Source of the DNA: a bacterium
Lineage (GTDB): Bacteria > Patescibacteriota > Saccharimonadia > Saccharimonadales > UBA4665
NCBI GenBank assembly: GCA_021851735.1
Contig: JAJZCD010000004.1
Location: 1-46,309, forward strand
Direction: 5' to 3'
Length of the DNA stretch: 46,309 nucleotides
This document shows, piece after piece, positions 1-46,309 of this stretch. The stretch's first letter is position 1, and each line of letters begins with the position of its first letter. The position numbers and the translations under genes are program-made. Under the pieces are notes generated by a model. The model did no database searches and was not told the origin of the DNA. It worked only from the letters and a program-made list of their open reading frames with translations.

Positions 1-348
1 TTCCGATCTACAACATTTGCAGACCTTAGTTTTCCTGAGGCTTCTTTTGACGGCGTTTGGGCCTACACTTCACTTATTCATATTCCCAAGAACGATGCAC
101 AAAAGGTCATTGCTCATGTGCATTCTATGCTCAAACCAGATGGAGCTTTCGTCATGGGGGCTATTGAGGGTGACGCAGCTGGTATGGTTGAGCGTAAAAC
201 TATGCCTGGTACGATGAGGTACTTTAAGAATTACAGCAAAGACGAGTTACGGGAACTTATAGAACCACTGGGCTTCACTTTTACATACGAGGAGGGCTAC
301 AAGCCCCACAATAACGTTTACTTAAATCAGCTATACCTTCGAGCCTAA
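1..348 (+). CDS. Class I SAM-dependent methyltransferase, C-terminal part (5' end outside window)
   Basis: The frame is open from base 1 to the TAA at 346-348 (115 residues), so the N-terminal SAM-binding motif I lies upstream of the window. What remains is the second half of a class I methyltransferase: a region rich in D-G-V-W followed by SLIHIP (the motif after strand 4), a helix with VHSMLKPDGAFVM (strand 5 and the KPGG-like turn), and a final YSKDELRELIEPLGF segment typical of UbiE/type-11 enzymes. The substrate cannot be told. It is co-directional with the genes that follow and is separated from them by the long structured repeat A at 362-491. A different methyltransferase at the far end of the array is followed by the same repeat type. 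Confidence 0.75.
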   Translation, partial: FRSTTFADLSFPEASFDGVWAYTSLIHIPKNDAQKVIAHVHSMLKPDGAFVMGAIEGDAAGMVERKTMPGTMRYFKNYSKDELRELIEPLGFTFTYEEGYKPHNNVYLNQLYLRA

Positions 349-361
349 ATAGTTCCTCACT

Positions 362-491
362 CGACCCATTAGTAGTGTTAATCCTACAAGGAATATATCA
401 AGCGTAGTGGGTCGGCTTACTCCGTTTACTGGCTAGGTAGATATCACCAATAACACCCCTCCAACGCTCCATTTCTTCGACCAAGGAGTGT
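362..491. repeat. Repeat A, copy 1 (left bracket of the cassette array)
   Basis: This about 115-130 bp element recurs at 9208-9321. Shared blocks are ATATATCAAGCGTAG, GGTAGAT-TC-CC and CCAACGCTCCATTT. It can fold as an outer stem CGACCCA (362-368)/TGGGTCG (408-414), an inner stem CTAC (384-387)/GTAG (404-407) around the conserved loop, and a second hairpin ACGCTCC (464-470)/GGAGTGT (485-491) with one G-T pair. The outer stem has different bases but is still paired in copy 2, which suggests the structure is selected. It has no T-run, so it is not an ordinary terminator. Confidence 0.7.
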
Positions 492-510
492 AAATTATCT
501 GTGCGCTGCA

Positions 511-546
511 CCTCCAATTTGGTAATATACAACCATAGTAACTTCT
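511..546 (+). repeat. Repeat B, right half only (array boundary 1)
   Basis: Only the right arm of the B repeat is present: CCTCCAATTTGG followed by the AACCATAGTAACTT block. It follows repeat A directly. The left arm AGTTGCTACAGCG seen at the other boundaries is missing, so this junction joins an A-type end to a B-type cassette start. A G/C-rich hairpin with a T-run (545-564) follows and then a -10 box (TAGAAT, 567-572). Confidence 0.6.
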
Positions 547-578
547 CCGCTTGGGGGAGTTTTTGCTAGAATAAACAA

Positions 579-953
579 GTGAATGCAAAAGCGATAATCG
601 AAACATTTAAGCGGCAGTACCCTGAGAAAAATATTATTTGTCTGCCAGACGATAACCCGACGGAAATTATTTGCGAAGTAGACCCGAGCAGCGAACACCC
701 AAACCATAATCGAGCAATAGCTGCCATTAGGATTTCCAAGCCCCACTACCACCGACTCGCAGAAGAAACATACAAAGTATTAGCGGGCCGGTTGAAATTA
801 TTCGTAGATGACAGAAAAATTGAACTTGCCGAAGGTGAAACATACGTCGTACCACCAAACAGCGTTCATTACGCAAAGGGAAACTTTACTGTTGTCCAAG
901 TCGACTCTACGCCCGGATGGACACCCGAGGACCATATCTTAGTTACGGATTAG
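579..953 (+). CDS. Small single-domain cupin protein
   Basis: A 124-residue protein with one cupin barrel. Cupin motif 1 is the PHYHRLAEETYKVLAG segment (metal ligands H-x-H and E), and motif 2 is the PPNSVHYA segment. The N-terminus (about residues 1-40) is a short helical extension with FKRQYPEK. Cupins of this size bind a metal and may be isomerases, dioxygenases or sugar-binding proteins; no reaction can be assigned. The start is GTG at 579, because a TAGAAT -10 box at 567-572 ends 6 nt before it and there is no Shine-Dalgarno site, so the mRNA is probably leaderless. It is the first complete cassette of the array. Confidence 0.8.
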   Translation: MNAKAIIETFKRQYPEKNIICLPDDNPTEIICEVDPSSEHPNHNRAIAAIRISKPHYHRLAEETYKVLAGRLKLFVDDRKIELAEGETYVVPPNSVHYAKGNFTVVQVDSTPGWTPEDHILVTD

Positions 954-1061
954 TGACAATCGGCACCATTGTACTGCGAGCCGGCTACACCCACCCTGCA
1001 ATGTAGTGCTTTTTATAGCTTAAGCTAAGATTATAATTGTTGACTTTGTATCCCTAATCTC

Positions 1062-1119
1062 AGTTGCTACAGCGTTCACGATGGCCCTCCAATTTGACAA
1101 TATATAACCACAGTAACTT
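1062..1119 (+). repeat. Repeat B, full copy (array boundary 2)
   Basis: A 58-bp copy with both arms. The left arm AGTTGCT pairs with the right AGTAACT (7 bp with one G-T), there are unpaired bases between the outer and inner parts, and the centre is CCTCCAATTTGA. It lies 108 bp after the cupin stop and just before a terminator and promoter for the next gene. Confidence 0.7.
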
Positions 1120-1137
1120 CATAGACTTAAGAACGTG

Positions 1138-1161
1138 AAAGAGTCATGGCTGGCTCTTTTT
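1138..1161 (+). terminator. Intrinsic terminator at a cassette boundary
   Basis: AAAGAG and CTCTTT form the stem around a short loop, followed directly by a T-run. The -10 box TATAGT (1164-1169) of the next gene begins right after the T-run, so termination and re-initiation are packed within 40 bp. Confidence 0.65.
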
Positions 1162-1177
1162 GTTATAGTTAAGGCAA

Positions 1178-1819
1178 ATGAAACTATACTTATCGTCCTA
1201 TGGCTTGGGCAACCAACCTGAAAAATTTACATCTCTCATTGACGGTAATAAACGTACGGCTATTATTGCCAATGCTTGGGACTTATCAACTCCCGAAGAA
1301 CGTGCTGGGGGACTACCAGAAAAATTAAAAGTGCTGCGAAGGTTAGGCCTCAAGCCCGAGGAGTTAGACTTGCGAGACTACTTTAAACACCAAGATCTAC
1401 TTGAAAAGAAAATTAAAGAATTTGGCGCTCTTTGGATTCTAGGCGGTAATTCGTTCGTATTACTAAGGGCAATGAATATGAGTGGCTTTACCCATTACAT
1501 CGTTCCCTTAGTTTTAAGCAACGAGATAGTGTTCGCAGGCTATAGTGCAGGGGCTGTTGCAGCCACTCCTGATCTTCACGGAATTGAGCTTGTCGATGAT
1601 CCTCTACACGTCCCCGAGGGATATAATAAACAGACACCCTGGAAAGGCTTGGGTCTAGTAGATTTCAGAATTGCACCACATTATCGCTCGAATCACCCTG
1701 AGTCAGAAGCAACCGAACAAGTCGTCAAATACTTCAAGGATAACAAATTACCCTACAAAACCTTACATGACGGTGAAGCCTTAGTCATACATGGTAAATC
1801 TGTAGAGTTGGTTAGTTAG
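1178..1819 (+). CDS. Peptidase E-like protein (peptidase family S51)
   Basis: A 213-residue protein with a class I glutamine-amidotransferase-like fold of the S51 type. The nucleophile elbow is the segment FAGYSAGA (Ser in G-x-S-x-G). It is preceded by the WILGGNSFVLLRAM strand-loop that is characteristic of dipeptidase E/cyanophycinase relatives. A later APHYRSNHPES segment supplies the probable catalytic His. Peptidase E cleaves Asp-X dipeptides; the substrate here is unknown. The start ATG is 8 nt after the -10 box TATAGT (1164-1169) and lacks a Shine-Dalgarno site, so it is probably leaderless. It is a single-gene cassette. Confidence 0.85.
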   Translation: MKLYLSSYGLGNQPEKFTSLIDGNKRTAIIANAWDLSTPEERAGGLPEKLKVLRRLGLKPEELDLRDYFKHQDLLEKKIKEFGALWILGGNSFVLLRAMNMSGFTHYIVPLVLSNEIVFAGYSAGAVAATPDLHGIELVDDPLHVPEGYNKQTPWKGLGLVDFRIAPHYRSNHPESEATEQVVKYFKDNKLPYKTLHDGEALVIHGKSVELVS

Positions 1820-1827
1820 CGCTGATT

Positions 1828-1891
1828 GTGGTTGCTACAGCGTTTACGATGGCCCTCCAATTTAGTAAAGTACAACCTCGATAGCATCTTA
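1828..1891 (+). repeat. Repeat B, full copy (array boundary 3)
   Basis: The left arm TGGTTGCTACAGCGTTTACG and the CCTCCAATTTAG centre are well conserved. The right arm (ACAACCTCGATAGCATCTTAG) is diverged but can still pair TGCTA with TAGCA. It begins 9 bp after the S51 gene stop. Confidence 0.65.
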
Positions 1892-1944
1892 GACTTTTCG
1901 TATTGCCGGATCACTCAGCAGAACCAGAAATGTAGAAGTTCCTA

Positions 1945-1964
1945 GTTCCTAGTATACTAGGAAC
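1945..1964. promoter_or_regulatory. Perfect 20-bp palindrome, candidate operator
   Basis: GTTCCTAGTATACTAGGAAC reads the same on both strands, and another half copy (GTTCCTA) abuts it at 1938-1944. It covers the -35 region of the promoter whose -10 box is TACACT (1973-1978), 6 nt before the ATG of the winged-helix/PRTase gene. Its position suits autoregulation by that protein. Confidence 0.6.
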
Positions 1965-1984
1965 ATTTGTGGTACACTGACAAC

Positions 1985-2974
1985 ATGAACACCTCACAAA
2001 AAATAATTGAATATATTGTAAAACACGGCCAGGTGAGAGGTTCCGAGCTTGTAGACTATCTGGAAATAACTGACCGTGCAGTCCGTAAGCAACTAAAAAA
2101 TTTGCTCGATAATGATATGGTTATAAAAACAGGTAAACCACCTAGAGTTTATTACTCCATACGTCCTGAGACAAATAATATAACTCAAAAAAAGGAAGAC
2201 CAACTTAAATCAATTGATAATATTTCCAAGGACCTAATTAAGGATAATTTCTTGTACATTACTCCTAGAGGGACAATGCTTGGAGGCTTGGATGGTTTTT
2301 TTGTTTGGTGTGACGAAAGAAAGCTTGATCCAATAAAGACCATAAGTACTTACAGCAAGACACTTAACAAATACCAACAATACAGTAAGCACGGCCTTAT
2401 CGATGGCACGTACAGGATGCAATCGACTTTTGACGAAGTTGCCCTAGACAAGGTTTTCTATATCGATTTCTATGCCATTGAGATCTTTGGTAAAACAAAG
2501 CTGGGCCAGCTACTGCTATTTGCTAAGCAGAGCCAGAATAGAGAACTAATAAACCGGCTAGCAGATATTATCAAGCCATCCGTTCAGCAGGTGATCAGGG
2601 AATATGAGATTGACGGAGTTGGTTTTATACCGCCAACTGTTAAAAGAGAACTACAACTTATCAGACAAGTTCAAAAACGACTAAATCTTGACACAAGAAC
2701 TCTCATGATAAACAAAGTTAAAACCCCTGTGGCTGTACCACAAAAAACACTCAGCAAAATTGAGGACAGAGTAATAAATGCCCGGGAGACAATGGTAGTA
2801 GAAAGCAACGACAGCTATAGTAACATTCTCCTCATTGATGACGCTGTCGGATCGGGTGCAACCCTCAATGAAACAGCTAAAAAGATTCGTCAGAGAGGGA
2901 TATGCTCCGGTAAAATTATTGGGCTAGCAATTACGGGTAGCTTTAAAGGCTTTGAGGTTATAAGTGAAGTATAG
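1985..2974 (+). CDS. Winged-helix DNA-binding protein fused to a ComF-like phosphoribosyltransferase domain
   Basis: A 329-residue protein. Residues about 5-50 form a winged helix (recognition region ELVDYLEITDRAVRKQLKNLL followed by a KPPRVYY wing). The C-terminal half is a ComF/PRTase-like domain that starts near GFIPPTVKRELQLIRQVQKRL and ends in the PRPP-binding loop LLIDDAVGSGATL. The arrangement recalls PurR-type regulators, in which a PRTase fold senses a nucleotide ligand; that role is inferred. The ATG at 1985 was chosen over an upstream in-frame ATG because the -10 box TACACT (1973-1978) lies between them and ends 6 nt before it. A 20-bp palindrome sits just upstream. It has lower GC than the neighbouring core genes. 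Confidence 0.75.
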   Translation: MNTSQKIIEYIVKHGQVRGSELVDYLEITDRAVRKQLKNLLDNDMVIKTGKPPRVYYSIRPETNNITQKKEDQLKSIDNISKDLIKDNFLYITPRGTMLGGLDGFFVWCDERKLDPIKTISTYSKTLNKYQQYSKHGLIDGTYRMQSTFDEVALDKVFYIDFYAIEIFGKTKLGQLLLFAKQSQNRELINRLADIIKPSVQQVIREYEIDGVGFIPPTVKRELQLIRQVQKRLNLDTRTLMINKVKTPVAVPQKTLSKIEDRVINARETMVVESNDSYSNILLIDDAVGSGATLNETAKKIRQRGICSGKIIGLAITGSFKGFEVISEV

Positions 2975-3027
2975 CAAGTTGTTATTAATCCGCTAATTAT
3001 CTATAAATGCCCGTTTATTGTCTTTGA

Positions 3028-3064
3028 GTTTGGTTGCTACAGCGTTTACGATGCCCCATCCAAG
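3028..3064 (+). repeat. Repeat B, short form (array boundary 4)
   Basis: The left arm GGTTGCTACAGCGTTTACGATG is intact. The right arm is missing, and instead TTGG before the arm can close on CCAA directly after it, giving a compact hairpin. Confidence 0.6.
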
Positions 3065-3075
3065 CATAATCAATA

Positions 3076-3105
3076 AAAATCCCTGTGGCGGAGACCACGG
3101 GGAAA
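3076..3105 (-). terminator. Hairpin with T-run on the minus strand
   Basis: The stem CCCTGTGG/CCACGGGG surrounds a 6-nt loop. The A-run before it becomes a T-run only when read on the minus strand, which is odd because the surrounding cassettes are all on the + strand. It may act as a barrier to antisense transcription. Confidence 0.4.
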
Positions 3106-3147
3106 AAGGGGATTCTTAATCTATTGCTACTTTGTTAGGATTAATAG

Positions 3148-3606
3148 ATGGATATCCGGTCAGTACAGGCGGCAATTAATAACTGCAAGGGGCTTTGTGT
3201 TGAGATAGGCGGACCCACACCGCACGGTTATGAGTTTATTCGGGAACTAGGGCTAACTTTGCCCGCGAACATACTGGTTACAAATATATCTAACCCGGTC
3301 ACACTCAACCCTTTTGGAGAAAACCCCGAGCAGCACCACGTTGATGCCGTTATTGATATTCAGCACTTGCCGTATAAGAAAGGCAGCGTCGATATGATAA
3401 TAACAAGCAGCCTTCCTCATAAATTACACAAAACACTACTTACGGAGTCCGCTAAGGTACTTCGCGAAAGCGGCTTGTTGGTCATCGAGAATGAGCAGCC
3501 CGAAGACAAAGAATTGGCCAACCAATCAAACTTTGAGCCACTATTGGACACTAAAATAGCCAACAGATTTCATAGTCAGATATATCAGCTTGTAGGCATT
3601 GCTTGA
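3148..3606 (+). CDS. Small class I methyltransferase-like protein
   Basis: A 152-residue protein with a reduced Rossmann methyltransferase fold. Motif I is CVEIGGPTPHG (E-x-G-G-x-x), followed by an acidic/H-V-D-A-V-I-D-I-Q-H-L-P-Y region like motifs III-IV, DMIITSS, and the AKVLRESGLLVIEN strand that matches the post-motif of type-11 methyltransferases. It is shorter than usual (about 200-250 residues), so it may be a degenerate or non-catalytic member. The start ATG is 6 nt after TAGGAT (3136-3141), again consistent with a leaderless mRNA. It is a single-gene cassette. Confidence 0.65.
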   Translation: MDIRSVQAAINNCKGLCVEIGGPTPHGYEFIRELGLTLPANILVTNISNPVTLNPFGENPEQHHVDAVIDIQHLPYKKGSVDMIITSSLPHKLHKTLLTESAKVLRESGLLVIENEQPEDKELANQSNFEPLLDTKIANRFHSQIYQLVGIA

Positions 3607-3609
3607 TCG

Positions 3610-3641
3610 TGGCTTAGACAGTGTCTACGATGAGCCTCCAA
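3610..3641 (+). repeat. Repeat B, diverged short form (array boundary 5)
   Basis: The sequence GGCTTAGACAGTGTCTACGA followed by TGAGCCTCCAAG matches the left arm and centre with several changes. No right arm is evident. A separate small inverted repeat ACAC/GTGT follows. Confidence 0.5.
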
Positions 3642-3711
3642 GTATTTCACACGGCGAAACAACTGTGTATGAGGCGCTGCTTTTGACTGCTTTTTGCTAT
3701 ACTGCGAGCAA

Positions 3712-4047
3712 ATGAAGAAAACGTATTTAAGCTTTGCACTCTTTGCGGCAGCAGTTTTACTCGCAGCTTTTCAGCTTATCAAGTTTGATACTGTGATAGC
3801 TCATACTTCGGGGTGGACAGACGGGCAAGCGGATAGCTGGACAGTATTTAGCCCTGCAATAGACGGGATAATACTGCTTATAATCGTTGTGTTCACATCA
3901 CTAGGGACTTACGTAGGACTAAGTCGATTAAAGCGCCTACGATTACGTATACTATTAGCGTTACTCGTCGCATTTACCACATGGTCAGTCTTCTTCACTA
4001 TACAGCTAGTAATACAGCATCATCTTTCACATTTTAATGGGGTCTAG
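3712..4047 (+). CDS. Small membrane protein, three predicted transmembrane segments
   Basis: A 111-residue protein. Hydrophobic segments lie at about residues 5-25, 50-70 and 80-103. Between the first two is a short extracytoplasmic-looking loop rich in W, D and G (SGWTDGQADSWTVFSP), and a basic RLKRLRLR stretch lies on the cytoplasmic side before the last helix. I do not recognise the family. The ATG at 3712 is preferred over an in-frame upstream ATG because TATACT (3698-3703) ends 8 nt before it. It is a single-gene cassette. Confidence 0.7.
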   Translation: MKKTYLSFALFAAAVLLAAFQLIKFDTVIAHTSGWTDGQADSWTVFSPAIDGIILLIIVVFTSLGTYVGLSRLKRLRLRILLALLVAFTTWSVFFTIQLVIQHHLSHFNGV

Positions 4048-4109
4048 CTACCTGCCCGGTTGTAATTATGTAGCGTATGACCTACATACCGCTGTTGTTA
4101 AGGTAAAAT

Positions 4110-4173
4110 AGTTACTACAGTGTTCACGGTAGCCCTCCAAGTTGGTCGTATATTGCCACAGCGACTTATTAGG
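4110..4173 (+). repeat. Repeat B, full copy (array boundary 6)
   Basis: AGTTACTACAGTGTTCACGG, then CCCTCCAAGTTGG in the centre, then ACAGCGACTTATTAG on the right. The outer arms pair at 6 of 7 positions (AGTTACT with AGCGACT), and the centre CCAA-G-TTGG is itself a small palindrome. Confidence 0.65.
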
Positions 4174-4187
4174 ACGATGAAAACTTC

Positions 4188-4216
4188 AACCAGGTGCCAG
4201 CATGGTCTTTTTTTGT
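4188..4216 (+). terminator. Intrinsic terminator at a cassette boundary
   Basis: The stem ACCA..TGC/GCA..TGGT is followed by an eight-residue T-run. It stands between repeat B and the VOC gene promoter. Confidence 0.55.
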
Positions 4217-4263
4217 TGTAAATACGACTTTGAAAATAGCGGTACAAACATCAGAATAAAAGT

Positions 4264-4647
4264 ATGAGGATAACAAGCCTGCTGCTCTGGGTGCAAGAAA
4301 ATAGACTGTCTACCAAATTCTACAAGAAGCTCGGCTTTGATGTCGTCCGTTCAACTGACGACCATTCAGTAGTTGCGCTCAATAGTTTTGAAATCACACT
4401 TGTCAACATACGCGATGAGGACAAGTTTGCTCGCGACTCTATGTCAGGCGATAAGGGCAAGGGCATGTACGTCTACATAAGAGTTGAAGATGTGGACTCC
4501 AAATATAAAGAGCTGATAAATTTAGGCTTTAGACCTACTACCGAACCAAAGGACTGGCAATGGGGTAATCGGGAGTTTATATTAAAAGACCCTGATGGCT
4601 ACAAACTTTGCTTTTGGCAACCAGTAAAGATAGCCGAGCATGGATAA
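4264..4647 (+). CDS. Glyoxalase/bleomycin-resistance (VOC) superfamily protein
   Basis: A 127-residue protein with two beta-alpha-beta-beta-beta modules. The first runs from ITSLLLWVQENRLSTKFYKKLGFDV, and the second from MYVYIRVEDVDSKYKELINLGFRP to a REFILKDPDGYKLCFWQP ending (typical C-terminal D-P-D-G-x-x-x-x-F-x-x). VOC proteins bind a metal between the modules and include dioxygenases, glyoxalases and drug-binding proteins; the ligand here is not predictable. The start ATG follows an AGAATA box (4253-4258) by 5 nt. Its stop overlaps the start of the next gene by 8 bp, so this cassette carries two translationally coupled genes. Confidence 0.8.
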   Translation: MRITSLLLWVQENRLSTKFYKKLGFDVVRSTDDHSVVALNSFEITLVNIRDEDKFARDSMSGDKGKGMYVYIRVEDVDSKYKELINLGFRPTTEPKDWQWGNREFILKDPDGYKLCFWQPVKIAEHG

Positions 4648-5191
4648 TGAATTACGACTTACTGACTGCGTTGAATGGTTTTCTAGGCGAGCCTCAAAAG
4701 CAACGTATGCAGGTGATGGGAGCGAGGTAAAACCGTGGCGTAGTGGCTTCAAAGAGCTAGAGTATAGTGAGAACGACTGGTATTACCGTGATAGCTACTC
4801 AGGGTATTTACGTTCACGGGAACAAGAAGTTGTCTGGTATAACGATGCCCCAACGTGGACATGTCTGTACGGTGGTGGCATGGCTGAAAATAACATAAAT
4901 AATGAGTTTGCACGCAAAACATTTAGCTGCTTGAAGGTAGTTCTGTCGTCTGGCGAGAAAGGAACTACCTTTCAACCACGTGGGCCAAAAGAATTAGCCA
5001 AGGGTAATTGGCGGTATAAATGTGAGCTCGAGGGTAGCCTTGCTAAGTTCAGTGGGCACGAATCCATTATCTATAACAGCACGATTGTATTCACCCATGA
5101 TTTCATTGGGGGGTATAACACTAGGCGATTAGCAATGCCACAAAGAGCATACCGTCTACGTAGATGCGGGTTGCCACAGCGTTTACGATAG
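4640..5191 (+). CDS. DUF5680-like protein with a C-terminus that runs into the cassette repeat
   Basis: A 183-residue reading frame that begins with a 4-bp-plus overlap on the VOC gene. The segment KATYAGDGSEVKPWRSGFKE followed by LEY-x(5)-WYYRDSY and QEVVWY matches what I recall of DUF5680, a family of about 140-170 residues of unknown function. The last 25 or so residues (from about YNTRR) are rich in R and are encoded partly inside repeat B at 5168-5202, so the native C-terminus has probably been lost by frameshift or by cassette recombination. Family assignment is from memory. Confidence 0.6.
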   Translation: MDNELRLTDCVEWFSRRASKATYAGDGSEVKPWRSGFKELEYSENDWYYRDSYSGYLRSREQEVVWYNDAPTWTCLYGGGMAENNINNEFARKTFSCLKVVLSSGEKGTTFQPRGPKELAKGNWRYKCELEGSLAKFSGHESIIYNSTIVFTHDFIGGYNTRRLAMPQRAYRLRRCGLPQRLR

Positions 5192-5217
5192 CCTCCATAA
5201 CCGCCCGTGTTTAAACC
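5168..5217 (+). repeat. Repeat B, short form (array boundary 8)
   Basis: GGGTTGCCACAGCGTTTACG and GCCTCCATAACC match the left arm and centre. GGGTT at the left can pair with AACCC near 5213-5217 in place of the missing right arm. It overlaps the 3' end of the DUF5680-like reading frame. Confidence 0.55.
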
Positions 5218-5241
5218 CCTCTGTTCTGCTATGATGGGCAC

Positions 5242-6066
5242 ATGATAAAAGCCATCATATCTGATGCCGACGGCACATTGGTTAACACTGTTTATCTAAT
5301 CCGGCACGGCCAATATGAAACTACCATAGAATACCTTATCGATTGCGGCATACCGCGACATGATATTCCAAACTACGAAGTATACGAAAGTTATATCAAC
5401 AAATCAGTTGGCGGAAGCACCCGAGAGACGTTCGAGAAGACCATTCGTCTACTATTCAGTAAAACGTACGAACACCACTTAGAGAGAATCAACTTTGACG
5501 AGCTTGATGCACGATTAGCTCCCATCCAAGATCACATAGCGCCTTTGTACGTCCACCCCTTCCACGGCCTCACGGAATTTTTTTCATGGCTTGGCGCCAG
5601 CAAGACGAGTATGGGTATTTTTACTAGCGGTAATAGGCGCATGATTGTACGAAACTTTGGCGTAAGCTTACCGGTCATGGGCTATACAGACTTATTTAAG
5701 GCAGACGACATCAATGTCTCTGAGCGACTAAGTGCATTTATAGCACGCGCCAAGGCAGTCTATGGCATTCCCGAGCTTACAGTAGTTACTTGCGAAGAAG
5801 TTACTAAGACCAAACCTGATCCTGAAGGCATTCTGAAACTATTAGATGATCTCAACGTAGAGCCTGATGAAGTTGTCGTATTAGGCGACCACCCTGTAGA
5901 TATGTACGCAGCACACGCCGCTGGTTTGCATAGCATAGGTATTTCACACGGTTTTGGCACTATTGCTGATCTAAAAGAAGCTGGTGCCGTCCAAATTGTA
6001 GATGACTTAGCCTCATTACCGCGTATCATCGATGGCCACAACTCAGGTAGAACATTGCTCTTTTAA
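5242..6066 (+). CDS. HAD-superfamily hydrolase (phosphoglycolate-phosphatase-like)
   Basis: A 274-residue HAD protein of subfamily I. Motif I is ISDADGTLVNT near the N-terminus (nucleophile Asp and acid/base Asp), motif II is GIFTSGN, motif III is the Lys in TKTKPDPEG, and motif IV is VVVLGDHPVDMYAA. The long cap between motifs I and II (about 100 residues, helical) fits a C1 cap. Such enzymes dephosphorylate small metabolites; the substrate is unknown. The ATG is 6 nt after TATGAT (5230-5235), so it is probably leaderless. It is a single-gene cassette and one of three HAD-type enzymes in the array. Confidence 0.85.
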   Translation: MIKAIISDADGTLVNTVYLIRHGQYETTIEYLIDCGIPRHDIPNYEVYESYINKSVGGSTRETFEKTIRLLFSKTYEHHLERINFDELDARLAPIQDHIAPLYVHPFHGLTEFFSWLGASKTSMGIFTSGNRRMIVRNFGVSLPVMGYTDLFKADDINVSERLSAFIARAKAVYGIPELTVVTCEEVTKTKPDPEGILKLLDDLNVEPDEVVVLGDHPVDMYAAHAAGLHSIGISHGFGTIADLKEAGAVQIVDDLASLPRIIDGHNSGRTLLF

Positions 6067-6091
6067 GAAGATAGGACTCGAAGCCTAATTT

Positions 6092-6156
6092 CAGTTACGA
6101 TAGTGTACGCGATGGCCCTCCAATTTGGTGGCATATTACAATACTTGACTTCTTAG
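6092..6156 (+). repeat. Repeat B, full copy (array boundary 9)
   Basis: AGTTACGATAGTGTACGCG, GGCCCTCCAATTTGG in the centre, and a right arm ending CTTGACTTCTTAG. The outer arms AGTTACG and CTTGACT pair at 6 of 7 positions. Confidence 0.65.
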
Positions 6157-6177
6157 ATCTCCCAAAACACGGTGACC

Positions 6178-6203
6178 AAAGAGCCTATCAACGACTCTTT
6201 TTG
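6178..6203 (+). terminator. Intrinsic terminator at a cassette boundary
   Basis: AAAGAG pairs with CTCTTT across a loop, followed by a T-run. It is the same design as at 1138-1161. Confidence 0.65.
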
Positions 6204-6248
6204 TTATTCCTCTGTTGTGGGGTGTTTTTAGTTTGGTATACTGCACCT

Positions 6249-6839
6249 ATGAAGCCGGTCATTATATTCGATTTCTTCGGAGTGTTCTGTACTTCAATTG
6301 CGACTGATTGGTTTAAGAAGAATGTATCGACGGCTAGCAATGATCTAAAGGCGTTTCAGGCACTTTGTACCCGAAGCGATTATGGCAAGCTGACTAGGGC
6401 TGAGTTCAACCAAGAGGTGTCAGTCATGACTGGCATAGCTGTCCCCGATATTATCACTGGTATCGAAGCAGAAACACACATAGATACGTCGCTCGTATCA
6501 TACGTACGGCAACTTCAGGCAAAAGGCTACCGTATTGCCTGTCTGTCAAACGGTACCCGGGAGTGGACCCTACGCGTAATTATTGACCACGACCTTGGTG
6601 ACCTCTTCGAGCAGGTAGTATTGTCAGGTGATTTAGGCATTGTGAAACCAAGTCCGGGTATTTACACACGTACCCTTGAGATACTCAGGATTAGCGCAGC
6701 AGAAGCTATATTTGTCGATGACAGGAAAACTAACGTTGACGCTGCTATTGATTGCGGCATGCGGGGGATACTGTTCACCAACACACCAACATTCGAGCAA
6801 GAATTTGAGCGCATAGAATCTGCCTTCAGTGCAACATAA
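6249..6839 (+). CDS. HAD-superfamily hydrolase, DFFG variant
   Basis: A 196-residue HAD protein of subfamily IA. Motif I reads IIFDFFGVF, so the nucleophile Asp is present but the usual Asp two positions later is replaced by Phe; the same variant occurs in some epoxide-hydrolase-N-domain-like HADs. Motif II is ACLSNGT, motif III GIVKPSPGIY, and motif IV AIFVDDRKTNVDAA. Loss of the acid/base Asp makes ordinary phosphatase activity uncertain. The ATG at 6249 follows TATACT (6237-6242) by 6 nt and is chosen over an upstream in-frame ATG. It shares its cassette with the SnoaL-like gene 21 bp downstream. Confidence 0.8.
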   Translation: MKPVIIFDFFGVFCTSIATDWFKKNVSTASNDLKAFQALCTRSDYGKLTRAEFNQEVSVMTGIAVPDIITGIEAETHIDTSLVSYVRQLQAKGYRIACLSNGTREWTLRVIIDHDLGDLFEQVVLSGDLGIVKPSPGIYTRTLEILRISAAEAIFVDDRKTNVDAAIDCGMRGILFTNTPTFEQEFERIESAFSAT

Positions 6840-6860
6840 GGTTTAACGTAAGGAGAACGT

Positions 6861-7229
6861 ATGTCAGAGCAGCAATTCGATGAATGGGTAACAAAATACG
6901 GTAAAGCCTGGGAAGCGCTTGATCCAGATGCGGTCATGAGCCTTATGGACCATGACGACCTTACCTACTACGAGTCAACATTCAATGAGCCGACTCACGA
7001 CTGGGATTCGGTCGACAAGCTATGGCAGGTTGTGCCTACCAACCAAAAGGACGTAAAGTTTTGGCACGAAATCCTGTTCTACAGTAAAGACAAAGTGGTA
7101 GCTCACGTAAAAATTACCCGCACAATGATACCCTCCAATGAGATGCAGGATATCGATGCGGCATTCGTTTTTGGCATAAATGATAAAGGACTATGTACCT
7201 ACTTTAGACAGTGGAGAATGTTACGCTAG
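6861..7229 (+). CDS. SnoaL-like/NTF2-fold protein
   Basis: A 122-residue protein with an NTF2-like cone fold. The N-terminal helix FDEWVTKYGKAWEALDPDAV is followed by MSLMDHDDLTYYESTFNEP, alternating strands with VVAHVKITRTM, and a final CTYFRQWRM strand. This matches SnoaL-like domain proteins of about 110-130 residues. The family includes small isomerases and many uncharacterised members. It is the second gene of its cassette and, unlike the first genes, has a clear Shine-Dalgarno site (AAGGAG, about 6 nt before the ATG), which supports the split between leaderless first genes and SD-led internal genes. Confidence 0.75.
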   Translation: MSEQQFDEWVTKYGKAWEALDPDAVMSLMDHDDLTYYESTFNEPTHDWDSVDKLWQVVPTNQKDVKFWHEILFYSKDKVVAHVKITRTMIPSNEMQDIDAAFVFGINDKGLCTYFRQWRMLR

Positions 7230-7252
7230 CAAGCCTACTTTCAGAGCACATT

Positions 7253-7283
7253 TCGGTTTCACAGCGTTCACGATGCGCAACCG
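7253..7283 (+). repeat. Repeat B, short form (array boundary 11)
   Basis: CGGTTTCACAGCGTTCACGATG, then AACCG. The left arm is kept and its first bases CGGTT close directly with AACCG (7279-7283), so the hairpin is preserved with a different closing sequence from the other copies. Confidence 0.6.
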
Positions 7284-7533
7284 ACTTATCAGCTTCAAAC
7301 ACCAAGTAGCTACTCACCTTTTATTATTTGAGTAGCCAACTACTTTTCTGAACTGTTAACCGGTTCTGGTCCGACTTAATAAAATGAACGCATGGATGTG
7401 GCTCAATAAGTAACCGGCTCAGAACCAAAAGTCGAAGTGGTTTGATCTGCTGTTGCGCGTACACTACGGCCCAGACTTGATTGCCCATAAAATAGCGGCC
7501 ACAAACCCCAATCTTTGTTATATACTTCGTTCT
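7284..7533 (+). other. Long cassette leader region without a gene
   Basis: This region starts with a terminator-like hairpin (GCTACTC near 7308-7315 with GAGTAGC at 7330-7336, then CTACTTTT). Further on, GGTTCTG (7362-7368) matches CAGAACC (7420-7426) and CGACTT (7372-7377) matches AAGTCG (7429-7434). Those two pairings cross, so a pseudoknot is possible. It ends with the TATACT box of the next gene (7521-7526), so most of it would not be in that mRNA. I see no coding sequence. Confidence 0.4.
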
Positions 7534-8397
7534 ATGATTACCATTCCTGAAACTCTACACTACAAAGAACACAAACCAGTAATCCAAAAACTCTCAGCCT
7601 TCGCAGACGCGGGGCCAAAGAATCTACATATTGTTGCCGACTTTGATCTAACACTGACAGCAGGTAAAAATCACGGCGATAATCTCGGTACGTGGGACGT
7701 CATGGATGCTCTTATGCCCCCAGAAGGTGTTCAGGCCCACAATGCTATCTACCAATCATTTCGACCAACTGAAAGGGCTGGGAAGCTTACTGAGGCCGTC
7801 GCAAAGGAGAAGTGGTCGGAAACACTCGATCTTATCACCAGCTACCATATGCGTATTGACGATATCGAGGAGGCATTCTTGTCGGTCGCTGCATTACGCA
7901 CTGGAGCCAAAGAACTATTTGATGCATGCGCATCCAATGATATCCCCACCGTTATACTCTCCTCAGGCATTAGAAACGTAATTGAAATTATGGCTAATCA
8001 TTACAGTCTGCGGCCAAATTTTATATTATCCAATGATCTTATCGTCGACGACAGTGGCCGCGTATGTGACTGGGATCGCGAAACACTCATTCATGTGCTA
8101 AATAAGCACGAAATGGGCCACAAAGAATTGTCTTCACTTCGTACTATGCGTCCCCATGTACTGTTACTCGGAGATGTACCTGCGGATACTATGATGGTGC
8201 CTGGTGATGATAACGTCATCCGAATCAGGGTCCTAGACCCTCGCAAGGGCGAGACACACAACCTACGAAAGGAAATTGAGGAAAGCTTTACCGCCGGTTA
8301 TGACCTCGTGACCGAACATAGTTTGGAACCTGTAGCAGAAATCGTCCTGCAGCTCACTGAAGCTTATTCGCTTACACCAGCCACTCTATCCGAATAA
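7534..8397 (+). CDS. Cytosolic 5'-nucleotidase III-like (UMPH-1 family) phosphatase
   Basis: A 287-residue HAD-fold protein resembling eukaryotic-type pyrimidine 5'-nucleotidases. Motif I is IVADFDLTLTA, followed by the family-typical segments SFRPTE, KEKWSETLDLI, the GAKELFDAC helix, VILSSGIRNVIE (motif II), NFILSNDL, and HVLLLGDVPADTMM (motif IV). These enzymes remove phosphate from UMP/CMP-type nucleotides; the substrate is inferred only from the family. The ATG at 7534 is used because TATACT (7521-7526) lies 7 nt before it, and the in-frame upstream extension would start before that promoter. It is a single-gene cassette. Confidence 0.8.
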   Translation: MITIPETLHYKEHKPVIQKLSAFADAGPKNLHIVADFDLTLTAGKNHGDNLGTWDVMDALMPPEGVQAHNAIYQSFRPTERAGKLTEAVAKEKWSETLDLITSYHMRIDDIEEAFLSVAALRTGAKELFDACASNDIPTVILSSGIRNVIEIMANHYSLRPNFILSNDLIVDDSGRVCDWDRETLIHVLNKHEMGHKELSSLRTMRPHVLLLGDVPADTMMVPGDDNVIRIRVLDPRKGETHNLRKEIEESFTAGYDLVTEHSLEPVAEIVLQLTEAYSLTPATLSE

Positions 8398-8402
8398 CAT
8401 AT

Positions 8403-8495
8403 TTCAATTACTACTGCTTGGAGCTTAATTAAGTCTGGGTGCAATAATGAACACATGCACCCCATTCTGGTTGTATATATCCACGGTAGCTTATC
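8403..8495 (+). repeat. Repeat B, long form with a central variable hairpin (array boundary 12)
   Basis: A degenerate left arm AATTACTACTG and a right arm GTTGTATATATCCACGGTAG flank an extra central hairpin GGGTGCA (8438-8444)/TGCACCC (8456-8462). CTACTG in the left arm pairs with CGGTAG in the right. A conserved outer stem with a variable central hairpin is the layout of integron attC sites. Confidence 0.55.
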
Positions 8496-8518
8496 AGGCT
8501 CCCGAGAATTGGAATCGA

Positions 8519-8544
8519 AGGGCCTATCGATCAGGCTCTTTTTT
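8519..8544 (+). terminator. Intrinsic terminator at a cassette boundary
   Basis: GGGCCT/AGGCTC stem with a T-run, directly followed by TATAGT (8547-8552), the -10 box of the next gene. Confidence 0.65.
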
Positions 8545-8558
8545 GCTATAGTTAACGT

Positions 8559-9209
8559 ATGGAAAATATTGCTCTAGAGCGTCAAGCCCAAAAGATTGAT
8601 GAATTCAGAAAGCTGTCTAAGCCTTACCAGAAGCATATAGCTGGACTACAGCTGACAATACTTCCTGATGTTTTCCCAGGAGGTACAGATAGTGAGCTCT
8701 TATGCGAGACTATGATTATCCGTAACGGCGACTTAGTCCTTGATGTATGCACTGGAAACGGCGTTGTAGCTCTCGTAGCTGCCCACAAGGGTGCAAAGCA
8801 TGTCATAGGCACAGATTTGAACCTTGCTGCCATAGAAAACGCAAATCTCAATCGCAATCAGCTCAACCTCAAGAACGTTTCGTTCGTCGAGACGGACCTG
8901 TTTCCGACTGACAACTCACGTTATGATGTCATAACAGCCAATATGCCATACTCCGACCATCCCGCGCCAGACAAAACAGCCATATGTTTCTGGGATGAAG
9001 GTAATAAAACGCTCAAAGTATTTTTTAGAGACCTCAAACACCATCTTAAGCCAACCGGCAAGGTCTTTCTCTCATGGCCAAGTTTTGGTGATTCTAAGCT
9101 GCTTACAAGACTAGCAAAAGAACATCATTTACACATGCACCTCGTGAATTCTCGTACCAGCAAAAGCTCAGGATTTGAGTATTACGTATACGAAATCACG
9201 TTGTCCTAA
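8559..9209 (+). CDS. HemK/MTS-type SAM-dependent methyltransferase
   Basis: A 216-residue protein with the small-methyltransferase (MTS) domain. Motif I is LVLDVCTGNGVVALVAA, motif II VIGTDLN, a middle motif VSFVETDLFP, and motif IV ITANMPY, close to the N-P-P-Y signature of enzymes that methylate amide or amino groups (HemK/PrmC, RsmC, TrmN6). The target cannot be named. The ATG is 6 nt after TATAGT, so it is probably leaderless. Its stop codon lies inside the first stem of repeat A copy 2, which closes the array. Confidence 0.8.
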   Translation: MENIALERQAQKIDEFRKLSKPYQKHIAGLQLTILPDVFPGGTDSELLCETMIIRNGDLVLDVCTGNGVVALVAAHKGAKHVIGTDLNLAAIENANLNRNQLNLKNVSFVETDLFPTDNSRYDVITANMPYSDHPAPDKTAICFWDEGNKTLKVFFRDLKHHLKPTGKVFLSWPSFGDSKLLTRLAKEHHLHMHLVNSRTSKSSGFEYYVYEITLS

Positions 9210-9321
9210 CTAAACTACAAAGATATATCAAGCGTAGCAGTTTAGTTTACCGTACCTGTTAGCGAGGTAGATGTCGCCGATGGACACCTGTCCAACGCTC
9301 CATTTTGCTGCCACGGAGCGT
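9208..9321. repeat. Repeat A, copy 2 (right bracket of the cassette array)
   Basis: It matches copy 1 in the CTACAA-ATATATCAAGCGTAG block, the GAGGTAGATGTCGCC block and the TCCAACGCTCCATTT block. The outer stem AACTAAACT (9208-9216)/AGTTTAGTT (9239-9247) replaces the CGACCCA/TGGGTCG stem of copy 1, so pairing is conserved although the bases differ. The second hairpin ACGCTCC (9295-9301)/GGAGCGT (9315-9321) is fully paired here. Confidence 0.7.
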
Positions 9322-9333
9322 CAACTAACCGCA

Positions 9334-9837
9334 TTAGTCCTTACCGTGTTTTTTTACTTCTCCGGCGCCTTGTTTATGATGTGTCAATAGAAGAAATAAT
9401 AGACTTAACACCGTCCCACCTAGCAGCACTGCAACCTGCAGGTTGCTGAGCTGGTGCCATAAGCTTAACTGGTGAACTTGCCGTTGTGTGTTAGCTGGCA
9501 GTAATGGCACGACAAATAACGCAAACAGCAGCCCTGCGGCTAGAGCGGGCAAAAAGTTAGTAATTTTTTTTGTGCCACGCACGCTACCGCGTACAAACAG
9601 CATAGTCAGCAGGAATGGTGCTATCAAAAGCCCTAATTGTACCCACTGATCCGTTTTTAACATGCCTTGCGAGGCTGAAAGGCTAGTCGCTATCGTACCA
9701 ACATCACCTGAAACATACGTGACGAGCACACTACCTACGCAGAGACTCATAAACGCAATCGCCCCATTCGCACGAAAAATCAGTACCACCAGAGCGGGTA
9801 CAAACACAAGCGCAGCGAGAATGAGCGAAGCTGTCAT
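9334..9837 (-). CDS. Integral membrane protein of unknown family
   Basis: A 167-residue protein with about five hydrophobic segments (roughly residues 4-22, 26-48, 66-84, 93-112 and 134-156), a polar loop at GSVRGTKKITN, and a charged C-terminal tail. The pattern of a polar glycine-rich segment between the second and third helices is reminiscent of CvpA-like proteins, but I cannot name the family with confidence. The ATG is 6 nt after TACTAT (9844-9849), so it is probably leaderless. It is convergent with the cassette array, and its 3' end abuts repeat A copy 2. Confidence 0.65.
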   Translation of the reverse strand: MTASLILAALVFVPALVVLIFRANGAIAFMSLCVGSVLVTYVSGDVGTIATSLSASQGMLKTDQWVQLGLLIAPFLLTMLFVRGSVRGTKKITNFLPALAAGLLFALFVVPLLPANTQRQVHQLSLWHQLSNLQVAVLLGGTVLSLLFLLLTHHKQGAGEVKKHGKD

Positions 9838-9927
9838 ACCCTCATAGTACCATAAGCATGATCCTCTAAAGCAGGACGGTGAGGTCTGGTCAAACAGGGA
9901 ATCACCTGTAACCGTACTATAGATTCG

Positions 9928-10833
9928 TTACGCGCCAATTTTGTCTTTACGCGGTCGAGCTTTTGCGTTGTGTTCAACGTATTCGATAATTTTTGTTGCT
10001 ACGTCTCGCTTCGTGATAAGTTCTGGTGTCTTTATACTAGCACTACTGTTAACTTCGAGCACTTTCGGACCATCGTTAGAGCGCATCATATCGACCCCGC
10101 AAATTGGTAGATTCATTGCCTTAGCGGCTCTGATAGCGGTCTTCTCTTCCTCGATTGACAACTTAACTGCTCTACCTACTCCGCCCTGGTGTGTATTACT
10201 ACGAAAATCATCATCAAGACTCTGCCGCTGCACGCTGGCAACCACCCGACCTCCAACAATTAACGCCCGAATATCGGTACCAGCGCTTTCTGTCACAAAC
10301 TCCTGCACGATAAAATTCACACCCTCAACATAGAATGCTTGCATCACAGCCTTAGCGGCCTTGCGCGTTTCGGCTAGCACTACACCATTTCCATGCGTTC
10401 CGCGAGCTACCTTGATAATCACTGGTGCGCCACCCGCCAGTTCTACCACCTCTTCTAGGTTAGCGGTTTCACGAGCGAACACTGTCTTTGGTATGCCCAC
10501 ATCCTGACGGGCCATAATTTGATACGAACGAAGTTTGTCACGGGAACGATTTATGGCCATGGAACTCGCAGTCGTAAATGCTCCCTGCATTTCGAACTGA
10601 CGCACGACGGCCGTACCGTACTTGGTATAGCTCTGGGCGATACGTGGGATAATGGCATCGAAACGTGGCAATTCTTTACCCTTGTAATACACTACCGGCT
10701 TTCCTTTTTCCATGGTCATATAGCACATAGCGTAATTTATAACCTGCGTATCATGACCATGCTCGAGTGCGACCTCTTTAAGTCGCTTCGTAGTGTAATT
10801 GAGAGATCCTTTTGATAAGATTGCGATTTTCAT
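9928..10833 (-). CDS. rimK: RimK-family ATP-grasp glutamate ligase
   Basis: A 301-residue ATP-grasp enzyme of the RimK type, which adds glutamate (or another amino acid) to a C-terminus such as that of ribosomal protein S6. The N-terminal domain (about 1-100) starts MKIAILSKG and contains IIPRIAQSYTKYG. The ATP-grasp domain carries VIIKVARGTHGNGV (ATP-binding lysine and glycine loop), FIVQEFV, DIRALIVGGRVVAS, and the metal-binding ending CGVDMM plus KVLEVNSSA. It lies 13 bp downstream of the RimB-RimK fusion, with a good SD (AAAGG, 6 nt before the ATG), so the two are co-transcribed. The amino acid added and the target are not visible in the sequence. Confidence 0.85.
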   Translation of the reverse strand: MKIAILSKGSLNYTTKRLKEVALEHGHDTQVINYAMCYMTMEKGKPVVYYKGKELPRFDAIIPRIAQSYTKYGTAVVRQFEMQGAFTTASSMAINRSRDKLRSYQIMARQDVGIPKTVFARETANLEEVVELAGGAPVIIKVARGTHGNGVVLAETRKAAKAVMQAFYVEGVNFIVQEFVTESAGTDIRALIVGGRVVASVQRQSLDDDFRSNTHQGGVGRAVKLSIEEEKTAIRAAKAMNLPICGVDMMRSNDGPKVLEVNSSASIKTPELITKRDVATKIIEYVEHNAKARPRKDKIGA

Positions 10834-10846
10834 AAATGCCTTTCCC

Positions 10847-12181
10847 CTATTTATTCAACTCTGCCTCAATGTACCTGGCGAACGCCCGCGTCTTATCTGG
10901 AACAAATGCACCTGATGTTATCTGTGGATTATCATTTACTTCAAAACAATACCATTTCTCCGTACCATTTTCTTTAACCATATCCACACCCGCTATACCC
11001 AAACCGAGTACTTTTGCCGCAGTAACACTACTAGCCTGGACATCGGTTGGTAAATCAGATATATCGGCTATACGAGCCGAGCCACCTTGTGACGTATTGT
11101 TTAAGTGCGTGCCATTGAATGAACGACTACGGTAAATAACGAGCGATATTCGACGGCCAAATACAAGTACCCGATAATCTCCATCATTGGCAATAAATTT
11201 TTGACCGATGAAAAACAGATTATCTGCTTTAGCCTTTTGCGCGATACGCTTAAACTCTGCCTCGTCGTGTATTAAATAATTATTATCTCCCTTATTAGCG
11301 TGTATCCCTTTGAGAACGAATGGTACACCCAAAAAATCAACAAATCGTCGGTAAGAAGCAGCGATTATACTTGGAGCGACGTAAAGTGAATCGGGTATAG
11401 ATACGCCCGATTCAGCTAGAATTGCGTATTGATATAACTTGCTCGAATACGGATAATACCTGCTGAATTCATCATCAACTATCTTTACACCACGATGTTT
11501 CAGATATCGCGCCATCGCTGCCGAGATATCGCGCGTTTTTGCAGCCTTAAAATGCACTAAATCATAATCTCTAATATCTTCACCTGTCGACAACAACACT
11601 ACACGCGGTCCCTTTGCGTCAAAACTGAAGCACACATCATCATATGTAGCATGAGTAATCTCAAGATCGTTCACCACATTGGCCACGTCCGTTACAAACT
11701 TACTCACCGACGGAACAATGCTATTACTCATCAGTAACATACGTCGCGGTTTAGTATTTGCCGGTTTTGCAGATACATCAACTAAAAACTTACCATGTAA
11801 CGTACGCCGACCGATTAGTATCGGCTGGCTATTGTTTTCCCGATTGGCAAGTGTAAATCGAACCCTGATGACACGACCAGACAACCGGATATACAAAGAA
11901 ACCTTGTAACGGGATTCAACATGCCCAAACGAATTTTTAATAGAAATAACGCTAAACCTATCGGCTGACAATACTTCACCCGTATAAAACGGGGAGGCTT
12001 TGTCGAACAAAGTAAAGTGCAACGAACCATTTTCTTCATGGATATTACTGGCCCAGATGGCTGAACTATCGGCACCAGTGTCTATCTTGGCCGGTACGCC
12101 GACTATCCCTAATGTAGGGAAATCGATTAGCTCTTTTGAGCCAATGACGCCGATGCCCTTACTATTTACGGTCATAAACAT
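10847..12181 (-). CDS. RimB-like aspartic-type protease domain fused to a RimK-like ATP-grasp domain
   Basis: A 444-residue two-domain protein. Residues about 8-140 match the RimB/ATP-dependent zinc protease family (retropepsin-like): IGSKELIDFPTLGI, the active-site-like KIDTGADSSAIWA, and ILIGRRTL. Residues about 165-444 are a RimK-like ATP-grasp ligase, with FVLKGIHANKGDNNYL, FIGQKFIANDGDYRVLVFG and an ending FEVNDNP. In Pseudomonas, RimB trims the glutamate tails that RimK adds, so one polypeptide here combines a putative eraser and writer, followed by a second RimK. A TATTAA box (12191-12196) ends 9 nt before the ATG. Whether the ATP-grasp part is active is unknown. Confidence 0.75.
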   Translation of the reverse strand: MFMTVNSKGIGVIGSKELIDFPTLGIVGVPAKIDTGADSSAIWASNIHEENGSLHFTLFDKASPFYTGEVLSADRFSVISIKNSFGHVESRYKVSLYIRLSGRVIRVRFTLANRENNSQPILIGRRTLHGKFLVDVSAKPANTKPRRMLLMSNSIVPSVSKFVTDVANVVNDLEITHATYDDVCFSFDAKGPRVVLLSTGEDIRDYDLVHFKAAKTRDISAAMARYLKHRGVKIVDDEFSRYYPYSSKLYQYAILAESGVSIPDSLYVAPSIIAASYRRFVDFLGVPFVLKGIHANKGDNNYLIHDEAEFKRIAQKAKADNLFFIGQKFIANDGDYRVLVFGRRISLVIYRSRSFNGTHLNNTSQGGSARIADISDLPTDVQASSVTAAKVLGLGIAGVDMVKENGTEKWYCFEVNDNPQITSGAFVPDKTRAFARYIEAELNK

Positions 12182-12390
12182 ACTCTGACATTAATACTAA
12201 TCTTTTCTATGTGGTTTTGTTATAATAACACCTTTTATTATTTTTTGCAATGTTTTTATGCATTATAAACCCTTTCAATAATATCTCCGGCGAGCGTCTT
12301 ACTCAACTTCCAATATACCCATGTCTAACACTTCATGGAACGTTACCTAATCCAGAATGACATGGGCTTAGGAAAATAAGTGAAATACCG

Positions 12391-12507
12391 TTAGTGCTGT
12401 GCACGAGCAACATACACATATGAAAAATACAGCACAGCAGCAATAATGAGCACAAGGCAGATAAGCATCGGTATAAAGCCCTGCTGGTTGTATCGAAGTT
12501 TACGCAT
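12391..12507 (-). CDS. Small 38-residue single-pass membrane protein
   Basis: A short reading frame in the gap between the rimB-rimK operon and dnaJ. It encodes a basic start (MRKLRYNQQGF), then a hydrophobic stretch (IPMLICLVLIIAAVLYFSYV, about residues 12-31) and a short polar tail ending RAQH. The TATTAT -10 box (12516-12521) ends 8 nt before the ATG, the same leaderless spacing as the annotated genes around it. I do not recognise a named family. The rest of this gap (12182-12390 and 12508-12611) is A/T-rich and shows no further coding sequence. Confidence 0.6.
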   Translation of the reverse strand: MRKLRYNQQGFIPMLICLVLIIAAVLYFSYVYVARAQH

Positions 12508-12611
12508 CTACCCGAATAATACCGCTTTTATGTAGGTTTGTTAAGGAAAGGGGCCGCCAGCTACGCCCATAAACCCAATGCACGACTCAACAAGTTGCAT
12601 AGCTAACAGCT

Positions 12612-13727
12612 CTAAAATAAACCGTGTCTCTTACTACTTGCCTTAAACTGTTCCAGAAGTTCCTTTTGCTGCTTGGTAAGCTTAGTAGGCGTATCAACCA
12701 CAATCGTAACGATATGTGGGCCGCGTGATTCACCACGCATGTGAGGCACACCGTGGCCGCTCAGCTTGAAGTCCGTACCACTTTGGGTACCGGCGGGTAC
12801 TTTCATACGTACTTTGCCATCCACCGTTTCAACGTCGATTTCAGCACCCAAAGCAGCCTCAGCCATGTCCACATGTTCTTCGCTAAGGATCAGGTCACCT
12901 TCACGTGTGAACTGTCTGTGTGCCTTAACCCGTATATGCACATATAAATCACCCTTAGGCCCGTTAGCTACAGCCTCGCCATGCTCTCGCAGGCGTATAG
13001 TGGCCCCATCGTCTATACCGGCAGGAATCTTGAGCCCTACCTTTTGCGTACGCCGCTCAGTGCCTCTCCCATGACAGACCGTACAGACCTTTTCCGGGAT
13101 CTTGCCGCTGCCCTTGCATGTCGGGCAAACCACTGCCTGTTGGATATTACCGAAAATAGTACGCGTAGCCGTTACAACTTGGCCCTTGCCACCGCAAGTA
13201 CTACACGTTTTTAGGATATACCCAGGCTCAGCCGTACTGCCTTTACAATGGCTACACGTATCGTCAATATGCAATCTTAGCTCAGCTTCAGTACCAAACA
13301 CCGCTTCCTCAAAGCTGACTTCTACGCGTGCCTCTACATCCTTGCCGCGCGTCTGCTGTCGCTGTGCGCCGCTTGATCCGGCGCCACCGCCAAAGAAACT
13401 ACTGAATATATCTCCAAGACCTAGGTCGCCGAAATCAAAGTTCACATTCTGGGCGCCACCGCCAAAACCGCCGAACCCTTCAAACGGATTACCGCCACCG
13501 CCATTGCCCCCTACGCCTGCGTGACCAAACTGGTCATACCGTTGGCGTTTACTAGGATCCTTAAGTACATCGTAGGCCTCATTCACCTCTTTGAACTTCG
13601 CCTCGTCGCCAGTTTCTTTGTCAGGGTGTAGCTCTACCGCCTTCCGTCGGAAGGCTTTCTTAATCTCATCAGCACTGGCATTTTTCCCAACACCTAGTAC
13701 TTCATAGTAATCACGTTTGGTGGCCAT
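12612..13727 (-). CDS. dnaJ: Chaperone DnaJ
   Basis: A 371-residue DnaJ with the full type I layout: J domain (about 1-70) with the HPD motif in [11 protein letters not shown], a G/F-rich linker with many glycines up to about residue 130, a zinc-finger domain with four C-x-x-C-x-G-x-G-like repeats (the first is degenerate, CSHCKGST), and the two C-terminal substrate-binding beta domains. It stimulates the ATPase of DnaK and delivers unfolded clients. ATG 13727 is preferred to an in-frame TTG upstream because it starts the conserved [11 protein letters not shown]. It is the last gene of the hrcA-grpE-dnaK-dnaJ cluster. Confidence 0.95.
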
Positions 13728-13876
13728 ATCTGTCAATTCTACACCTCTTCGGTGTTTCTCCTAAACCTGCCGGCGTGGGCTGATCGTGACTACAACGTTT
13801 CTGTAATAACATTGCAGGCATAACACCCATCCACGGCATTCTTTTCTGCGGTGTTACAAAGAAGGGTCCGCCTTCA

Positions 13877-15799
13877 TTACTTGTCATTCTTCTTATCGTC
13901 AACAACCTCACCCTCTATCGGGCCATCACCACCTTTGTCGTCGTTTTTACTGTCAGTGCCTGCATCATTAGCTTGCGTTTCTTCTGTAGAAGCACTCTCA
14001 TACATTTTGGCACCAATGGGCATAAGCACTTCGTTTAGTTTCTTGGCGGCGTTCTCCAACGTTTCTTTGTTCGCTTTGTCGTCGGTCACAGTTTTTTTAG
14101 CTTCCTCAACTGCTTCGTCAATCTTCTTCACGTCATCTTCAGCCAGCTTTTCTTTGTGATCGCTCTTCATTTTCTCAGCCTGGTAGATGGCACTATCAAG
14201 CTGGTTTCGGGCTTCGACAGCTTCTTTACGACGCTTATCTTCTTCAGCATGAGCTTCAGCCTCTTTTGCCATCTTCTCAACCTCATCTTTGTCGAGGCTG
14301 CCAGACCCTTGGATGGTAATGTTCTGTTCTTTACCGCTCCCCTTATCTTTTGCGGTTACGTTCAAGATACCGTTGGCGTCAATGTTAAATGTAACTTCAA
14401 TTTGTGGTACACCGCGGGGCGCGGCTGGAATACCATCAAGAATGAAGCGGCCTAGGCTCTTGTTGCCTTCAGCCATTTCGCGCTCACCCTGCAACACATG
14501 AACTTCTACTTGCGGCTGGTTGTCAGCGGCAGTGCTAAACACCTCACTTTTACTTGTTGGGATGGTAGTGTTACGATCGATGAGCTTTGTCATAACGCCA
14601 CCCATGGTTTCAATACCGAGACTCAAGGGAGTTACGTCCAATAGAAGCACATCTTTAACATCACCCTGCAGCACTCCACCCTGGATAGCTGCACCCACTG
14701 CCACGACTTCATCCGGGTTAACGCCCTTCATCGGGTCCTTGCCAAATATCGCCTTAACCTTTTCCTGCACGGCTGGCATGCGGGTCATACCACCAACCAA
14801 TACAACCGCGTCAATATCTCCAGCACTGAGCCCAGCATCTTTCAAAGCCTTTTCGCATGGATCGGCAGTCTTATTAATAAGATCAGCGACCAACTGTTCG
14901 AGCTTGGAGCGTGTGAGCTTGTGCTCGAAGTGCTTTGGTCCTTCGGCGTCAGCCGTCAAGAATGGCAGGTTGATGTCAACTTCTTGAGCAGTACTCAGCT
15001 CAATTTTAGCCTTCTCGGCTTCGTCACGTAAGCGTTGCATGGCTGCCTTATCGCTGGATAAGTCAATACCACTCTCTTTCTTAAATTCATCAGCGAAGTA
15101 ATTTACTAGTACACGGTCAAAGTCAGCACCACCCAAGTGCGTATCACCGTTCGTACTCTTCACTTCGAAAACGCCATCACCAAGCTCCAAGATAGACACA
15201 TCAAACGTACCGCCACCCAGATCATATACTGCAATCTTTTCGTCAGACTTAGCCTTGTCAAGTCCATATGCGAGGGCTGCGGCAGTTGGCTCATTTATAA
15301 TCCGCTTCACCTCGAGACCAGCGATTTTACCCGCGTCTTTAGTAGCATGGCGTTGACTATCATCAAAATACGCCGGCACGGTAATGACCGCTTCGGTTAC
15401 TGGCTCGCCTAGAAATGCTTCAGCATCGGCCTTTAGCTTGCTTAGGACCATAGCACTAATTTCTTCAGGACTATATTCTTTATCGCCCATTTTTACCTTA
15501 ACGGCACCGTTCCCCTTGACGATTTCGTACCCCATGAGCTTAAGATCACGCTGGACTTCAGTATCGCCAAACTTACGGCCAATAAGTCGCTTCACTTCAT
15601 AAATAGTGTTCTTAGAATTAGTAACTTGCTGGCGACGTGCCACTTGGCCCACTAGACGCTCGCCATTCTTATTAATAGCGACTACACTCGGCGTTGTGCG
15701 ATTGCCTTCGCTGTTAGCAATAATTTCAGGTTTGCCGCTTTGCATAACGGCCATTGCTGAGTTAGTCGTACCTAAGTCGATGCCAATAATTTTACCCAT
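13877..15799 (-). CDS. dnaK: Chaperone DnaK (Hsp70)
   Basis: A 640-residue Hsp70 of normal length. The nucleotide-binding domain starts [15 protein letters not shown] and includes the phosphate-2 motif [14 protein letters not shown] and [12 protein letters not shown]. The linker [15 protein letters not shown] leads into the substrate-binding beta domain, then the helical lid with many K, E and D, and an acidic tail. DnaK binds exposed hydrophobic peptides in an ATP cycle with DnaJ and GrpE. It has its own promoter, repressed through CIRCE at 15868-15894, so it can be transcribed separately from hrcA-grpE. Confidence 0.97.
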
Positions 15800-15838
15800 G
15801 ATAGATAATTTCCCTTCTTTTTAGCAGGTAACTCTTTG

Positions 15839-15847
15839 GAGTGCTAA
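15839..15847 (-). promoter_or_regulatory. Extra CIRCE half-site
   Basis: GAGTGCTAA stands 20 bp from the near half of the full CIRCE and in inverted orientation to it. It falls downstream of the dnaK -10 region, so it would be in the start of the transcript or could help HrcA bind. Confidence 0.5.
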
Positions 15848-15867
15848 TACAATTGTAGCATAAAAAA

Positions 15868-15894
15868 TTAGCACTCACATGTCAAGAGTGCTAA
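15868..15894 (-). promoter_or_regulatory. CIRCE operator and dnaK promoter
   Basis: A perfect CIRCE: TTAGCACTC, 9 bp, GAGTGCTAA. On the minus strand the 9-bp spacer contains TTGACA, the -35 box. TATGCT with 17-bp spacing, or TACAAT 5 bp further on, would be the -10. HrcA bound here would cover the -35 directly. Confidence 0.9.
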
Positions 15895-15943
15895 CAATGT
15901 ATTTTCAGCCCACCTCAGGGGGCACCTATAATTACACAGGGGG

Positions 15944-16492
15944 TCAGGCCATTTTTACTCGGACCATGGCATGGCGGATCACTTCATCATCCAGTCTATA
16001 CCCAGCTTGAAGCTCTTCACTCACTACCTCAGTGGTGCCGTCACCATCTTCCATACTAACCGCTTCGTGGAGACGTGGATCGAACACAGCACCTACTGTA
16101 GCAACGCGCTCTACGCCAAGATCGGTCAATGTTTTCTCAAACTGTTTGACAATACCCTGCACTCCTTTTACGAAATCGTCGTATTGACGAGATTCAGTGT
16201 GCTGCGCCGTGTTGTCGGCGTCTTTTGTTTGATTTACGGCAGCAGGCGCGTGTTTTAACGACCGCTCAAAGTTATCGATAACCGGCAACAAATCATGAAT
16301 AACATGTGCCTTGACTGTGGTTTTCAGACTAGCCATTTGTTCATCATGACGACGGCGTAGATTTGTTGCGTCTGCCCGTTCTCGCTGCAACGCTTCGGTT
16401 AGTTCGACGACTTGCGTCTGAAGTAGCTCAATCTGCTCCTGTAGCTTCTCATCCTTCTTCGGTTTACTTTCTTCACTCTGTTTTTTAGTCAT
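15944..16492 (-). CDS. grpE: Nucleotide exchange factor GrpE
   Basis: A 182-residue GrpE. The charged N-terminus is followed by the long dimerising coiled coil (QEQIELLQTQVVELTEALQ through RADATNLRRRHDEQ) and the C-terminal beta domain with AVFDPRLHEAVS and VVSEELQAGYRLDDEVIRHAMVRV, which is the family signature. It releases ADP from DnaK. Its start overlaps the end of hrcA by 8 bp, so the two are translationally coupled. An insert rich in Q, T and D (AVNQTKDADNTAQHTES) lies at the end of the coiled coil. Confidence 0.95.
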   Translation of the reverse strand: MTKKQSEESKPKKDEKLQEQIELLQTQVVELTEALQRERADATNLRRRHDEQMASLKTTVKAHVIHDLLPVIDNFERSLKHAPAAVNQTKDADNTAQHTESRQYDDFVKGVQGIVKQFEKTLTDLGVERVATVGAVFDPRLHEAVSMEDGDGTTEVVSEELQAGYRLDDEVIRHAMVRVKMA

Positions 16493-17192
16493 ACAGTACT
16501 TCCTCTAATGTTTTTCCCGTGTGTGCGACCAGCGACATGACATCGCGATAACTCTGGCGCGTCGGCCCAAGCGTGCCAATATAACTATGGTCGCTGAATG
16601 GGCTGCTAAACCTACTAATAACTAAGCTCACCCCCGCACTACGCCCAATAGGGTTCTCAGAACCGATGAATACGCTAAGCGGTTCATTCGGCGCAGCCTC
16701 ACGTAACCATGGTTCAAGATTATCGAGCAGGCGTGCAACCTGCTGTACCTGGTTTCCGCCGATAAATTCCGGCTGGCCAAACAAGTTAGAAAGGCCGCTC
16801 ATGTACAGCTGATTACCGATAGTTGCCAACCCAAGATTGTGCGTCAGCTCCACGAGTGTGTCAACTGCATTACGAATAGTCCGCTCGGGCAGCCCAGCGT
16901 GCTGCATACGCGCAGTCAACGCGCGTTCAGCGCGTTTTTCAGGCTGAGCTGATTCAGCTTTCATCGTGAGGTTATTCACATAAAACCGATACCCGTGATC
17001 CGTAGGTATACGCCCTGCACTGGTATGCGGTTGGGCTATATACCCAAGACGCTCTAACTCAGCCATCTCAGCACGAATAGTCGCACTCGAAACATCAAAG
17101 ACCTTTGCAAGGAGACTACTCCCCACAGGGACGGCCACTTCAGCGTATTGCTCTACTATAGCGCACAGGATTTGCTTTTGACGCTCTGTCAT
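16485..17192 (-). CDS. hrcA: Heat-inducible transcription repressor HrcA, compact form
   Basis: A 235-residue HrcA, about 100 residues shorter than typical (about 340). The N-terminal winged helix is complete (ERQKQILCAIVEQY through VSSATIRAEMAELERLGYI and the signature PHTSAGRIPTDHGYRFYV). The C-terminal GAF-like part keeps VFIGSENPIG and the final STIGTLGPTR-like segment SYIGTLGPTRQSYRDVM, while the middle is shortened. It represses its own operon and dnaK through CIRCE. A TATACT box (17200-17205) ends 7 nt before the ATG, so it is probably leaderless. Confidence 0.93.
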   Translation of the reverse strand: MTERQKQILCAIVEQYAEVAVPVGSSLLAKVFDVSSATIRAEMAELERLGYIAQPHTSAGRIPTDHGYRFYVNNLTMKAESAQPEKRAERALTARMQHAGLPERTIRNAVDTLVELTHNLGLATIGNQLYMSGLSNLFGQPEFIGGNQVQQVARLLDNLEPWLREAAPNEPLSVFIGSENPIGRSAGVSLVISRFSSPFSDHSYIGTLGPTRQSYRDVMSLVAHTGKTLEEVLYD

Positions 17193-17199
17193 GTCATAA

Positions 17200-17237
17200 A
17201 GTATACGCTTTTAGCACTCAAAACTCAAGACTGCCAA
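17200..17237 (-). promoter_or_regulatory. hrcA promoter with degenerate CIRCE
   Basis: TTAGCACTC (17211-17219), 9 bp, GACTGCCAA (17229-17237). The second half matches the CIRCE consensus at 7 of 9 positions. On the minus strand the spacer holds TTGAGT as the -35 box, 17 bp before TATACT (17200-17205). Placing the -35 in the CIRCE spacer repeats the dnaK design. Confidence 0.8.
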
Positions 17238-17327
17238 TAGCCAAACATCGTTCCTCGCTTCCCCCATCTGTGGCCATAGCCATTAGAATAAACGATGCTG
17301 ATCTTGAGCTATGACAATATCTTTAAG

Positions 17328-18101
17328 CTACGCGACATGCGCGTTTGCGTTACTGCCCGTCTCAAGACGCACGAGCTTATCCTTAACTTCAACTAGTATC
17401 TCTTCGGCAACTTGGCGGGAATAACTGTTTTTAGCGGGTGGATAAGTACCCGCCACGACTGCTTTTATATCTTCTGCGGCTTCATCTATAGAATCATTTA
17501 GTACAATGTGGAAATAGGGACGTTCTAGCATGTTTTCTATGACCTTCTTGGCCGTACGCATGCGATTAGCGTATTCTCCCATCGTCACAGCCTCACGCTT
17601 ATCAAGCCGACGTTGCCATTCATCGAAACTCGGCGGCAATAGGCCAATAATATACGCATGTGGATTAGCACGAGCTATGTTATTCACGCCACCATACTCA
17701 GCCTCGTCTATAGCAATCCTCCCAGATTGTAACGCCTTTTCAAGTTCACGCAGGCTCACTCCAGAAACCTGCTGGTCATGTATGAGTTCTGCTTCCAGAT
17801 AGTTTCCCGCTCGCACATCAGCCAGTATCTCTTCTTCAGTGCGAAACCAATACTGAACACCGTCCTCTTCTAGTTTACCGTCGCGGACTTTTGGCGGCCG
17901 AGTAGTATCGGAGACTATGAAATAATAGTTGTCCCGTTCTACCAGCCGGTACATAACAGTGTTACGGCCGCCACCCGTAACGCCGCTGAGAACCACAAAG
18001 TTTAGTTTTTGAAAAAGTTGTTGTGCCGCTTCATTGGGATGATATTTTGCTAACAGCTTACGGAACTCTTCTTTATGCTTAAGAGAAGGAGCTTTTTCCA
18101 T
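17328..18101 (-). CDS. Guanylate-kinase-like protein with an altered P-loop
   Basis: A 257-residue protein with a guanylate-kinase fold: P-loop region VVLSGVTGGGRNTVMYRL, then VSDTTRPPKVRDG (GMP-binding motif), DGVQYWFRTEEE and YIIGLLPPSFDEWQRRL. The Walker A consensus G-x-x-G-x-G-K-S/T is changed to GVTGGGRNT, with Arg in place of the catalytic Lys, so kinase activity is doubtful. The C-terminal 40 residues are extra. The ATG 18101 follows TATATT (18108-18113) by 6 nt and is chosen over an upstream in-frame start. It is divergent from the Bcp gene, with only 26 bp between the two -10 boxes. Confidence 0.75.
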   Translation of the reverse strand: MEKAPSLKHKEEFRKLLAKYHPNEAAQQLFQKLNFVVLSGVTGGGRNTVMYRLVERDNYYFIVSDTTRPPKVRDGKLEEDGVQYWFRTEEEILADVRAGNYLEAELIHDQQVSGVSLRELEKALQSGRIAIDEAEYGGVNNIARANPHAYIIGLLPPSFDEWQRRLDKREAVTMGEYANRMRTAKKVIENMLERPYFHIVLNDSIDEAAEDIKAVVAGTYPPAKNSYSRQVAEEILVEVKDKLVRLETGSNANAHVA

Positions 18102-18107
18102 TTGCGA

Positions 18108-18145
18108 AATATAACAGATATAGCTACACGATGCAATGGTATACT
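18108..18145. promoter_or_regulatory. Divergent back-to-back leaderless promoters
   Basis: TATATT for the guanylate-kinase-like gene (minus, 18108-18113) and TATACT for bcp (plus, 18140-18145) are 26 bp apart. Each -35 region must therefore overlap the other promoter, and the two genes probably compete for polymerase. Confidence 0.6.
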
Positions 18146-18151
18146 GTTGAC

Positions 18152-18616
18152 ATGAACAAAGCACCTGACTTTTCTCTCACTAACCAAGACGGAGAGACAT
18201 GCACACTCGCAGATTATACAGGCAAGTGGCTGGTACTATATTTCTACCCCAAAGATAACACTCCCGGTTGCACGCGCGAAGCTTGCAACTTTCGAGATGC
18301 GCGTGAGCTGATTGCTACGCTTGGTAACGCTGTTGTGGTAGGCGTGAGCCAGGACAGCGTAGCGAGCCATAAAAAGTTCGCAGAGAAGCATCATTTAGAA
18401 TTCGCATTACTCAGTGATCCCAACCATATAACAGCTGAAGCCTATGGCAGCTGGAAGCCTAAAAAGATGATGGGGCGCGAATTTCTTGGCATGCACCGTG
18501 ATACGTTCATCATTACTCCTGATGGCAAAATAGCGAAAGAATATCGTGGCGTTAATCCGCAAACACATGCCGCTCAAATCATAACCGATCTGAAGGCGAT
18601 ACAAAGAGACTATTAA
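18152..18616 (+). CDS. bcp: Thioredoxin-dependent peroxiredoxin, Bcp/PrxQ type
   Basis: A 154-residue peroxiredoxin that reduces hydroperoxides. It begins MNKAPDFSLTNQDGE and has the active-site segment YFYPKDNTPGCTREACNFRD, with the peroxidatic Cys (P-x-x-x-T-x-x-C) and the resolving Cys five residues later as in E. coli Bcp. Later GVSQDSVASHKKFAEKH and FIITPDGKI are family motifs. ATG 18152 follows TATACT (18140-18145) by 6 nt. It is convergent with lepA and divergent from the guanylate-kinase-like gene. Confidence 0.93.
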   Translation: MNKAPDFSLTNQDGETCTLADYTGKWLVLYFYPKDNTPGCTREACNFRDARELIATLGNAVVVGVSQDSVASHKKFAEKHHLEFALLSDPNHITAEAYGSWKPKKMMGREFLGMHRDTFIITPDGKIAKEYRGVNPQTHAAQIITDLKAIQRDY

Positions 18617-18638
18617 GCGGCCACGCGTGAACTGACCG

Positions 18639-18659
18639 TCTCACAGTTATACTGTGAGA
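18639..18659. terminator. Hairpin between convergent bcp and lepA
   Basis: TCTCACAG/CTGTGAGA is a perfect 8-bp stem with a 5-nt loop. The following T-run is weak on both strands, so termination efficiency is uncertain. Confidence 0.4.
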
Positions 18660-18689
18660 GACTTTGAGGAAGAAGCAGTTTTCTGGCGT

Positions 18690-20567
18690 CTAGTCTCTTT
18701 TGAGCATTACCGTAAACGCCTCAGCTGGTATATCTACCTTGCCAAATCGCTTCATGCGTTTTTTGCCCTTTGCCTGCTTGGCTAGCACCTTCTTTTTACG
18801 CGAGACGTCACCGCCATACAAACCAACCGTTACATCTTTGCGGTACGCACTTATGTCTTCACGAGCGATGAATTTACCACCGATTGCTGCCTGGAGTGCT
18901 ACCTGGAAATTCTGTCGTGGGATTACCTCTTTTAGTTTTTCGACTGTTTGGCGGCCTAAACGTTGAGACTCACTACGGTGAACCATGACACTCAATGCGC
19001 CTACCATTTCGCCGCTTACATAGAAGTCAAGGCGTACAAGGTCTTCTGAGCGATAATCATCAAGCTCGTAATTAAAGCTGCCGTATCCGCTCGTGATGCT
19101 CTTGAGTTGATCGTAGAAATCTGTCAGGAGGTTGGCTAACGGCGCTTCAAAGCCCACAATTGCACGGTCTTCAACATAGCCGATGTTCCTCTGCAAGCCA
19201 CGTTTAGTGCTTATAAGCTGGATGACCGGACCTACAAAGTTTTTTGGTACAATTATCTCGCCTTTGATCCACGGTTCGCGAATTTCACTAATCTGCGCAG
19301 GGTCAGGCAAATCGCTGGCAGATTTAATGTCGATTTCTTCCCCGTTAGTCAGAATGACTTGGTAGTCAGTAGATGGGTTGGTGACGACTAAATCAAGGTT
19401 ATATTCACGCTCTAGGCGCTCCCGCACAATATCCATATGGAGCAATCCGAGAAACCCTACACGTACGCCAAACCCAAGTACCGGCGAATTCTCGGGCGTG
19501 AACTGCAGTGCACTGTCGCTTAGCGACAGCTTTTCTATGGCATCCTTAAGCTCCTGGTAATACTCATTACTCTCGGGGAAAAAGCCGGCATACACAAACG
19601 GCTGCACATCTTTATACCCTGGCAATGGCACGGTTGCAGGATTCGCTGCAAGCGTCACGGTGTCTCCTACCTTGGCGTCACGCGTGGTTTTCAAGTTAGT
19701 CACTACGTAGCCGATCTCACCAGTCTCTAAGCTTGCGCCAGGCGTCATGTCAGGCTTTAGTGCGCCAACCTCCAGTGCCAAGCCGGTAGCACCCGTATTA
19801 AGCATCCGTATCTGTGCGCCCTTACCGATGCATCCCTCAAATACACGCACATACAAGATTACTCCGCGGTAATCATCGTAATAGCTGTCGAATATTAGGG
19901 CTCGTGTACTCGAAGATCCAACTTCTACCAATTGCTTTCTGGGCTCATTAGGGGATGCACCTTTACCTACCTGAGGAGGTGGGGGGACATCTGTAACGAT
20001 ACGATCTAGCACTGCCTCGACACCACTACCCGTTTTGGCAGAAATTTGTAGGATATCCGTAAACTTACAGCCGAGCAGGCTCACAATTTCCGCACCCACA
20101 CGTTCAACGTCCGCCGCTGGGAGATCAACCTTGTTTAGTATTGGTATAATCTGCAAATCCGCAGCCATCGCAAGATACACATTAGCCAAGGTTTGAGCCT
20201 GGACGCCCTGAGAAGCGTCAACTACCAGCAAAGCTCCCTCGCAGGCTTGCAAGCTTCGCGACACTTCGTAGCTAAAATCAACATGCCCGGGAGTGTCTAT
20301 GAGGTTTAGCTCATACGCCTCAGAACCTTGCCGGCCGCCAGGCTGTGTTGCTGGATTACTTCGGTTTGGCCGGTAGACCATACGAACTGGCGCGAGTTTA
20401 ATCGTAATACCCTTCTCACGCTCCAGATCCATTTTATCGAGCAACTGCGCCTTCATATTACGCTTTTCTACGGTGCCCGTTAGCTCTAAGAGCCGGTCAG
20501 CTAATGTGCTTTTGCCGTGATCAATATGCGCAATTATACAGAAATTTCTAATATGATTCTGGTCCAT
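18690..20567 (-). CDS. lepA: Elongation factor 4 (LepA)
   Basis: A 625-residue translational GTPase. The G domain has AHIDHGKSTLADRL (G1), the switch region EREKGITIK, LIDTPGHVDFSYEV (G3) and ILNKVDLPAA (G4). The LepA-specific C-terminus contains GYGSFNYELDDYR and ends with a K-R-rich SRKKKVLAKQAKGKKRMK segment that binds the ribosome. EF4 promotes back-translocation or ribosome maturation under stress. A short P- and G-rich insert lies between G2 and G3 (around SNPATQPGGRQG). TATAAT (20577-20582) ends 9 nt before the ATG. Confidence 0.96.
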   Translation of the reverse strand: MDQNHIRNFCIIAHIDHGKSTLADRLLELTGTVEKRNMKAQLLDKMDLEREKGITIKLAPVRMVYRPNRSNPATQPGGRQGSEAYELNLIDTPGHVDFSYEVSRSLQACEGALLVVDASQGVQAQTLANVYLAMAADLQIIPILNKVDLPAADVERVGAEIVSLLGCKFTDILQISAKTGSGVEAVLDRIVTDVPPPPQVGKGASPNEPRKQLVEVGSSSTRALIFDSYYDDYRGVILYVRVFEGCIGKGAQIRMLNTGATGLALEVGALKPDMTPGASLETGEIGYVVTNLKTTRDAKVGDTVTLAANPATVPLPGYKDVQPFVYAGFFPESNEYYQELKDAIEKLSLSDSALQFTPENSPVLGFGVRVGFLGLLHMDIVRERLEREYNLDLVVTNPSTDYQVILTNGEEIDIKSASDLPDPAQISEIREPWIKGEIIVPKNFVGPVIQLISTKRGLQRNIGYVEDRAIVGFEAPLANLLTDFYDQLKSITSGYGSFNYELDDYRSEDLVRLDFYVSGEMVGALSVMVHRSESQRLGRQTVEKLKEVIPRQNFQVALQAAIGGKFIAREDISAYRKDVTVGLYGGDVSRKKKVLAKQAKGKKRMKRFGKVDIPAEAFTVMLKRD

Positions 20568-20654
20568 TAGACATACATTATAGTTTGTACCCCTGTTATT
20601 TCAAAATACGGCACACTATATATTACATCATGTCCGCGGCAGGACGTCTCGAAA

Positions 20655-20927
20655 CTATTTGTTTCTTTTGGTAAATGTATAATGACGCTGGATGTATAAC
20701 AGTTGGCTAATAGCATCCTGGATCTGATACTGCTCGACACAGGTTGCCGGCACCGCACAGGCAACCTGTTCAAGTGTCGCAGCAAGCATCTCACAATATT
20801 CTCCAGAAGCAATGAGTGCTTCTACACGAAGATTATCTGGACTCGGTAAGTCATGAAGCCAAAGATCACTAGTAGCTCCATCAGTAACTACTTCATCGGA
20901 TTTGTGCAATATATATGTCGTGCTCAT
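20655..20927 (-). CDS. Hypothetical protein coupled to radC
   Basis: A 90-residue protein of unknown family. The start codon overlaps the radC stop in an ATGA arrangement, so it is translationally coupled and likely real. The sequence starts MSTTYILHKSDEVVTDG, has a helical middle (NLRVEALIASGEYCEMLAATLEQVA) with two Cys near CAVPATC, and ends with a basic tail. There is no membrane segment or known motif. It may be a RadC partner, but that is only from position. Confidence 0.65.
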   Translation of the reverse strand: MSTTYILHKSDEVVTDGATSDLWLHDLPSPDNLRVEALIASGEYCEMLAATLEQVACAVPATCVEQYQIQDAISQLLYIQRHYTFTKRNK

Positions 20928-21652
20928 AGTGCCTCCATAATACTTATATAGTCATCTGCCGTAACAACCAGATGATCGAGTAGTTCAATGCCTAAAATTT
21001 TACCAGCCGCCACAAGTTGTCGGGTGACCTCTGTATCTGCCAAGCTCGGTTCAAGCGAACCTGACGGGTGATTGTGAGCAATAATAACGGCCACCGCACC
21101 ATGGGAAAGCGCCGGCTGGAATACTTCACGCGGGTGTATGACATTAGATGTTAGGCTGCCGATCGATATAACTTCATCGTGCACCACCTGATAGCGGCTC
21201 CCTAAATATAGACCTCGGAGCTGTTCTTTAGAGTGTCTGCCCATATCCCTGAAATAGTGGTAGGCTTGCTCGGCGGTTCGAACCTGAAGCGGCTCACCGC
21301 TCCGACCAGTCGCATATGCTCGGCGGCCAAGCTCCAACGCTGCTGCAAGCTGGCATGCTTTTGTGACGGGTATATCAAGTACTTCGGCAATGTACGCTGG
21401 TTTCGCTTCGTGTACTATGGCCCGCTCACCATATTCCTGTACCGTTCGCCTTGCCATCGCAAGCACATCTTCATTTTTGGTACCCACACCCCATAATGCG
21501 GCTAATAGCTCGGCCTGCGTCAGGTTCCTAGCGCCCGCAGCCAGCATTTTCTCACGCGGCTTCTCTTGGTTTGGTAGATCTTTAACACGGAGTACATATT
21601 GCTTAGGTTTTTCATCGAGAAGTACATCACTATCTTGCAAGTCATACAGCAT
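20924..21652 (-). CDS. radC: RadC family JAB-domain protein
   Basis: A 242-residue protein with the RadC layout: an N-terminal helix-hairpin-helix-like region (LPNQEKPREKMLAAGARNLT onwards) and a C-terminal JAB/MPN domain with the metal motif AHNHPSGSLEPSLAD (H-x-H-P-x-G...S-x-x-D). Upstream parts LYLGSRYQVVHDEVISIGSLTSN are also typical. The biochemical role is unsettled; it is often linked to recombination and mobile elements. A strong SD (AGGAGG, about 8 nt) precedes the ATG. It overlaps the next gene by 4 bp. Confidence 0.92.
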   Translation of the reverse strand: MLYDLQDSDVLLDEKPKQYVLRVKDLPNQEKPREKMLAAGARNLTQAELLAALWGVGTKNEDVLAMARRTVQEYGERAIVHEAKPAYIAEVLDIPVTKACQLAAALELGRRAYATGRSGEPLQVRTAEQAYHYFRDMGRHSKEQLRGLYLGSRYQVVHDEVISIGSLTSNVIHPREVFQPALSHGAVAVIIAHNHPSGSLEPSLADTEVTRQLVAAGKILGIELLDHLVVTADDYISIMEAL

Positions 21653-21755
21653 ACCACCATCCTCCTATGCCTTCTCATAATATAACCAAAGCTTTTTCAA
21701 ATCCACAGTTATCTATACAACGCTTTATGACAAAAGTTAAGACAGAACTGGGCGA

Positions 21756-23372
21756 TTAATACTCGACCTTTATGGGCCGCAGTGTAAAGCGACGTAGCCA
21801 ACCCCATATCGGGCGAGCCTCTTCCAGCCCAAATAGACCGGATATAGCTAGATGCGTAACCATGACTATCACTGTCAGGATAATAAACTTACTGCCTACG
21901 GTCATAAACCCACGATCATCGGCCCTCAACGGTATGAAGCCGACCGTAATATATCCAGCAACAAGACTAAAGCCAGTCACAGAAATAGTGCGGAACACGC
22001 CGCTCCAAAACTCAGCATCGAATAGCTTGCGATCGCGCATAACCATAATGCTGCCCAGAATCGATATCTCCACTGCTGCTACAATCGATTGTGCAATTGC
22101 CAGTCCCGATAAGCCGTACCCGCCCGGTTCAGTCAGTACATTAGCCAATACGATATTAAGTGTAATGGTAAATATTGAGACGTACAGTGGCGTCTTCGTG
22201 TCTTTCTGTGCATAAAACCAGCGCGATACAATTGCATATATTGAGCGAAACAAGATTGCTATTGTCAAAAATCCGAACAAATAGGCAATAGCCGTACTGT
22301 TCTTAGAAAAAATGAGGTGAGCAAGATAGCCTCTGCCAAAGAAAGAAACTACCACTACCGGCATTGCAACCCATATAATTAGTCTGAGAAATCGCAGGAA
22401 ATCTCGCCGGAAAAGATCAGGACGCCCGTGGCTAAGCCGGCTATTAAGGCGCGGAAACACTGCCGTAGAAATGGCGGTTCCGATCAGAAGTATCGGCGCT
22501 AATTGTAATGTAAATGCGTTACTATAGTATGAGATAGACCCAGTCGGAAACCGATTGGCGAATCGGATTTCAACGATTGATTCTATTTGATCCATACCCT
22601 GATCGACCGACCGCGGTGGCAGGTTACGTAGCACTTGTCGAAAATCTTTGCTGTGCCACATGATGTGCGGCGTCCACCTAAATCCAGTCCCAAACGTCCC
22701 GACCACCACTACTACCAGCTGTAAGATAGCCCCGATTAGCGCGCCAATACCAAGGCCCGTGATACCCATATGCCCCGGGCCTCCTGTGTGTCCACCAACG
22801 GTCGAAAAAATCAGGGCGGCAGCCACAATACTACCGTTATACAGCAATGGCGCGGTCGCATAGAAAAAAAAGCGCCCCAGGGCTTGTTGCGTAGCTGTTA
22901 AAATGCCCGAAACTGTAAACAATAAAGGGTTCAGACACAGAAAACGCATAATTACAACTGAATCATGTAGTTGGGCTGTGTGTACACGTACCACATCACG
23001 CATGATCGGCTCAGCAAATACAAAGATGATCACTGCTACTACTGCCATAACAATCATTAGCAGATTGAGCAAGCTGGATACCAGTTTCCACATACCCTTA
23101 CGATCACCACGGGCTAAATGGTCAGCCAACACTGGCATAAAGGCCACCCCAAGCGCGCCAGCTGATATCGTAAAGAAAAAGAAATCCGGGATAGTAAAGG
23201 CAGCAAAGTAACTGTCTGTACTGTGTGGCCCTACGGCCAAAAAGTTAGCATTCACCAATTTTGTACGCCAGAAACCCAACAACTGCGCTAGTAATGAGCT
23301 ACCAACTAGTAACAACGCCACATTACCAAGTGACACACGCTTGCCGGTGCGCGGCATGGCAAACTTTTTCAT
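21756..23372 (-). CDS. murJ: Lipid II flippase MurJ (MviN)
   Basis: A 538-residue polytopic protein of the MOP/MATE-like fold. It has about 13-14 hydrophobic segments, starting after VSLGNVALLLVGSSLLAQLLGF, with family segments DSYFAAFTIPDFFFFTISAGALGVAFMPV and LAPILLIGTAISTAVFPRL. MurJ flips lipid II across the membrane for peptidoglycan synthesis. TATACT at 23465-23470 lies about 90 nt upstream, so this gene appears to have a 5' UTR, unlike most here. It lies downstream of the coupling-type ATPase gene. Confidence 0.93.
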   Translation of the reverse strand: MKKFAMPRTGKRVSLGNVALLLVGSSLLAQLLGFWRTKLVNANFLAVGPHSTDSYFAAFTIPDFFFFTISAGALGVAFMPVLADHLARGDRKGMWKLVSSLLNLLMIVMAVVAVIIFVFAEPIMRDVVRVHTAQLHDSVVIMRFLCLNPLLFTVSGILTATQQALGRFFFYATAPLLYNGSIVAAALIFSTVGGHTGGPGHMGITGLGIGALIGAILQLVVVVVGTFGTGFRWTPHIMWHSKDFRQVLRNLPPRSVDQGMDQIESIVEIRFANRFPTGSISYYSNAFTLQLAPILLIGTAISTAVFPRLNSRLSHGRPDLFRRDFLRFLRLIIWVAMPVVVVSFFGRGYLAHLIFSKNSTAIAYLFGFLTIAILFRSIYAIVSRWFYAQKDTKTPLYVSIFTITLNIVLANVLTEPGGYGLSGLAIAQSIVAAVEISILGSIMVMRDRKLFDAEFWSGVFRTISVTGFSLVAGYITVGFIPLRADDRGFMTVGSKFIILTVIVMVTHLAISGLFGLEEARPIWGWLRRFTLRPIKVEY

Positions 23373-23513
23373 TTAATCACGGCCCCGCGCGCTGTCGCAC
23401 AAGTTAACATACCTAAAAACAGTTGAGAGACATGGAGCATTATTACATTCATAGAGCTGTACCTAGTATAGCCTGCTTACCCTTAGGAAAACAGGCTCTT
23501 GACCAGACTTTTG

Positions 23514-26123
23514 CTATTTTAAATCAATGACGCCTTCTTCTATGGCCTGGCCCACCTTAATGGCCGTATCGCCGTCGCCGTGTTGCTCAGACGGTTTTCT
23601 CTTGCGCCTCCGACTGCGCTTGCGCTTTGGCTTAGGTGATTCGGTAGTTGCAGGCGCGACTTGGCTCAGCACAGCTTGGGATAATATAGCAGCAGACGAC
23701 GGTTGTATTGGCACCTTACGCTCGACCGGCTGTTGTGGTGGTTGGGTTACCGCCTTAGACGGACTAAGCGACTTGGCGTTCTGTCGCGCGACATGTCTTT
23801 CCTGGGCGCGCTTATTGCCAGGATCCTCACCTAGAATAGTAGCGTAGCGTTCGGCAACGTAGTGCTCTGTATATTCACGACTCTGCGCATATTGCGAACG
23901 TGAATGGGCTATAATTTGCGAACTGTAGTCAGGCCCAAATGGGGGCAGGTTAAGGCTTATAGCTGAAAATGCCGGCACTTTTTCGCCACCTATCGTCATA
24001 CTAATAGCAAAGTGGCGGTTGTGCATATGCACTAAATCGTAGTCAGTAAATTTTGGCTCAAAATACTTAAGCATCGTACGAGCGTCATCGGCACTCGTAC
24101 GAAACGAGATAATCGACCCAACGTTACCGAATACCGCATCTTTTACTTCGGGCATCATCTGCGCGGTATATTGGTTAGCCACGGTCAGGCTTAGGCCATA
24201 TTTACGAGCTTCACTTAAAATAGTTGCGAAACTATCAGTTGCAAAATTCTGGAACTCGTCAACATATAGATAGAATGGCGTCCGCTGTTCGCCCGCGATA
24301 TCGGCACGGCTCATAGCAGCCATCTGCACCTTGGTAACTAGCAGTGCGCCTAGCAGCGCAGCATTGTCTTCACCGACCAGTCCACGACTAAGATTAACGA
24401 CGAGGATCTTACGCTCATCCATAATCCGTCGTACATTAAAACTACTCTTTGGCTGACCAATAATATTGCGCAGTAATGGATTGGCAGTAAAAGCGCCTAC
24501 CTTGTTCAGAATTGGCGCTACAGCTTCAGTCATAAACTTATCGTTCCAGCTTGCGAACTCAACAGTCCAAAAATTACGAACCACTGGATCGACCACGTGC
24601 TTCAATACTTCTGACCGAAACTTCTTTTCAGTCAGAACCCGGGTAATATCCAGCATGGTGGCGTCAGGGTAGTCTAATAACGCTAAAATCGTATACCGTA
24701 GGATATACTCTAACCTTGGTCCCCAACTGTTTTCAAACATGCGTTTTATGACACCGATAAGTTCAGAGCAAGTGTGCGTCTTCAATTTAGGGTCGTAGAC
24801 CTCAAGCGGGTTAAACCCCATCGGGAAATCAGTATCCGCCGGATTAAAATAGACTACGTCGGCTGCACGTTCGGCGGGTATCCGTTTCAACACAGACTGT
24901 GCGTAGTCCCCATGCGGATCTATCACCGCAAAACCGTACGGGCTGTAAATATCGGAAACTGTTAGCAACTCAAGCATACCTGACTTACCAGTACCAGTTT
25001 GCCCAATAATATACAGGTGCCGGCCCCGATCAACGCGTGGCATACCGAACATCGTATTGTGCCCACGAAAGTTAGTAGCAGCTACCGGGCTAAGTTCAGC
25101 CTGAGTTTGAGGCATGACAACGGGTAAGTTAGCTGGTGGCTCGGCTGTTTGGCTGGTTGCCCACAGTATAAACGGCGTTTCCACGTTGGTGTGCGGTAAG
25201 TGGTATAGTGTCGCTATTTCTTCAATATTGCACATAAATCCCGCCTTGTTAAAGGCTCTCGAGCGGTAGTGTGCAATTAAGAGCCGATCATTGGTGATCC
25301 GTTTCGCTTTGAAACCGTTTAAATAGGTGCTATTAAACTGCTTATAGCTCGCTACGATAGATTGCATTTGCAACTGTGCCTGTTGCACATTAGCATTGCC
25401 TCGGTAAACGATACGTAATTGCGTCTCGAATGCCAGTTTTTGTGTTTTCTCCTCAGCCGCACTTGCACGCGTAGACTCGTAGTCGCTAAGCTTTACCCCC
25501 TCTGTCTTTACCTCTGGAGGTTTCCATAGCGCACTCATTAGTCCGACCGTTTTGGGTCCTCCACCACCTTTGATGCCCGCTACATAGCGCTCACTACGTC
25601 TGTGCCAATTTCCGGGTGCCGGCTTAATGAGTAGCTGCAGCCATGCCTCTTCGTCCTCGTTAATTTTGGCGAGCGTAGCCGTGATAGCGGCCAACGGGTC
25701 AACTTCAAAGCTCTGAAACGTTTTTATAGGCAGGGCATTGTTACCAACAAATTGTAACTCGGTCACAAGCTGTGTCGGGTAATGATCCGTTTCGCGATAC
25801 ATTGCATAGTCTTCTACCTCACTGATGTGCACCGAGGGATACTGCGCATAAATCTGCTCCTCGACGTAACTCTTCAGATAATTTGGGACCCATACATAAA
25901 AACCTATACGTTTGGCGCGCACCGCTATTTCAAAACTCAGCCGTTCGCGCTTAGCACTTCTGAGCAAACCAGGCATAGGAATGGTGAGCAAACCGTGTAA
26001 ACTGGCAAACATCTGCTCGGCGGCCAGTTCTTTTTTTTCGTTGGTACGGGGTACTTGCAACAAGAGCACTACTCCGTTATCGTCATATGCTGTACGTTTA
26101 GAATCGTTGATAGGCTGCTCCAT
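23514..26123 (-). CDS. Type IV secretion/HerA-like coupling ATPase
   Basis: An 869-residue protein. The N-terminal 350 residues are a mixed alpha-beta region without clear motifs (recalling the DUF8128-type domain of CPR proteins). The ATPase core starts at about residue 365 with RGRHLYIIGQTGTGKSG (Walker A), followed by FAVIDPHGDY, and the Walker B region FYLYVDEFQNFATDSFATIL. ARKYGLSLTVANQY is the TraG/VirD4-like sensor segment. The C-terminus is low complexity, with an R/K-rich block KPKRKRSRRRKRKPS. It has no predicted membrane segment. Saccharibacteria use type IV-like machinery for DNA uptake and pili; the role here is inferred. Confidence 0.8.
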   Translation of the reverse strand: MEQPINDSKRTAYDDNGVVLLLQVPRTNEKKELAAEQMFASLHGLLTIPMPGLLRSAKRERLSFEIAVRAKRIGFYVWVPNYLKSYVEEQIYAQYPSVHISEVEDYAMYRETDHYPTQLVTELQFVGNNALPIKTFQSFEVDPLAAITATLAKINEDEEAWLQLLIKPAPGNWHRRSERYVAGIKGGGGPKTVGLMSALWKPPEVKTEGVKLSDYESTRASAAEEKTQKLAFETQLRIVYRGNANVQQAQLQMQSIVASYKQFNSTYLNGFKAKRITNDRLLIAHYRSRAFNKAGFMCNIEEIATLYHLPHTNVETPFILWATSQTAEPPANLPVVMPQTQAELSPVAATNFRGHNTMFGMPRVDRGRHLYIIGQTGTGKSGMLELLTVSDIYSPYGFAVIDPHGDYAQSVLKRIPAERAADVVYFNPADTDFPMGFNPLEVYDPKLKTHTCSELIGVIKRMFENSWGPRLEYILRYTILALLDYPDATMLDITRVLTEKKFRSEVLKHVVDPVVRNFWTVEFASWNDKFMTEAVAPILNKVGAFTANPLLRNIIGQPKSSFNVRRIMDERKILVVNLSRGLVGEDNAALLGALLVTKVQMAAMSRADIAGEQRTPFYLYVDEFQNFATDSFATILSEARKYGLSLTVANQYTAQMMPEVKDAVFGNVGSIISFRTSADDARTMLKYFEPKFTDYDLVHMHNRHFAISMTIGGEKVPAFSAISLNLPPFGPDYSSQIIAHSRSQYAQSREYTEHYVAERYATILGEDPGNKRAQERHVARQNAKSLSPSKAVTQPPQQPVERKVPIQPSSAAILSQAVLSQVAPATTESPKPKRKRSRRRKRKPSEQHGDGDTAIKVGQAIEEGVIDLK

Positions 26124-26252
26124 AGGTAAAGGCGCTCCTTAAAGCGGTCATCCTTATTTTCTCATGCTTACCTATGCAAATACAGCGAATTACCTAGCAA
26201 AATACAGAACTATACTATGTCCTAAATAATAGACGGCCCGTCTTCTCTGCGC

Positions 26253-26366
26253 CTAGGCATCATCAGAATACGGGCGCGACACCATGTAGAACAAACCAGC
26301 ACCTAGAAAAGCTAATGGACTAACAGTATTCTCGAATGCAGAAGATGCAGCATTTCTGAATTGCAT
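26253..26366 (-). CDS. Possible 37-residue membrane peptide downstream of ftsH
   Basis: A short frame starting at an internal ATG, ending with a hydrophobic stretch (SPLAFLGAGLFYMVSR) and an acidic tail. A TATACT sequence lies about 20 nt upstream, overlapping the ftsH stop. There is no other support, and it may be spurious. Confidence 0.25.
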   Translation of the reverse strand: MQFRNAASSAFENTVSPLAFLGAGLFYMVSRPYSDDA

Positions 26367-26382
26367 GCCAGAAAGACTGCCG

Positions 26383-28251
26383 TTAGTATAATGCCGCCTC
26401 TTTAGGCATACGAGACCCAGCAAATATTTCGCTAACCTCGTCGGCATCAACGGTTTCTTTCTCAAGTAGTTTGTCCTTGAGTGCTTCCATGTACTTAAGA
26501 TTGTGTTTAATGACTAAACGGGCACGAGATGCAGCCTCCGTAATCAGCGCCTCAACTTCTTGATCAATAAGCTTCGCAGTATCGTCACTGTATTCACGTT
26601 CATGCACCATGCGTTCTATCATCATGCCTTCTTCCACATGGAAAACCTGGTCTCGTAATTTACCGCTTCCCATGCCCTGTTTAACTATCATGTCACGAGC
26701 AAGCTCGGCAGCTTGCTGCAAGTCACTACCAGCGCCAGTTGTGACCTTATCGTGGCCATACAAGACTTCTTCAGCGACACGGCCACCAAGTGCTCGTGCC
26801 AAAATATCCTTATATTCAACAATGCTGTGGTAACTCTTATCGGTTGGAGGGATAGACCAGGTAACTCCACCAGTGCCACCGCGCGGGATAATTGTCACCT
26901 TATGAATAGGGTCGCTGTCAGGCAGCACATGGCCGACTAGTGCATGCCCAGCCTCGTGATATGCAGTCAGCTCCTTTTCTTTGTCATTCATCACCTTACT
27001 CTTACGCTCAGGGCCAATAGCAACTCGTTCAAAGGCCTCAGTGACATCAGACTGAGAAATCTGCGTATGGTTATTACGCGCAGCAATGATAGCAGCTTCA
27101 TTGGTTATATTTGCTAAATCTGCGCCCGAAGAACCGGCAGTTTTGGCCGCCAATGCATCTAGGTCTACACCTTTCGCGAGCGGCTTATCGGTAAAGTGTA
27201 CCTTAAGAATAGCCTCACGATCAGCACGTTCCGGCAAGGCGATACTCACCCGACGGTCAAAACGACCAGGTCGAAGTAAGGCAGGATCAAGCACGTCGGC
27301 ACGGTTCGTTGCAGCCAGTACAATTACATTTTGTCCCTGTTCAAACCCGTCCATCTCTACCAAAATCTGGTTAAGCGTCTGCTCACGCTCGTCATGGCCT
27401 CCGCCCATACCACTACCGCGGCGACGTCCTACAGCATCGATTTCATCGATAAAAATTATACATGGGGCGTTCTTCTTTGCTTTTGCAAACAGATCTCGAA
27501 CTCGACTAGCACCTACACCAACAAACATTTCTACAAATTCTGAACCGGAGATGCTAAAGAATGGCACGCCCGCTTCCCCGGCGACCGCCCGTGCCAGCAT
27601 AGTTTTGCCCGTACCCGGTGGCCCAATTAGTAGCACGCCTTTAGGTATACGGGCCCCCAAACTGGCAAACTTTTTGGGAAACTTCAAAAACTCAACAACC
27701 TCTTGCAGATCTTGCTTAGCCTCTGCTTGTCCGGCTACATTCTTAAAGCTAACCTTGTCCTTCTCGTTGCCGTATAGACGCGCCCGGCTCTTCCCAAAAC
27801 TAAGTGCCTGGTTACCTTGACCTTGTGCGCTTCTAAGTGCAAAGTATAGCAAACCACCAATTAGCACTACCGGAATAAGGTTAATCGCCAAGCTACTTAC
27901 AATTTGCCCAGTACTGCTCGGCGGTTTTATGCTAACTTCTACTTTGTTGTAGTTTACGCCTTCTTGCTTTAGTGTCGTATTACTCTCTTTGTATGATTTG
28001 AGAGTTGCTTTACTCTGCCCCTTTTGCGTGATATCCAGTTCGTCACCATTAACGACTATCTTTTTATACTGACCATCGTTGGCCTGGTGAATAACCTGGG
28101 TCAATGGTATTTCTTTGAGCGTGCTCGGTTGTCGATACGCAGCATAACTTATAAGTACGACAAGTACGACAAGGGCCACAAAGCCAAAGTTCTTAAATCC
28201 GCGGCCTCCAGGTTGCCGCTTTGCATTCGGTCGTAGGGGTTTTTTATCCAT
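26383..28251 (-). CDS. ftsH: ATP-dependent membrane zinc metalloprotease FtsH
   Basis: A 622-residue FtsH. The N-terminus has two membrane segments (about 22-40 and 123-141) around a periplasmic domain. The AAA core has [21 protein letters not shown] (Walker A), [15 protein letters not shown] (Walker B) and [18 protein letters not shown] (second region of homology). The protease domain has [13 protein letters not shown] (zinc motif HExxH). It degrades misfolded membrane and regulatory proteins. TATACT (28260-28265) ends 8 nt before the ATG. Length and motif order are normal. Confidence 0.97.
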
Positions 28252-28350
28252 GTTTTACTAGTATACATCTTTCTGTAACGGTTGCCTAGCGCTCTTGCTA
28301 CAAGAGTGCCAAACTACCCAAAATACCACAGGTAACAGGCAGGATTCATA

Positions 28351-29301
28351 TTAGCCCCATCTAGATTTAGCGCGTAACTCCAGTAGCTCTTTATGTACGC
28401 ACAGCCAGTAGTCTCCAGTAGCATCAGTTTTGCTGCCACTACGCCCAATCTTAGCTGCTGTGACTAAGCGCTCCAAAAGCTGCCGGGACAGTTCTACATC
28501 AGTGTTAGCACGCAGCCATGCTGCCATAATCTCCCGCGCAACGGCATGGGGTAGCATGATAAAACTATGTCGATTGAGTATCTTTGTACCCGGTTGTGCA
28601 TGTAGGTAATCATTAGTCAGCTGAGTAATTTCTATATCAAGATGCTGAGACTTAGAGCTTATCTCCAATAATGCTTCCCTGTCGGTATTAACGAAACGAG
28701 GCAATACATTTTTACGAATATAGTTACGCGCATACCGTTGATCCATATTCGTACTGTCTTCGCGCCACTGTAGGCCTTCTCTTTTAGCGTAACGTAGCAA
28801 TTCTTTTTTAGCGATATGTAGCAACGGTCGCCGGACTGTAGCAGTGCTTTTAAGTGAGCTCAACCCCCGCCTGCCCGTGCCGCGCATAAGATTAAGGATA
28901 ATAGTTTCTAATACGTCATCTTGGTGGTGTGCAGTTATAATGGCTACCGCCCCACTTTCTCGTCGCGCATAGTGTAAGAAGTCGTACCGAGCTTTGCGCG
29001 CAACGGCTTCGCTCGCTCTAGGTCCTAACTTGCCTTCGCTGTATACGAACGGTATGCGGTATCGTTCACTCAACGTCTGGACCAACTGCCGATCTTTGAC
29101 AGAATCGGGACGAATACCATGGTCAAAATGTGCTACCACAAAACTATACGGTGACCAAGGGCCGCTAGGCTGAGACGTCTCCGTTCTCGACACTTGTGAC
29201 TCGTCGCGCTGTTTTTGCGAAAGCGCATGTAACAGTGCAACGCTGTCTACACCGCCGCTCACTGCCAGCACATACTTCCCTGGCTGTAACTCGAAATCCA
29301 T
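28351..29301 (-). CDS. tilS: tRNA(Ile)-lysidine synthetase TilS
   Basis: A 316-residue enzyme that modifies C34 of tRNA-Ile(CAU) to lysidine so that it reads AUA. The PP-loop is YVLAVSGGVDSVALLHAL at residues about 13-30. The family motifs FVVAHFDHGIRPDS, RKARYDFLHYARRE, ITAHHQDDVLETIILNLMRGTGRRGL and WREDSTNMD-RYARNYIRKNVLP are all present. The C-terminal tRNA-binding region is short. ATG 29301 is chosen because TACAAT (29312-29317) ends 10 nt before it, and longer in-frame starts lie upstream of that box. Its substrate tRNA is in this window at 42862-42937. Confidence 0.93.
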   Translation of the reverse strand: MDFELQPGKYVLAVSGGVDSVALLHALSQKQRDESQVSRTETSQPSGPWSPYSFVVAHFDHGIRPDSVKDRQLVQTLSERYRIPFVYSEGKLGPRASEAVARKARYDFLHYARRESGAVAIITAHHQDDVLETIILNLMRGTGRRGLSSLKSTATVRRPLLHIAKKELLRYAKREGLQWREDSTNMDQRYARNYIRKNVLPRFVNTDREALLEISSKSQHLDIEITQLTNDYLHAQPGTKILNRHSFIMLPHAVAREIMAAWLRANTDVELSRQLLERLVTAAKIGRSGSKTDATGDYWLCVHKELLELRAKSRWG

Positions 29302-29384
29302 ATATACCATAATTGTACCAATACAACCGAACTTGCGTATGTATCTGGCGATACCATTACATTTCACTAAGCCACGATGCATGT

Positions 29385-29414
29385 AAAAAAACATCCCCGT
29401 GGCAAGACCACGGG
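29385..29414 (-). terminator. Strong minus-strand intrinsic terminator
   Basis: CCCGTGG (29396-29402)/CCACGGG (29408-29414) with a 5-nt loop, followed on the minus strand by seven T residues (29385-29391). There is no annotated minus-strand gene directly upstream of it, which implies a transcript starting in the 29415-29555 gap. Confidence 0.7.
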
Positions 29415-29555
29415 CTCTTCTAGCGCCAGCCCGAAAGGTAACGGCGACACGACAGACAACCGGTCATATGCACCTTACTCGGAAGAAATCGGTGTCTCCG
29501 GGTAGCCTACGCATAAGAAAACTGCTACAGTTTAAGCGGCAGACAACATAAAAAT
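29415..29555 (-). ncRNA. Candidate structured RNA or leader of unknown class
   Basis: This gap lies between tilS and the divergent TauE gene and ends in the terminator at 29385-29414. Several inverted repeats can be drawn: CGCC/GGCG around CCTTTCGG, and CGGGCT/AGCCCG competing with the terminator stem. The competition would suit an attenuator. I found no match to riboswitch or housekeeping RNA signatures that I know and no convincing promoter, so this is tentative. Confidence 0.3.
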
Positions 29556-30317
29556 ATGGAAAAAGACACAATACTATTGCTATCGGGTTTTATTGTAGGA
29601 TCCATGAATGCTATTGCCGGAGGCGGTATGCTTGTGGGGCTTCCTATACTCGTCGCCTTAGGTGTTCCACCAATCGTCGCCAACGCCACATCGTATACCG
29701 TAACGTTACCTGGACAACTTGCTGCCGCATACGGATATCGTAGATACATCCACCAAATACCCAAACGCTACGCGCTTCTCCTTATACCCGTTATCTTGGG
29801 CGCGGCAATGGGTGCGTTTATGTTGCGGCATACGGCAGCTAAAGATTTTGCCAGTCTTATACCATTACTTGTATTATTGGGTGTCTTGCTCTTCACTATC
29901 CAGCCGGTGTTGCACGCTCGCCTGCACAGCCATCTGAAAGAGCAGCCTCGAACCTGGCTATCACTCGCCGCCATTGGCGCAGCTATAGTGCCTATTACTT
30001 TCTATGGAGGTTACTTCGGTGCTGGCTACGGATTCATCATGCTGGCCTTTCTGGGACTTACGAACTTACCTGGCGTACACCTTATGAACAGTATGAAAGG
30101 TATCTCGGCCATATTCGTAGCCGCTACCTCTATTGCGTGCCTTAGTGGCGCACACCTAATCGACTGGCATAGCGGACTTACCATGGCAATCGGCGCAATA
30201 GCAGGAGGTTTTTTTGGTGCGCACAGCGCGCAAAGAGTTTCCGGACATTGGCTTCGGACAACCATAATCGTGCTAGGTATGGCGGCCGCTATTAGTTTGG
30301 GCGTGCGCCAATACTAA
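29556..30317 (+). CDS. TauE/SafE-family (DUF81) membrane permease
   Basis: A 253-residue polytopic protein with about eight hydrophobic segments in two homologous halves. The start TILLLSGFIVGSMNAIAGGGML contains the family motif G-x(4)-N-A-I-A-G-G-G, and the second half repeats it as FYGGYFGAGYGFIMLAFLGL. Members export sulfoacetate, sulfite or other organic anions; the substrate here is not predictable. It is divergent from the transcript that ends at 29385. No clean leaderless -10 is visible. Confidence 0.88.
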   Translation: MEKDTILLLSGFIVGSMNAIAGGGMLVGLPILVALGVPPIVANATSYTVTLPGQLAAAYGYRRYIHQIPKRYALLLIPVILGAAMGAFMLRHTAAKDFASLIPLLVLLGVLLFTIQPVLHARLHSHLKEQPRTWLSLAAIGAAIVPITFYGGYFGAGYGFIMLAFLGLTNLPGVHLMNSMKGISAIFVAATSIACLSGAHLIDWHSGLTMAIGAIAGGFFGAHSAQRVSGHWLRTTIIVLGMAAAISLGVRQY

Positions 30318-30497
30318 CTCGAGAGCCATTCGCCTAGATTTCTCCTCCCAAATCTGTTACAATCCCCCCTGTTCAAAGTTCAAATGCTGCTGCATTGCTG
30401 CGGCCAGGATATGAAAGAGAACAGGATAGCCCACTATAACCAGATCCGTGTGCAATTCTAAGCATTTTGTTACACGCATACGTTTCCCAAGTTGTGT

Positions 30498-30574
30498 GGC
30501 GGCGTAGCTCAGCTGGTTAGAGCACAGGACTCATAAGCCTGGGGTCAGTGGTTCAAGTCCACTCGCCGCTACCA
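30498..30574 (+). tRNA. tRNA-Met (CAU), elongator
   Basis: A full cloverleaf with encoded CCA. The acceptor stem GGCGGCG/CGCCGCT has a G-T first pair. The anticodon loop is CTCATAA, and the T loop is GTTCAAGTC. The D arm AGCTCAGCTGGTTAGAGCAC and the variable loop GGGGTC resemble elongator tRNA-Met rather than tRNA-Ile2. Position 31:39 is an A-G mismatch in the anticodon stem. Confidence 0.9.
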
Positions 30575-30587
30575 TTAGGTAGCAAAC

Positions 30588-30614
30588 AAGGATGGTCACG
30601 GCCATCCTTTTTTT
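30588..30614 (+). terminator. Intrinsic terminator of tRNA-Met
   Basis: GGATGG/CCATCC stem with a short loop and seven T residues, 14 bp after the tRNA. Confidence 0.85.
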
Positions 30615-30972
30615 ATCATCACTAATAGCTTTACTCGTTCCGCATCGGTGAATACTCGTGCCATATGTTCCTGATGGGCGGAGCCATACATTGTATACAC
30701 ATATATCCGCATACGATTAAGGCCACCTTTGTCAAAATTCTTACAATAATTAGAACGACACACGCGTACAGTAAAGCAATAAAAGGGGATTATGCACGGT
30801 AATCTTGCATTACTTGATCGTCCCTGCTTTGACAGCCCCACAGCAACACCTTATGGCGACATCCGCCCAATGATATACTTAGTTTTGTCCACACTGCCTT
30901 TTACGTTCACGCGTTGCAAGCTAGCAGAACAATAACGAAGCCTCGTTGTGGTTAAAGAGATTAGAAGAATAT
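30615..30972 (+). other. Gap with a promoter for the kinase operon
   Basis: The only signal I trust is TATACT at 30874-30879, with TTATGG 17 bp upstream. It would give a leader of about 87 nt for the gene at 30973. A minus-strand reading frame across 30596-30841 overlaps the tRNA terminator and has no supporting signal. Confidence 0.4.
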
Positions 30973-31251
30973 ATGAGCACGCTTAGTTTATATGACAACA
31001 TCACTGCCATTACCCGCAATCACCTCGGCCTGGAGGCCGATCGATTCGTTACGCGGCAGATCCGGAGCCATCTACAGAAGGATCCCGAGACTTTGCAACG
31101 CAATGAATTACGCCGACTTATATACTGGATTGAACTTGCCATGAGAACCATCTATAGTGATCAACCGGCCGTAGACGCATATATGCAAGACCTGGAAACG
31201 TTGGTACACATTAACGGTAGATCATCAGGACATGCAGAAAAAAGAGCCTAA
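30973..31251 (+). CDS. Small helical protein upstream of a histidine kinase
   Basis: A 92-residue protein of unknown family. It is mostly helical (SLYDNITAITRNHLGLEADR, then RNELRRLIYWIELAMRTIY) with no membrane segment or cysteine. Its 3' end overlaps the kinase start by 20 bp, so the two are in one operon and translationally coupled. It might be a phosphotransfer or regulatory partner. The conserved feel of the segment ADRFVTRQIRSHLQKDPE suggests a real protein, but I cannot name it. Confidence 0.7.
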   Translation: MSTLSLYDNITAITRNHLGLEADRFVTRQIRSHLQKDPETLQRNELRRLIYWIELAMRTIYSDQPAVDAYMQDLETLVHINGRSSGHAEKRA

Positions 31252-32368
31252 CCACACGAAAAAGAGCCCTATAGGATCTCAACAGCGTGATATTTCTGGC
31301 CACGATAGTGCACGATTACAGGCGCTCCTCAGCAGCATCGGCGAAGGCGTCATTACTACAAATGAAAACGGAGCCATAAACCGTATAAACCAGACCGCTC
31401 TCGATTTGCTCGGCATCCGGCATTCGGAAGCTATACATAAGCATTTCTTAGAAGTGGTGGTACCCGTGTATGATAATGGCAACATTATCAACGTGTTCGA
31501 CAGGCCAATTGTTAAGGCACTTCAGACCGGCAAACCAGTTAGTCAACGGGTTAACTATCTCTTAAAGCATAATGCAATTTTGCCTGTGCAAACAACGATT
31601 TCCCCGATTGTAATGCACGGTAAGCCTATTGGTGCCGTTGAGGTTTTTCGTGACCTGACGGCCGAAATTGAAAGTGATAAGTTAAAATCAGATTTTATTT
31701 CTATCGCTTCGCACCAGCTACGTACACCGCTCTCAGCAATCAACATGTATACACGTATGTTGCAAGATGGATTAGCCGGTGATCTTACGCCAGAGCAAAA
31801 GCCCTACATTGAGACCGTCCTGACGTCAGTCAAACGTATGAACACACTCATCAGCACCCTGCTGAACATTACTCGTATTGAAGCTGGCGGCATCGTCATA
31901 AAGAAACAACGGGTATATGCGGATGAACTCTCCCGTGAAATACTAGCAGAATTCACGCCTGCGGCGCAGGCCAAATCGATTACCTTAGTCGCTGACCTAC
32001 CAACCCATATTGCACCCATACGTACTGACAGCGTACTAGTTAAAGAGATCTGCGCGAATTTACTGAGCAATGCGATAAAATACACCCCCAAAGGCGGTAC
32101 TGTCACTTTTAGCCTTGCTAGCACCGATAAAGAAGTAACGTGGTGCATAATTGACACAGGCTATGGGATACCCGAGATCGATCAAAAGAATATTTTTCTG
32201 AAGTTTTTTCGAGCTAGTAACATCGTTAGCAAAGACGTCAGCGGCACCGGCCTTGGGTTGTACCTCATAAAGAACATCGCAGAATCAATCGGTGGTGATG
32301 TATGGTTCGAAAGCACTGAGAATGTCGGCTCAACATTTTGCTTTTCAATGCCGCTAACAAGTGCCTGA
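31232..32368 (+). CDS. Soluble PAS-domain sensor histidine kinase
   Basis: A 378-residue kinase. A PAS domain at about residues 27-140 (LLSSIGEGVITTNENGAINR through GAVEVFRDLTAE) is followed by HisKA with the H box FISIASHQLRTPLSAINMY (His161) and HATPase_c with the N box LLSNAIKYTPKGG, DTGYGIP (G1) and GTGLGLYLIKNI (G2). There is no transmembrane segment, so it senses a cytoplasmic cue. No response regulator is encoded next to it; the upstream partner is a small helical protein. It is convergent with the LCP gene, 35 bp apart. Confidence 0.92.
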   Translation: MQKKEPNHTKKSPIGSQQRDISGHDSARLQALLSSIGEGVITTNENGAINRINQTALDLLGIRHSEAIHKHFLEVVVPVYDNGNIINVFDRPIVKALQTGKPVSQRVNYLLKHNAILPVQTTISPIVMHGKPIGAVEVFRDLTAEIESDKLKSDFISIASHQLRTPLSAINMYTRMLQDGLAGDLTPEQKPYIETVLTSVKRMNTLISTLLNITRIEAGGIVIKKQRVYADELSREILAEFTPAAQAKSITLVADLPTHIAPIRTDSVLVKEICANLLSNAIKYTPKGGTVTFSLASTDKEVTWCIIDTGYGIPEIDQKNIFLKFFRASNIVSKDVSGTGLGLYLIKNIAESIGGDVWFESTENVGSTFCFSMPLTSA

Positions 32369-32403
32369 TTACGCCAGGACAGCAAGCAGCAGTACTACTC
32401 TAC

Positions 32404-34074
32404 TTAGGGCGATGTGGTAGTACCGGTACTACGTGCATTCGGCACTGCGCTTTGCCCAAGTAAGAGTATGAAATCTGCATTCGGGTATGCTGCCGTTAGG
32501 CTACTGTTGGTTACCACCGTCACATGATACTGACTTTTCAGGTATGCTAGCGTATTGGGCATTTTGCCACCGGAGTTGTCTATGAGCGTATTTGTTGCTT
32601 GGGCAGCAGGGGCATTACCGACAGTCACCGTCATACCCTCGGCCATCAGCTTAGTCTCCTGGCTCCCTGCTAGTCCAGACGTTTGCGTTGCATTCAGTAC
32701 TACCGTATTTGCATCTTCTGTAGCAATCGGACCCTCGGCAAAAATTTTCTGAATTTGCTGACGTATAGCGGTAAAGTTACCAAGACCGGCTGCCGGTATA
32801 AGTGCCGACTCACCGTTAGGTGCCGCATAATTTGCGAGCATAGTCGTATTATTGCCTTTGAGCGAATTAATGTTATATGAAGCAACCTTATTCGTGTTGA
32901 TCTTCTTCATATACGTATAGAGCGTTTCAATTTCGTTAACCTTCAGATTAGTTGTCACGTTATTACCCACTGCGTCTACCAGGTTTACGATTTTTAAAGG
33001 ATTAGCGATAATTGATGGCTGTTCCGCCTTCTTTTTTACGGCAACAAGCATTTCGCGTTGATACATAGTCCTCGTAAAATCTGACCCGCTGTATCCATAC
33101 GAACCTGGCGCATCACCTCGAGCTCGGGCCAAATCCAATGCCTGTTTGCCATTTAAGTGTACCGGCCCATTCGGGTAATCGGCTAATGCACAGCAAGTAC
33201 GCGTTGTATAGTCCAAACTTGGGTCATAAATACCGCGCGGATCGCTACTATTGATTGTGATCGTTATGCCGCCAACCGCATTCACCAAATCACGAATCGC
33301 AGCATAGTTGATCAATGCCCTATAGTCGGTAGTGATTCCAAATTTACTCTTTATTATCTGTTGTAACAGCCCCATGCCACCGGCTGGATAAGCAGCGTTT
33401 ATTTTGGAATATCCTACACCTGGTATGTCTACCCAGAGATCACGCGGGATACTTAGCATTAGGGCAGTGTTGTTTTTGGTGTCCACACTAATCACCATTA
33501 TGGAGTCGGTCAGATTTGCGCCATTGTGGCCCGGGTCATCGGCAGAGTTGGCCGCTAACAATATGTTGACACGGCCATTTTGGCTTTTCAACGGTACAGG
33601 ATGGAAGACATTCAGCAGGCTGAGTGGATTGCTGTTGCCGGTGATCTTCGCAAGGTTTTTGTACAGTTCCATGCCAAACCATGAGCCGCCAAGCAGAACC
33701 AATACACCCAGCACCACGACGCCACGTCTAAACAGACGCTTCCATCTGTGCGGTTTATGCTGCTTACGCGTACGTTCTGGGCTATCACCGAGAGGTACGT
33801 TTGCATATCGCCGACGCCGTGGTGGCTCACTGCCTAAAGGTCGCGAAACATTTACAGAGACTGGGCTAGCCTTGCCTCCCAAGATTGCTGGCGACGTAGA
33901 CCTTCTGGGAGCATCCCTCAGCTGCACAGACGTTGCCGTATCTAGTTTTGCTGCCGTAGGCGCAGCAGAGCGAAACACGGGTTCGCGCGAGTGATCATCG
34001 ACCGAGCGTGCAAAGAAACCGTCAATACTGGTAGCTCGCTTCGGCCTGAAGCTGTCATACTTTTTCGATGTCAT
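32404..34074 (-). CDS. LytR-CpsA-Psr family cell-wall glycopolymer transferase
   Basis: A 556-residue protein. A long basic cytoplasmic N-terminus (about 1-120, rich in R, K and S) leads to one membrane segment (FRRGVVVLGVLVLLGGSWFG). The LCP domain has RVNILLAANSADDPG, TALMLSIPRDLWVDIPG and the arginine-rich LDLARARGDAPGSYGYSGSDFTR. A LytR_C domain follows (NTVVLNATQTSGLAGSQETKLM through FILLLGQ). LCP enzymes attach teichoic-acid-like or polysaccharide polymers to peptidoglycan. TACAAT (34086-34091) ends 11 nt before the ATG. Confidence 0.9.
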   Translation of the reverse strand: MTSKKYDSFRPKRATSIDGFFARSVDDHSREPVFRSAAPTAAKLDTATSVQLRDAPRRSTSPAILGGKASPVSVNVSRPLGSEPPRRRRYANVPLGDSPERTRKQHKPHRWKRLFRRGVVVLGVLVLLGGSWFGMELYKNLAKITGNSNPLSLLNVFHPVPLKSQNGRVNILLAANSADDPGHNGANLTDSIMVISVDTKNNTALMLSIPRDLWVDIPGVGYSKINAAYPAGGMGLLQQIIKSKFGITTDYRALINYAAIRDLVNAVGGITITINSSDPRGIYDPSLDYTTRTCCALADYPNGPVHLNGKQALDLARARGDAPGSYGYSGSDFTRTMYQREMLVAVKKKAEQPSIIANPLKIVNLVDAVGNNVTTNLKVNEIETLYTYMKKINTNKVASYNINSLKGNNTTMLANYAAPNGESALIPAAGLGNFTAIRQQIQKIFAEGPIATEDANTVVLNATQTSGLAGSQETKLMAEGMTVTVGNAPAAQATNTLIDNSGGKMPNTLAYLKSQYHVTVVTNSSLTAAYPNADFILLLGQSAVPNARSTGTTTSP

Positions 34075-34276
34075 TACTTTTTGTTATTGTACGCGAAAAA
34101 TGCAGCTGTACAAAGCGAAGCAGCAATACGGAATCCACATATTTTGTCCCTAGCATACCCATGCTACAGGCTATGTACCGCCAAATATAGTTTGGACATT
34201 GGCCGTTGGAGCCAGATTCTATCGCTACACGTTCGTCAGGACAGCTTTCAACATAACGGGACCCTCATTAAACACT

Positions 34277-34312
34277 AAAAAACCACTCTGCTCGTAAACA
34301 GAGTGGTTTTAG
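34277..34312 (-). terminator. Intrinsic terminator of the 31-residue peptide transcript
   Basis: An 8-bp core stem CCACTCTG/CAGAGTGG is extended by A-T pairs and ends on the minus strand in a run of six T residues. It starts within 10 bp of the small-gene stop codon. Confidence 0.8.
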
Positions 34313-34317
34313 TGCGT

Positions 34318-34413
34318 CTACAGTTTCCGCAGAAATTTGTCGACTGCACGAAATCTGTTATCGGCCGGGCTTAGTTCGAAAACTGCCCAGCTTTGACTTG
34401 CGGCAAGTCGCAT
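34318..34413 (-). CDS. Small 31-residue protein with its own promoter and terminator
   Basis: A short frame in the gap between the LCP gene and hdeD. It starts MRLAASQSWAVFELSPADN and ends VDKFLRKL, an amphipathic basic peptide. Support comes from the whole unit: TTGACA (34519-34524), 17 bp, TATACT (34496-34501); a 5' UTR of about 75 nt with a hairpin AGATAAG/CTTATCT and an unstructured A-rich stretch; GAAAGG about 9 nt before the ATG; and a terminator directly after the stop. The perfect -35/-10 suggests high expression. No family is recognised. It could instead be a small RNA with an incidental frame. Confidence 0.55.
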   Translation of the reverse strand: MRLAASQSWAVFELSPADNRFRAVDKFLRKL

Positions 34414-34461
34414 AACGGCTGCCTTTCGTTAAGTTGATTTTGTTTTGATGTTTTTGTTTTC

Positions 34462-34481
34462 AGATAAGCTTTGACTTATCT
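34462..34481 (-). promoter_or_regulatory. 5' UTR hairpin of the small-peptide transcript
   Basis: AGATAAG (34462-34468)/CTTATCT (34475-34481) is a perfect 7-bp stem with a 6-nt loop, starting about 7 nt from the predicted transcript start. It may stabilise the mRNA. Confidence 0.5.
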
Positions 34482-34495
34482 CAAAACTAGTATGT

Positions 34496-34524
34496 AGTAT
34501 AGCAAACCTCTTACGCTTTGTCAA
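34496..34524 (-). promoter_or_regulatory. Consensus sigma-70 type promoter
   Basis: TTGACA (34519-34524), a 17-bp spacer and TATACT (34496-34501) on the minus strand. It is the best-matched -35/-10 pair that I found in the window. Confidence 0.85.
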
Positions 34525-34557
34525 CAGCGAAACATGTCACTTACGCAGCTCAGCATC

Positions 34558-35136
34558 TTACCGTTTAGAGTGGGTCGCAGTCGTCCTCCATAAACGTCGC
34601 ACCTCTACGGCACTCGCTAATTCTAGCGCCCCGACTACCAGTGCATAGAGGCCAAGTATCCACACAAACGCAACACCGGCCGTCTTTGGTTGGAACAGTA
34701 TAACTATGCCTGCCAGCACGGCTAATGCACCGACAACCGTCATGGTTATCCGGTACATGCTTGGTCCTTCTTCGAACAAGCTCTCTACGACCTCAAAAAT
34801 ACCCCGAACAATCAGGATGAACCCGATGAGCAGTATAAACGTAGCAAACGTAACCTGCGGGTGCCGCAATAAATATACACCGACCCCCACCTGCAAGAGC
34901 CCGACCAAGGGCATCAGAACCCGTGTCAAAACTGAAGTGTCAGACCCTGACTGAACTACTCTCCCAATACCATAAACGAGCTCAAAGATACCGCCTACCA
35001 GCAAAAATGCGCTAAATAGGTACAGCAGTGTGAGCAGCGTAATGCCCGGCCAGAACACTGCCGCAATTCCAAATAGAACTGCAACGACTCCCCGGAGAGC
35101 TAAGCCGCCAGCCAAATTTGACATTTCTGATTCCAT
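34558..35136 (-). CDS. HdeD/DUF308 family membrane protein
   Basis: A 192-residue protein with six hydrophobic segments in three hairpins: LRGVVAVLFGIAAVFWPGIT, LLTLLYLFSAFLLVGGIFEL, VLMPLVGLLQVGVGVYLLRHP, TFATFILLIGFILIVRGIFE and two more. The repeated FWPG/HPQ and GIFE motifs are typical of HdeD-like acid-resistance proteins. Function in this lineage is unknown. The ATG has a clear SD (AGGAG about 7 nt before). A palindrome at 35187-35204 lies about 50 bp upstream. Confidence 0.88.
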   Translation of the reverse strand: MESEMSNLAGGLALRGVVAVLFGIAAVFWPGITLLTLLYLFSAFLLVGGIFELVYGIGRVVQSGSDTSVLTRVLMPLVGLLQVGVGVYLLRHPQVTFATFILLIGFILIVRGIFEVVESLFEEGPSMYRITMTVVGALAVLAGIVILFQPKTAGVAFVWILGLYALVVGALELASAVEVRRLWRTTATHSKR

Positions 35137-35186
35137 GCGTATCTCCTGTTTATATTTTCAAATATCTGCTTCGATCCGCCTAGTGT

Positions 35187-35204
35187 CTGTAAGGCTCCTT
35201 ACAG
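35187..35204. promoter_or_regulatory. Palindrome upstream of hdeD, candidate operator
   Basis: CTGTAAGG, two bases, CCTTACAG is a perfect inverted repeat. Its place about 50 bp before the hdeD start suits a repressor or activator site. The rest of the 220-bp gap to corA shows nothing else. Confidence 0.4.
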
Positions 35205-35356
35205 TTCCGTGCCCGGAGCACGCCGTCTACCTTCGGTAATTTGCCAAAAATTTTAACCACATCCAGCAGTCAGCCCAATTCACTTAGACGCTACGTAGAC
35301 CACACAATTGCTACAACTATACATGGAGCGTCACCAACGAGGACAGACTACCTAGA

Positions 35357-36328
35357 CTAGAACCACTTCTTCTTTCTGAAATACACATACATAGCGACTG
35401 CCATAAGCAGTGACGCCACCACTAACACGTATGCCGCCGTATACTCACCCCAAAAATGCCACAACGTAAAATGAACATTATTACCAGGAAGTGGTACATT
35501 CATGCCGTACAGTGTGCCCACTACGGTAACCGGGATGGTAAACGTAAATATCAACGTTAAGATAGCCAATGTACGGTTAGTACGCTCTGTATTGGCCGTG
35601 AAGTCGGCGTCTTTGTATATCTCTATAGTCTCTTCAGCTTCTTCAGTGACTTCCCATAAGCGGTTAGCCATCTTGACATTGCCAGAGAAATACTTGGACA
35701 GTCCGGGGCCCGCAAACGAGTCAATTTGTTCGGCCAGATCGTCGAGCAGAGCGCGCTTAGAGCCCACTAGACGGCGTAAGCGAATTATTTTCTGCCGTAA
35801 GCGACTTATGCGTTGCGCCTCCGAGGTGTTGCCTTCAAATACCGATTCTTCAATACTGTCCAGCTCACTCCCCACAATACCAGTCATCCCTTCGATACTA
35901 CTTAGCAGACGACTGATCAGTAGATGCAGCAACTGCGCCGAACCCTTACCGAAATACTGTTTAGCTTGTTCACTGCTGTGCTCGCACGTCGTATACAAAT
36001 CGTTTATAAACGGACTGGTTTCAGCATGTATGGTTACCAGGTAATTCTTACCCAAAAAGATGCCCAGCTGTCCAGCGGATATCTTGTCAGTGTGAGGCTC
36101 GAACACAGGGAAATGCAACACCAAAAACATGTAACTGTCTTCACGTTCGACTTCTGTGTGCTGTACCTTTTGCATACTTTCTGTCAAATGAGCAGGATGC
36201 AAGTGATAGGTACGCTCCAACCACGCGAACACGTCGCTGTTGGCGTGACGGACATCTACCCATGTGACCCCGTGATGATCTTGAACGTGTAGACCGTTGT
36301 CAGCAGTTTGTGTTTCGACGGTGCCCAT
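35357..36328 (-). CDS. corA: CorA-family magnesium/divalent cation transporter
   Basis: A 323-residue protein. A large cytoplasmic N-terminal domain with the long helix of the funnel precedes two C-terminal membrane segments. The first (about 262-282) ends in the family signature YGMNVPLP, and a second membrane segment is followed by a short basic KKKWF tail. This selects hydrated Mg2+ at the pore. ATG 36328 (rather than an in-frame GTG two codons upstream) is 9 nt after TATTAT (36338-36343). Length is normal for the family. Confidence 0.92.
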   Translation of the reverse strand: MGTVETQTADNGLHVQDHHGVTWVDVRHANSDVFAWLERTYHLHPAHLTESMQKVQHTEVEREDSYMFLVLHFPVFEPHTDKISAGQLGIFLGKNYLVTIHAETSPFINDLYTTCEHSSEQAKQYFGKGSAQLLHLLISRLLSSIEGMTGIVGSELDSIEESVFEGNTSEAQRISRLRQKIIRLRRLVGSKRALLDDLAEQIDSFAGPGLSKYFSGNVKMANRLWEVTEEAEETIEIYKDADFTANTERTNRTLAILTLIFTFTIPVTVVGTLYGMNVPLPGNNVHFTLWHFWGEYTAAYVLVVASLLMAVAMYVYFRKKKWF

Positions 36329-36371
36329 ATACACACCATAATAGGTTAAACACTAGCAAAAAGATAGACGA

Positions 36372-37607
36372 CTAGCGCTCTGGCTTGAGGTCTACGCCGC
36401 AAAGCGTAAGTAACGACCGTCGATCTTTGGTCAAGCTTGACTGCAGTAACGTAAAGCCTGCTCGTTCAAATGAGGAAATAATTTCCCGAGCTGTCATATG
36501 CCATACACGTAACAGCAATATCGTATCACCCTTTTCGAAATCAATCCGACGCTCTGAGCCATCAAAACGGAATTTTATACTCAACGACGTGTTAAAACGT
36601 ATACGTATGTAGCGCATTCGCTGTGCTACGTTAAAGCCCATCTCCACGTCATACAGAGATTCATCAATATTGAGTAGATCAAGAATGTACTTATGACTTG
36701 GCGAGAGCCGACCACTCATCGTGCCATTGGGGTGAAAATCAAGCTGACGCCTCGTTGACTCCGTGTCTGGGATGTCAGTGTACATGACCATGTCTCGACT
36801 GCCCATGCTGCCATACACAGTCTTAAATATATCCGCTGACGAGCGAAAATTAAGCGGTGTTGCCCCTAGTAATAACACTAGGTTGACAGTTTCTTCAGCC
36901 TCACTGCTGAGCATATCGTCTACTAGTAAATCGTCGAAATGTTCATACGAAAAATCACGTACATACCCTTCGAACGGTACCGCATTGCCGTACCACTCCT
37001 CAATATTTCGATGTGCTACATCTAGCATCTCCTGTGAGATGTCAATTGCAATATACCTATGTAGTACACCAAGCTCTAATAACCGGCCCAGGAGTTCTTT
37101 AACCGGGTATGCGTTACCAACGCCAAGATCAATAATGTTTACCTTTTTACTGCCCTCCAGCCACTGCTCGATGGATAGCATGTTGGTACGAATGAGCTCA
37201 ATCGTACCTCTCAATATACCCGGAGTATTTTCTTGGATAAGACGCCTTACCCAGTTATCCCAGTTGTGCGCCCCTTCTTGCAAATAGTTATATTGCCTTG
37301 GGATTTCACCATGTACATCCAAATTAGTAATTATGTCCAGAATTTGGCGTCGACTATAAATTTTATAAAATTCCGACGTTGGATGGATCACCTTGTGGTA
37401 GCGGTTATTCCGGTACTTTTTACCCTGTAGGACTAGCCGTTCTAAGGCTACCGTGTTATTGGCATTGTTCGCTACATACGTACGGTTGCCCTGCTCGCAC
37501 AACTCAAGTTTGATCTTCCCTTGCTTCGCCCCATCAATCCAGTTATGGACGGTTTTTAGAGAGACATGATATTTTTTAACAAGTTCCTGATGTTTGAAAT
37601 ATAGCAT
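36372..37607 (-). CDS. EgtD-like SAM methyltransferase domain fused to an N-terminal helix-turn-helix
   Basis: A 411-residue protein. Residues about 3-45 look like a helix-turn-helix (FKHQELVKKYHVSLKTVHNW then a KQGKIKL wing). The rest is a histidine-specific methyltransferase-type fold: NIIDLGVGNAYPVKELL (motif I), YIAIDISQEMLDVAHRNIEE, NLVLLLGATPLNFRS, and a C-terminal MTAREIISSFERAGF. The EgtD family trimethylates histidine for ergothioneine, but a DNA-binding partner domain is unusual and no other ergothioneine genes are here. The function is therefore unknown. ATG 37607 begins the HTH. Upstream in-frame codons are A/T-rich and unsupported. Confidence 0.7.
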   Translation of the reverse strand: MLYFKHQELVKKYHVSLKTVHNWIDGAKQGKIKLELCEQGNRTYVANNANNTVALERLVLQGKKYRNNRYHKVIHPTSEFYKIYSRRQILDIITNLDVHGEIPRQYNYLQEGAHNWDNWVRRLIQENTPGILRGTIELIRTNMLSIEQWLEGSKKVNIIDLGVGNAYPVKELLGRLLELGVLHRYIAIDISQEMLDVAHRNIEEWYGNAVPFEGYVRDFSYEHFDDLLVDDMLSSEAEETVNLVLLLGATPLNFRSSADIFKTVYGSMGSRDMVMYTDIPDTESTRRQLDFHPNGTMSGRLSPSHKYILDLLNIDESLYDVEMGFNVAQRMRYIRIRFNTSLSIKFRFDGSERRIDFEKGDTILLLRVWHMTAREIISSFERAGFTLLQSSLTKDRRSLLTLCGVDLKPER

Positions 37608-37790
37608 ATATAATGAAGGAAAATACTTATACTTGTATGTTGCACAAAATATGTGTAACATGAGCTAGGGTGACACATAGCACCAGCGTTGATTATTAAT
37701 GTAAACCTAATAATACCATTATTATGAAATTTGTTCAACTGCTGGCTGATCACACCCACATACACAAGGTACAAGAGAGGAATCAGCTTC

Positions 37791-38093
37791 ATGTCTCACA
37801 CTACCCACCATACTATATCTGTTGTCGAATCCCTACATGCGGTAGCAAGTCCTAACAAATTTATAAATAGAATAAAGGTCAATCCTTACAATCAACTGCA
37901 GATATCACTAGGTACTTTTAGTGACGACACTCAGCCAAAAGGTTTCTCCGTAGAGCTTACACCCGATCCCAACCCGGACGGGTCTTTTACTACAAAAATT
38001 ATGAATGTTGAAAGTGCTACCCACAACCGACTCATGATGCACCTAGCAAACAACGGGTCTAAGGCCATAACCGCAACCATTCACCAGTTATAA
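37791..38093 (+). CDS. Hypothetical 100-residue protein
   Basis: The protein starts MSHTTHHTISVVESLHAVAS and is predicted to be mainly beta (QLQISLGTFSDD, GFSVELTPDPNPDGSFTTKI) with no membrane segment or cysteine. I do not recognise it. A GAGAGGAA SD lies about 8 nt before this ATG, which decides the start over an upstream in-frame ATG. It lies alone between two minus-strand genes, divergent from the EgtD-like gene and convergent with the PfkB gene. Confidence 0.65.
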   Translation: MSHTTHHTISVVESLHAVASPNKFINRIKVNPYNQLQISLGTFSDDTQPKGFSVELTPDPNPDGSFTTKIMNVESATHNRLMMHLANNGSKAITATIHQL

Positions 38094-38105
38094 TAAGTGT
38101 ATCCG

Positions 38106-38909
38106 CTAGTTCCCGAAAGCACCCCGACGCTGCATAGCTAGTGCGCCGGTATGAGTAGCTAATTGTACTGCTTTATCAAGTGGTAAGCCTTCTCCAATAC
38201 CAAGCGTTAGTGCTGCAGCAAATGAATCGCCGCACCCATATGCATCCGCAATGTCTGTCTTTGATATTAGTTCCGCTTTGTACCGCTTGCCATTTTCCAC
38301 TTCACATCCTTCAGAACCACGAGTCCTAACAACTAGCCCTGGTGCAGGGTTAAGCATCCCTGGATGATACATCTCGTCGTAATCCTCACCACTGCCTACA
38401 AGCGCATCGAGCCAGACACCCGCTGACTGCAGTAACGGTAAAATCCGGGCGGTCGATACCAACTTTTCAGATTTTCGAGCATATTCTAACGCCTGTATAT
38501 CACCGCTAACAAAGTAGATTGCATCCATGTCAGCCAACCTCTCCCAGGGAAGACTCTCATCTTCTCCGCTCGGCCTCAGCCTTCCTATGGTCGTTATCGC
38601 TCGTTCATTGCGGTTGTCAATATGCACAAATGTACTTCTCGTGGGCTGCGAATCGTATATAGCAGCGTGCACGACCACACCACAATCTTCTAACTGCGCT
38701 ACAGCGCGACGACCTAGTTCATCGTTACCAATCGCCGTAAAGAACTCGCAGCCGCCATTCAGTTGTGCTAACTGCATGGCGGCAACACCGCCGCCGCCTG
38801 CTACTTCTTCCCATGCATCATCCGCGTGCATAACAGTACCAGGTGTTGGCACATGGTTAACCCGTACGAACCTGCCCCACTCAACATGACCGACGACCGC
38901 AATATTCAT
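38106..38909 (-). CDS. PfkB-family carbohydrate kinase
   Basis: A 267-residue ribokinase-like kinase. It starts MNIAVVGHVEWGRFVRV and has the first PfkB signature region AGGGGVAAMQLAQLNGGCEFF. The second signature is DIADAYGCGDSFAAALTLG, in which the usual G-A-G-D is G-C-G-D but the catalytic Asp is kept. It phosphorylates a sugar or nucleoside that cannot be named. It is shorter than the usual 300 residues, mostly in the lid and middle. TATACT (38917-38922) ends 7 nt before the ATG. Confidence 0.85.
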   Translation of the reverse strand: MNIAVVGHVEWGRFVRVNHVPTPGTVMHADDAWEEVAGGGGVAAMQLAQLNGGCEFFTAIGNDELGRRAVAQLEDCGVVVHAAIYDSQPTRSTFVHIDNRNERAITTIGRLRPSGEDESLPWERLADMDAIYFVSGDIQALEYARKSEKLVSTARILPLLQSAGVWLDALVGSGEDYDEMYHPGMLNPAPGLVVRTRGSEGCEVENGKRYKAELISKTDIADAYGCGDSFAAALTLGIGEGLPLDKAVQLATHTGALAMQRRGAFGN

Positions 38910-39069
38910 TACTGGCAGTATAGCCCAAGTAACTAGCGAAGCAATGGTAAATCCGTAGAAGTCTTAGACTACAAGACATCTCTAGAAATAACAAATTTGG
39001 TAGTTTGAATAATTACAGACAACGAATAATACTGTATCAGTAGGACTCATCTAGTAGCAGCAAAAGCTT

Positions 39070-39310
39070 TTACCAGACTCTTCCACCTTCAAATAATCGC
39101 TGTAGGTCGCGCAGTCCTGCGCGAGTGTTAGGCGAGCCGCTACCAAGCGAGATTTCACTCAAATTACTCCATTCAAGGCTTAGCATATCGTCCATAGGCT
39201 TCACCTCGCCGCCTATTGGTTCACCCAGATAAAGAATGTCCAGCACGGGATCTCCGCCTTCTCCGTATTGGCCAACGTACATCCCAAGCAGAGAAGTAAT
39301 CTTGATATCG
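39070..39310 (-). pseudogene. C-terminal fragment of a Nudix hydrolase
   Basis: The frame reads ITSLLGMYVGQYGEGGDP, then VLDILYLGEPIGGE and a MDDMLSLEWSNLSEI ending, which is the region after the Nudix box. The Nudix box itself and the N-terminus are absent. The homology stops at about 39310, where the recombinase remnant on the other strand begins, so insertion of that element probably cut the gene. Confidence 0.7.
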
Positions 39311-39312
39311 AT

Positions 39313-39780
39313 GGGACTTACGCAAAAACAGTATAAGGCTCAAAACAGTTCGCTTACCGTGGCCTGCTGAAATGCGGCCACTGCGGCGGCGAGGTTACGA
39401 CAGAGGAAAAATTCAAAAAGCTGCTGAGCGGCGATTTCAACCGCCACGTTTACTACCGGTGCACTAAGAAGATTAATCTGCATTGTCCCGAGAAGTACAT
39501 CAACGAAGTGAAGCTTGAGGAGCTGCTCATGCAATTCGTTGAGAAGAACCTAGAAAAGATAAAACTAGGCGATGCCTTGCAAGGGCAAATCGAGCGGCAC
39601 TACTTGGTTACAGAGAGCCTAGTGAGCTACCACGACATGAAAATCAAACTCAAAGATCCAATAATAGAGTACGCTCATTATGTACTAACTAAGGGCAACT
39701 ACACAGAAAAGGCCGAGTTCGCAAAAGGCATAAAGAACGATTTGGTTATAAAAGACGGCGCTATTTGCTTCAGTAAATGA
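39313..39780 (+). pseudogene. Large serine recombinase remnant (zinc-ribbon and C-terminal part)
   Basis: From 39337 the frame reads FAYRGLLKCGHCGGEVTTEE, a zinc-beta-ribbon with C-x-x-C, then YYRCTKK and HCPEKYINEVKLEELL, then a coiled C-terminus ending IIEYAHYVLTKGNYTEKAEF and a short tail. This matches the recombinase zinc-ribbon and C-terminal domains of large serine recombinases. The in-frame TAA at 39334-39336 interrupts similarity that continues upstream (TYAKTV). The catalytic resolvase domain is missing. It is a dead mobile element or prophage integrase. Confidence 0.75.
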
Positions 39781-39792
39781 TAACCTGACTAC

Positions 39793-40503
39793 ATGGTTAG
39801 GTGGCACAAATACTACAGATTGTCTGGCTACGCTTTTGATAATTGTTTAAGGCTGCACTCGGACTCAATCACTTTGTTCAAACATGGTTCATATCCTTCG
39901 GCCATGCATCTGTCGATACTTGCCAAGGAAGAGTTGGGTAAGGCGATCATTTTTGAAGAATTGATCTACAGGATAGGCATAACAAAAGAATGGGCAGATG
40001 ATGAGCATACAAAAAAGTTTGTTATGGAATCGTTGAGTAGCCACTCTTTTAAGCAAAGGTGGTTCGCGGGTCACGCTAGCGATTTTCTTGGTGAAAGTAT
40101 TAGGGGCAAAAAATACAGATACCCTTCGCCTCTATTTAGAGAAACTTATTCAGGTAAGACCGAGAGAAACAAACAAGACGGCATTTATGTAGGGCTGACT
40201 CGCGACAGTCGTGGTAGACCTAACTACGACGGGCGAATAAGTCTGCCCTGGACGAGAGCAACTAAAAAAATGGCACACGACGAAATAACATTACTGAATG
40301 ACTTCATTATTGTCTACGCTGAGGGCTTTTCGCGAAACGTATATGCCACAGACTCACCCGACATGACAGAAAACCTAACCCAAGACATGGTTAAGGAGTT
40401 AGAAGAGATATGGCCAGATAAAAGAGCGCAGACGATTCATATACTGGAAAAACTGAGAGAAGTGCCAGTATCGGACAATAAGTGGGGTTGGTGGGAGGAT
40501 TAA
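39793..40503 (+). CDS. AbiV-like abortive infection protein
   Basis: A 236-residue protein. The N-terminal helices read YYRLSGYAFDNCLRLHSDSI, YPSAMHLSILAKEELGKAII, the second with the AbiV/HEPN-like signature L-A-x-E-E-L-G-K-A. This matches AbiV, which in lactococci blocks phage translation by binding a phage protein. The C-terminal half has no motif that I know. It starts 12 bp after the recombinase remnant and is lower in GC than the core genes, consistent with transfer on the same element. No clear -10 or SD is seen. Confidence 0.7.
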   Translation: MVRWHKYYRLSGYAFDNCLRLHSDSITLFKHGSYPSAMHLSILAKEELGKAIIFEELIYRIGITKEWADDEHTKKFVMESLSSHSFKQRWFAGHASDFLGESIRGKKYRYPSPLFRETYSGKTERNKQDGIYVGLTRDSRGRPNYDGRISLPWTRATKKMAHDEITLLNDFIIVYAEGFSRNVYATDSPDMTENLTQDMVKELEEIWPDKRAQTIHILEKLREVPVSDNKWGWWED

Positions 40504-40516
40504 CCAACTACAAAGA

Positions 40517-41656
40517 TCACGGAATAATAATTTCAGCTGTTTTCAAAAGATTTCCTAGAAATGCATGCACAGTGTCTCTACTAATCAAAACATCCTTAAC
40601 AGAATGTCCATATACATCCGTGCTAATGCTGGCACCAATTTTGCTGCCCTCTCTTGTGGGCACGACGCTATACACTACAACTTGCTGCAAGCCTTCTTGA
40701 CTCTGACTCTCAACAAATTGGTGAAAGCCTGCAGCAAATCTGAGTGCGCTGGATTGTATTGCGTGCTTTTTTGCGTCATCTGGAACAAATACCCATGTTA
40801 TGGCTCGTTTATTTACACGCTGTGATTGCTTTATTGATTGAATAATTTGCTGCTTGAGCAAATCAACTGCTTTATCCATCGGCCACACTGCCTGAAAATG
40901 TACCCTAAAATCCTGGGGCAAGAATCTAATTGTTAAATCACCGGCCTGATAATGGTTGGGGACTGGCAGCACTCCAATGTTGTCGTCTTTGAACAGTTCT
41001 TCAGGGTTATCCTCTATATGGGCAAGCAATTTTTTTAGCGAGGCATGAATCGATTTTTTATCTGGGGTTCTTATGAATACGATAACGTCGCCGGCTGGCT
41101 GGCTAGAAAACACCTCAGGTATTAGTGTCCTTGATTCGTTCAAGGCTGCTTGCAACTGTATTCGCCCGCCCGGGAAAAGTTTGGCATCGGTTGCATACTG
41201 TGCACTCAAAATGTCTACGTCTGGCTTTCCGTGGCCACTAGCAAATGAAATCCTATGCCCTAATTGTTTATAAAACGCCCCGGATATAAGCTCATTCAAA
41301 TCGCTCAATGCCCCACCAATGTCTATGCCAAGCAATCCACGCTTAAGTTCATTTATATACCCGCTATTGCTCTTAACTTCTTCTGCAACTAAGCTTAATG
41401 CACCGCCTGTAACGTTAAAATATACATACTGGTTTTCATCAAGAACACTAGTTCTAAAGTTTTGATGTAGCTTGCCGTCCTTCAACTCCACTGTCTGGAT
41501 CATGAAACGCATAATAGGATTGGTAACGGGACTGATTTTTCTTTCAGCTCTAGGGGATCTAGACGCCATCTCGCGTCTAGTTTTTGCTAAAGCTTCAATT
41601 ATCACGTCTTCACCGAGTGCATCGACATAATACTTTAGAATGTTTGTCTTGGGCAT
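40517..41656 (-). CDS. Hypothetical protein of unknown family beside abiV
   Basis: A 379-residue soluble protein that I cannot assign. The N-terminal part is helical (ILKYYVDALGEDVIIEALAK) and the centre has a glycine-rich segment (RGLLGIDIGGALSDLNELI). The C-terminal part has alternating hydrophobic strands (AGDVIVFIRTPDKKS, RAITWVFVPDDAK, QQVVVYSVVPTREG). ATG 41656 is chosen because TACAAT (41663-41668) ends 6 nt before it; a longer frame begins in the repeated sequence upstream. It is convergent with abiV, 13 bp apart. Its place in a recombinase-associated island suggests a defence or mobile role. Confidence 0.65.
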   Translation of the reverse strand: MPKTNILKYYVDALGEDVIIEALAKTRREMASRSPRAERKISPVTNPIMRFMIQTVELKDGKLHQNFRTSVLDENQYVYFNVTGGALSLVAEEVKSNSGYINELKRGLLGIDIGGALSDLNELISGAFYKQLGHRISFASGHGKPDVDILSAQYATDAKLFPGGRIQLQAALNESRTLIPEVFSSQPAGDVIVFIRTPDKKSIHASLKKLLAHIEDNPEELFKDDNIGVLPVPNHYQAGDLTIRFLPQDFRVHFQAVWPMDKAVDLLKQQIIQSIKQSQRVNKRAITWVFVPDDAKKHAIQSSALRFAAGFHQFVESQSQEGLQQVVVYSVVPTREGSKIGASISTDVYGHSVKDVLISRDTVHAFLGNLLKTAEIIIP

Positions 41657-41711
41657 GACATTATTGTAAGTTTGCTGATAATAAATTAAAAACTCTGGCA
41701 GACTCAGGGGC

Positions 41712-41731
41712 CCGGTCATGGAACACGGTCT
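41712..41731. repeat. Direct repeat copy 1 (duplicated tRNA-fMet terminator sequence)
   Basis: CCGGTCATGGAACACGGTCT recurs exactly at 41905-41924. A third partial copy (GGTCAGTTATGGAACGA) lies near 41766. Duplication of sequence next to a tRNA is a common mark of integrated elements. Confidence 0.6.
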
Positions 41732-41897
41732 GGTTTTGAAGTGTCCAGCCCTCATAGTGTTAGCAGGTCAGTTATGGAACGATTTTAAGAAGTTAACTGC
41801 GACTTATACGGTTTTCTGGCGGTTCGAACGTAGCCCAATCAAGCTCTGGGGATTTTCAAAACTAAGCCGGGATGGAGGGTTTAACAGGGGTAAATAA

Positions 41898-41930
41898 ATA
41901 GAGACCGGTCATGGAACACGGTCTCGTATT
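41898..41930 (-). terminator. tRNA-fMet terminator, includes direct repeat copy 2
   Basis: GAGACCG/CGGTCTC (41901-41926) is a 7-bp stem on the minus strand, followed by TATTTATTT. It lies about 20 bp past the tRNA 3' end. Confidence 0.6.
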
Positions 41931-41944
41931 TTGGGTGCATGATC

Positions 41945-42019
41945 TGGTTGCGGGACCAGGACTCGAACCTGGGACCTCGTGGTTATGAGCCACGCGAGCT
42001 GCCGCTGCTCCATCCCGCG
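41945..42019 (-). tRNA. tRNA-fMet (CAU), initiator
   Basis: The first base C faces A at position 72, the mismatch that marks bacterial initiator tRNA. The anticodon loop is CTCATAA and CCA is encoded. The anticodon stem reads CGTGG/CCACG, so the canonical three G-C pairs next to the loop are reduced to two G-C and one T-A. The likely -10 is TTATAT near 42034. Confidence 0.9.
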
Positions 42020-42140
42020 ATAAAAGGCACGATATAACCTAGGAGTCTTATGCGCTAGATTTGGTACAGCACCAAAAACAAGCCATTCTTACTACCCATG
42101 ATTTACCTTGTTTATATTCTAACAACAGAGGAAGGTACTG

Positions 42141-42623
42141 TCAACTTTTTGCAGTATCACGGTGCAGGAAGAAGTTGATCCACTCCTGGAAATTACGTTG
42201 CCAGAATGGACGCTTTGGTACTGCTGCGGATGTTGAAGTCGCACCCGGCTGTTTCACAGTATGTGCAAGCGCCACTTTTTCAGGAACTAGCAGTTCTGTT
42301 TCGCCAGGCTTCGCCAGACCCAGGTTCTCCCGGGCAGTTACATCAAGGTACTGGCTAGTGCCAAGGTACTGGTTTTGCAGTGCTAGATTAGTATTTTTCA
42401 GTTTTTGAACGGCAACCTCCTGTCGCAGCTCGGCAATCTGCTTCTCCAAGCCGTAATTGGTCTGTATAGACTTGACCCCACTCCAACTCACGAGTAACAC
42501 AATTACCGTGAATACCAACAACCCCACGTTACGTATATCACGCAAACTCAGTACATATTCGTGCAGCATGCCCGTGTACCGTTCAAATTGAGGCTGGATA
42601 TTTATTTTGTTGAACATTTTCAT
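42141..42623 (-). CDS. FtsB/DivIC-like septum formation initiator
   Basis: A 160-residue protein. A short basic cytoplasmic start precedes one membrane segment (NVGLLVFTVIVLLVSWSGV, about 32-50) and a coiled coil (NYGLEKQIAELRQEVAVQKL through NLALQNQYLGT). Next is the family motif TARENLGLAKPGETELLVPE. FtsB/DivIC bridges FtsL and FtsQ in the divisome. The C-terminal tail is longer than usual, with an A/T/S/P-rich linker and a basic helix. TATACT (42629-42634) ends 5 nt before the ATG, and the ORF shares its upstream region with tRNA-Ile2. Confidence 0.85.
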   Translation of the reverse strand: MKMFNKINIQPQFERYTGMLHEYVLSLRDIRNVGLLVFTVIVLLVSWSGVKSIQTNYGLEKQIAELRQEVAVQKLKNTNLALQNQYLGTSQYLDVTARENLGLAKPGETELLVPEKVALAHTVKQPGATSTSAAVPKRPFWQRNFQEWINFFLHRDTAKS

Positions 42624-42770
42624 GATTTAGTATACAGGTATTGCACATTTCGTGCAGTTCAGGATACAAAGGGCGCGTCATACCACAAGCGTGCAGGAGT
42701 GTCATATCTTAAATATTTTTGCTTGAAATGCACACGTTCGATATCCGGTATACAATATTTTCTACTTCTC

Positions 42771-42776
42771 TGCTAT
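42771..42776 (+). promoter_or_regulatory. -10 box upstream of tRNA-Ile2
   Basis: TATACT about 85 bp before the tRNA. No good -35 is visible at the usual distance, so the promoter strength is uncertain. Confidence 0.4.
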
Positions 42777-42861
42777 ACTCGTATCTGTTAACCGCAAGCC
42801 TCTCGCATCGGCGAGCACATTAGGCCGTTTACAACAGATTACACGTGTTGGAACGTTCTAC

Positions 42862-42937
42862 GGGGGTATAGCTCAGTGGTTAGAGCAGTCGGCTCATAAC
42901 TGATTGGTCCTTGGTTCAAATCCAAGTACCCCCACCA
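42862..42937 (+). tRNA. tRNA-Ile2 (CAU, lysidine-modified)
   Basis: Acceptor stem GGGGGTA/TACCCCC, anticodon loop CTCATAA, CCA encoded. The D arm TAGCTCAGTGGTTAGAGCAG and variable loop TTGGTC closely match tRNA-Ile2 as I know it from E. coli ileX, and differ from the elongator Met tRNA at 30498. tilS at 28351-29301 supplies the modifying enzyme. Confidence 0.85.
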
Positions 42938-42951
42938 AGATAAGCTAAAGC

Positions 42952-42973
42952 AGCCTCATTCGAGGCTCTTTTT
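42952..42973 (+). terminator. Intrinsic terminator of tRNA-Ile2
   Basis: AGCCTC/GAGGCT stem with a 4-nt loop, then C and five T residues. Confidence 0.85.
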
Positions 42974-43076
42974 CTACATTGACGACTACAATATCCTTGC
43001 TTCATACACCATGCTACGTCATGCGCACCAGCTAAAACCTGTAATAAACAGCCACCCCTCGTATACAATATAACTG

Positions 43077-44066
43077 TTAGCTTACCTGCAACAGTGACAG
43101 AAGTTCATCGATAGTTTCTACTTCCATTAGCCGTTCCCGTAACTCCTTGGCGCCATCAAAGCCTTGTACATACACCTTACAAAAACGATTAAGTGTTTTT
43201 ATATTACGCTCACCGTCCTGCCACGTCCGTGCAAACAATTCAACCTGCTTGCGGTATAAGGTTATCCGCTCAACTGCAGTTTTGCTAGGCCAAGGGCTTT
43301 GTGCCGCAAACGCATATGGGTCATGGAATATACCGCGACCTATCATCATACCGTCCAAGCCATACTGCCTGGCTAGCCTTTCGCCATGAGCACGGTTTAT
43401 GACGTCACCATTGCCCACTAGCAGCGTATTCGGAGCTAGTTGATCACGAAGCTTCACAACCTCGGCTATCAGCTCCCAATGAGCGGGTACTTTGCTCATT
43501 TCTTTCCGAGTGCGACCATGTACCGTCAGCATGTCCAGGTTTTGGCTTAGCAAGAATCGGAACCAACTCATGTCTACCTGATTGAAGCCCAGACGTGTCT
43601 TGACGCTTAAAGGTAAACGGCCGGCCAGACCTGCACGAGTCGCCGCTATAATGTCCTGTGCCAGCTGTCGATTCTCTACCTTAATAAGTGCACTACAGGC
43701 ACCGTTTTGCACCTCACTTTTGGCAGGACAGCCCATATTGAGATCAACACCTACGAAATTGCAGTTTTCCGGTAATCCAAGCTCTCGCGCAATTGCACCA
43801 TCGGCAATCTGCTTAGCTACAGCTTTAAAATTCTCTGGTTTGAGCCCCCATAGCTGTGCGACTAAACTCTTCTCCGCTGGAACGAAGCGTAGCTTTTTGA
43901 GTAGCTTGCTACGGCCGGGGCTCATTAGTCCGTCTACGTTTACAAACTCAGTAAAAAACACATCCGGTACAGCGGTGCCTTGAATAGTTTGACGGAATAC
44001 CGTATCGGTTACGTCATCCATAGGCGCTAATGCAAAGAATGGGTTTGGGCAATCCTTGTACGACAT
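43077..44066 (-). CDS. tRNA-dihydrouridine synthase (Dus family)
   Basis: A 329-residue flavoenzyme that reduces uridine to dihydrouridine in tRNA D loops. The TIM barrel starts NPFFALAPMDDVTDTVFR (FMN site), then GVDLNMGCPAKSEVQNGACS (the catalytic Cys in the N-M-G-C-P motif), PLSVKTRLGF, DMLTVHGRTRKE, VGNGDVIN and GMMIGRGIFHDPY. The C-terminal helical domain is present. I name only the family, since DusA/B/C specificity is unclear. ATG 44066 follows TATGTG (44073-44078) by 6 nt. Confidence 0.93.
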   Translation of the reverse strand: MSYKDCPNPFFALAPMDDVTDTVFRQTIQGTAVPDVFFTEFVNVDGLMSPGRSKLLKKLRFVPAEKSLVAQLWGLKPENFKAVAKQIADGAIARELGLPENCNFVGVDLNMGCPAKSEVQNGACSALIKVENRQLAQDIIAATRAGLAGRLPLSVKTRLGFNQVDMSWFRFLLSQNLDMLTVHGRTRKEMSKVPAHWELIAEVVKLRDQLAPNTLLVGNGDVINRAHGERLARQYGLDGMMIGRGIFHDPYAFAAQSPWPSKTAVERITLYRKQVELFARTWQDGERNIKTLNRFCKVYVQGFDGAKELRERLMEVETIDELLSLLQVS

Positions 44067-44085
44067 CTTGATCACATACTTTGAC

Positions 44086-44670
44086 TTATGCAGCTACGCG
44101 CAGTTTTTGCCGCTGAACCGGTCCTACACGCACTACAGCAAGTCTTGTTGCTGTACGGTGGACTTCTACACGACCGGAGCTCAACCCGCGCGCTCTCTGT
44201 TTGCTGCTCGGATTTTTTTTGCGCTCCTCTGCCCAGCGGTATAACATGGTCATACCCATAGTAGATCTCATGTCTTTTAGTTCCTCGACATATTGTCGGG
44301 CCCAGTCAATATCGACCAAGCCATAGATGTCTTTCCATACCGGACCGTCTAGTTGACCTTCTGTAACCAATATCCGGGAACGATTTATCAGCTCTCTGCC
44401 ATATTGCGTAAGCGCCCCTGCGTAGTCGTCCATTTCCGTACCTGGCATACCCTCCAGATCTTCCATTGTCATTACCAGGAGCCCAAGCCCGCCCAATCCG
44501 CGTTGTATATCAACCTTACGCGGATCCTTTTCGAGATCTGACGCAAATTTTTTGTAATAACTTCGCTCGTCATCCCCACCACCCGGTATCAGAGCGTCGG
44601 GAGATTCCAAATAGGTCACCGCTTTTGCAATGTCTATGGGTCCTAGTTCAGTACGTTCCTGTGATCTCAC
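44086..44670 (-). CDS. Hypothetical 194-residue protein
   Basis: I do not recognise the family. The protein is soluble and helical, with acidic and glycine segments (PGGGDDERSYYKKFASDLEK, RGLGGLGLLVMTMEDLEGM) and a basic tail rich in R and V (SSKQRARGLSSGRVEVHR onwards). The start is GTG 44670, because CATAAT (44677-44682) ends 6 nt before it. It lies 20 bp before the dus gene and is separated by 63 bp from the ABC-2 permease. Confidence 0.6.
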   Translation of the reverse strand: MRSQERTELGPIDIAKAVTYLESPDALIPGGGDDERSYYKKFASDLEKDPRKVDIQRGLGGLGLLVMTMEDLEGMPGTEMDDYAGALTQYGRELINRSRILVTEGQLDGPVWKDIYGLVDIDWARQYVEELKDMRSTMGMTMLYRWAEERKKNPSSKQRARGLSSGRVEVHRTATRLAVVRVGPVQRQKLRVAA

Positions 44671-44733
44671 ATTTATATTATGTCATTTTAATGTGTAAAA
44701 TACAATCACAGCGCAGCATCACGCTTCAACTGT

Positions 44734-45870
44734 TTATTCCCATCGAAAAACACGGAATGCTATCGTGTAGATCACCAGCATCCAAAGTGCCATCAGACCT
44801 AGTTGCGGCCCAAGGTTTATAAGATGCTTACCATCAGTAGTTAGCAAGCGTAGACCATCAATAACAGGTGTCAGCGGCAGGTAGGTTGTAACTTGTTGCA
44901 ACCATTCCGGCATCAAAAACCTTGGGAAAAATGTGCCTGACAGGAATAGCAGCGGGAATACCACGATATTACTGAGCGGCGCTGCCTGGCGCTCGTTTTT
45001 GGCCCAACCGCCTATGGCCAGTCCCAAGCCTAGAATCATAAAGATACTAAGCACTACGAAAATTCCAATCTCCAGGTAGTTACCCACTACTTTTAAATTG
45101 AAAAATGTAATAGCTGCGATAAACATGATACTAATACTGACAAGCCCGATGATAGCCTGGCTCAGCATAGTACTGAGGAAGTATTGCCATACACGTATGG
45201 GGGTTGTATGTAAACGACGTAGGATTCCCTGTTTCTTTAGTTCTGGGAAAACGTTTACGGGGCCGAATATACCTAACCCAATTATGGCAAACCCGAGTAG
45301 TCCGGCAAATGTGTAATCAAATGCTGTCAGACTCTTATTCTTCAGTGCGACACCTTTTACGGTAAGCGGCGGCTGCGTTTTGACAAGCTTACTGTTTATG
45401 CCCTTAAACTCACCGTCAAGCACTGTCGTGAGAGTTTGGCCACTAGTAGCAGTATTTTCCGTATAGTAGACTTCCGCCTGTCCGGTTGGAACTCCGTTAT
45501 GCACTTGTCCAAAACCCTGTGGAAGCACGATAGTCGCGCTTACTTGGCCTCGTGACATACGGTCTTTAGCGTCCACAAAATTATGAACTGTTGTATCCAC
45601 CTTAAACGTTTTGCTCTTTTGTAACTGTGTATCAAATTGCTTAGCGAATGCCGTGTGAGATTGATTTAGAACGGCAACCTTAAACGATATAGCACCGCCG
45701 CCACTATTTAGACCCCCAAAAACAAACAGAAAAATTAACGGGAACAGAATACCAAAGAACAATGCTAAACGATCACGGAAAAAACGACGGGTATTCAGCT
45801 TGGTAAAGACAATCACCGTAAAAATTTTCTGGTGCCATGCACTCATAGGCCGTTGCGAATTCGTTTGCAT
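44734..45870 (-). CDS. ABC-2 type transport permease
   Basis: A 378-residue permease. The first membrane segment (about 33-51, LALFFGILFPLIFLFVFGGL) is followed by a large extracytoplasmic domain of about 130 residues. Five more segments in the C-terminal half include YTFAGLLGFAIIGLGIFGPV and VVFPLLFLSGTFFPRFLMPEW, which is a family motif. It would export a lipid, polymer or drug. It lies 2 bp from the ATPase gene in the same direction, so both form one exporter. Confidence 0.88.
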   Translation of the reverse strand: MQTNSQRPMSAWHQKIFTVIVFTKLNTRRFFRDRLALFFGILFPLIFLFVFGGLNSGGGAISFKVAVLNQSHTAFAKQFDTQLQKSKTFKVDTTVHNFVDAKDRMSRGQVSATIVLPQGFGQVHNGVPTGQAEVYYTENTATSGQTLTTVLDGEFKGINSKLVKTQPPLTVKGVALKNKSLTAFDYTFAGLLGFAIIGLGIFGPVNVFPELKKQGILRRLHTTPIRVWQYFLSTMLSQAIIGLVSISIMFIAAITFFNLKVVGNYLEIGIFVVLSIFMILGLGLAIGGWAKNERQAAPLSNIVVFPLLFLSGTFFPRFLMPEWLQQVTTYLPLTPVIDGLRLLTTDGKHLINLGPQLGLMALWMLVIYTIAFRVFRWE

Positions 45871-45872
45871 AG

Positions 45873-46307
45873 CTACTCCCTCAGCCCTTTCCCGGTGAGA
45901 TCAATAAAGACATCCTCAAGGTCTGCCTGCTCTACTCTCTGTTCTTTCTTGAAGCCTTTGGCTAGCAGCTCTTTAATGAGATCCTTAGGCTTGTCCAATT
46001 TTATGATCTGACCTTTATCCATAATCGCTACGCGGTCACACAGGAGCTCGGCTTCGTCCATATAATGCGTGGTGAGCATCACGGTGACACCTTTATCTCG
46101 GACACTACTAATAAGCTCCCATAGGTTACGTCGTGCCTGCGGGTCAAGACCGGTCGTTGGCTCATCCAGAAAAAATACCTTTGGGCTATGCACTAGTGCG
46201 GCAGCGATACTTAAGCGCTGTCGCTGACCGCCTGAAAGACTTTCGGCATAATCGCCCGCCTTGTCACCTAAGCCAACGTCATCTAAAAATTCACGGGTAT
46301 TAACGCG
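45873..46307 (-). CDS. ABC transporter ATPase (N-terminal part beyond the window)
   Basis: The reading frame is open to the window edge, so the Walker A region is missing. What is present is YAESLSGGQRQRLSIAAALVH (ABC signature), VFFLDEPTTGLDPQARRNLW (Walker B and D loop), VMLTTHYMDEAELLCDRVAIMDKG (switch His), and a C-terminal part with EDVFIDLTGKGLRE. It matches ABC-2 export ATPases of the DrrA type and drives the permease downstream. Confidence 0.9.
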   Translation of the reverse strand, partial: RVNTREFLDDVGLGDKAGDYAESLSGGQRQRLSIAAALVHSPKVFFLDEPTTGLDPQARRNLWELISSVRDKGVTVMLTTHYMDEAELLCDRVAIMDKGQIIKLDKPKDLIKELLAKGFKKEQRVEQADLEDVFIDLTGKGLRE

Positions 46308-46309
46308 CT

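Follow-up and report, generated by a model that had tools for sequence, protein, structure and literature searches.

The window, a stretch of 46,309 nucleotides from a bacterium of the Saccharimonadales, opens with most of an array of small gene cassettes which we assign, with a probability of roughly three in four, to an integron-like gene-capture system seated at the 3' end of tRNA-Lys and moved, mostly in trans, by a large serine recombinase (LSR). How host-dependent CPR bacteria with tiny genomes acquire genes is an open question, and these arrays offer a concrete, searchable route: roughly one in four of the sampled Saccharimonadales genomes collects small genes in this way at a tRNA end. 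A literature search found no title or abstract describing such arrays (most subscription journals and bioRxiv preprints lay outside the search).

The array in the window and its tRNA-Lys anchor

Thirteen genes on the same strand, one of them partial, lie between positions 10 and 9209, with related repeats at most gene ends. The sequence-only reading of this DNA had proposed a cassette array of small, unrelated genes facing one way, and this is confirmed. Over the arrays, 145 cassettes have a median length of 745 bp. Joining the window to contig C53 through an exact 126-bp overlap, we found that the array continues leftward past the window edge and starts at tRNA-Lys(TTT) (C53:30410-30486), at a distance of 1,109 bp from window base 1. 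Its right end lies near 9335, where housekeeping genes begin on the opposite strand. The features are the following, in window positions.

1..9, no strand: TTCCGATCT, probably non-genomic, since C53 matches the window exactly from base 10 and diverges before it; it resembles the end of an Illumina adapter
10..516, +: remainder of the first cassette(s) after tRNA-Lys(TTT), from the C53 overlap
to 348, +: 3' part of a methyltransferase gene, its frame open across the joined contigs
511..546, +: decayed core CCTCCA (511-516), then class-A head ATTTGGTAATATACAACCATAGTAAC, a head class known after tRNA-Lys and tails elsewhere
517..1091, +: cassette, cupin gene 579-953 (Pfam Cupin_2); tail 1063-1091, 57.4 bits
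1092..1859, +: cassette, peptidase S51 gene 1178-1819 (Pfam); tail 1831-1859, 54.3 bits
1860..3062, +: cassette, HTH and phosphoribosyltransferase-like gene 1967-2974 (Pfam); tail 3033-3062 with altered core GCCCCATCCA, 28.6 bits; homologous DNA in locus L163 (75.6%)
3063..3640, +: cassette, methyltransferase-like gene 3148-3606 (Pfam Methyltransf_11); tail 3612-3640, 21.5 bits
3641..4139, +: cassette, 117-aa protein of no known family 3694-4047; tail 4111-4139, 38.8 bits
4140..5197, +: two-gene cassette, glyoxalase/VOC 4264-4647 and DUF5680 4640-5191 (Pfam); tail 5170-5197, entered by the DUF5680 frame (alignments)
5198..6122, +: cassette, HAD hydrolase 5242-6066 (Pfam); tail 6094-6122, 46.4 bits
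6123..7284, +: two-gene cassette, HAD hydrolase 6201-6839 and SnoaL-like 6861-7229 (Pfam); decayed tail 7256-7284 (alignments)
7285..8464, +: cassette, UMPH-1/HAD gene 7534-8397 (Pfam); decayed tail about 8437-8464 (alignment)
8465..9335, +: last cassette, class-A head, methyltransferase 8559-9209 (Pfam); structured end unrelated to the tail, no clear tail

The segment at 511-546, previously taken for a half copy of the repeat, is a class-A head following a decayed tail. Another repeat, at 349-500 and 9205-9335, was considered as a possible further tail; it matches another locus over a single stretch of 12 nt and matches no viral contig.

The anchoring is general. A second array in the same genome directly follows tRNA-Lys(CTT), every array locus whose upstream sequence is long enough has a same-strand tRNA-Lys ahead of the array, and opposite-strand tails number 0 in 57 loci.

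Anatomy, spread and exchange of the cassettes

The conserved unit is a directional tail of 29 nt at the 3' end of each cassette (consensus GTTGCRATARCGTCTACGATGGCCCTCCA), which ends at CCA and is succeeded by a variable sequence that we call the head. The final ~10 nt of the tail are the tRNA-Lys 3' end, CCA included, and the repeat site derives from it. Gene ends had been described as carrying an inverted-repeat family; the kinship of the copies stands, but the inverted repeat (GTTGCTACAG ... CCACAGTAAC) is present only at tails that have one particular head class behind them. Identical head classes occur after tRNA-Lys and after tails, other genomes included, and a search of the heads for a symmetric second half-site gave no single motif conserved across head classes. 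The copies are not due to chance, because a 40-nt weight matrix derived from the strong ones, run at 12 bits over 542 kb of shuffled DNA, gave 0 matches, and exact copies of TGGCCCTCCA in the genome are limited to six, the tRNA-Lys 3' end and five tails. Tails sit close to stop codons (median about 20 nt), terminators often come next, and cassettes often possess a -10-like box near their start in addition to a terminator. An Rfam scan returned tRNAs only.

Tails are confined to Saccharimonadia: the tail model matched 103 of 393 Saccharimonadales genomes versus one of about 250 other Patescibacteria, and viral contigs had none. Arrays reach about 21 cassettes, with a cargo of small enzymes (VOC, SnoaL, S51, NUDIX) and toxin-antitoxin genes. 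The repeats keep to the arrays, and the genome-wide scatter over gene ends which the sequence-only reading had held up against its own proposal was not seen. The comparison of strains that it suggested reveals exchange at the core: related genomes have cassettes in common, at 91-99% identity, that start or end at the core and have different neighbours. These units are integrase-less, with core copies on both flanks. One breakpoint, in L073/L121, lies near tRNA-Lys and away from a core.

The candidate recombinase and the rival readings

Of the recombinases, the one with the closest link to the site is an LSR and not a tyrosine recombinase, which fits the earlier suspicion that an enzyme other than an integron integrase was at work. 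In one LSR clade, the gene overlaps or abuts the tRNA-Lys 3' end in all seven members adjoining a tRNA, and six of the seven form a clade in the tree with support of 100/100. The minimal element, L279 in genome G064, reads tRNA-Lys, LSR, 5.5 kb, tail, terminator; the LSR abuts its target, att halves lie at both ends as in an LSR element, and the right end carries the same tail as the cassettes. The near-complete genome G192 has tRNA-Lys, an LSR element and its tail, then at least five further tails; its LSR gene lies at L217:5929-7602 on the minus strand. More widely, the LSR 3' end is beside or overlaps a tRNA gene in 28 of 30 LSR loci scanned. Related LSRs occupy other tRNAs, and tails of a separate kind, repeated in two copies and also ending at CCA, accompany those at tRNA-Trp and tRNA-Gly. 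In a Pfam scan of the LSR, Resolvase scored above the cut-off, and the Recombinase and zinc-ribbon domains below it.

We therefore propose that the tail and core would be the element-side half of an LSR attachment site, and that the enzyme is probably a tRNA-Lys-specific LSR that few genomes encode and that would elsewhere act in trans. The tRNA-Lys 3' end would serve as a chromosomal platform where cassettes gather, each having one gene, sometimes two or more, closed by the ~29-nt tail that copies the acceptor end plus CCA. Recombination at the common core would place a cassette beside tRNA-Lys, the joining of tail-core-head to the tRNA falling within GGCCCTCCA. Each such insertion, presumably next to the tRNA, would restore the tRNA end and leave one tail per cassette, so that arrays would grow in one orientation. 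Cassettes may excise as circles, although no excised circle was seen.

Several points weigh against the LSR reading. The heads are more variable than expected of the second half-site of a serine integrase. Moreover, textbook serine integrases need a directionality factor to recombine attL or attR with attP, and tandem growth is therefore not explained. A further point is that the tRNA-Lys LSR is present in only 7 of 393 genomes, against 103 with tails, so most arrays need an enzyme supplied in trans or in the past.

Some tRNA-Lys elements additionally encode a tyrosine recombinase, and such an enzyme (XerA-like, or the housekeeping Xer) could move cassettes on the same platform; we judge this unlikely. 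Tyrosine integrases typically insert in tandem at the 3' ends of tRNA genes, nearly every array genome has a strong Xer-type match, and a tyrosine recombinase gene, which the sequence-only reading had suggested looking for near related arrays, does exist in L180, L209 and L217, where it lies upstream of a tail and is encoded on the strand opposite to it. However, the XerA-like family also accompanies LSRs at tRNA-Pro, Ser, Arg and Glu, which rules it out as the determinant of the target; it occurs in 17 of 393 genomes; and G064, whose minimal element has the LSR, is absent among its matches. The housekeeping Xer was rejected as a dedicated integrase, being conserved beside tRNA-Arg, away from the arrays.

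It is very improbable that these are old tandem arrays that have stopped moving and owe their reshuffling to homologous recombination, with the similar tails and the copies of tRNA-Lys as its substrates. Some tails of the window are decayed, L064 and L121 have tRNA-Lys copies inside their arrays, and the L073/L121 breakpoint is off the core; however, a similar stretch of 29 nt is a short substrate for homologous recombination, tRNA-Lys and the tails are followed by the same heads, and near-identical cassettes in different settings suggest ongoing movement.

The sequence-only reading had raised the idea of a CALIN, and a degenerate true integron with diverged attC and lost IntI would account for the single genes of the cassettes, their common orientation and a cargo typical of integrons. 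The data largely contradict it and leave it hardly any likelihood: 51 aligned tails, read directly, lack the RYYYAAC/GTTRRRY pair, every lineage has the tRNA-Lys 3' end as the core of its site, and the two proteins scanned against the integron-integrase model TIGR02249 (cut-off 265), both tyrosine recombinases of tail-bearing elements, score 33.5 and 27.1 bits. Just as implausible are conserved 3'-UTR or terminator RNA elements with no role in recombination, which would suit the nearby stop codons and terminators but not tails limited to tRNA-Lys-anchored arrays, ending at the tRNA CCA and marking an LSR element end, nor the exchange of cassettes bounded at the core.

Comparison with known systems

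On balance, we lean towards regarding the arrays as a new kind of cassette platform, a serine-integrase counterpart of the integron that docks single genes at tRNA-Lys across Saccharimonadia and has a wider family on other tRNAs. If an LSR drives them, cassette arrays have arisen twice in evolution, the second time around a recombinase class unrelated to that of integrons, and this second origin would separate the essential from the historical features of integrons. In practice, the 35-nt tail model makes arrays easy to detect, and the tRNA-specific LSRs, together with the sites they use, are candidates for tools that place DNA at the ends of tRNA genes.

Like integrons and CALINs, the arrays combine exchangeable single-gene cassettes in one orientation, a site at the cassette 3' end, one fixed anchor end, many members without integrase and a cargo of toxin-antitoxin genes and small enzymes. 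Unlike them, they have a copy of the tRNA-Lys 3' end within a 29-nt tail instead of attC, tRNA-Lys instead of attI as anchor, no IntI, and frequent -10-like boxes of the cassettes' own. In the SCC elements and composite SCC islands of staphylococci, as is proposed here, an LSR (Ccr) adds elements one behind the other where a conserved gene ends (its 3' end), and some SCC elements have no recombinase. The LSR described here weakly matches the CcrB and CcrC models (41 bits each, cut-offs 900) but is only a distant relative of Ccr, its target is tRNA-Lys rather than rlmH, and the cassettes here, up to about 21 in a row, mostly contain single genes. CIMEs and the accretion arrays of ICEs and IMEs are integrase-less, att-flanked elements that have built up at a single tRNA end and depend on a helper for their mobilisation; here the units are mostly single genes, not ICE remnants, and are lineage-wide in Saccharimonadia. 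Tycheposons and other genomic islands that target tRNA genes also integrate at the 3' ends of these genes and bring a copy of the tRNA end, but tycheposons use tyrosine recombinases and have multi-gene cargo. Finally, the pdif (Xer) modules of Acinetobacter plasmids resemble the arrays as small gene modules with short recombination sites and no recombinase of their own, but their sites are dif-like XerC/D sites, on plasmids and with no tRNA anchor.

Window array and its repeats

The window's part of the array comprises 13 small genes, one of them partial, all on one strand and with related repeats at most gene ends; its cargo includes a cupin, an S51 peptidase, VOC, HAD and SnoaL proteins and methyltransferases. 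The sequence-only reading had assigned these repeats to one shared family, which holds insofar as related copies lie at most gene ends, but conservation is limited to their left 29 nt. In an alignment of the window repeats with copies from C33 and C50, two other contigs of the same genome, the left part alone is conserved, as a 29-nt tail ending in GGCCCTCCA, which closes the cassette, and to its right come several distinct classes of head (the start of the next cassette), each of them recurring. Exact TGGCCCTCCA occurs six times in the genome, five times in tails and once as the 3' end of a tRNA-Lys gene.

Cassettes have a median length of 745 bp (145 intervals), and the median distance from the last stop codon to the tail is 20 nt. 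Greedy ORF calling gave a single ORF in 89 of 154 cassettes, and 73 of these 89 ORFs follow the array orientation. A -10-like hexamer near the cassette start is commoner than in shuffled sequences (best match averaging 4.6 of 6, against 4.1). Cargo is diverse across arrays, toxin-antitoxin-like proteins being the commonest families. A structured element unrelated to the tail is present twice in the window (349-500 and 9205-9335), after the methyltransferase genes at either side of the array, and its two stems seem, by eye, to covary. Window positions 1-9, TTCCGATCT at the contig start, are a probable sequencing-adapter remnant.

Anchoring at tRNA-Lys, spread and exchange

The C33 array begins directly 3' of tRNA-Lys(CTT). 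The genome's other copy, tRNA-Lys(TTT), lies at 30410-30486 of contig C53, whose right end matches the window from base 10 in an exact 126-bp overlap; this places the gene 1,109 bp upstream of the first window base. The window's array thus begins beyond the window itself, and each of the two tRNA-Lys genes found in the genome heads an array. A same-strand tRNA-Lys was found upstream in all loci with enough upstream sequence, the exceptions being loci cut by contig or locus ends, and no opposite-strand tail was seen across 57 loci. Complete tRNA-Lys(TTT) genes also occur within arrays (L064:8713-8789 in array orientation, 10213-10289 on the minus strand; L121:1640-1715), and since shared DNA precedes them, a whole tRNA-Lys may form the end of a cassette. 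Hairpins resembling tRNA terminators follow tRNA-Lys and also tails (L087, L069, L284, L286), as if displaced along with insertions.

In a set of 99 genomes, made up of the window's own and relatives, a strict tail pattern matched 27 and the reversed control pattern none. A pattern search of 84,980 species genomes gave 49 matching stretches, with about one expected by chance; nearly all are from Saccharibacteria or from unnamed bins, and one is from Ktedonospora. No match was found in the viral contigs searched. With a cut-off of E <= 0.01 (about 4 false matches expected), a 35-nt sequence model matched 103 of the 393 Saccharimonadales genomes; elsewhere in the phylum it matched one genome among about 250, again with tRNA-Lys upstream. 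The largest array seen has about 21 tails after tRNA-Lys on one contig (G099:C15, loci L189 and L190, 12.4-27.6 kb; judging by coordinates the same record as G066:C15), and it carries a lineage-specific tail variant, GTTGCGATAAGCATCAC...

The variation at repeats between relatives that the sequence-only reading had proposed as a check was seen in three pairs of loci, with one breakpoint off the core (the last ~10 nt of the tail). Between L073 (G048:C60) and L121 (also G058:C61), from two genomes of one genus, a common block at 98.8% stops 14 bp before a tRNA-Lys in L121, the sequences diverge, and the match resumes at 98.7% from the tail start through the next cassette. A cassette common to L168 and L125 (97.7%) ends on the last base of the core and has different neighbours in the two loci; L090 and L075 have a 91% block in common that starts within the tail/core, with different upstream cassettes.

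Recombinases and a proposed mechanism

Large serine recombinases (LSRs) are frequent in the order, with 240 of 393 genomes having them, and in 28 of 30 homologs scanned (exceptions L255 and L258) their 3' end adjoins or overlaps a tRNA gene. The clade nearest the L217 LSR is at tRNA-Lys in 7 of the 7 loci having a tRNA; in the tree, the six tRNA-Lys LSRs of full or nearly full length group in a single clade with 100/100 support, although their hosts belong to different families. Target labels are more clustered on the tree than in any of 200 shuffles, to which the last ~13 residues in the alignment, derived from the tRNA antisense strand, could slightly contribute. These last ~13 codons and the stop come from the target tRNA (WRARRDSNPRHPA; L217:5929-5970, L249-L254), so that excision would exchange them for the tail and give a different C-terminus, through which self-regulation is possible.

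A minimal element, L279, reads tRNA-Lys, LSR, 5.5 kb, tail and terminator, and one 1.1-Mb contig of G192 presents tRNA-Lys, an LSR element and its tail, then at least five further tails. The LSR elements at tRNA-Trp (L304) and tRNA-Gly (L307) each close with a conserved tail of their own, in two copies that end at the tRNA CCA and are followed by other sequence; these are possibly small cassette arrays on other tRNAs. The tail thus behaves as the element-side half-site of the tRNA-specific LSR, which would, by inference, move cassettes besides its own element. Tandem growth by a serine integrase is not textbook, the heads are variable, and a tRNA-Lys LSR was found in few genomes; loss after use, action in trans or a directionality factor might account for this. 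The L217 LSR element contains, at 12129-17013, IetS- and IetA-like defence genes and a cytosine methylase with a Vsr-like gene (the latter named by eye), so tRNA-Lys elements carry defence cargo too.

The sequence-only reading had also suggested looking for a tyrosine recombinase near related arrays. A XerA-like one is present in 17 of 393 genomes; in L180, L209 and L217 it lies upstream of tails, but it also adjoins LSRs at tRNA-Pro, Ser, Arg and Glu. A strong Xer-type match occurs in nearly all array genomes, mostly near tRNA-Arg. Neither of the two tyrosine recombinases tested qualifies as an integron integrase.

Comparison with known systems

The array works like an integron, but it fails both the site and the integrase tests for one. 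Composite SCC islands and the accretion arrays of CIMEs resemble it in the proposed mechanism, but the array differs from both by its mostly single-gene units and its tRNA-Lys anchor. For these reasons it is regarded here as a cassette platform of a new kind; more cautiously, it could be labelled a new variant of accretion arrays.
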